Source: an uncultured Eubacteriales bacterium (GTDB lineage: Bacteria > Bacillota > Clostridia > Lachnospirales > Lachnospiraceae). Taken from it: a DNA stretch of 37,249 bases. Both the position numbers and the translations under genes were made by a program. A model generated the notes under the pieces. The model searched no databases and was not told the DNA's origin. It saw only the letters and a program-made list of their open reading frames with translations. The stretch is taken from contig OMVN01000021.1 of assembly GCA_900314525.1 (NCBI GenBank), forward strand, positions 1-37,249. The letters are read 5' to 3'. Each line of letters starts with the position of its first letter. Within the stretch, counting starts at the first letter, position 1. Below are positions 1-37,249 of this stretch, in pieces.

Positions 1-110
1 AGAGGGAAAGGATTCCTTATATTTTGGCATTTTTTGAAAGTTGTTTACTAGAATATTTGAAAAGTCAAGTGGATGTGGATAAAAGTACGGAAACTCAAGC
101 ATATTATATA

Positions 111-139
111 TTGATTTTTAGGGGTCAAAGTGATAATAT
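111..139 (+). promoter_or_regulatory. probable promoter of ptb-buk
   Basis: TTGATT at 111-116 and TAATAT at 134-139 are separated by 17 bp, with a TG one base before the -10 box (extended -10). Transcription would start near 146, giving a leader of about 75 nt that contains GTGTGC (151-156) complementary to GCACAC (186-191). The -35 box is only a partial match, so this is a sequence-based guess. Bases 1-110 show no gene. Confidence 0.45.
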
Positions 140-219
140 AGGCACTAGTAGTGTGCCTTGTTACAGTACTTGGTTAGACTAATTAGCACACAGAATATTA
201 TATAGAAGGTGGCAGACAA

Positions 220-1137
220 ATGGCAAAAGGATTTGACGATTTAATTTCAAAAGTAAACAGTTGTAGTACAAAGACAGTTTCAGTCGCTGTAGCACAGGAT
301 AGCGCAGTACTTGAGGCAGTTAAAGAAGCAAAAGAGAAAAACATTGCAAATGCAATATTAGTTGGTGATGAAGACAAAATTAGAGAAATCGCTGCAGAGA
401 TGAATATGGATCTTTCAGGATTTGAAATTATAGATGAAAAATATAATTTCCAGGCTGCACTTAAGGCAGTATCACTTGTACATGAAGGCAAAGCTGATAT
501 GTATATGAAAGGACTTATTGATACAAAATCATTCTTAAAGAGCGTTCTTGATAAAGAAGTTGGACTTAGAAATAACCGTCCATTATCTCATGTATGCGTA
601 TTTGAGGTAGAGGGAATTGACAGATTGTTATTCTTATCAGACGTAGCATTTATGACATATCCTACATTAGAGGACAAGGCTTCAATTATCGAAAATACTG
701 TAGAAGTATGTCATGCATGCGGAATTACTAATCCAAAGGTTGCTCCTTTAGCAGCAGTTGAAGTAGTAAATCCTAAGATGCCAGTTACAGTAGAAGCAGC
801 AGAACTTACTAAGATGAACGAAGAAGGAAAAATCACAGGATGTATAGTTGACGGACCATTATCAATGGATCTTGCAATTGATCCTGAGGCAGCTGTTCAT
901 AAGGGAACAACAGACAGAAAGATCGCTGGAGATGCAGATGTACTTATTTTCCCAGATATCCATGCAGGAAATATTACATACAAGACATTAGTTCATACAG
1001 CACATGTTAAGAATGGTAACATTATTACAGGTACAAAGGCACCAGTTATTCTTACATCACGTTCTGATGATTCACAGACAAAGATAAATTCAATCGCAAT
1101 TGCATCAGTTATGGCTGAAGCAATGAAAAATAATTAA
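220..1137 (+). CDS. ptb: phosphate butyryltransferase (Ptb)
   Basis: A 305-residue cytoplasmic acyltransferase of the phosphate acetyl/butyryltransferase family. It exchanges CoA of butyryl-CoA for phosphate, giving butyryl-phosphate. The length is typical of Ptb (about 300) and shorter than multidomain Pta. Family-like stretches include DMYMKGLIDTKSFL near residues 88-101, the FLSDVAFMTYPTLEDK region near 138-153, and the DADVLIFPDIHAGN segment near residues 238-251. The ATG at 220 follows AGAAGGTGG at 204-212. The butyrate kinase gene starts 18 nt after the stop, so the two are surely co-transcribed and form the terminal butyrate and ATP-yielding pathway. Phosphate acetyltransferase activity is the main alternative, but the partner gene argues for butyrate. 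Confidence 0.92.
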   Translation: MAKGFDDLISKVNSCSTKTVSVAVAQDSAVLEAVKEAKEKNIANAILVGDEDKIREIAAEMNMDLSGFEIIDEKYNFQAALKAVSLVHEGKADMYMKGLIDTKSFLKSVLDKEVGLRNNRPLSHVCVFEVEGIDRLLFLSDVAFMTYPTLEDKASIIENTVEVCHACGITNPKVAPLAAVEVVNPKMPVTVEAAELTKMNEEGKITGCIVDGPLSMDLAIDPEAAVHKGTTDRKIAGDADVLIFPDIHAGNITYKTLVHTAHVKNGNIITGTKAPVILTSRSDDSQTKINSIAIASVMAEAMKNN

Positions 1138-1155
1138 TATAAAGGAGAAATAACC

Positions 1156-2220
1156 ATGTCAGTTAAGAGCTTAGTAATTAACCCAGGTTCTACATCAACA
1201 AAGATTGGTGTGTTTGAAGATGAAAATCTTATTTTAGACCATACACTCAGACATTCAACAGAAGAAATTGCACAGTATGCAACAATTTTTGATCAGAGAG
1301 AATTCAGAAAAAATATTATTCTTGAGTTCCTTAAATCAGAAAACTTTGATATTGCTACATTAAATGTAGTAGTAGGACGTGGCGGATTATTAAAACCTAT
1401 TCCAGGTGGTACATATGAAGTTGATGATGCTTTACTTGAAGATTTAAAGGTAGGAAAACAGGGACAGCATGCATCAAATCTTGGAGGAATCCTTGCAAAA
1501 GAAATAGCAGATGAAATCGGTGTAAAAGCATATATCGTTGATCCTGTAGTTGTTGATGAGTTATGTGATGAGGCAAGAATTTCAGGTGTTCCTGAATTAC
1601 CAAGAATCAGTATCTTCCACGCATTAAATCAGAAAGCTGTTGCAAAGAGATATGCAAAAGAGACAGGCAAGAAATATGAAGATCTTAATTTAATAGTTGT
1701 TCATATGGGCGGTGGAGTTTCAGTAGGTGCTCATGATCACGGACGTGTTGTTGATGTATTCAATGCACTTGACGGAGATGGAGCATTCTCACCAGAGAGA
1801 GCAGGAGCAGTTCCAGTTGGCGGACTTGTTAAAATGTGTTTCTCAGGCAAATATACAGAGAAAGAAGTTTATAACAAACTTGTTGGTAACGGTGGTTTAA
1901 ATGCTTATCTTGGAACAAATGATATGCGTGATGTTATCAAACAGTCTGAGACAGATGAGAAAGCAAAATTAATTTATAATGCATTCTGCTATCAGGTAGC
2001 AAAGAATATCGGTTCAATGGCATGCGTATTAAATGGAAAAGTTGATCAGATTATTGTTACTGGTGGTATTGCTTATAACAAATGTATTATTGATGATCTT
2101 ACAAAACATGCAGGATTTATTGCTCCAATCACAACATATGCTGGTGAGGATGAGTTACTTGCACTTGTACAGGGTGGACTCAGAGTTGTAAATGGTGAAG
2201 AGGAAGCTAAAGTTTACTAA
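1156..2220 (+). CDS. buk: butyrate kinase (Buk)
   Basis: A 354-residue acetokinase-family (ASKHA fold) enzyme. It converts butyryl-phosphate and ADP to butyrate and ATP, the last substrate-level phosphorylation of butyrate fermentation. The N-terminus has the phosphate-binding motif [15 protein letters not shown] second glycine-rich loop ([17 protein letters not shown]) lies near residue 180, and [11 protein letters not shown] lies near residue 300. The length matches butyrate kinases (about 355) rather than acetate kinases (about 400). The start follows AAGGAGAAA at 1141-1149. It is directly downstream of ptb. No terminator is visible in the 38 nt before the next gene, so the transcript may continue into the HAD phosphatase. 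Confidence 0.93.
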
Positions 2221-2258
2221 TACACGCAAAACAAAATATAAGAAAAGGAAATCGATAA

Positions 2259-2924
2259 ATGAACTTAAAATATGTGTTGTTTGATCTCGATGGGACAATA
2301 GCAGATACTTGCAAGGGAGTAACAGAGTCGGTTGCCTATTCGCTTAAAAAGTTTGGAATAAGGGTGGATGACATTAACAGTCTCCGCCCTTTTATTGGAC
2401 CACCACTCAGTGAATCTTTTAGTGAATTCTATGGATTTCAGGGAGAAAAACTTGAAGAGGCAATAAGACAATACCGTCTGTATTATGAGAGCGATGGATG
2501 GAAAGCCTGTAAAATATATGAAGGAATTAGGGAACTACTGATATACCTTAGAGAAAATGGTATAAAGATTTGTCTTGCCACATCTAAACCAGAAGTGTTT
2601 GCTGTTAGAATTCTTAAGTATTATGACATTTTACAGTATTTTGACTATGTTGGCGGCGCAGATATGGATGGAATTAGGGTAAAAAAAATAGATGTGCTAA
2701 AATGGGTTACAAGCCAGATTGAAGATTTTAAATATGAAGATGCTTTAATGGTAGGTGACAGAAAATATGACAAGACTGGAGCAGACGGTCTGGGAATAAA
2801 ATGTGTTCTCATAGAATATGGATTTGGAAGCAGAGAAGAACTTGAAAAATGTGAGCCATTTTCTATACAAAGCACTGTGTCAGACTTGCAAAAATTTCTT
2901 GACAGTCTTATAAAGCGGGGGTAA
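2259..2924 (+). CDS. HAD-superfamily hydrolase, phosphoglycolate phosphatase-like
   Basis: A 221-residue cytoplasmic HAD phosphatase. Motif I is FDLDGT with the nucleophile Asp9 and the acid/base Asp11. Motif II is the LATSK stretch near 107-110, Lys142/143 is the likely motif III lysine, and GDRKYD at 166-171 is the acidic Mg-binding motif. The insertion between motifs I and II is helical, as in the C1-cap PGP/Gph group. The substrate cannot be read from sequence: phosphoglycolate, a nucleotide or a sugar phosphate are all possible. It starts after AAGGAAA and lies 38 nt downstream of buk, so it may be a passenger of that operon. All catalytic motifs are intact. Confidence 0.85.
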   Translation: MNLKYVLFDLDGTIADTCKGVTESVAYSLKKFGIRVDDINSLRPFIGPPLSESFSEFYGFQGEKLEEAIRQYRLYYESDGWKACKIYEGIRELLIYLRENGIKICLATSKPEVFAVRILKYYDILQYFDYVGGADMDGIRVKKIDVLKWVTSQIEDFKYEDALMVGDRKYDKTGADGLGIKCVLIEYGFGSREELEKCEPFSIQSTVSDLQKFLDSLIKRG

Positions 2925-3000
2925 ACTTAACTTTAATAAAGTAGCATATTAAAATAAAGATGCTTTTATGAAATACTATAACGAAAGGAAGTTGCTAAAT

Positions 3001-4026
3001 ATGGAAAAGAAAAACATTGATTGGTCAAACTTAGGATTTGGCTATATTAAGACAGACAAGAGATATGTTTCAAACTTTAAGGATGGAAAATGGGATGACG
3101 GTGTCATGACAGATGATGCAAATGTAGTTATCAGTGAGTGTGCTGGAGTGTTACAGTACTCACAGTCATGTTTTGAAGGTTTAAAAGCATATACAACAGA
3201 AAAGGGAGAAATCGTTTGTTTCAGACCAGACTTAAATGCTGCAAGAATGCATGATTCAGCATTGAGACTTGAGATGCCAGCTTTCCCAGAAGACAGATTT
3301 GTAGATGCAGTAGTTCAGGTGGTAAAAGAAAATGCTGCATATGTTCCACCATACGGATCTGGTGCAACATTATATATCAGACCATATATGTTTGCTAGCT
3401 CACCTGTAATCGGTGTTAAGCCAGCAGAAGAATACCAGTTCAGAATTTTTGCAACACCAGTTGGACCATACTTCAAGGGTGGAGCAAAACCTATTACAAT
3501 TAAGGTTTCAGACTTTGACCGTGCAGCTCCAAATGGTACAGGACACATCAAAGCAGGTCTTAACTATGCAATGAGCTTACATGCAATTGTAACAGCACAT
3601 GAAGAGGGATATGCAGAGAACATGTACCTTGATGCAGCTACAAGAACAAAGGTTGAGGAGACAGGTGGAGCAAACTTCATATTCATCACAAAGGATGGCA
3701 AGCTTGTAACTCCTAAGTCAGATAGTATCTTACCTTCAATTACAAGACGTTCAATTGAATATGTTGCAAAAGAATATCTTGGAATGGAAGTTGAAGAGAG
3801 AGAAGTTTACTTTGACGAAGTTAAAGATTTTGCAGAGTGTGGACTTTGTGGTACAGCAGCAGTTATTTCTCCAGTTGGAAAAATTGTTGATCATGGCAAA
3901 GAAATTGCATTCCCAAGCGGAATGGAAGAGATGGGACCAAACACAAAGAAGATTTATGATACATTAACAGGAATTCAGATGGGCAGAATTGAAGCTCCAG
4001 AAGGATGGGTTAAAGTTATAAAATAA
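3001..4026 (+). CDS. ilvE: branched-chain amino acid aminotransferase
   Basis: A 341-residue PLP fold-type IV aminotransferase that interconverts Leu/Ile/Val and their 2-oxo acids using glutamate/2-oxoglutarate. The PLP lysine is expected in GTGHIKAGLNYAMS (Lys184 from this start). EETGGANFIFI and the later GLCGTAAVISPVG region are typical of BCAT family II. An in-frame ATG also exists at 2968, but AGGAAG at 2986-2991 is correctly spaced only for the ATG at 3001, and the homologous N-terminus begins about there. It is followed 19 nt later by the DUF308 gene. The name is secure at family level; ybgE or bcaT would be equivalent labels. Confidence 0.92.
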   Translation: MEKKNIDWSNLGFGYIKTDKRYVSNFKDGKWDDGVMTDDANVVISECAGVLQYSQSCFEGLKAYTTEKGEIVCFRPDLNAARMHDSALRLEMPAFPEDRFVDAVVQVVKENAAYVPPYGSGATLYIRPYMFASSPVIGVKPAEEYQFRIFATPVGPYFKGGAKPITIKVSDFDRAAPNGTGHIKAGLNYAMSLHAIVTAHEEGYAENMYLDAATRTKVEETGGANFIFITKDGKLVTPKSDSILPSITRRSIEYVAKEYLGMEVEEREVYFDEVKDFAECGLCGTAAVISPVGKIVDHGKEIAFPSGMEEMGPNTKKIYDTLTGIQMGRIEAPEGWVKVIK

Positions 4027-4045
4027 ACCCCTGAGAGGTGAATTT

Positions 4046-4657
4046 ATGTTTGGAAAAAGAGAAAATGACGGAGAAAAGAAGCTGAAGACGATTACATTTC
4101 ACTCACTTATCTCTGCAATATTACTGATAGTCGTAGGATTGCTTCTGCTAATTAATCCAGTTGGCTCCATAAGAACAATGTGTGTTACTATTGGAATGAT
4201 ACTTGGGGCTATAGGTGCAGTGGAACTTCTGATTTATTTCGTATCAGACATGAAGAAAAATAATGGAAATAATAAACTTGTTTTTGGTATTTTTCTCGTA
4301 GTAGCTGGACTTTTTATAATGATTGGCTACAGAATTGTGATGCAGATAGTTCCTCTCGTTCTTGGACTGTTCATTGTTGTGGACGGAATTATGAAGCTTC
4401 AGACAGCTGTAAATGCAATGAAAATGAATACTGAGGGGAAATTTGCAGTGCTTGCAATTGCTCTTATAACAACAGTAGTTGGATTTGTAATTTGCTTTAA
4501 TGCATTTAATACAGCGAAGATTTTACTTAGGATAATAGGTGCGGTAATGATATTCAGCGGAATAACAGATGTGATGAACATCATTTACATCAGCAGAAAA
4601 CTTAAAAATTATGTTGATGATATGAAGGCTCTTAATCAGGATCCCAAAGACATATAA
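4046..4657 (+). CDS. DUF308/HdeD-like membrane protein
   Basis: A 203-residue integral membrane protein of unknown function. After a charged N-terminus of about 15 residues, six hydrophobic segments occur in three pairs (about 20-36, 44-62, 77-95, 97-115, 133-151 and 158-178). Each pair has the gly-rich pattern of DUF308, for example GLLLLINPVG and GLFIMIGYRIV. HdeD of E. coli is the best-known relative and is linked to acid stress, but that role cannot be carried over here. The start follows GAGAGGTG at 4032-4039. It is probably translated from the ilvE transcript (19 nt gap) and is followed by a strong hairpin terminator at 4676-4721. Confidence 0.8.
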   Translation: MFGKRENDGEKKLKTITFHSLISAILLIVVGLLLLINPVGSIRTMCVTIGMILGAIGAVELLIYFVSDMKKNNGNNKLVFGIFLVVAGLFIMIGYRIVMQIVPLVLGLFIVVDGIMKLQTAVNAMKMNTEGKFAVLAIALITTVVGFVICFNAFNTAKILLRIIGAVMIFSGITDVMNIIYISRKLKNYVDDMKALNQDPKDI

Positions 4658-4675
4658 CATAAAAATATAAACTAG

Positions 4676-4721
4676 TGCATATCTTGTATAAATAAAATTT
4701 ATATGGGATATGCATTTTTTT
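4676..4721 (+). terminator. hairpin terminator abutting spoIIID
   Basis: TGCATATC (4676-4683) pairs with GATATGCA (4707-4714). Inside it TATAAAT (4687-4693) pairs with ATTTATA (4697-4703) around an AAA loop, and three G-U pairs can close the middle. Seven T residues follow at 4715-4721. The T-run ends one base before the spoIIID ATG. This is a convincing intrinsic terminator for the upstream ilvE-DUF308 unit. Confidence 0.8.
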
Positions 4722-4973
4722 ATGAAAGAATATATAGAAGAAAGAGCGATTATGCTGGCTAATTATATTATTGAAAATAAAGCTACAGTAAGGGGAGCAG
4801 CAAGCCGCTTTGGAATCAGTAAAAGTACTGTACATAAAGATGTAACTGAAAGACTTCTGGGAATAAATAAAAATCTTGCTAATAAGACACGAGAAATATT
4901 GGATATAAATAAATCAGAGAGACATATCAGGGGTGGAATGGCCACTAGGGAAAAATATTTGAAAAAGGGATAA
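4722..4973 (+). CDS. spoIIID: sporulation transcriptional regulator SpoIIID
   Basis: An 83-residue DNA-binding protein that in Bacillus is a mother-cell regulator acting with sigma-E and sigma-K. The N-terminal MKEYIEERAIMLANYI aligns with the B. subtilis start MHDYIKERTIKIGKYI. It is followed by the helix-turn-helix TVRGAASRFGISKSTVHKD and by the conserved RHIRGGMATREKYLKK tail, compared with RHLRGGEATKLKYKKD. An in-frame ATG at 4710 would add four residues but lies in the hairpin stem, so 4722 is preferred. The only Shine-Dalgarno candidate, GGGA at 4705-4708, is also inside that stem and rather far away. The gene implies that the organism forms endospores. It is followed by the mbl gene, as in B. 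subtilis. Confidence 0.92.
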   Translation: MKEYIEERAIMLANYIIENKATVRGAASRFGISKSTVHKDVTERLLGINKNLANKTREILDINKSERHIRGGMATREKYLKKG

Positions 4974-4977
4974 AAAA

Positions 4978-5008
4978 ACAGAGATGAAAATCTCTGTTGT
5001 AAATTTTT
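4978..5008 (+). terminator. spoIIID terminator
   Basis: ACAGAGAT (4978-4985) and ATCTCTGT (4990-4997) form a perfect 8-bp stem with a GAAA tetraloop, starting five bases after the stop codon. A short T-run follows at 5004-5008, and an A-run precedes the stem, so it could work in both directions. Confidence 0.7.
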
Positions 5009-5210
5009 GGGGGATGCCTAGTAACAAAGTTACTAGGCTGAGTTATGAAAATGTTAAGTTGTATACTACCTCATCGGTAGTATGGTTATATTATATATGG
5101 AAATTATGTCATAAATTTGTTCTCAAAATAAAAAAAATATAAAATCGCAATGAAAAATAAATGAATTTTGATATAAGATTCACAAAATAAATATTTTTTT
5201 AAAAAAACAC
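5009..5210. other. gene-free AT-rich stretch with two perfect hairpins
   Basis: No ORF with a ribosome binding site is seen between spoIIID and mbl. GCCTAGTAAC/GTTACTAGGC (5016-5038) is a perfect 10-bp stem with a 3-base loop. ATACTACC/GGTAGTAT (5063-5083) is a perfect 8-bp stem with a 5-base loop. Neither has a T-run. The remaining sequence up to the mbl promoter is almost pure A/T. Confidence 0.7.
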
Positions 5211-5239
5211 TTTTAAAAATCCTGATTTGTGTATATAAT
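5211..5239 (+). promoter_or_regulatory. possible mbl promoter
   Basis: A perfect TATAAT lies at 5234-5239. The best -35 at 17-bp spacing is TTTTAA (5211-5216), which is poor. The sequence between it and the start codon (5240-5346) holds GGCCATAGGCC (5300-5310), a small inverted repeat. Confidence 0.35.
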
Positions 5240-5346
5240 TACAAGAGGTTTACCATCTAATATGGAAACTTGCACTTAAAATGATTTTTTTTGATTGTGG
5301 CCATAGGCCGTAGATATACATATAAACGCTTTGGAAGGAGAAAAAG

Positions 5347-6342
5347 ATGTTAAGCACAGATATTGGAATTGATTTGGGAACAGCAAGTATTTTAGTATAC
5401 ATAAAAGGTAAAGGTGTAGTATTAAAGGAGCCTTCAGTTGTGGCATTTGACAGAGACACAAACAGGATAAAGGCAATTGGTGAGGAAGCAAGACTCATGA
5501 TAGGAAGAACACCGGGAAATATCGTGGCAGTAAGACCACTGAGACAGGGTGTTATTTCTGATTACTCTGTAACAGAGAAAATGTTAAGACATTTCATTCA
5601 GAAAGCAATGGGAAAGAGAACATTTAAGAAACCAAGAATTAGTGTCTGCGTACCAAGTGGGGTAACAGAAGTTGAGAAAAAGGCCGTTGAAGATGCAACA
5701 TTACAGGCAGGAGCAAGAGAAGTTGCAATTATAGAAGAGCCTATCGCTGCAGCAATTGGTGCTGGAATAGATATAACAAGACCTTGCGGAAATATGATAG
5801 TAGATATAGGTGGAGGAACAACAGATATTGCAGTAATTTCTTTAGGCGGAACTGTTGTAAGTACATCTGTAAAGATTGCCGGAGATGATTTTGATGAGGC
5901 AATTGTCAGATATATGAGAAAGAAACACAATCTTTTAATCGGCGAGAGAACAGCTGAGGAAATAAAGATTAAGATAGGTTCTGCATATAAGAGACCTGAG
6001 GTTATTACACTCGATGTAAGAGGAAGAAACCTTGTGACAGGTCTTCCTAAGACAGTTACAGTTACTTCGGATGAAACTGAAGAAGCATTAAAAGAGACAA
6101 CATCTCAGATTATTGAGGCAGTTCATAGTGTCCTTGAACAGACACCTCCTGAATTATCAGCAGATATAGCAGACAGAGGAATTGTTCTTACAGGTGGCGG
6201 ATGCCTTCTTCAGGGCCTTGAGGAACTTATAGAGGAGAAGACTGGAATCAATACAATGACAGCTGAAGATCCAATGACAGCAGTTGCTATTGGAACAGGT
6301 AAATTTATTGAATTCCTGAGTGAAGGTCCTTCAGACAATTAA
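5347..6342 (+). CDS. mbl: MreB/Mbl-family rod-shape actin
   Basis: A 331-residue bacterial actin that polymerises under the membrane and guides cell-wall elongation. The N-terminal phosphate-1 motif is DIGIDLGTASILVY. The second phosphate loop, MIVDIGGGTTDIAVISLGG, is near residues 150-168, and the adenosine motif GIVLTGGGCLLQGL is near 279-292. The length is standard. MreB, Mbl and MreBH cannot be separated securely by eye. The name Mbl is chosen because the gene follows spoIIID, as in B. subtilis, and because mreC/mreD are absent. The start follows TTGGAAGGAGAAAAAG at 5331-5346. A clear terminator follows at 6361-6388, making it monocistronic. Confidence 0.85.
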   Translation: MLSTDIGIDLGTASILVYIKGKGVVLKEPSVVAFDRDTNRIKAIGEEARLMIGRTPGNIVAVRPLRQGVISDYSVTEKMLRHFIQKAMGKRTFKKPRISVCVPSGVTEVEKKAVEDATLQAGAREVAIIEEPIAAAIGAGIDITRPCGNMIVDIGGGTTDIAVISLGGTVVSTSVKIAGDDFDEAIVRYMRKKHNLLIGERTAEEIKIKIGSAYKRPEVITLDVRGRNLVTGLPKTVTVTSDETEEALKETTSQIIEAVHSVLEQTPPELSADIADRGIVLTGGGCLLQGLEELIEEKTGINTMTAEDPMTAVAIGTGKFIEFLSEGPSDN

Positions 6343-6360
6343 TTATTAGGATAATATATG

Positions 6361-6388
6361 GCCATATGCTGCAGGCATATGGCTTTTT
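6361..6388 (+). terminator. mbl terminator
   Basis: GCCATATGC (6361-6369) pairs perfectly with GCATATGGC (6375-6383) around a 5-base loop and is followed by TTTTT (6384-6388). Confidence 0.88.
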
Positions 6389-6416
6389 AAGTTACGTAAG
6401 AGGTGAGGTGAAACGA

Positions 6417-8621
6417 TTGGAAACCATAAAGGGATATGTAGAAAAAATAGTATACAGAAATGATGAGAATGGATATACAGTGCTTGATTTGGATGTAGAC
6501 GGTGACAGTGAAACATGTGTAGGGTCCTTTCATGTTATAAATGAGGGTGAGTATATAGAGGTTTCCGGAGAATATAAAGAGCATAAAAATTACGGACCTC
6601 AGCTTCTGGTAAGCGAATATAAAGTAATACAGCCTGAAGATGAAATCTCTATTATAAGATATCTGAGTTCAGGAGTAATAAAAGGAATAAGAGAGTCCAC
6701 TGCAACAAAGATTGTCAATAGGTTCGGAAAAGATACATTTCGTATCATGGAAGAAGAGCCGGAGAGACTTGCTGAGATAAGGGGAATCAGTGAGAAGAAG
6801 GCAATGGAAATATCAGGACAGATGGAAGAAAAGAGGGAAATGAGAAGCGCAATGATGTTTCTCTCTGATTATCCCATAAATATGCAGACTGCAGTCAGAA
6901 TATATAACTATTATGGAAACAGGATGTATGAAGTAATAAGAACAAATCCATATAAAATGGCTGAGGAAATAGACGGGATTGGATTTAAGATAGCAGATGA
7001 AATAGCAAAGAAATCAGGAATAAGCCCAGATTCTGATTTTAGAATTGAGAGTGGAATATTATATGCTCTTTCTCAGGCTCTATTGGCAGGAAGTGTATAT
7101 CTTCCAGCCAATGTTCTCTTAGAGGCATCAAAAAGATTTTTAGAAGTTGACGAACTTGATTTTGACAGACACATAATGAATATGTCACTTGATAAAAGAA
7201 TTATTTGCAAGGGCTCTGATATTTATCAGACAAGAAATTATTATACGGAATTAACTGTTGCTAAGAGTCTGGCAGATCTTAACCAGAAAAATAAAATTAA
7301 TGAAGAAAAGATTCTTGCTAGATTAAAAAAGATAGAAAAGAAAGAAAATATCGTTCTTGACGAAATACAAGAACTGGCTGTTGTGGAATCAGTAAGATCA
7401 GGACTGCTTATAATAACAGGAGGACCTGGAACGGGAAAGACAACGACCATAAATATGATAATAAAATATTTTGAGGAACAGGACGCGGAAATTCTTCTGG
7501 CAGCGCCTACAGGAAGAGCGGCAAAGAGAATGTTCGAGGCTACAGGACGTGAGGCACAGACAATACACAGACTGCTCTCGTATAATGGAAATCCAGAAGA
7601 AGAGGGCTCGATGAAATTTGAAAAAAACTCTGAAAATCCACTGGAGGCTGACCTTATAATAATTGATGAGACATCAATGGTCGATATTTTCCTTATGAAT
7701 GCATTACTAAAAGCAGTTATGCCTGGAACCAGACTAATACTGGTTGGAGATGTGAATCAGCTTGAGTCAGTTGGGGCTGGAAAAGTAATGGAGGATATGA
7801 TAAACAGTAATATTTTCAATGTTGTAAAACTTGAAAAAATCTTCAGACAGGCAGCAGAAAGTGATATTGTAACAAATGCACATAAAATAAATAAGGGACA
7901 ACCAGTTGATCATGGAAAGAGGAGCAGAGATTTTCTGTTTATCAAGAGAGACACAAGGAATCAGGTCATGTCAGCAATACTTGCACTAGTAAGGGACAAA
8001 CTTCCTGGTTATGTTGAGGCAGATATGAATGAAGTCCAGATTATTACTCCAACTAGAAAAGGTGTGCTTGGGGTGGAAAAAATAAATGAAACCATGCAGT
8101 ATTATCTAAATCCTCCAACAGAAGATAAACAGGAGAAGCAGACAGCTGGAGTTACTTTCAGAGAAGGTGACAAGGTTATGCAGATAAAAAATGACTACCA
8201 GATAGAGTGGGAGATGAAAGGTAAATATGATGTTGTTCTAGATAAGGGAATGGGTGTATTTAACGGGGAAGTTGGTATTATAAATAAGATTAATAATTAT
8301 ACAGAAATGATGGAAGTTGAGTTTGATGACAGAAAATGTGTGACATATACTTTTAAACAGTTAGATGAATTGGAGTTGGCATATGCAATTACTGTGCATA
8401 AAGCTCAGGGAAGCGAGTACCCGGCAGTTGTGATTCCACTTTTTCAGGGACCACAGATGCTTATGACGAGAAATTTATTATATACTGCAGTAACGAGAGC
8501 GAAGAAATGCGTATGCCTTGTAGGTGATACAGATGTGTTTGATTATATGGAAGGCAACAATACAATAAGAAAGAGATATACTGGTCTGAAAGAAAGACTG
8601 ATGGAGGTAAACGAAGATTAA
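6417..8621 (+). CDS. recD2: ATP-dependent DNA helicase RecD2
   Basis: A 734-residue superfamily 1B 5'-3' helicase acting in DNA repair and replication-fork maintenance in bacteria without RecBC. The order is an N-terminal OB-like region, helix-hairpin-helix segments (about residues 85-190), Walker A GGPGTGKTTT near 336-345, Walker B LIIIDETSMVD, motif III LILVGDVNQLESVGAGK, ITPTRKGVLGVEKIN, and the C-terminal motif VI region TVHKAQGSEYP and LLYTAVTRAKK. The TTG at 6417 is taken as start because GAGGTGAGGTG (6400-6410) is properly spaced before it. The upstream in-frame ATG at 6366 lies inside the mbl terminator hairpin. The comFC gene follows after 7 nt. Confidence 0.9.
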   Translation: METIKGYVEKIVYRNDENGYTVLDLDVDGDSETCVGSFHVINEGEYIEVSGEYKEHKNYGPQLLVSEYKVIQPEDEISIIRYLSSGVIKGIRESTATKIVNRFGKDTFRIMEEEPERLAEIRGISEKKAMEISGQMEEKREMRSAMMFLSDYPINMQTAVRIYNYYGNRMYEVIRTNPYKMAEEIDGIGFKIADEIAKKSGISPDSDFRIESGILYALSQALLAGSVYLPANVLLEASKRFLEVDELDFDRHIMNMSLDKRIICKGSDIYQTRNYYTELTVAKSLADLNQKNKINEEKILARLKKIEKKENIVLDEIQELAVVESVRSGLLIITGGPGTGKTTTINMIIKYFEEQDAEILLAAPTGRAAKRMFEATGREAQTIHRLLSYNGNPEEEGSMKFEKNSENPLEADLIIIDETSMVDIFLMNALLKAVMPGTRLILVGDVNQLESVGAGKVMEDMINSNIFNVVKLEKIFRQAAESDIVTNAHKINKGQPVDHGKRSRDFLFIKRDTRNQVMSAILALVRDKLPGYVEADMNEVQIITPTRKGVLGVEKINETMQYYLNPPTEDKQEKQTAGVTFREGDKVMQIKNDYQIEWEMKGKYDVVLDKGMGVFNGEVGIINKINNYTEMMEVEFDDRKCVTYTFKQLDELELAYAITVHKAQGSEYPAVVIPLFQGPQMLMTRNLLYTAVTRAKKCVCLVGDTDVFDYMEGNNTIRKRYTGLKERLMEVNED

Positions 8622-8628
8622 TAAGATA

Positions 8629-9333
8629 ATGAGGGGAATATGTCTTTTGTTTTTTCCAAGAAGATGTCCCGTATGCGATGGAATTCTTCCTGTAGGTAAG
8701 GGGAAGATATGCGGAGGATGTTATAATAAACTTAATTTTATTGCAGAACCCAGATGCAAAAAATGTGGAAAACAGATAGACAGCAAAGAAGAGGAGTACT
8801 GCAGAGACTGCAGAACTAAAAAACATTATTATGACAGAGGTATTTCGCTGATAGAAAACAAGGGAGAGGGGAAATCATCTGTCTATGCAATTAAATATAG
8901 AAACAAAAGGGAATATGCAGAATTTTATGCTGATGAAATAAAAATCAGATATGAATATGAAATATCCCTATGGGGTGCGAATTTAATGATTCCTGTACCA
9001 CTTCACAAGAAGAAATTAAGGAAAAGAGGATACAATCAGGCGAAAGTAATAGCTGATGATTTGGGGGAAAAGCTTCTGATTCCGGTGAAAGAGAAAGCTC
9101 TTTCTCGAATAAAAAACACGATTCCTCTGAAAACATTACATGGTGAAGAGAGGAAAAAATGTCTGAAGGATGCATTTGTGGCGGATACAGCTTTGGTAAA
9201 GGGTAAGGTAGTAGTGCTAGTTGACGATATTTATACTACAGGAAGCACGATAGATGAGTGCAGCAAAGAACTGATATCAAAGGGTGCATCTAAAGTCTAT
9301 TTTATTACTATTTCAATAGGTGAGGGCATGTAA
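8629..9333 (+). CDS. comFC: ComF-family phosphoribosyltransferase-like protein
   Basis: A 234-residue cytoplasmic protein of the ComF/GntX family, associated with DNA uptake in competence but also found widely in non-transformable bacteria. The N-terminus is cysteine rich: CPVC, CGGC, CKKCGK and YCRDC within residues 14-64 suggest a zinc ribbon. The C-terminus carries the PRPP-binding signature VVVLVDDIYTTGST near 196-209. LHKKKLRKRGYNQA near residues 125-138 is a family hallmark. The start, 7 nt after recD2, has no good Shine-Dalgarno (GGAGG lies about 20 nt upstream), so translational coupling is likely. No comFA helicase gene is adjacent. A stem-loop without a T-run spans the stop codon (9317-9347). 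Confidence 0.85.
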   Translation: MRGICLLFFPRRCPVCDGILPVGKGKICGGCYNKLNFIAEPRCKKCGKQIDSKEEEYCRDCRTKKHYYDRGISLIENKGEGKSSVYAIKYRNKREYAEFYADEIKIRYEYEISLWGANLMIPVPLHKKKLRKRGYNQAKVIADDLGEKLLIPVKEKALSRIKNTIPLKTLHGEERKKCLKDAFVADTALVKGKVVVLVDDIYTTGSTIDECSKELISKGASKVYFITISIGEGM

Positions 9334-9406
9334 TGCCCTTACACCTAATACTATTAAAACCTTATTAATGGCATATATTTGAGCACTACTCATTGCAAAA
9401 AATAAG

Positions 9407-9435
9407 TTGACGAATTACTTTAGCTATGTTATATT
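9407..9435 (+). promoter_or_regulatory. promoter of rpmG-secE-nusG-rplK-rplA
   Basis: TTGACG (9407-9412) and TATATT (9430-9435) are 17 bp apart, with an extended -10 TG at 9427-9428. Transcription would start near 9442. The leader carries ten T residues (9457-9466), then a TGCTTTAATTTTT stretch complementary to AAAAAATTAAGCA (9494-9506), so a leader hairpin is possible. Bases 9334-9406 hold nothing else that can be named. Confidence 0.8.
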
Positions 9436-9538
9436 AATCTAGCGATGGAAGAAGTCTTTTTTTTTTGCTTTAATTTTTAGTTCACTTCAGAACAAAAAAT
9501 TAAGCACAGCGTAGAAATTAAAGTGGAGGTGGATAGTT

Positions 9539-9688
9539 GTGCGCGTAAAGATAACATTGGCATGTACAGAGTGTAAACAGCGTAATTATAATATGACAAA
9601 AGAAAAGAAAACACACCCTGACAGAATGGAAACTAAGAAGTATTGTAAGTTCTGCAAGAGACATACATTACACAAAGAAACAAAATAG
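9539..9688 (+). CDS. rpmG: 50S ribosomal protein L33
   Basis: A 49-residue ribosomal protein read from a GTG start after GGAGGT at 9525-9530 (8 nt spacing). The N-terminus is [17 protein letters not shown] with GTG as initiator, followed by the second cysteine pair in [10 protein letters not shown]. The CxxC...CxxC arrangement is the zinc-binding form of L33 (C+ type). The gene is the first of the operon that continues with secE 26 nt downstream, the normal rpmG-secE-nusG order. Confidence 0.93.
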
Positions 9689-9714
9689 TCAAGCTGATTA
9701 GGAAAGAGGTAACA

Positions 9715-9939
9715 ATGGGAGAAGCCAATACAGATGTAAAAGGCGGAAAGACTAAAACTCCAAAAAAGGGTTTTATAAAAGGTCTTAAAGCTGAATTTAA
9801 AAAAATAATCTGGCCTGACAAACAATCTACCGCAAGGGAAACAACAGCAGTTATTATTGTGTCAGTTATTCTTGGTATTGTAATCAAGGTATTTGATTTG
9901 ATAATCCAGTTTGGACTTGATAAGTTAATAGCACATTAA
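9715..9939 (+). CDS. secE: preprotein translocase subunit SecE
   Basis: A 74-residue single-spanning form of SecE typical of Gram-positives. After a lysine-rich start comes the amphipathic segment FIKGLKAEFKKIIWP, including the conserved W-P pair, near residues 21-35. One transmembrane helix (about 44-66) follows. It clamps SecY in the membrane. The start follows AGGAAAGAGGTAACA. The nusG start is 24 nt after its stop. Confidence 0.93.
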   Translation: MGEANTDVKGGKTKTPKKGFIKGLKAEFKKIIWPDKQSTARETTAVIIVSVILGIVIKVFDLIIQFGLDKLIAH

Positions 9940-9963
9940 TTGTTGAGAGGAATAGGTGATTAT

Positions 9964-10488
9964 ATGTCAGAAGCACATTGGTATGTTGTTCATACTTATT
10001 CAGGTTATGAAAACAAAGTAAAAGCTAACATTGAGAAGACAATCGAAAATCGAAATCTTCAGGACCAGATATTACAGGTCAGCGTTCCTATGCAGGATGA
10101 GGTAGAAATCAGAAATGGACAGAAGAAACAGATTTCAAAGAAGATGTTTCCTGGATACGTTCTGATTAACATGGTTATGAATGATGATACATGGTATGTC
10201 GTAAGAAATACCAGAGGTGTCACAGGATTTGTAGGACCTGGATCAAAACCGGTACCACTTAGTGAATCAGAAATGATACCACTTGGTATACAGGTTGAAG
10301 AGAAGAAGATTGTTGTTGACTTTGATTTGGGTGATACAATAATAGTTACAAGAGGTGTTTGGGAAAATACAGTTGCAGAAATTAAACGTATTGATGAACA
10401 CAAAGAGATGGTAACTATTAATGTAGACATGTTTGGTCGTGAAACACCAGTAGAAATAAGTTTCGCAGATGTAAAGAAAATGGATTAA
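9964..10488 (+). CDS. nusG: transcription termination/antitermination factor NusG
   Basis: A 174-residue NusG with an N-terminal NGN domain (HWYVVHTYSGYENKV at 5-19, KKMFPGYVLI, and WYVVRNTRGVTGFVG) that contacts RNA polymerase, and a C-terminal KOW domain from about residue 120. The ATG at 9964 is preferred over an in-frame TTG at 9940 because AGGTGA at 9954-9959 precedes it and MSEAHWYVVHTYSG fits the family. The KOW loop reads GDTIIVTRGVWENTVAEI, where most NusG proteins have a glycine-rich loop. The closing MFGRETPVEI is conserved. It sits in the secE-nusG-rplK order. Confidence 0.93.
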   Translation: MSEAHWYVVHTYSGYENKVKANIEKTIENRNLQDQILQVSVPMQDEVEIRNGQKKQISKKMFPGYVLINMVMNDDTWYVVRNTRGVTGFVGPGSKPVPLSESEMIPLGIQVEEKKIVVDFDLGDTIIVTRGVWENTVAEIKRIDEHKEMVTINVDMFGRETPVEISFADVKKMD

Positions 10489-10502
10489 TTGAAGATAGTC
10501 CG

Positions 10503-10534
10503 GTGGGAGGATGAATTTCTTCCGATAATACCAC
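10503..10534 (+). promoter_or_regulatory. L1-type mRNA hairpin before rplK
   Basis: GTG-GGAGGA (10503-10511) pairs with TCTTCC (10518-10523) and CCAC (10531-10534), leaving GATAATA (10524-10530) as an asymmetric internal loop. A nearly identical element precedes rplA. The L11-L1 operon is controlled by L1 binding to its mRNA in many bacteria, and this conserved motif is the obvious candidate site. Confidence 0.6.
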
Positions 10535-10553
10535 AATTTTAGGAGGTGCCATT

Positions 10554-10979
10554 ATGGCTAAGAAAGTAGAAGGATATATTAAATTACAGATCGAAGCTGG
10601 TAAAGCAACACCAGCACCACCAGTTGGTCCAGCACTTGGACAGCACGGTGTTAATATTGTACAGTTTACAAAGGAATTTAATGCAAGAACAGCAGATCAG
10701 CCTGGTATGATTATTCCAGTAGTAATCACAGTTTATTCTGACAGAAGTTTTGATTTTATTACAAAAACTCCTCCAGCAGCTGTTTTATTAAAGAAAGCTT
10801 GCAAGATTCAGTCTGGTTCAGGTGTTCCTAACAAGACTAAAGTTGCTAAGATTTCTAAGGCAGATCTTCAGAAAATCGCTGAGACAAAGATGCCAGATTT
10901 AAATGCAGCTTCTATCGAGGCAGCTATGAGCATGATCGCTGGTACTGCAAGAAGTATGGGTATCACAGTAGAAGATTAA
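10554..10979 (+). CDS. rplK: 50S ribosomal protein L11
   Basis: A 141-residue ribosomal protein of the GTPase-associated centre that binds 23S rRNA and takes part in factor binding and the stringent response. The N-terminal linker [15 protein letters not shown] is the family signature, and [12 protein letters not shown] lies near residues 71-82. The length is standard. It starts after TTAGGAGGTG at 10540-10549. It follows nusG and precedes rplA, the usual order. Confidence 0.97.
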
Positions 10980-11014
10980 TTGTAAACGTAATTATTGATA
11001 ACGAATTATAAACA

Positions 11015-11044
11015 GTGGGAGGAGTAGTCCTCCGCTAATACCAC
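11015..11044 (+). promoter_or_regulatory. L1-type mRNA hairpin before rplA
   Basis: GTGGGAGGA (11015-11023), loop GTAG, TCCTCC (11028-11033), internal loop GCTAATA and CCAC (11041-11044) repeat the architecture found before rplK. The bases conserved between the two copies are GTGGGAGGA, TC.TCC and TAATACCAC. AGGAGG of the rplA ribosome binding site follows directly, so protein binding could block translation. Confidence 0.6.
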
Positions 11045-11058
11045 TAGGAGGTTTTGAA

Positions 11059-11754
11059 ATGAAACGAGGAAAGAAATATATCGAAGCAGCAAAGTCAGTT
11101 GACAGAGCTACTTTATACGAAGTGGCAGACGCTGTATCTTTAGTTAAGAAAACAGCTAATGCAAAATTTGATGAGACAATCGAGGCTCATATCAGAACAG
11201 GTTGTGACGGACGTCACGCTGATCAGCAGATTAGAGGTGCTGTTGTATTACCACACGGTACAGGTAAGAAAGTTAGAGTACTTGTATTCGCTAAGGGTGC
11301 TAAAGCTGATGAAGCTCAGGCAGCAGGCGCTGAATTTGTTGGAGCAGAAGAATTAGTACCTAAGATCCAGAACGAAAACTGGTTCGATTTCGATGTAGTT
11401 GTTGCTACACCAGATATGATGGGTGTTGTTGGACGTCTTGGTCGTGTACTTGGACCAAAGGGATTAATGCCAAACCCTAAGGCTGGTACAGTTACTATGG
11501 ATGTAACAAAAGCTGTTGCTGATATCAAAGCAGGTAAGATTGAATACAGACTTGACAAAGCAAATATTATCCATGTGCCAGTTGGAAAAGCTTCATTTAC
11601 TGAAGAACAATTAGCGGACAACTTCCAGACGCTCATTGATGCAATCAACAAAGCAAAACCTAGCACACTTAAAGGTCAGTATTTAAAGAGTGTAACTCTT
11701 ACATCTACAATGGGACCTGGTGTTAAATTAAATGTAGGTAGACTTGCAAACTAA
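11059..11754 (+). CDS. rplA: 50S ribosomal protein L1
   Basis: A 231-residue protein of the L1 stalk; in many bacteria it also represses its own operon. The start [16 protein letters not shown], the [15 protein letters not shown] stretch and [15 protein letters not shown] near 134-148 are diagnostic. The C-terminus has [17 protein letters not shown]. The length is normal. It starts after TAGGAGGTTTTGAA at 11045-11058. A fresh promoter begins 12 nt after its stop, so this operon ends or reads into the rplJ unit here. Confidence 0.97.
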
Positions 11755-11766
11755 TTTAAAAATTGA

Positions 11767-11795
11767 TTGACAATAAAATATATATGTGTTAATAT
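11767..11795 (+). promoter_or_regulatory. promoter of rplJ-rplL
   Basis: Consensus TTGACA (11767-11772), 17-bp spacer, TAATAT (11790-11795), with an extended -10 TG at 11787-11788. Transcription would start near 11802, just at the L10 leader. Confidence 0.85.
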
Positions 11796-11802
11796 ACACA
11801 AA

Positions 11803-11882
11803 GTGTTGAACCGAAGACAGCAGGTGCAATCATTCGATTGCTCAAATTATTTGCCTGCCGAGGAATAAACTTATGAATTTGT
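11803..11882 (+). ncRNA. ribosomal protein L10 leader
   Basis: The sequence ACCGAAGACAGCAGGTG (11810-11826) and TGCCTGCCGAGG (11852-11863) matches the known Firmicute L10 leader, which binds L10(L12)4 and controls an attenuator. The pairing CAGCAGG/CCTGC.G closes a kinked stem around a small hairpin CAAT.CATTCG.ATTG. The downstream terminator at 11883-11925 is the regulated output. Confidence 0.85.
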
Positions 11883-11925
11883 ACCTCTTTGTCTATGGTT
11901 TTATATCATGACAAAGAGGTTTTTT
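11883..11925 (+). terminator. rplJ attenuator
   Basis: ACCTCTTTGTC (11883-11893) pairs perfectly with GACAAAGAGGT (11910-11920), followed by T-rich sequence to 11925. It lies between the L10 leader and rplJ, so it is an attenuator rather than an operon end. Confidence 0.85.
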
Positions 11926-12007
11926 AATATTTAAGTTTTAAAATCTTAGTTCGGAGTACACAATATGTCATAAATAATGACAGAATCTATAAGGAGGCAA
12001 AAAATTC

Positions 12008-12505
12008 ATGGCTAAAGTAGAAGAAAAGAAACCAGTTGTTGAAGAGATTTCTGAATTACTTAAGGATGCAAAGTCAGCAGTAATCGTTGACTATCGTGGA
12101 CTTACAGTTGAAGAAGATACAAAGCTTCGTAAAGAGTTAAGAGAAGCAGGATGTACTTATAAAGTATATAAGAACACAATGATCAACTTTGCTGTTAAAG
12201 GTACAGAATTTGAAGAATTAAGCAAACATTTAGAAGGACCTACAGCAATCGCTGTTTCAAAGGACGATGCTACAGCACCTGCAAGAGTATTATTTAACTT
12301 CTCTAAGGGAGCAGAAGCACTTGAACTTAAAGCTGGAGTAGTAGAAGGAACATATTATGATGTTGATGGAATTAAGATTATAGCTTCAATCCCATCAAGA
12401 GACGAACTTCTTGCAAAATTCCTTGGAAGTATCCAGTCACCTATTACAAACTTTGCTCGTGTTATTAAGCAGATCGCTGAGAAGAACGAAGAGACAGTTG
12501 CTTAA
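12008..12505 (+). CDS. rplJ: 50S ribosomal protein L10
   Basis: A 165-residue ribosomal stalk base protein that anchors L7/L12 dimers. The N-terminus has the AKSAVIVDYRGLTVEE stretch, followed by YKVYKNTMINFAVKGT and the C-terminal helix that carries L12. It starts after AAGGAGGC at 11991-11998. It is under the upstream L10 leader. Between it and rplL lies a perfect 16-base palindrome at 12524-12539. Confidence 0.97.
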   Translation: MAKVEEKKPVVEEISELLKDAKSAVIVDYRGLTVEEDTKLRKELREAGCTYKVYKNTMINFAVKGTEFEELSKHLEGPTAIAVSKDDATAPARVLFNFSKGAEALELKAGVVEGTYYDVDGIKIIASIPSRDELLAKFLGSIQSPITNFARVIKQIAEKNEETVA

Positions 12506-12523
12506 TTAGACATAGCGTATTTA

Positions 12524-12539
12524 TACTGCAATTGCAGTA
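12524..12539 (+). repeat. perfect palindrome between rplJ and rplL
   Basis: TACTGCAATTGCAGTA is a perfect 16-base palindrome in the 70-nt gap. It lacks a T-run. It might be an mRNA-processing or stability hairpin that raises L12 output; this role is only a guess. Confidence 0.5.
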
Positions 12540-12575
12540 ATTATTAATTTATTTGAAAAAATGGAGGATAATAAA

Positions 12576-12938
12576 ATGACAACTCAGGAAATTATTGAAG
12601 TAATCAAAGGTTTATCAGTTTTAGAATTAAACGATTTAGTTAAGGCTTGTGAAGAAGAATTTGGTGTTTCTGCAGCAGCAGGTGTTGTTGTAGCAGCAGG
12701 CGCAGCAGCTGGAGCAGCTGAAGAAAAGACAGAATTCGACGTTGAGTTAACATCATTCGGTGAGAAGAAGATGGACGTTATCAAACTTGCTAAGAACGAA
12801 TTAGGATTAGGATTAAAGGACGCTAAGGCTAAAGTTGAAGCAGCTCCTACAATCATCAAAGAAGCAGCAGCTAAAGATGAAGCTGAAGCTCTTAAAGCTA
12901 AATTCGAAGAAGTTGGCGCTACAATCACATTAAAATAA
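12576..12938 (+). CDS. rplL: 50S ribosomal protein L7/L12
   Basis: A 120-residue multi-copy stalk protein that recruits translation GTPases. The N-terminal dimerisation helix ([19 protein letters not shown]) is followed by an Ala/Gly/Val-rich hinge near residues 34-50 and the globular domain with [15 protein letters not shown] and [12 protein letters not shown] at the end. An in-frame ATG at 12561 overlaps the GGAGG ribosome binding site (12562-12566), so the start at 12576 is used. Unusually for this region, rplL is followed by a strong terminator and not by rpoB. Confidence 0.97.
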
Positions 12939-12959
12939 TTTTAGCATATGAATTTTTAA

Positions 12960-12987
12960 GTGCTGGACAATGTCCAGCACTTTTTTT
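12960..12987 (+). terminator. rplJL terminator
   Basis: GTGCTGGAC (12960-12968), loop AAT, GTCCAGCAC (12972-12980), then seven T residues (12981-12987). This is a textbook intrinsic terminator, and two A residues upstream can extend the stem against the T-run. Confidence 0.93.
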
Positions 12988-13114
12988 ATGTATATGATGA
13001 GCTAAGTGAGAACGTATACTCGCACGAATTTACATTTTCCAGTTTCCACAATCTGTAAATATAAACAAAATATAAAATTATATTTGTCTAAAATGACCAC
13101 ATATGTTAAATAAT

Positions 13115-13142
13115 ATTACATTTTTGTCGAATAGTGTATAAT
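13115..13142 (+). promoter_or_regulatory. probable promoter of the pilus operon
   Basis: A perfect TATAAT (13137-13142) with ATTACA 16 bp upstream (13115-13120). It lies 200 bp before the adhesin start codon. The -35 box is only fair. No operator could be recognised. Bases 12988-13114 hold no gene. Confidence 0.5.
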
Positions 13143-13149
13143 ATCATAA

Positions 13150-13343
13150 ACAATTGAACTTATTGTTAAAATTCATAATTTAGAATATTAACACATATAA
13201 ATAAATTGGCTGGTGATATAGGATATCAATTCAGCCTGGGGAAAGATACTAGTTAATTAGGGTTGACTTTATAGTGAATATGCTGACGATGACAGGAATT
13301 TAACCTTGATATCATAGGTAGATTTACAAAGGGGGTCAGGGAT
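13150..13343 (+). promoter_or_regulatory. long structured 5' leader of the adhesin gene
   Basis: The predicted leader is about 195 nt and codes for nothing evident. GGCTG (13208-13212) pairs with CAGCC (13232-13236) around an inner GATAT/ATATC stem (13215-13227). AGGGTT (13259-13264) pairs with AACCTT around a segment of about 40 nt. AAGGGGG (13329-13335) is the ribosome binding site. It does not fit the c-di-GMP-I, c-di-GMP-II or fluoride riboswitch patterns I tried by eye. Confidence 0.4.
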
Positions 13344-16300
13344 ATGAGTGAGAAAAAAATAAGAAGAATAATATCTGTATTTTTAGTGCTCGCAATGGTA
13401 TTTTCAATCTTTGCAGGCATGGATATTGTGCCTTTAAATGCAGGAGATAAGGACAATAGCGGAAGCTTAGCTAATTGCAGAGTAGAATATACAGATGATA
13501 AAGTAATATATACGAACAATACGGGAGTAGTTAAGGTTACAGTTACGGCTGGAAAGGATGTATTTCCTGACGGAACTAAGATGGAATTGAAGGATACCGA
13601 TAAGAATGAGGTAATTGATAAGGCTAATCTGCAAATTACAGAGAGTGATGAAGAGTACAGACTTAAGAATGCAATTGGTGTAGATATTAATTTCATCGAT
13701 CCCAATGGAACTGTCACTGAGCCTGAACAGTCAAAAGTTCAGGTTGAAATTGAACTGATTAAAGATGAATTAAATGGTGAAGTTACGGATATACTTCATG
13801 TGGTAAATGACAAAGCGGTAAAGGTAACAGAAGGAGTTAAGGTAACTGATAATAAGGCTGATTTTGTTACAGAGAGTTTTTCGACATATATTATTGCAAC
13901 GAAGATTGGGGAGCAATATAAGATTGACTCTAATGGATGTGAATATGTTGCAAAGGGTGAAACTCTACAACTCAGACTTCAGAGTTCGCAGACCACGGAT
14001 GCAAATCCAAATCCAAAGGTTGTTACAGAGGGGGTTACGTGGAGAAGTTCAGATCCTACAAAGGCTACAGTTGATGCAAGTGGTCTTGTGACAGGTGTTG
14101 AGAACTCGGAGAACCACGTTATTAACATTATTGCTACATATAAGGGCAGGGATTACATAAGAACCCTGGCAGTTATTTTTAAACATTATAAACTTAATAT
14201 ATATTCTCAAAGTAATGGATATTTATCGGGAACAGATTTAAATAATAGCTATAGTTTGGTAGGGGTACAGGATGTAATTGAGGATCAGGTTCCTGTTGAA
14301 CCTGTTCACAAAGACTATGTAAATATGCTATTTGTTGGATGGTATGGTTTTAATGATTCAAATAATAATAATATTCCAGATTCGGACGAGATAGATATTT
14401 CTCCTGAGAATAAATATGATTTCAAGGATGAAACTATTAAGTCTGACACTAATATCTGTGCAGTATATACAGATCTTAATACCTGTATAGTAAATATAGA
14501 ATATGTAGCGGTTTATGGAGAAGAAAAAACTATAAAATTAGCGCCGACATACAGAATTGAAACTTTTTTGGATAATGAAGGAATATTTTACAGGCCAGTT
14601 CCTATTCCTGATTTTAATAATAGAAACGAAGAAAATTATATAATTCTTGCGGACGATTCGGAACAGAAGTACTTAAATGCCAAAGAGAATAGCAGTTGTC
14701 ACATAAGTTTAGACAGAGATATGTATACAATTAATCTTAGTCTTACTGCTGATGAAATAAGGAATAATGGGACATTGTCATTTAAAGTAGTATTTACAGG
14801 AACAGAGGCAAAGTACACAGTAAATCATTATTTGGAGGATCCAATTGACCCAGATCATCCATCAGAGAGAACTTATACAAAAGAATATGTGGAAGAAAAA
14901 CAAAGTATAGTACACACATATACTGATGCAGAGCCTATTACTGATGCATATCCAGTGAGCGCAGAACTTGTTGACCTATTCAGAGAATTTGAACCGGGAA
15001 AAGTAGTTGATGTAGAAGTTGCTAATCCTACAGGCACAGTAGTTGATATTTACTACAAGAGAAAGTCGTATACCTTAAGTTTTGCATCTACTGGTGATTC
15101 AGTAATTACGTCAAAAGTATTGGAATTCAGGGCACCGATAACGGTAAATACAGATCAAGCAGATGAAAATTTTGGTGCTATAAGATTAAAACAGTCAGAT
15201 GGTGCAACTATTGATATCGATCCACCTAAACGAGAAGGATATCAGTTTAAAGGCTGGCAGTTTACTTATATGGAACATGGCGTAGAGATAGAAATGGATG
15301 CGCCAGACAAGATGAGGGGGCATGACATAAAGGCGACTGCAGTCTGGGAAGCAAACCAAATGGTTGATTATACCATTGTGTATTGGCAGCAAAAAGCAGT
15401 GGTTAAGTCAGATGATATGGAAAAATATCCAGTAGATACTAATACATATAATTCGCTTATAGAAAATTACAATTATGCAGATTCCAAAGTGGTTACAAAA
15501 GGTGCCAAAATTGGCTCGAAAACTTCAGATTTAATTGCAGAACTTGAGGCGGATACAAGTGATAGTGGAATAAAGAATAAGTATCCAGATACAGGAAAAA
15601 TAACATATATATACGAATCAAGTGTTGGAAATTCGGGTGAGCTGAAAATTGATGGATCTACAACGATTAATGTATTTTATAACAGAGAAATAATTACGTA
15701 CAATGTTAATTGGAGTGGAGTGAGTATTACTGATGATGTGAGTCATCTTAATAAATATACAGGACTTGAAGGGGCTGCTATACAAGATTACTATCCTGGT
15801 TTTGAGTTTGATACGAGATATATTTGGAGGTATAGAGAACGAGGTAAAACGACAGATACTACAAATACTCTGTTAAGTGCATTTGTTGATGTTGAGAATA
15901 ATACTAATTTTACAGTAGAATCAAGGACACAGTATTATTCTAAGGTTGTTCATTTTATAGAAAACAAAGATGGAACGTTTTCGTTAAAGTCAGAGGTGGC
16001 ACTTTCAGCGGCACCACCTAGAGGGACTTCTAGTTTTAGCATTACTAATAAATTCAATGGATATACTGCCAAAGGTTATAGAATAGTAAGCTGGAAGAAT
16101 GAGAAGAGTCAGAGTGATTATGAAAATGATTACAGAACCCCGAATACAGAAACATCTTCAGGATGTAGTACACAGATAAGCGGTTCTAAGACTGTCGGAG
16201 CCTATGAGTCAATTCAGGTATATCATTACAGAGATTCTGGATACAGGATAGATATGTATACGGGAAAATCAGTTGGAACTAGTACTATGATTGAAACATA

Positions 16301-19013
16301 TAACAATAATCTCTGTTACGGCGACAGTGTATGGGAAGCCATAAAGAGTTACTGCGAAAGCAAGGGTTATACGGCAGAAAGCGGTTATGAACCAGAGGAG
16401 CCTGCTAAAGTAAAGAAAGATAATCAGGATTCGGATCCAACTAACGATTGGCAGTGGATGGGATGGTATATGATACCAGATCCTGAGTATGGAACAGAGG
16501 CAGGAAAATATTCAGAGACATCAGATGTAACATTTAGTGATTCATTAACGGTTCGTATTTTTGCGGTATGGAAACCACCTCAGTGTGAGATTATTTTCAT
16601 AGATCCTAGCGGAATTAATGAAAATCATGTAATGAAGTATGATAAGTACTCATATGTTTCACCATCAGATTTATACGATGGAAATCAGCTAACACCTCCA
16701 GTAATTGCAAACACATTGGAAGGTACGACTGCTAAGTATGTATTTGATGGATGGTATTATGATAGAAATTACAGTGTAAAATATGATACGTCCAGAAAAA
16801 TAGACAGGACACCTAACGAGTTATATGCAAAGTGGCTACTTACTGGAAAGATTCGATATAATGTAGTACTTTACAACAATAAAGGGGAAAAAATCGGTTA
16901 CGAGATTGTAGAAGTCTCAGCAGCAGGAACTTATGATGTTATAGGTTTGACGGATATAGATGGTAATGAGTATACTGGCGCAACCAAGAGGGTTTATGTT
17001 GATGCAGATCTTATTAAGGAAGAAGTGACAGCATACCTGGCAGAGGATGTATGGGTATATCAGGTTTACTGCATATGTGAAGATGGAGATGTGCAAAGCC
17101 AGATTACAGGTGCATACTATGGTACCACATACGAGGAAAAATACATAACAGCACCAACTATAGATGGATACATGTTTACAGGATATTCTAATAAAGGTGA
17201 TGGAGGAAGAATGCATCAGTCATATCAGATGATAAAAAAATCAGATGATTATAAGTCGACTGGTACAGGATATGTAGATACACCACAGGTATATTTCTAC
17301 TATAAAAAAATAAAAAATATACCGGTAAAAATAGAGTACTACAAAGAGAATGACAATGGTACATATGATAAGGATGAATCAGCTACTGTTAACATTACTT
17401 CAGATGCTGGTGTTACTAAAGATTTTATGAATTATGATGATGGAAGTGGAAATATCACTAATTATGCACCCGATGATAAATACGCAGGTTATTACATGGC
17501 GGTTGCACCAATAGATTTACAGAAAACCATTTCATCAGATTCTGCTAAAAATGTTATTGGAGTTTATTACAGATATAAATATGGAACTGTAACATTTGAA
17601 AACAGAGATACCAACTATCAGATGTACCTCGCAGAAGATGATTCATCAATTACCATGGTTACAGAAAAAGTTAAGTACAATGATCAGGTTGATAAGCCAT
17701 TCGTATACGGAAAAAATCGAAGGGGTACTAGATACAGTCCTATTTGGTATACAGAGGATGATAAGGAGTTTGATTTTACATCTAAGATTACAAGTGATGT
17801 AAAATTGCATGCAGTATGGAGTCAAATCCCTGATCCAAGTTATACCCTTGATATAGAGGGAATTGCAAAAAATGTATCATATAACGGACAGGAGCAATTC
17901 TTGATTCAGGGAATAGATAATATAGAAGAGGCAATCCCTAAATTTGAATTGAAATATCATTCAACCTCCATATTTGGTACTATAAATGGTGATGTCGATA
18001 AAAAGAGTTTCGATTGGAAACAGGTTGATGGAAATAAAAACTATATTGATTTTACTTACGAAGGGAATTATACGGCAAATGGCGTAAGTGTAGAGATTAA
18101 ACTGGAAGGACAGTACAGACTAAAGGGAATGGCAGGAGAACCGATTAAAGGAATTGACTCAGGAAAGTATTATGGGGAAATTGTATTAACTAAGGCTACG
18201 AATAGGTATTTCAATCGGGATTATGATTTGCTGCAACAAAAAGCAATAGAGATAGTTTCTGATCCGGGTTATCTAAACATAAACCCAGTGCCTCTTGCTA
18301 TAGGAACAGATAATTATACTTGCGAATATGATGGAACAGAGCACACAAAGAAATCGGGATGGGTAAATATTAATAATACAGGAACTGAACCTCTTGAGAC
18401 TGATATGACAAGCAAAAATCTTTTAGGCTCTGATGTAATGAATTATGAAATAACAGGAATAAGAATTGATGCTGGAACAGTAGACAATAATATTACAATA
18501 AACAATATTATGGGTGACAGAAATGGGACATTAACTGATGTTTCTAAAAACTATATTATATCTTACGATGTAGGAAAAATAACTGTCACTAAGTCGACGG
18601 CAGATTGGATACCAGATGTAGAGATAACCAGTGTAGATACCAAGGTTGATGGAAACTACCATGGAATAAGCATTAAAGATAAGAATCCGAATCAGAAAAA
18701 TATATATTTCATATCTTATGATTCAGATGTTTATGAATATATACGAAATCCAAAATTCAAGGATCCAGGTTACTATGAGATGGAAGTAGTAGTAGCTAAT
18801 CCAAACTATATAAAGACAGCTACAGTAAAACTGGATAAGGATAACAAAAATATACATGTATATATTTACAGTGATGATATCACCCCGGCAGGATTTTTCT
18901 TTAACGGGTTGCCATATATTATACTAGTAGCATTTGGACTTATTATGATGGGAATCAGGATAAGATTAAAGAAGAAGAAAACCCCTCTGGGTTCTGGAAA
19001 TGAGGTGATGTAA
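13344..19013 (+). CDS. giant cell-surface adhesin with InlB-type and Ig-like repeats, probable pilus-associated protein
   Basis: A 1889-residue secreted, membrane-anchored protein. A signal peptide (residues 1-33, charged MSEKKIRR start, hydrophobic core, cut after LNA) is followed by a beta-rich domain (about 40-185) and a BIG_2-like Ig domain (about 190-281, with VTWRSSDPTKATVDASG). A YTVNHYLEDP MucBP-like unit lies near 491. Repeated InlB/Listeria-Bacteroides-type units are marked by GW/GY motifs near 330, 633, 1038, 1133, 1276 and 1466 and end in AVW or AKW. MBG-like units with YNGQ or YDGTEHT lie near 1513 and 1662. The C-terminus has ITPAG (1846-1850), a transmembrane helix and KKKK. 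ITPAG resembles the pilin VAPTG but has Ala for Thr. By position it corresponds to Cpa of streptococcal FCT loci. No thioester-domain signature was found. The ligand is unknown. Confidence 0.82.
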   Translation: MSEKKIRRIISVFLVLAMVFSIFAGMDIVPLNAGDKDNSGSLANCRVEYTDDKVIYTNNTGVVKVTVTAGKDVFPDGTKMELKDTDKNEVIDKANLQITESDEEYRLKNAIGVDINFIDPNGTVTEPEQSKVQVEIELIKDELNGEVTDILHVVNDKAVKVTEGVKVTDNKADFVTESFSTYIIATKIGEQYKIDSNGCEYVAKGETLQLRLQSSQTTDANPNPKVVTEGVTWRSSDPTKATVDASGLVTGVENSENHVINIIATYKGRDYIRTLAVIFKHYKLNIYSQSNGYLSGTDLNNSYSLVGVQDVIEDQVPVEPVHKDYVNMLFVGWYGFNDSNNNNIPDSDEIDISPENKYDFKDETIKSDTNICAVYTDLNTCIVNIEYVAVYGEEKTIKLAPTYRIETFLDNEGIFYRPVPIPDFNNRNEENYIILADDSEQKYLNAKENSSCHISLDRDMYTINLSLTADEIRNNGTLSFKVVFTGTEAKYTVNHYLEDPIDPDHPSERTYTKEYVEEKQSIVHTYTDAEPITDAYPVSAELVDLFREFEPGKVVDVEVANPTGTVVDIYYKRKSYTLSFASTGDSVITSKVLEFRAPITVNTDQADENFGAIRLKQSDGATIDIDPPKREGYQFKGWQFTYMEHGVEIEMDAPDKMRGHDIKATAVWEANQMVDYTIVYWQQKAVVKSDDMEKYPVDTNTYNSLIENYNYADSKVVTKGAKIGSKTSDLIAELEADTSDSGIKNKYPDTGKITYIYESSVGNSGELKIDGSTTINVFYNREIITYNVNWSGVSITDDVSHLNKYTGLEGAAIQDYYPGFEFDTRYIWRYRERGKTTDTTNTLLSAFVDVENNTNFTVESRTQYYSKVVHFIENKDGTFSLKSEVALSAAPPRGTSSFSITNKFNGYTAKGYRIVSWKNEKSQSDYENDYRTPNTETSSGCSTQISGSKTVGAYESIQVYHYRDSGYRIDMYTGKSVGTSTMIETYNNNLCYGDSVWEAIKSYCESKGYTAESGYEPEEPAKVKKDNQDSDPTNDWQWMGWYMIPDPEYGTEAGKYSETSDVTFSDSLTVRIFAVWKPPQCEIIFIDPSGINENHVMKYDKYSYVSPSDLYDGNQLTPPVIANTLEGTTAKYVFDGWYYDRNYSVKYDTSRKIDRTPNELYAKWLLTGKIRYNVVLYNNKGEKIGYEIVEVSAAGTYDVIGLTDIDGNEYTGATKRVYVDADLIKEEVTAYLAEDVWVYQVYCICEDGDVQSQITGAYYGTTYEEKYITAPTIDGYMFTGYSNKGDGGRMHQSYQMIKKSDDYKSTGTGYVDTPQVYFYYKKIKNIPVKIEYYKENDNGTYDKDESATVNITSDAGVTKDFMNYDDGSGNITNYAPDDKYAGYYMAVAPIDLQKTISSDSAKNVIGVYYRYKYGTVTFENRDTNYQMYLAEDDSSITMVTEKVKYNDQVDKPFVYGKNRRGTRYSPIWYTEDDKEFDFTSKITSDVKLHAVWSQIPDPSYTLDIEGIAKNVSYNGQEQFLIQGIDNIEEAIPKFELKYHSTSIFGTINGDVDKKSFDWKQVDGNKNYIDFTYEGNYTANGVSVEIKLEGQYRLKGMAGEPIKGIDSGKYYGEIVLTKATNRYFNRDYDLLQQKAIEIVSDPGYLNINPVPLAIGTDNYTCEYDGTEHTKKSGWVNINNTGTEPLETDMTSKNLLGSDVMNYEITGIRIDAGTVDNNITINNIMGDRNGTLTDVSKNYIISYDVGKITVTKSTADWIPDVEITSVDTKVDGNYHGISIKDKNPNQKNIYFISYDSDVYEYIRNPKFKDPGYYEMEVVVANPNYIKTATVKLDKDNKNIHVYIYSDDITPAGFFFNGLPYIILVAFGLIMMGIRIRLKKKKTPLGSGNEVM

Positions 19014-19014
19014 A

Positions 19015-19515
19015 TTGGCAGAGAAAAAAGAATATATAAAATCATTTATAATACGATTGATAGTATTCATTTTTATCATGCTGATAATGTTTACACAGAT
19101 TTTTGGCTTTTATGCCATACAGAACAATGAGATGCAGCCAAAACTGATGGCTGGAGATCTGACACTGTTTTACAGAATTGGAAGCAAATACAGAAGTTCC
19201 AATGTGGTAGTTTACAAGGCGAAAGGAAAGAAGCATGTAGGAAGAATAATTGCTGTACCTGGAGATACTGTTGAAATTACAAAAGATGGAAAGCTCATCA
19301 TAAATGGCAGTACAGTTATAGAGACAGAGATTTATTACACTACGACTGCCTATGATGGAGATGAAGTAGAGTATCCTGTAAAACTTAAGAAAAACCAATA
19401 TTTTATATTAGGCGATTACAGGGAAGGGGCAAAAGACAGCAGATATTTTGGGCCAGTGTCGAAGAAAAATATATTAGGGGAGGTGATTACTGCCATAAGA
19501 CGTGGAAACTTATAA
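19015..19515 (+). CDS. SipA-like signal peptidase homologue lacking the catalytic dyad
   Basis: A 166-residue type I signal peptidase-fold protein with one N-terminal transmembrane segment (about 10-32). Box B, normally SMxPTL, reads EMQPKL, so the nucleophile serine is Glu39. Box D, normally with Lys-Arg before the hydrophobic and PGD stretch, reads HVGRIIAVPGD, so the general-base lysine is Gly76. The framework motifs GD at 47-48 and GDYREGAKDSRYFGPV at 133-148 are kept. Streptococcus pyogenes SipA of the FCT pilus locus has also lost both residues and is needed for pilus polymerisation. A TTG start follows GAGGTG (19002-19007), one base after the adhesin stop, so translation is probably coupled. 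A peptidase function is unlikely; an assembly role is inferred. Confidence 0.85.
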   Translation: MAEKKEYIKSFIIRLIVFIFIMLIMFTQIFGFYAIQNNEMQPKLMAGDLTLFYRIGSKYRSSNVVVYKAKGKKHVGRIIAVPGDTVEITKDGKLIINGSTVIETEIYYTTTAYDGDEVEYPVKLKKNQYFILGDYREGAKDSRYFGPVSKKNILGEVITAIRRGNL

Positions 19516-19543
19516 AAATATGAATTGAAAAGGAGAGATAGTT

Positions 19544-20815
19544 ATGAAAAAAATAAGAATATCTAAAAAAATAGCAACTATATTAACAGCAACAGCCCTT
19601 ATTACCTCTACGTTTGCAATGACAGCATTTGCAGCTCCAGCAGATGAGAAGGGTGTAACAACAGGGGATGCTCTTACATCTATTTCATTTACAAAAGATC
19701 TTAAGTTAGTAGACGAAGATTCTTCATTTACACCAACAACGCCTAATGTAAAATTTGCATATACATTAGCACCAGCAGCAGATGCTGATGTGACAGGAGT
19801 TGTCAAGGCAGAAAAGAAATCAGATGATACAGTGGTTCAGGCGGGAGTGAAGAAAGGTATTGTAGAAGCAATAAAGACACAGCCTGGAAATGCGGAATTT
19901 TCACCTGCAGATGTGGCAACAAATAAAGTTGTTTCAAAGACAATGACTATTGAATTTGATGCTTCTAAATTTACTGCAGCAGGTATTTATAGATATGTTC
20001 TTACAGAGGGAGATCCAGATAATTCAAATGTATCAAAGACAGATAAACAGACAAGATATATCGATGTATATGTTACAGATAAAGATAATGATGGAACTCC
20101 AGAAATAACAGGTACAGTTGTTACAAAACCTGGTACATCAGGAAAAGTGTTAAAGACAGATGGTTTCACAGATGATTATGATGAATACACAGAAGATCCT
20201 GTAGATAAGACTTTATCAAAGACTGGGGAAGGAACAGCTGATTCAGGAGTTAGTACATATAATACATATGACTTAAAAGTAAGTAAAGAGGTTAAAGGCG
20301 ATTTAGGAGATAAGACATATAAATTCAACTTCAATACTACATTTACAACTACAGATGAAACTGCAAATAATCAGGGGATTATTTTATCAAGCTTTCTTAA
20401 TGGTACAGGTGAAGCAGCACCTATAGCTTTTGATGCTAGCAAAACAATTGTTTTTAATTCAAAATTAAAACATGGTGAATATGTTATCATCAAAGGAATA
20501 CCTGCAGACAATGTTTCATATACTGTAGATGAAGCAAAACATGAAGTTGATTCATATGTTGTAACAGCAAAGGCATTCGCAGACGCTGATGCTTCTCTTG
20601 CAGATACAACACTTAAAGACTCATCAGATGGTAAGATAACTGCCTCTCTTAAAATAAATAAAAAAGCTGGCAAGAATGAAGTAGATTTTACAAATACATT
20701 AGATAATGTTGCACCAACAGGTCTCGTGTTAAAACTTATGCCATACGTAATAATGGTAGTATTTGCAGCAGTTATGGAATACATCTTCTTAGGCAGAAGA
20801 AAAGAGATTAAATAA
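19544..20815 (+). CDS. Spy0128/FctA-like major pilin
   Basis: A 423-residue secreted pilin. The signal peptide (1-30) ends in TAFA before APADEKG. Domain 1 (about 44-240) and domain 2 (about 241-386) both have the pattern of FctA Ig-like modules. Lys51 in SFTKDL, Glu155 in YVLTEGD and Asn240 in TYNTYD are candidates for one intramolecular isopeptide bond. Lys248 in LKVSKEV, Glu330 in YTVDEA and Asn384 in DFTN are candidates for the second. The sorting signal is VAPTG (389-393), followed by a hydrophobic helix and GRRKEIK. The motif resembles EVPTG of Spy0128 rather than LPXTG. It starts after AAAGGAGAGA. Downstream lies a stem-loop and then the sortase. Domain assignments are by eye; bond partners are inferred. 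Confidence 0.85.
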   Translation: MKKIRISKKIATILTATALITSTFAMTAFAAPADEKGVTTGDALTSISFTKDLKLVDEDSSFTPTTPNVKFAYTLAPAADADVTGVVKAEKKSDDTVVQAGVKKGIVEAIKTQPGNAEFSPADVATNKVVSKTMTIEFDASKFTAAGIYRYVLTEGDPDNSNVSKTDKQTRYIDVYVTDKDNDGTPEITGTVVTKPGTSGKVLKTDGFTDDYDEYTEDPVDKTLSKTGEGTADSGVSTYNTYDLKVSKEVKGDLGDKTYKFNFNTTFTTTDETANNQGIILSSFLNGTGEAAPIAFDASKTIVFNSKLKHGEYVIIKGIPADNVSYTVDEAKHEVDSYVVTAKAFADADASLADTTLKDSSDGKITASLKINKKAGKNEVDFTNTLDNVAPTGLVLKLMPYVIMVVFAAVMEYIFLGRRKEIK

Positions 20816-20824
20816 ATAGCCATA

Positions 20825-20860
20825 AATTTGCGAGACACGCCAAAGCGTGTTTCGCAAATT
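20825..20860 (+). promoter_or_regulatory. stem-loop between pilin and sortase genes
   Basis: AATTTGCGAGACACGC (20825-20840) pairs with GCGTGTTTCGCAAATT (20845-20860) over 16 bp, with one G-U pair and a CAAA loop. There is no T-run. It could partly stop transcription or protect the pilin mRNA 3' end, giving more pilin than sortase. Confidence 0.7.
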
Positions 20861-20915
20861 AATAAATCAGAAATGCTTAGCAATTTAATTTTAATAAAGA
20901 GAGGAGATGACAAAA

Positions 20916-22205
20916 ATGGGACTTAATGTTGGAGTTAAAATTGCAAAAGCTGGAAACAGAATTATGGCTTTTATTGCAGCAATTTTAGTAATTGTCTCAT
21001 TGTCATATGGTTCATATTCCCTGTGGGATGCATATATGACATATAAAGGCGCATTTTTGTCGGAAGAACTCCTTAAATATAAGCCTGTTGAAAATGGCAC
21101 GGGATACAATCCTACGCTATTGGATTTGAAAAATGTAAATAAGGAGACGGTGGCATGGATAACCGTAGATAATACGCATATTGATTATCCGGTGCTAAGA
21201 GCCAAGGATAATGCAAAATATGTAAATACAGATATTTATGAAAATTTTTCCCTTTCAGGATCAATATTTTTGTCTTATGAGAATAGTCCGGATTTCTCAG
21301 ATTCATACAATTTGCTTTTTGGCCATCATATGGCGAATGGTGGAATGTTTGGAGATGTTGCCAAATTCACCAAAAGGGATTTCTTTGAGAAACATCGCAA
21401 GGGAATGCTTTTTACCGAAAATGAAACATATGATATTGAATTTTTTGCCATTATGAATACAGTGGCATATGATTATACGGTATATTATCCAGGTAAATTT
21501 AAGACAAATGGAGATACACCGGAACTTCTGTCATATATAAAAGACAAATCTATGATTTTTGAAGATTGTGGTTTTCAGGGTGATTATAAAATCATAGCGT
21601 TATCTACTTGTGAGGATGCGACAACAAATGGAAGAACAGTTTTGTTTGGAAAGATGATTAAGAAGAACTATGTTGACGACAAACTTGGCAAGGGTGATGA
21701 TGATACAAAGACTTTAGTGGTAGAAAAAGTTCAGAAGAAAAATGATATGAATAAAGCCGAAGAGGAATTCCACTGGGCATTATTTAATCTTATCTGTATG
21801 ATTATTACCATAGTTATTTATGTAATAATGTTTATCAACAGACATAAAATTATTCAAAGCATTAAAGATAATATAAAAGAAGAGAAAGATGATAATAAAC
21901 AGAGAGAAGATGAAACAGTAGAAACAGAGGAAATGACTGCAACAGAATATGTGGATGATGAGAGAGAGAAGAGATTAAAACATATTGAAAAATATGAGAA
22001 ATTCTTAAGGAAAAAACGTAAAATAATGATTCTACAGATTTTTGCAGGAGCATTTGTTTCAGTTGCCTCTATCGTTACGTTTATACTTACAGAGAATATA
22101 TTCGAACCAATGATATTATTTGATAAGTGGTCACTTCTTATGTTTATACTCCTGATTATTAATGGAGTTATATATCTTTCAAAAGGAAAAAGAAGAATAA
22201 AATAA
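20916..22205 (+). CDS. class B sortase with C-terminal membrane extension, probable pilin polymerase
   Basis: A 429-residue membrane sortase. After an N-terminal transmembrane helix (about 15-38) comes a class B core. It includes AWITVDNTHIDYPVL, the catalytic His137 in LLFGHHMANGGMFGD, Cys232 in ALSTCEDATTNGRT, and Arg240. Core class B sortases end near here. This one continues with a transmembrane helix (about 285-308), a charged coiled-coil-like region (about 310-368) and two more hydrophobic segments (about 371-391 and 404-420). It probably joins the VAPTG pilin subunits and perhaps the adhesin. The ATG at 20916 is preferred because the GAGGAG ribosome binding site (20901-20906) touches the in-frame ATG at 20907. 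A terminator follows at 22211-22242. Confidence 0.85.
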   Translation: MGLNVGVKIAKAGNRIMAFIAAILVIVSLSYGSYSLWDAYMTYKGAFLSEELLKYKPVENGTGYNPTLLDLKNVNKETVAWITVDNTHIDYPVLRAKDNAKYVNTDIYENFSLSGSIFLSYENSPDFSDSYNLLFGHHMANGGMFGDVAKFTKRDFFEKHRKGMLFTENETYDIEFFAIMNTVAYDYTVYYPGKFKTNGDTPELLSYIKDKSMIFEDCGFQGDYKIIALSTCEDATTNGRTVLFGKMIKKNYVDDKLGKGDDDTKTLVVEKVQKKNDMNKAEEEFHWALFNLICMIITIVIYVIMFINRHKIIQSIKDNIKEEKDDNKQREDETVETEEMTATEYVDDEREKRLKHIEKYEKFLRKKRKIMILQIFAGAFVSVASIVTFILTENIFEPMILFDKWSLLMFILLIINGVIYLSKGKRRIK

Positions 22206-22210
22206 ACATA

Positions 22211-22242
22211 CCCCGCATTTGTACGATGCGGGGTTGATTTTT
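22211..22242 (+). terminator. terminator of the pilus operon
   Basis: CCCCGCAT (22211-22218) pairs perfectly with ATGCGGGG (22226-22233) around a 7-base loop. The T-rich TTGATTTTT follows. The interrupted T-run suggests good but perhaps incomplete termination, which would let some transcript reach the SipW-type gene. Confidence 0.75.
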
Positions 22243-22300
22243 GCCTGTAGAATGTATAAACTGTACATACATTGATAAAACTAGGAGAAATTTGATATAG

Positions 22301-22738
22301 ATGACAAGTAAAATAAAAAGAGTTATTTTGATTATAATTGCAGCCCTTGCCTTTGTAATGATTGTAGGATATTTGACTGGTTACAGATATTATGCAATTG
22401 AAACAGGAAGTATGGAAAAGAAGTATCCAGTTGGTTCTCTTACTATAGTAAAGAAAATGCCTGGAGATAAGATTAAGAAAAATGATGTTATAACATTCAG
22501 AACAGGGAATAAGGCAATAGTCACCCATCGTGCCATAAATATTAATTATGAAGAGAAGAGTATTGAAACAAAAGGAGATGCAAATAACACTCCAGATAGT
22601 TCTAAAACAAATTTTAAGAATGTAATAGGCAAAGTAGTAATAGACATTCCATATGCTGGGTATATAATTATGTATTTTTCTACGGTGGTTGGAAAATTGA
22701 CATTACTACTGGCTATAATAATATGGGTTATAGCATGA
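22301..22738 (+). CDS. SipW-type (ER-like) signal peptidase I
   Basis: A 145-residue membrane peptidase with transmembrane segments near residues 8-28 and 118-144. ETGSMEKKYPVGSL carries the nucleophile Ser37. IVTHRAI carries His76 in place of the lysine of bacterial-type enzymes, and KGDANNTPD holds the aspartates (93 and 99) of box E. This Ser-His form is that of SipW and archaeal/ER peptidases, and all key residues are present. It lies 95 nt after the sortase, beyond a terminator, with TAGGAGAA (22282-22289) before the ATG. In Bacillus, SipW processes the matrix protein TasA. Here the neighbouring pilin or adhesin are plausible substrates, but this is inference. The 46-residue ORF downstream may be co-transcribed. 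Confidence 0.85.
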   Translation: MTSKIKRVILIIIAALAFVMIVGYLTGYRYYAIETGSMEKKYPVGSLTIVKKMPGDKIKKNDVITFRTGNKAIVTHRAININYEEKSIETKGDANNTPDSSKTNFKNVIGKVVIDIPYAGYIIMYFSTVVGKLTLLLAIIIWVIA

Positions 22739-22788
22739 TTGGACATTGATATATAATTGAAATATGAAAATTTGAAAAGAGAGACATA

Positions 22789-22929
22789 ATGATAAAGAAA
22801 ATAATAGCATTTGTTATGGTATTTATTGCGGCAATATTTTTGCTTGGTGCTATATATATGTTTAAAACCGATAAGGGAAGAAAATATAAAAATACCCTTG
22901 ACAAGTCAGAAACCCTTATGATATTATGA
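22789..22929 (+). CDS. small single-span membrane protein, unknown
   Basis: A 46-residue [23 protein letters not shown] begins it, giving one hydrophobic helix (about 4-24), then a positively charged tail with [20 protein letters not shown] (22774-22782) lies 6 nt before the ATG. It is not recognised. The 50-nt gap to the SipW-type gene suggests the same transcript. Its last ten codons also contain the rpoB promoter, so part of its sequence is constrained by another function. It might equally be a remnant of a longer protein or a non-functional ORF. Confidence 0.45.
22898..22927 (+). promoter_or_regulatory. promoter of rpoB-rpoC
   Basis: Consensus TTGACA (22898-22903), 18-bp spacer, TATTAT (22922-22927) with an extended -10 TG at 22919-22920. 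It overlaps the end of the 46-residue ORF. Transcription would start near 22934, giving a leader of about 108 nt with a small GCACA/TGTGC hairpin at its start. Confidence 0.78.
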
Positions 22930-23041
22930 AAACTGCACATTTGTGCGAAGTGGGCTTATTATGCCTAAAAACAGATACCTAATAGGAATAGATACTCCAA
23001 CTATTCTTATATTATTAAAGATGCAAGGGGTGAATGTCGCG

Positions 23042-26000
23042 ATGGAGAAAAACAGAATGCGTCCAGTAAAAGCAGGAAAGGCAACAAGAGTTAGTTATTC
23101 AAAACAAAAAGAAGTTCTTGAGATGCCTAACCTTATCGAGGTCCAGAAGGACTCTTACGAATGGTTTTTAAGGGACGGTCTAAAGGAAGCATTTAACGAC
23201 ATCTCACCAATTGAAGATCACGGCGGACAGCTTAGTCTTGAGTTCGTGGATTTCCAGTTGTGTGAAGATGAGGCAAAGTATTCTATTGAGGAGTGTAAAG
23301 AGAGGGATGCAACATATGAAGCACCTCTTAAAGTTAAAGTAAGGCTCTATAAGAAAGAAACAGGCGAAATCGGAGAACATGAAATTTTTATGGGAAATCT
23401 TCCATTAATGACAGTTACAGGTACATTCGTTATTAACGGTGCCGAGCGTGTTATTGTCAGCCAGTTAGTTCGTTCTCCAGGTATTTATTACGATATCACT
23501 CATGATAAACTTGGTAAGAGATTATTTTCAAGTACTGTTATTCCTAACAGAGGTGCGTGGTTAGAGTATGAGACAGACTCAAATGATGTATTCTATGTAC
23601 GTGTAGACAGAACAAGAAAAGTTCCAATTACAGTACTGTTAAGAGCACTTGGATTTGGTACAAATCCTGAGATCGTAGATTTATTTGGCGAGGAGCCAAA
23701 GATTCTTGCAAGTTTTGCCAAAGATACAACAGACAATTATGAAGACGGTCTTCTTGAATTATATAGAAAGATTCGCCCTGGTGAACCTTTAGCAGTAGAA
23801 AATGCAGAGAATCTTATTTCAGGAATGTTCTTTGATGCCAGAAGATATGATCTTGCAAAAGTTGGACGTTATAAATTCAATAAAAAACTTGCATTTAAAA
23901 ATAGAATTAAAGGACAGATTCTTGCAGAAGAGGTAGTAGATGCACAGACAGGAGAAATTCTTGCTGAGGCAGGCGCAAAGGTTACAAAAGATCTTGCAAT
24001 AGCTATCCAGAATGCAGCTGTTCCATATGTATGGATTCAGACAGAAGAGAGAAACGTAAAAGTTATCTCTAATATGGCTGTAGACATTAATCATTATGTA
24101 GATTTTGACTGTGAAGAACTTGGAGTTAATGAAAATGTATTCTACCCGGTTCTTGCAGAAATTCTTGCAGAAAATGATAATGAAGAAGATTTAAAAGAAG
24201 CAATTAAGAGAAATATAACAGAATTAATTCCAAAACATATTACAAAAGAAGATATTATAGCTTCAATTAACTATAATATGCATCTTGAGTATGGCATTGG
24301 AAATTCAGATGATATCGATCATCTTGGAAACAGACGTATCCGTGCAGTTGGTGAACTGTTACAGAACCAGTACAGAATTGGTCTTTCAAGAATGGAGAGA
24401 GTTGTTCGTGAGAGAATGACTACTCAGGATATGGCAGACATTACACCACAGGCACTTATTAATATTAAACCGGTAACTGCAGCAGTCAAAGAATTCTTTG
24501 GAAGTTCTCAGTTATCACAGTTTATGGATCAGAACAATCCACTTGGTGAGCTTACTCATAAGAGACGTTTATCAGCATTGGGTCCTGGTGGTCTTTCAAG
24601 AGATAGAGCCGGATTCGAGGTTCGAGATGTACATTACTCTCATTATGGAAGAATGTGTCCAATCGAGACCCCTGAAGGTCCTAACATCGGACTTATCAAC
24701 TCGCTTGCAACATATGCAAGAATAAATGAGTATGGATTTATCGAAGCTCCTTATAGAAAAGTAGATAAGACGGATCCACAGAATCCTGTTGTTACAGATG
24801 ATGTTGTTTATCTCACAGCTGATGAAGAAGATAACTACATTGTTGCACAGGCTAATGAACCATTAGATGCGGAAGGACATTTTGTAAATAACAACATTTC
24901 TGGACGTTTCAGAGAGGAAACATCAGAATTTAGAAAGAGTAAAGTCGATCTTATGGACGTTTCTCCTAAGATGGTATTCTCAGTTGCTACATCAATGATT
25001 CCTTTCCTTGAAAACGATGATGCTAACCGTGCCCTCATGGGATCAAACATGCAGCGTCAGGCCGTTCCTCTTTTAACAACAGAGGCTCCAGCAGTTGGTA
25101 CAGGTATCGAACACAAGGCAGCAGTTGACTCTGGTGTATGTGTACTTGCTAAACGTGCTGGTGTTATAGAGAGATCTACATCTAAGGATATTACAATCAG
25201 ATATGATGATGATAAGTCATTAGAAACATATAAACTTATTAAATTCTCAAGAAGTAACCAGAGTAACTGTTACAACCAGAAACCTATTGTTGATAAGGGT
25301 GAACACGTTGAGGCAGGACAGGTTATAGCAGATGGTGCATCTACATATAATGGTGAGATAGCACTTGGTAAGAACCCACTTATCGGATTTATGACATGGG
25401 AAGGTTACAACTACGAGGATGCTGTTCTTCTTAGTGAAAGACTTGTTATGGATGATGTTTATACATCTGTTCATATTGAAGAACATGAAATAGAAGCAAG
25501 AGATACGAAACTTGGACCAGAAGAAATTACAAGAGATGTACCTGGCGTTGGTGATGATGCTCTTAAAAACCTTGATGAAAGAGGTATCATAAGAATTGGA
25601 GCTGAGGTTAGAGCCGGAGATATCTTAGTTGGTAAAGTTACTCCTAAGGGAGAAACAGAACTTACAGCAGAGGAGAGACTCCTTAGAGCAATCTTCGGAG
25701 AGAAGGCAAGGGAAGTAAGAGATACTTCACTTAAAGTTCCTCATGGTGAGTATGGTATCATTGTTGATGCAAAAGTATTTACAAGAGAAAACGGCGACGA
25801 ACTTGCACCTGGTGTAAATCAGTCAGTACGTATATATATAGCACAGAAGAGAAAGATTTCAGTCGGAGATAAGATGGCTGGTCGTCATGGTAATAAGGGT
25901 GTCGTTTCCAGAGTATTACCTGTAGAGGATATGCCATTCCTTCCAAATGGACGTCCTCTTGATATCGTTCTTAACCCATTAGGTGTTCCTTCACGTATGA

Positions 26001-26896
26001 ACATAGGACAGGTGCTTGAAATTCATTTAAGTCTTGCTGCAAAAGCATTAGGATTTAATGTAGCTACACCAGTCTTCGATGGTGCAAAGGAAAATGATAT
26101 CGGAGATACACTGGAACTTGCAAATGATTATGTAAATATGAACTGGGATGATTTCCATGATAAATATGTAGATATTTTAAATCCTGAAATCATGCAGTAT
26201 TTATCAGATAACAGAGAGCACAGAAAGTTATGGAAAGGTGTTCCTATTTCAAGAGATGGTAAAGTTCGTTTGAGAGATGGACGTACAGGAGAGTACTTTG
26301 ACGGACCTGTTACTATCGGACACATGCACTACTTAAAACTTCATCATCTTGTTGATGATAAGATTCATGCTCGTTCAACTGGTCCTTACTCATTAGTAAC
26401 TCAGCAGCCACTTGGTGGTAAAGCTCAGTTCGGTGGACAGAGATTTGGAGAGATGGAAGTTTGGGCTCTTGAGGCATATGGTGCTTCATATACACTTCAG
26501 GAAATCCTGACAGTTAAGTCTGATGATGTAATAGGACGTGTTAAGACATACGAGGCAATTATCAAAGGTCTTAATATTCCTGAACCTGGAATTCCAGAAT
26601 CATTTAAGGTTCTTTTGAAAGAACTTCAGTCATTAGCATTGGATGTTAAGGTACTTAAAGCAGATAACACAGAAGTTGAAATGAAGGAAAATGTAGATGA
26701 TGCTACAATTTCTTACAACTCAGTAATGTCTGATGATAAGAACTATAACAGAAGAGAAGAAAACTTTGCTGCACATGGATACACAGAGCAGAGAGTTGGC
26801 GACAATGGAATAGAAGACGTTGCAATATCCGGAAATAATGAAGAATCATTTGATCTTGCAGAGGACTCATATGATGACGATTCTTCAGAGAATTAG
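23042..26896 (+). CDS. rpoB: DNA-directed RNA polymerase subunit beta
   Basis: A 1284-residue catalytic-core subunit. The start [20 protein letters not shown] at 23042 is chosen because AAGGGGTG (23025-23032) precedes it. The reading frame is open upstream to 22943, but that stretch has no family similarity. [18 protein letters not shown] is near residue 26. The rifampicin region (about 487-515) reads [20 protein letters not shown], with the usual Asp, His and Ser ([10 protein letters not shown]) residues of sensitive enzymes. [15 protein letters not shown] marks the C-terminal catalytic part. The acidic tail ([15 protein letters not shown]) is common in related Clostridia. It has its own promoter, and rpoC starts 17 nt downstream. 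Confidence 0.97.
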
Positions 26897-26913
26897 AAGG
26901 GAGTGTCTAATAG

Positions 26914-29900
26914 ATGCCTGAACAAAATAAAGAAACTTATCAGCAGATGACATTTGATAAAATCAGAATTGGTCTTGCATCCCCTGAGAAAATCAGAGAG
27001 TGGTCCAATGGAGAGGTTAAAAAACCTGAAACAATCAATTACAGAACATTAAAGCCAGAAGTTGATGGCTTGTTCTGTGAGAGAATATTTGGACCAAGCA
27101 AAGACTGGGAATGTCATTGTGGAAAATATAAAAAAATCAGATACAAAGGTGTTATTTGTGACAAGTGTGGTGTTGAGGTAACAAAGTCAAGTGTTAGAAG
27201 AGAACGTATGGGTTCTATCGAACTTGCAGCACCTGTTTCACATATCTGGTATTTTAAGGGTATCCCTAGCAGAATGGGATTAATTCTTGATATATCTCCT
27301 CGTATACTTGAAAAAGTATTATATTTCGCATCATATGTAGTTCTTGATCCAGGAGAAACTGAGCTTATGTACAAGCAGGTTCTCTCAGAAAAAGAATACA
27401 GAGAAGCATATGATAAATATGGCGAAGCATTCAGAGTAGGAATGGGTGCAGAGGCAGTTGATGAATTACTTTCATCAATTGATCTTGAGAAAGATGCAGT
27501 AGAGTTAAAAGCAGCTCTTGAAAATGCATCAGGACAGAAGAGAGCTAAAATTGTAAAAAGACTTGAGGTTGTTGAAGCGTTTAGAAATTCAGGAAACAAA
27601 CCTGAGTGGATGATACTTAAGGTTGTGCCTGTAATTCCACCAGATTTAAGACCAATGGTACAGCTTGATGGCGGACGTTTTGCTACATCAGATTTAAATG
27701 ATTTATACAGAAGAATTATTAATAGAAACAATCGTCTTGAGAAACTCCTTGAACTTGGAGCACCTGAGATTATTGTAAGAAATGAAAAGAGAATGCTCCA
27801 GGAGGCTGTAGATGCGTTAATCGATAACGGTCGTAGAGGTCGTCCAGTTACAGGACCTGGAAACAGAGCATTAAAATCTCTTTCAGACATGTTAAAAGGT
27901 AAACAGGGACGTTTCCGTCAGAACTTACTTGGTAAGCGTGTTGACTACTCAGGACGTTCAGTTATCGTAGTTGGACCAGAACTTAAGATTTACCAGTGTG
28001 GTGTTCCAAAGGAAATGGCAATTGAATTATTCAAGCCGTTTGTAATTCGTCAGTTAACAGCTGAAGGAATGGCACACAATGTAAAGAGCGCAAAGAAAAT
28101 GGTTGAAAAATTAAGCCCAGAGGTATGGGATGTGCTTGATGATGTTATTAAAGAGCATCCAGTTATGTTAAACCGTGCACCTACACTTCATAGACTTGGT
28201 ATTCAGGCATTTGAGCCAATATTAGTAGAAGGTAAAGCTATTAAGCTTCATCCTCTTGTTTGTACAGCATTTAATGCCGATTTCGATGGAGATCAGATGG
28301 CTATTCATCTTCCATTATCAGTTGAGGCACAGGCTGAGTGTAGATTCTTATTACTTTCACCTAATAACCTCTTAAAACCTTCAGATGGTGGACCAGTTGC
28401 TGTTCCTTCACAGGATATGGTACTTGGTATTTATTACCTCACACAGGAAAGACCTGGTGCAAAGGGAGAAGGAAAAGTATTTAAGAGTGTAAATGAAGCA
28501 ATACTTGCTTATGAAAATGGAGTAATAACATTACATGCTAAGATTTTTGTAAAAGTTACAAGAAAAACTCCAGATGGAGAAGTTATAACTGGTATTATAA
28601 ATACAACACTTGGTAGATGTCTGTTCAATGAAATTCTTCCACAGGATTTAGGATTAACAAGAAGAGAATCAAAAGAAGATTACTTAAAACTTGAAGTAGA
28701 CTACCTTGTAAAGAAAAAGGAATTAAAGGGAATTCTCCAGAAAGTTATTAATACTCATGGAGCAATCAAAACAGCTGAAGTACTTGATGACATTAAAGCT
28801 ATTGGATATAAGTACTCAACAAGAGCTGCTATGACAGTTTCAATTTCTGATATGACTATTCCTAAGGAAAAGGCACCACTTCTTAAACAGGCTGAAGAGA
28901 CAGTTGAGAAGATTAAGAATAATTATCGTCGTGGATTTATAACTGACGAAGAGAGATATAAGGAAGTTATCAATACATGGCAGGATGCAGATAATAAGAT
29001 TCAGAAAGCCCTTATGGCAGGACTTGATGATTATAACAATATTTACATGATGGCTGACTCAGGAGCCCGTGGATCTGATAAGCAGATCAAACAGCTTGCA
29101 GGTATGCGTGGTCTGATGGCAGATACAACAGGTAAAACAATTGAGTTGCCTATCACATCAAACTTCCGTGAAGGTCTTGATGTTTTGGAATATTTCATCT
29201 CAGCTCATGGAGCTAGAAAAGGTCTTTCAGATACAGCCCTTCGTACAGCCGATTCAGGATACCTTACAAGACGTCTTGTTGATGTATCACAGGAATTAAT
29301 TATAAGAGAAGTGGATTGTGCAACAGAGAGAAAAGAAATTCCATATATGGAAATAAAAGCATTCAAGGAAGGAAACGAAGTAACAGAGAGCCTTGAAGAG
29401 AGAATTACAGGACGTTACAGCGCAGAGACAATTACTGATGCTGAGGGAAATGTAATTGTTAAGAAGAATCATATGATTACTCCTAAGCGTGCAGCTGCTG
29501 TAGTAGCTACAGGAAGAGAGTCAGTTAAGATTCGTACAATACTTACATGTAAGAGCCATAACGGAATTTGTTCTAAGTGCTATGGTACAAACCTTGCAAC
29601 AGGTCAGGCAGTTCAGGTTGGTGAGGCAGTTGGTATTATTGCTGCTCAGTCAATCGGTGAGCCAGGTACACAGCTTACTATGAGAACATTCCATACTGGT
29701 GGTGTTGCCGGTGGTGATATCACACAGGGTCTTCCTAGAGTAGAAGAGCTTTTCGAGGCCAGAAAACCAAAGGGACTTGCAATTATCGCAGAGTTTGGTG
29801 GTAAGGTCGAAGTTAGAGACACTAAGAAGAAGAGAGAAGTTGTAGTAACTAACCAGGAAACAGGCGAGCAGAAAGCTTACTTAATTCCTTACGGTTCAAG

Positions 29901-30540
29901 AATAAAAGCTCGTATTATGGATGGTATTGTAATTGATGCCGGTGATGAACTTACAGAAGGTAGTGTAAATCCACATGATATCTTAAGAATTAAAGGTGTC
30001 AGAGCAGTACAGGATTACATGATTAAAGAAGTTCAGAGAGTTTACAGACTTCAGGGTGTTGAAATCAATGACAAACATATCGAAGTTATTGTTAGACAGA
30101 TGCTTAAGAAAATCAGAGTTGAAGAGGCAGGAGACAGTGAATTCCTTCCAGGAACACAGGTTGATGTCCTTGACTTTAATGATGTTAATGAGCAGTTAGA
30201 AGCAGAAGGAAAAGAACCTGCAGTTGGAAAACAGGTAATACTTGGTATTACAAAATCTTCACTTGCAACAAATTCATTCCTTTCAGCAGCTTCATTCCAG
30301 GAAACAACAAAAGTACTTACAGAAGCAGCAATTAACGGAAGAGAAGATCCATTAGTTGGACTTAAAGAAAACGTTATTATCGGTAAACTTATCCCTGCTG
30401 GTACAGGAATGCATATGTACAGAGATGTAAAACTCAGTACAGACCAGGATGAGGTAGTAGTTTCAGAGGAAGAAGATACAATAGCTGATACAGATGAAGT
30501 AGTACTTTCTGAAGAAAGCCAGGAAGATGTTACAGAATAA
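26914..30540 (+). CDS. rpoC: DNA-directed RNA polymerase subunit beta'
   Basis: A 1208-residue core subunit. The zinc-ribbon cysteines [20 protein letters not shown] lie near residues 67-86. [14 protein letters not shown], with the three Mg-binding aspartates, is near 450-463. The second cysteine cluster, [13 protein letters not shown], leads into [19 protein letters not shown] and [10 protein letters not shown]. The end is acidic ([18 protein letters not shown]). No lineage insertions or breaks are visible. The ATG follows AAGGGAG (26897-26903). Co-transcribed with rpoB, and ended by the terminator at 30561-30590. Confidence 0.97.
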
Positions 30541-30560
30541 AAACAGGCTATAGCCTTATA

Positions 30561-30590
30561 AAAATCCGCGTTTAACAGACGCGGATTTTT
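30561..30590 (+). terminator. rpoBC terminator
   Basis: AAAATCCGCGT (30561-30571) pairs perfectly with ACGCGGATTTT (30579-30589) around a 7-base loop, with a T-run at its 3' side and an A-run at its 5' side. Confidence 0.93.
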
Positions 30591-30647
30591 AGTTATTACA
30601 TAATAGGGAAATTAAGGTAATGATACCAAGGGATTCAGGTGAGAATG

Positions 30648-31604
30648 ATGAATATGAGAAATAAATTATTCTATATAATAATAGTGATTGTGCTAACTAT
30701 GTCAAATGTATTAGCTAATACAGACATTGTAAGGGCTGATAGCTTATATGTCATAAGGATAAATATAAAGAATAATCATATGTATATTTATGAGTTTGAT
30801 CAGGCAGGTAATATCAGTCTGAAAAAAGATATGGCATGCTCTCCATGTATGAATCAGAAGGCGGATGGGTTGACTAGGACGATTACCTATAAGGAAGAGT
30901 GGAAAGCCACAAATCAGGGAACATATGTAAGGTATGCAAATGATTTTGATGGAGATATAAGTATAAGCTCCGTTCCGTATAAAGGAATATCGTATGACAG
31001 CTTAGATGCAAATAAATATAATCTGTTGGGGAATTCCAAAAATACAATAAATGTATGGGTAAGTGTAAGAGATGCAAAATGGATATACGATAATTGTCAG
31101 GTTGGAACACAGGTACAGATTGATGATAAAAGTGAAGCGCTGAACGATGACATGGAAAAGGCAATAAAACTTAATGAAGATAATCCAAATTCCGGATGGG
31201 ACCCAACAGACGAGGATGCAAATAATCCATGGAGTAAATGCAAGCCAAAAATTGAGGGTACAAAAAATATTCAGACAATAGTAAATAAGAAAGTCGACCT
31301 TCTTGAAGGAGTAAAAGCATATGACACCTGCGGTAATGATATAACTAACACAATTAATGTTATGGGGAATTATGATTTTGGAATAGAGGGTGACTATAAT
31401 ATTTTATATTATGTAAAAGATAGTCTTGGTCAGACCGCAAATACTACAATAAGTCTCAATGTTCAGAAAATAAAAAGCAGTTATGTACAGAAAAAAGATG
31501 ATAAAAATACAGAAAAGACAACAGCAGACAAGCTAAAAGTAATTATTTTTCTTGGAGTAGCAGTTGCCCTGTTTATTAAATTTGTACTAAACAGAGAAAA
31601 ATAA
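30648..31604 (+). CDS. membrane-anchored protein with degenerate L,D-transpeptidase (YkuD) fold and Ig-like domain
   Basis: About 318 residues. A signal peptide (ILTMSNVLANTDIVRA region) precedes a segment with YkuD framework: TYVRYANDFDGD, SVPYKG, YDSLDANKYNLLG and VRDAKWIYDNCQVGT. The catalytic HxG...SHGCVRL block is absent. The His of HSVPY is Ser107, and the SHGCVRL position reads NTINVWV (132-138), so the Cys nucleophile is Asn135. A DUF5011-like Ig domain (about 198-273) and a C-terminal transmembrane helix (about 295-311) follow. GTG at 30639 and ATGs at 30645 and 30654 are alternative starts. It is probably a non-catalytic cell-wall protein. It lies alone between rpoC and rpsL, behind the rpoC terminator. 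No clear promoter was seen. Confidence 0.7.
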   Translation: MNMRNKLFYIIIVIVLTMSNVLANTDIVRADSLYVIRINIKNNHMYIYEFDQAGNISLKKDMACSPCMNQKADGLTRTITYKEEWKATNQGTYVRYANDFDGDISISSVPYKGISYDSLDANKYNLLGNSKNTINVWVSVRDAKWIYDNCQVGTQVQIDDKSEALNDDMEKAIKLNEDNPNSGWDPTDEDANNPWSKCKPKIEGTKNIQTIVNKKVDLLEGVKAYDTCGNDITNTINVMGNYDFGIEGDYNILYYVKDSLGQTANTTISLNVQKIKSSYVQKKDDKNTEKTTADKLKVIIFLGVAVALFIKFVLNREK

Positions 31605-31613
31605 TTTTTCTAC

Positions 31614-31642
31614 TTGACAGTAGCAAAATCAGATAATATAAT
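31614..31642 (+). promoter_or_regulatory. consensus promoter of rpsL-rpsG-fusA
   Basis: TTGACA (31614-31619), exactly 17 bp, TATAAT (31637-31642): a perfect match to the housekeeping sigma-A consensus, fitting a very strongly expressed str operon. Confidence 0.93.
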
Positions 31643-31671
31643 GATAGGGCGTGTATAAAGTGCGCGTTTTA

Positions 31672-31710
31672 GCCTGTTCAACTGCAGGCAAGGGCATAGA
31701 TAAAATCTAT
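31672..31710 (+). promoter_or_regulatory. hairpins in the rpsL leader
   Basis: GCCTG (31672-31676) pairs with CAGGC (31685-31689), and ATAGAT/ATCTAT (31696-31710) forms a second stem with an AAA loop. The leader is about 93 nt in all. No terminator is present, so any control would be translational. Confidence 0.45.
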
Positions 31711-31741
31711 AAACAATATTCTAATCAGGAGGTGAAAATTA

Positions 31742-32161
31742 ATGCCTACATTTAACCAGTTAGTTAGAAAAGGAAGAAAGACATCTGAAAAGAAGTCTAC
31801 TGCACCAGCTCTTTTAAAGGGATACAACTCTTTACAGAAGAAAGCTACAGATACATCTTCTCCACAGAAGAGAGGAGTTTGTACAGCAGTTAAAACAGCA
31901 ACACCTAAGAAGCCTAACTCAGCTCTTAGAAAAATCGCCAGAGTTCGTCTTTCTAACGGTATCGAAGTAACAAGTTACATCCCAGGAGAAGGTCACAACC
32001 TTCAGGAGCATAGTGTTGTTCTTATCCGTGGAGGAAGAGTAAAGGATTTACCAGGTACAAGATATCATATCGTTAGAGGTACACTTGATACAGCAGGTGT
32101 AGCAAAGAGACGTCAGGCTCGTTCTAAATATGGTGCTAAGAGACCAAAGGACGCAAAATAG
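31742..32161 (+). CDS. rpsL: 30S ribosomal protein S12
   Basis: A 139-residue decoding-site protein. It starts [33 protein letters not shown] is near residues 57-76, and [18 protein letters not shown] near residues 98-115. Both loops keep the lysines of streptomycin-sensitive S12. The ribosome binding site is CAGGAGGTG (31726-31734). First gene of the str operon, followed by rpsG after a 144-nt structured gap. Confidence 0.97.
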
Positions 32162-32189
32162 GAAATTAATCACAGGTTGAATGAATTTA

Positions 32190-32247
32190 GTGCCGGAATT
32201 AGAAGTATTGTTTATATAAAATAGAGCAATAATTCCTATTACCGCAC
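32190..32247 (+). promoter_or_regulatory. intercistronic structure between rpsL and rpsG
   Basis: GTGC (32190-32193) and GGAATTA (32195-32201) pair with TAATTCC (32230-32236) and GCAC (32244-32247), leaving a 7-base internal loop TATTACC on one side. In E. coli, S7 represses translation by binding the rpsL-rpsG gap. This structure could be the equivalent, but that has not been shown here. Confidence 0.45.
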
Positions 32248-32275
32248 GAAACACAACAAAAGTGAGTACCGATGA

Positions 32276-32776
<501 letters not shown>

Positions 32777-32789
32777 TAAACTGTACCTT

Positions 32790-32811
32790 GTCTGCGACTT
32801 ATATCGCAGAC
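32790..32811 (+). promoter_or_regulatory. stem-loop between rpsG and fusA
   Basis: GTCTGCGA (32790-32797) pairs perfectly with TCGCAGAC (32804-32811) around CTTATA. There is no T-run, so it is a processing or stability hairpin rather than a terminator. Confidence 0.55.
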
Positions 32812-32853
32812 TAAGATGTGCATTTAAAATAATAAATGTAAGGAGGAAGAATC

Positions 32854-34998
32854 TTGGCTGGAAGAGAATATCCGTTAGAGAGAACAAGAAATATCGGTAT
32901 TATGGCTCATATTGATGCTGGTAAAACAACATTAACAGAGCGTATTCTTTATTATACTGGTGTTAACTATAAAATCGGTGAGACTTACGAAGGTACTGCT
33001 ACTATGGACTGGATGGAACAGGAGCAGGAAAGAGGTATCACAATCACATCAGCAGCTACAACTTGTCACTGGACAGAACAGGAACAGACTAAGGTTAAAG
33101 CTGGAGCAAAAGAACATCGTATCAACATTATTGATACACCAGGACACGTAGACTTCACAGTTGAAGTTGAGCGTTCACTTCGTGTACTTGATGGTGCTGT
33201 AGGTGTATTCGATGCAAAGGGTGGTGTTGAGCCACAGTCAGAGAACGTTTGGCGTCAGGCTGACACATACCACGTACCAAGAATGGCATTCGTCAACAAG
33301 ATGGATATCCTTGGTGCAAACTTCTTCAATACAGTTGAAGAAATTAAAACACGTTTAGGAAAGGTTCCTGTAGTTGTAAATATTCCTATTGGTAAGGAAG
33401 ATTATTTCCAGGGAATCGTTGACTTATTTGAAATGAAAGCCTATATCTACAATGATTCAAAGGGTGAAGATATCACAATTACAGATATCCCTGATGATTT
33501 AAAGGATCAGGCTGAAGAACTCCATACTCAGTTAGTTGAGCAGTGTTGCGAATTTGACGAGGAACTTATGGAGAGATATTTTGAAGGTGATGAACCATCT
33601 ATCGATGAGTTAAAGGCAGCTCTTCGTAAAGGTGTTTGTTTACCAATCAAAGATGCAGCTGGAGAGAAAAACAGAGTTATCCCTGTATTATGTGGATCAG
33701 CTCATCAGAACAAAGGTATCCAGAAGCTTCTTGATGCAGTAGTTGAATTTATGCCAGCTCCAACAGATATCCCTGATATCGACGGAACAGACTTAGACGG
33801 CAATCCACTCACAAAACCATCTTCAGATGATGAGTCATTTGCTGCTTTAGCATTCAAGATTGCTGCAGATCCATTCGTTGGAAAATTAGCTTACATCAGA
33901 GTTTACTCGGGTGTACTTGAAAAAGGTTCTTATGTTCTTAATGCAACAAAGGGTAACAAAGAGCGTATCGGACGTATCCTTCAGATGCATGCTAATAAGA
34001 GAGAAGAAATTGAAAGAGTTTACTCAGGAGATATCGCTGCTGTAATCGGTTTAAAGAATACAACAACTGGTGATACAATCTGTGATGAGAAGAATCCAGT
34101 TATTCTTGAGTCTATGGAATTCCCAGATCCTGTTATTGAGCTCGCTATCGAGCCAAAGACAAAGGATGATCAGAATAAATTAGGTGATGCTCTTCAGAAA
34201 CTTGCTGAGGAAGATCCTACATTCAGAACACATACAGATACAGAAACAGGTCAGACAATCATCGCTGGTATGGGTGAGTTACATCTTGAAATCATCGTTG
34301 ACAGACTTCTTCGTGAATTCCACGTAGAAGCTAACGTTGGTGCACCTCAGGTTGCTTACAAAGAGTCATTCACAAAAGCAGTTGATGTTGATTCTAAATA
34401 TGCAAAACAGTCAGGTGGACGTGGACAGTACGGACACTGTAAAGTTAAATTCGAGCCAATGGATCCAAACGGCGAAGAGACATTCAAATTTGAATCAGAA
34501 GTCGTTGGTGGTAAGATTCCTAAGGAATACATCCCATCAGTTGGAGAAGGTATCGAGGAAGCTTCACAGGCTGGTATCCTTTGCGGATTCCCAGTACTTG
34601 GTGTACATGCCGTAGTTTATGATGGATCATACCATGAAGTCGATTCTTCAGAAATGGCATTCCACATCGCTGGTTCTATGGCATTCAAGGATGCTATGAA
34701 GAAAGCTGATCCAGTATTACTTGAGCCTGTTATGAAGGTTGAAGTAACAATGCCTGCAGATTACATGGGTGATGTAATCGGTGACCTTAACTCAAGAAGA
34801 GGTCGTGTAGAAGGTATGGAAGATGTTGGTAACGGAAAACTTGTAAAAGCATTCGTTCCACTTGCTGAGATGTTTGGTTACTCTACAGACTTACGTTCTA
34901 AGACACAGGGACGTGGTAACTACTCAATGTTCTTTGATAAATATGAGCAGGTTCCAAAGTCAGTACAGGAAAAACTTATCTCAACACATGCTAAATAA
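32854..34998 (+). CDS. fusA: elongation factor G
   Basis: A 714-residue translocation GTPase. G1 is AHIDAGKTT (18-26), G2 RGITI, G3 DTPGHVDF and G4 NKMD. Domain IV has [15 protein letters not shown], and the C-terminus has the [17 protein letters not shown] stretch. It is slightly longer than usual (about 690-700) because of an insert after G2 ([16 protein letters not shown]). It is read from TTG, with AAGGAGGAAGA at 32840-32850 and no ATG in a better position. It belongs to the str operon after rpsG. tuf has a separate promoter 34 nt after its stop. Confidence 0.97.
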
Positions 34999-35032
34999 GA
35001 GTTCTACAGGTAATTATTAGGTAAATTTATAC

Positions 35033-35061
35033 TTGAAATTATAGGTAGAATGCAATATAAT
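35033..35061 (+). promoter_or_regulatory. tuf promoter
   Basis: TTGAAA (35033-35038), 17 bp, TATAAT (35056-35061). It makes tuf independently transcribed from the str operon. Confidence 0.85.
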
Positions 35062-35074
35062 TTTAAATAGCCGA

Positions 35075-35091
35075 GGCCCACACCGTGGGCC
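35075..35091 (+). promoter_or_regulatory. GC-rich hairpin in the tuf leader
   Basis: GGCCCAC (35075-35081), loop ACC, GTGGGCC (35085-35091) lies just after the expected transcription start, followed by an AAATA-repeat tract and the AAGGAGG ribosome binding site. A 5' stabilising hairpin is likely. Confidence 0.55.
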
Positions 35092-35142
35092 ACATAATAA
35101 AATAAAATAAAATAATTAATATTTGTAAGGAGGATTTACAAA

Positions 35143-36336
35143 ATGGCTAAAGCTAAATTTGAAAGAACTAAACCACATTGTAATATTGGTACAATCGGAC
35201 ATGTCGATCATGGTAAAACAACATTAACAGCTGCAATCACAAAAACACTTGCTGCTAGAGTAGCAGGAAATGCTGCAGTTGATTTCGAAAACATCGATAA
35301 AGCTCCAGAAGAAAGAGAAAGAGGTATCACAATCTCTACAGCTCACGTTGAGTACGAAACAGAGAAGAGACATTACGCTCACGTTGACTGTCCAGGACAT
35401 GCTGACTACGTTAAGAACATGATCACTGGTGCTGCACAGATGGATGGTGCTATCCTTGTTGTTGCTGCTACTGATGGTGTTATGGCTCAGACAAAAGAGC
35501 ACATCTTACTTTCTCGTCAGGTAGGTGTTCCTTACATCGTTGTATTCATGAACAAATGTGATATGGTTGATGATGAAGAACTTCTTGAATTAGTTGAGAT
35601 GGACATCAGAGACTTATTAAACGAATATGAATTCCCAGGCGATGATACTCCAATCGTTCAGGGTTCAGCTCTTAAAGCTCTTGAAGATCCAAATTCAGAG
35701 TGGGGCGACAAGATTATGGAACTTATGGATGCTGTTGATTCATGGATTCCAAATCCAGAAAGAGATACAGATAAACCATTCTTAATGCCAGTAGAAGATA
35801 TCTTCACAATCACAGGTCGTGGAACAGTTGCTACAGGTAGAGTAGAAAGAGGAACATTACACGTTAATGATGAAGTTGAAATCCTTGGTGTTCATGAAGA
35901 CGTTCGTAAGACAGTTGTAACTGGTATCGAAATGTTCAGAAAACTTCTTGACGAAGCTCAGGCTGGTGATAACATCGGTGCACTTCTTCGTGGTATTCAG
36001 AGAACAGACATCGTTAGAGGTCAGGTTATCGCTAAACCTGGTACAGTAACATGTCACAAGAAATTTACAGCTCAGGTTTACGTATTAACAAAAGACGAAG
36101 GTGGACGTCATACTCCATTCTTCAACAACTATCGTCCACAGTTCTACTTCAGAACAACAGACGTTACTGGTGTTTGTGAATTACCTGCAGGTACAGAAAT
36201 GTGCATGCCTGGTGATAACGTAGAAATGACAGTAGAACTTATTCATCCAATCGCTATGGAGCAAGGTCTTGGATTCGCTATCCGTGAAGGTGGACGTACA
36301 GTAGGTTCTGGTAAAGTTGCTACAATCATCGAATAA
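35143..36336 (+). CDS. tuf: elongation factor Tu
   Basis: A 397-residue GTPase that brings aminoacyl-tRNA to the ribosome. [15 protein letters not shown] is G1, RGITI is G2, [20 protein letters not shown] is G3 and NKCDMVDD is G4. The C-terminus ends in [20 protein letters not shown]. The length is standard. It starts after AAGGAGG (35127-35133). Codons are strongly biased to a few preferred triplets, as in the other translation genes here. A strong terminator follows. Confidence 0.98.
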
Positions 36337-36351
36337 TCTGCGCGTTAACTA

Positions 36352-36482
36352 CGAGAAGATTTAAGATAAGTATAAATAGCCCGGTGCAAGCTTGCTTGTA
36401 ACCGGGCATTTTTATACTTATCTTTAAGCGACGACAGTCGCGACCGAGATGAAGCGAAGCGGAATCGAGGTAAATCTTCTCG
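36352..36482. repeat. 131-bp palindromic element with perfect 12-bp inverted ends
   Basis: CGAGAAGATTTA (36352-36363) is repeated inverted as TAAATCTTCTCG (36471-36482). Inside are the tuf terminator stem and the hairpin GCGAC/GTCGC (36428-36441). The GAAGCGAAGCGG segment (36451-36462) is GC-richer than the surroundings. It has no coding capacity, so it resembles a small mobile palindromic repeat (MITE/BIME-like). Whether other copies exist cannot be seen. Confidence 0.55.
36365..36422 (+). terminator. tuf terminator with long extended stem
   Basis: GCCCGGT (36379-36385) pairs with ACCGGGC (36401-36407) around the palindrome GCAAGCTTGC, followed by ATTTTT. The stem extends outward: GATAAGTATAAA (36365-36376) pairs with TTTATACTTATC (36411-36422). 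Confidence 0.88.
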
Positions 36483-36573
36483 AAAAAGCGACTTAGCGAA
36501 CATTTAACGAATGTCCGCGCATGAGAAAAAACGAATTTTTTTCGAATTCGACGCTTAATAATTAAGATTTTAT
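36483..36573. other. non-coding stretch with further hairpins
   Basis: GCGAACATT/AATGTCCGC (36496-36518, one mismatch) and GAAAAAA/TTTTTTC (36525-36543) form two more stems, and CGAATTCG (36543-36550) is a palindrome. No gene is evident. Together with 36352-36482 this makes a string of hairpins between tuf and the final terminator. Confidence 0.5.
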
Positions 36574-36607
36574 AAGGCTTTCCGAGTTTTCTCGGAAAGC
36601 CTTTTTT
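36574..36607 (+). terminator. strong terminator before the RHS fragment
   Basis: AAGGCTTTCCGAG (36574-36586), loop TTTT, CTCGGAAAGCCTT (36591-36603) is a perfect 13-bp stem with a T-run through 36607. No gene lies between tuf and this terminator, so it may end a non-coding transcript or be the tail of a lost gene. Confidence 0.9.
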
Positions 36608-36612
36608 CGTAA

Positions 36613-37182
36613 ATGATAACTAAAATAGTGTACGATAATAGCTCACTGGCTCCAAAATGGCTTCCCAAAATAACAATTTCCACAATCAGTTACACCTATG
36701 ATGACAATGGAAATCTTACATCAGAGCATGGAACAAAAGATAAGACATACACATACGATGCAGAAAATAAGTTATTAACTGCAACAATAAGTAGCGGAAA
36801 TTCTGTAACAATAGAAAGTTATTCATATGATTTCGAAGGAAACAGAATAAGCAAGCAGGTAAATGAAGAAGAAAAAGTATTCTATTTTAACGATACATAC
36901 GGGGGTCTTACACAGGTTGCCTTAGAACTTTCAAAGAATACAGATAACACATACAAAGTTAATAAGTATTACACAAGAGGAATTGAATTAATAAGTGCTG
37001 ATATAATAGGTAAAGAAAATAATCACAAAACCTATATCCAGGACGGACATGGTTCAGTAACAGCCCTTGTAGAAAATTCAAAAATAACAGATACCTATAC
37101 ATACGATGCATATGGTATACTATTAAAGAAAAATGGAGATACAGATAACGATTATAAAGTTATACTTAAATATGTACAATAA
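36613..37182 (+). pseudogene. truncated RHS/YD-repeat fragment
   Basis: The ORF encodes 189 residues. YD-repeat units (YTYDDNGNLTSE, YTYDAENKLLTA, YSYDFEGNRISKQ) are followed by the start of an RHS-core region, YIQDGHGSVTALVENSK and YTYDAYGILLKKNGD. Normal RHS proteins are very long, begin with a signal or export domain and continue into GLYYLRARYYDP and RFLSRD. All of that is missing at both ends. The ATG lies only six bases after the terminator T-run and has no ribosome binding site. It is best read as a remnant or displaced tail of a polymorphic-toxin/WapA-like gene. Confidence 0.65.
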
Positions 37183-37239
37183 ATATTAAATAAGAATGTA
37201 CAAATGTTATGATATATGAGTTACAAGGAGGAACTCATA

Positions 37240-37249
37240 ATGATACTAA
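37240..37249 (+). CDS. start of an unidentified gene, cut by the window end
   Basis: AAGGAGG (37225-37231 region) lies about 8 nt before an ATG at 37240. Only three codons are in view (Met-Ile-Leu). Genes directly after RHS ends are often immunity or RHS-related genes, but nothing can be said of this one. Confidence 0.4.

Follow-up and report, generated by a model that had tools for sequence, protein, structure and literature searches.

A probable SipA-assisted pilus operon with a class B sortase between rplL and rpoB in a Lachnospiraceae genome

Described pili and the genes of the insert

Pili that combine a class B sortase with a signal-peptidase-like helper are already in print for streptococci and Clostridium perfringens, according to the part of PMC8088525 consulted. 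In the FCT loci of Streptococcus pyogenes, genes for the tip protein, SipA, pilin and sortase follow each other in this order, and SipA is essential for polymerisation despite being devoid of peptidase activity (PMC4049620, consulted in part). The pilus of C. perfringens VR-10B, made up of CnaA, FimA and FimB and accompanied by a signal peptidase and a class B sortase, is said in the consulted part of PMC8088525 to resemble streptococcal loci; the same part describes the Bacillus cereus pilus as requiring no base subunit, being attached directly to the wall and ending its elongation by chance. By name, pilus islet 2 (PitB) of S. pneumoniae and S. oralis also belongs to the closest known systems. 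A literature search covering titles and abstract openings outside subscription journals disclosed no pili between rplL and rpoB, no FctA-type pili in Lachnospiraceae or Ruminococcus, and nothing on the FILTED domain.

The DNA analysed here, referred to as the window, is a 37,249-nucleotide contig from the genome of an uncultured Lachnospiraceae bacterium (G000). Six open reading frames, all on the plus strand, lie between rplL and rpoB (Table 1), as a preliminary description of this DNA had stated. The first four show the order tip-sipA-fctA-srtC which that description had likened to FCT islands, and profile searches of the kind it had proposed matched the class B sortase, DUF7601 pilin and Peptidase_S26 families over their cut-offs. 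Gene order, protein families and an orthologous operon in a congener (G008) agree with its reading as a pilus locus, and we consider it highly likely, judging from sequence, that the locus encodes a SipA-assisted pilus of the S. pyogenes FCT-2/3/4 type polymerised by a class B sortase. Its assembly, the role of the tip protein, the surface fibre and adhesion would follow from family membership.

Table 1. Features of the insert and its flanks (window positions)
Feature	Position	Strand	Remarks
L10 leader RNA	11793-11934		Rfam, gathering score
rplJ	12008-12505
rplL	12561-12938
Intrinsic terminator 3' of rplL, left insert edge	12958..12982	+	11-bp stem, 6 GC pairs, T-run
Surface protein, presumed tip adhesin	13344..19013	+	1889 aa
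SipA, signal-peptidase-like	19015..19515	+	166 aa
FctA-type major pilin	19544..20815	+	423 aa, two domains
Class B pilus sortase with FILTED extension	20907..22205	+	432 aa
Terminator-like hairpin, probable right end of pilus operon	22210..22234	+	10-bp stem, 6 GC pairs, then TGATTTTTGC
SipW-like signal peptidase	22301..22738	+	145 aa
Membrane ORF, doubtful status	22789..22929	+	46 aa; end overlaps rpoB promoter
rpoB own promoter, right insert edge	22898..22927	+	TTGACA-18-TATTAT with TG, 11/12 matches
Conserved rpoB leader, undisturbed by insert	22930..23041	+

The S. pyogenes FCT-2/3/4 loci (cpa-sipA-fctA-srtC-fctB) and the window share a SipA without catalytic residues, a single class B pilus sortase with His-Cys-Arg, an FctA pilin of two domains that bears isopeptide triads and an xPTG signal, and the gene order. 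In contrast to them, no FctB was found in the window genome, its sortase carries a three-helix FILTED tail, its tip candidate is 1889 aa long and ends in ITPAG, family searches of the insert ORFs revealed no regulator families, and the site is the rplL-rpoB gap. The locus is hybrid in form, with FCT order, a sortase tail of the Ruminococcus type and no base pilin, and for want of the latter it is not classed as an FCT locus. With the C. perfringens VR-10B pilus, likened by description in the consulted part of the source, it shares a clostridial host and genes for both a signal peptidase and a class B sortase; that system has three pilins, with FimB as the base pilin candidate.

Among the matches listed, close counterparts in gut Clostridia include operons with a short sortase, 40-51% identical to that of the window (Anaerobutyricum hallii L140, Blautia L163/L195, Oribacterium, Gemmiger, Anaerococcus). 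They have the adhesin-sipA-pilin-srtB order of the window but, unlike it, FctB after the sortase, often a PKTGD-like signal, and large proteins with a pilin-like domain. Operons of Ruminococcus albus and R. flavefaciens with a long sortase (L174, L175 and L182; 33-34% sortase identity) are, as the window, without FctB after the sortase, and in L174 and L175 the NCBIfam FILTED domain is likewise carried by a class B sortase. They differ in that SipA directly precedes the sortase, whereas in the window the pilin stands between the two. By sequence and predicted fold, many commensal Clostridia of the gut have the same machinery, which occurs in two architectures.

The SipA-like protein, used alone as a query against PDB sequences, is closest to S. 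pyogenes SipA (4n31, 6.4e-26; 4k8w, 7e-24), far ahead of the active signal peptidase I 4nv4 (1.6e-10). Glu39 replaces the catalytic Ser, and Gly76 the Lys. The corresponding columns of 77 family members, collected with our own profile, hold Asp in 65 and Ser in 5, and Gly in 67 and Lys in 1, respectively; S. pyogenes SipA has Asp48 and Gly85 at these positions (PMC4049620, consulted in part).

The giant surface protein has an N-terminal hydrophobic segment, a Big_2 match over cut-off (25.7 vs 22.8), a List_Bact_rpt match just below it (26.4 vs 27), and a C-terminal ITPAG followed by a hydrophobic stretch and KKKK, with Ala where Thr would be expected in the sorting signal. Its orthologue in G008 ends in IPSG with a similar hydrophobic stretch. 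No relative was found by sequence in the PDB and no DUF7601 match in Pfam; a comparison with Cpa-type tip adhesins turned up only Big_2 and List_Bact_rpt, and the protein is presumed to be the tip adhesin from its size, domains and position. In G008, the gene of the giant protein is interrupted by a gene on the minus strand (L039, 5788-7563; 591 aa) that by eye resembles a transposase.

The two-domain FctA-like pilin announced in the preliminary description was borne out in sequence by DUF7601 (48.8 bits, cut-off 27), the residues of both isopeptide triads, K51-E155-D210 and K248-E330-N384, whose bonds are predicted, and the sorting signal VAPTG. Asp takes the place of Asn in the first triad, as in 4 of 38 aligned sequences, the window included. 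The streptococcal pilin repeat scored below its cut-off and the pilin alone matched nothing among PDB sequences; its link to FctA runs through relatives or through a predicted model (mean pLDDT 73.7), compared in a second look by VIA-align.

The sortase matches the class B model TIGR03064 with 203.6 bits (cut-off 153.75). Its best PDB match, at 1e-40 and ahead of 4y4q, is 3psq, entitled "hypothetical exported protein" in the PDB table, which we take to be the S. pyogenes pilus sortase Spy0129. Residues H140/H141, C235 and R243 do not vary across alignments of 16 and 19 relatives and presumably fill the catalytic His-Cys-Arg roles. The hydropathy profile has one hydrophobic segment before the catalytic domain and three after it, the latter in an extension of about residues 290-428 that matches FILTED (NCBIfam NF052597) with 72.7 bits (cut-off 40). 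The sortase extensions of G008, R. albus and R. flavefaciens score 79.6, 61.0 and 52.4 bits, respectively. The FILTED motif falls in the final part of the third hydrophobic segment and in the loop behind it.

Behind the sortase, the SipW-like peptidase scores 93.6 bits with TIGR02228 (cut-off 51.85) and 79.1 with the SipW model (cut-off 190); the Peptidase_S26 match among the insert ORFs is also 93.6 bits (cut-off 22.9). This gene and the 46-aa ORF, both named in the preliminary description as additions to the pilus locus, are present, yet we place them outside the pilus operon with moderate confidence, because they stand behind the hairpin, neither occurs in G008, where the sortase is followed by its own hairpin and rpoB, and the 46-aa ORF ends in codons that make up the -35/-10 region of rpoB. 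SipW-profile ORFs were found in only one of the other long-sortase loci among the matches listed (L207), and SipW as a pilus gene was considered unlikely.

Two further candidates were rejected. Foreign composition of the insert is not indicated by its G+C content (0.33-0.36 vs 0.34-0.40 around it), and no convincing invertible element, as for a phase-variable promoter, precedes the giant gene in 12900-13500, where the longest inverted pair besides the terminator is 19 nt at 79%. Two recombinase queries matched none of the window ORFs, and an Rfam scan of the window at gathering score gave nothing beyond the L10 leader. Elsewhere in the window, a PTA/PTB-family gene and an acetokinase-family gene at 220-2217 are consistent with the earlier guess of a butyrate producer, and directly 3' of rpoC (26914-30540, named by position), at 30639-31604, lies the gene of a 321-aa protein that contains a surface Ig-like domain.

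The rplL-rpoB junction

Synteny across Lachnospiraceae, the comparison put forward in the preliminary description, revealed the operon at the same place in G008 and varied gaps in other genomes. G008 has rplJ, rplL, giant protein, sipA, pilin, sortase and rpoB in the same order, with 40-66% protein identity. Since it carries the same operon between the same flanks, neither chance nor an assembly artefact explains the position: an assembly error could be suspected in a draft of 72 contigs, but it is refuted by this independent genome, and together with the different pilus operon in the same gap of genome G321 this leaves it practically no probability. Of the genus members examined, G008 is closest to the window in rpoB (91% identity; G004, 87%). 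The gap measures 0.23-0.37 kb in G003, G004, G005 and G007, 0.92 kb in G001, and 3.7 kb in G002, where it encodes a protein that combines six ChW repeats with DUF5648; in G009 a contig break falls into it, and in G006 rpoB was not found. Because G008 shares the site and other members have different gaps, the position is most simply explained by a single insertion that predates the divergence of G000 and G008.

The family survey comprised 158 genomes, a non-random sample of the best 149 of 370 by rpoB likeness to the window and nine picked for a related sortase. Both genes are on the same contig and strand in 133, otherwise placed in 24, and rplL is missing in one. Gaps of these 133 are 0-1 kb in 83, 1-2 kb in 11 and above 2 kb in 36, with rplL on the other side in 3; without the nine sortase-picked genomes, 33 of 126 exceed 2 kb. 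Insert contents, assessed from 73 of 84 ORFs picked as the two longest per piece, vary and include sugar kinases, ABC transporters, sensor kinases, pyruvate kinase and ChW proteins. Among insert ORFs of at least 150 aa in 43 pieces, 197 are co-directional with rpoB and 39 opposite.

A sigma-70-like promoter (at least 10 of 12 matches) was detected within 260 bases 5' of rpoB in 51 of 54 cases vs 28 of 620 random pieces, and a perfect-stem terminator within 150 bases 3' of rplL in 21 of 49 vs 21 of 620, in a set enriched for insert-bearing genomes and with a script that misses some terminators visible by eye, e.g. in G005 and G008. For the short-gap congeners, the same script found the terminator in four of five, the fifth being visible by eye, and the promoter element is present in them too. 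As a rule, then, rpoB is preceded by a promoter of its own, and the junction acts as a permissive insertion site, open to genes between an often present terminator on the left and the rpoB promoter with a conserved leader on the right. The preliminary description was right about the position between rplL and rpoB, but the insert does not lie inside a conserved operon: it stands between two transcription units, and is therefore probably tolerated.

The strict leader motif TGC[AG]CTATT[AG]TGG occurs in 28 of 54 family leaders, and in nine genus members a hairpin with a few two-sided changes is predicted. At gathering score, no Rfam family matched the leader in the window, and it may represent an undescribed rpoB leader element. 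The start of rpoB is probably ATG 23042, the listed GTG 22943 being a longer in-frame start.

A related sortase (1e-35 or better) was found in 42 of 397 family genomes sampled, and rpoB was located in 41 of the 42, the window included; G008, coming from the genus search, is outside this count. The sortase was seen inside the gap in two, the window genome and G321, although drafts with rplL and rpoB on separate contigs could conceal another such case. G321 belongs to a different genus, and its operon, with a short sortase, FctB and a position on a separate branch of the sortase tree, probably reached the gap independently. It is the short-sortase case in the gap; in the covered flanks of at least 78 named loci, neither rplL nor rpoB was found. 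Pilus operons of G351 and G355 lie 11 and 20 kb upstream of rpoB, outside the gap. On the rplJ side, as in G355, a short-sortase pilus operon of Oribacterium parvum (L178) is situated about 9 kb upstream of rplJ. The 29.5-kb gap of G166 (L126-L127) contains a 2021-aa VWA/SpaA protein, two ORFs similar to the SipW-like protein of the window and a weak camelysin-like match.

Base pilin and sortase architectures

The missing base pilin of the preliminary description was corroborated: no FctB-like ORF follows the sortase, and none was found genome-wide. The FctB profile gave seven weak matches in the window genome, all to its C-terminal part (best 4.8e-5), one C-terminal match and a weak match to the pilin itself in G008 (83% complete only), one C-terminal match in G298 and none in G106. 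The N-domain of FctB was not found genome-wide in these four long-sortase genomes, and a full FctB adjoins the sortase in four short-sortase genomes (G321, G351, G355 and G192).

This was extended to at least 78 named loci, together with the window and five loci collected earlier; of these 84, 82 had a usable main sortase, classified as short (<380 aa) or long (380 aa or more). Among the matches listed, and where the sequence behind the sortase reached 1.5 kb or more, FctB follows 45 of 48 short sortases and 3 of 27 long ones (Fisher p 2.8e-13; 7 of 82 loci excluded for too short downstream sequence). Long sortase and FctB occur together in L173, L194 and L204. In a quick, unrooted tree of the 82 sortase cores among the matches listed, one long/short change suffices; the window sortase and that of G008 group together (support 100) and stand between 27 other long and 53 short ones, the short group being supported by 88/100. 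The pairing therefore counts as one event, not as independent ones, and is weak evidence of function. In one set of 29 related-sortase loci, six have no neighbour from these pilus families.

Assembly of the predicted pilus and its possible ends

From family knowledge, the pilin and giant adhesin would be exported and retained in the membrane through their C-terminal xP[TA]G signals, and SipA, having lost its catalytic residues, would help to deliver pilins to the sortase. The latter would cleave the signal, attach a single adhesin as the tip and afterwards couple one pilin to the next, with isopeptide bonds within both pilin domains stiffening the fibre. With no base pilin, the last pilin would probably be attached to the wall by another sortase, or the fibre would be retained by the pilus sortase in the membrane.

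Wall attachment of the last pilin by another sortase after chance-ended elongation, by analogy with B. cereus, has in our estimation a nearly even chance. It is consistent with the genome-wide lack of a base pilin, with seven further sortase-domain matches in the genome and with VAPTG as a usable signal, although the housekeeping role of the other sortases and their acceptance of this signal are putative. Retention at the pilus sortase is a more tentative idea: the FILTED extension would replace the base pilin, with the four-helix sortase staying joined to the pilus or docking it, so that pili are held in the membrane instead of the wall. The distribution of FctB between short and long sortases and of its N-domain among the searched genomes argues for it, as do the place of the motif and the invariance of F392, T395, E396, D406 and M412 across 19 aligned long sortases. 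Against this, the single change on the tree would allow the pairing to be a historical accident, the three loci with both a long sortase and FctB do not fit, 5 of 29 long sortases among the matches listed fail to match our own two-sequence FILTED profile (24 match), FILTED matches turn up in other genomes as well, in open frames 952 and 1552 aa long, and G008 is incomplete. Speculative, too, is a broader scheme in which gut Clostridia have a second SipA/class B sortase class without base pilin, its membrane-embedded FILTED domain performing termination and retention, with the window lineage, combining FCT order, a FILTED sortase and no FctB, as a surviving intermediate to the FctB-bearing class. 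The FctB-less FILTED form makes it testable how a sortase-built pilus ends or is held without a base subunit.

It appears improbable that no polymer forms and that the sortase attaches adhesin and pilin to the wall as single molecules. The missing base pilin would suit this reading, and the anchoring of iron-uptake proteins is a common task of class B sortases (PMC8088525, consulted in part), but wherever this has been tested polymerisation requires SipA (PMC4049620, likewise in part), the pilin is of the FctA type, and the nearest sortase structure is 3psq. Even less credit is given to an FCT operon in decay that has lost FctB: the giant gene is broken in G008, yet the ORFs of the window are unbroken and retain their catalytic and isopeptide residues, and long-sortase operons without adjoining FctB are common (24 of 27 among the matches listed). 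A SipA-assisted pilus polymerised by the class B sortase stays the preferred reading of the locus. Counting against it are the lack of a base pilin, which is a defining component of FCT loci, the pilin's indirect link to FctA, the giant protein with its Ala-bearing signal and no PDB relative or DUF7601 match, the interruption of its gene in G008, and the six related-sortase loci without neighbours from the pilus families.

The window genome contains a second sortase cluster (L238, G000:C71:793-10784) with two sortase-domain ORFs and a 1669-aa ORF matching DUF7601. In nine short-sortase loci (L072, at 3626-4468, L073, L146, L148, L149, L153, L155, L161 and L179), tyrosine recombinase ORFs are located upstream of the adhesin or pilin, that of L072 with a Phage_integrase match, and serine recombinases are similarly placed in two (L075, at 5437-6054, and L203). 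These recombinases may be switches or mobility genes.
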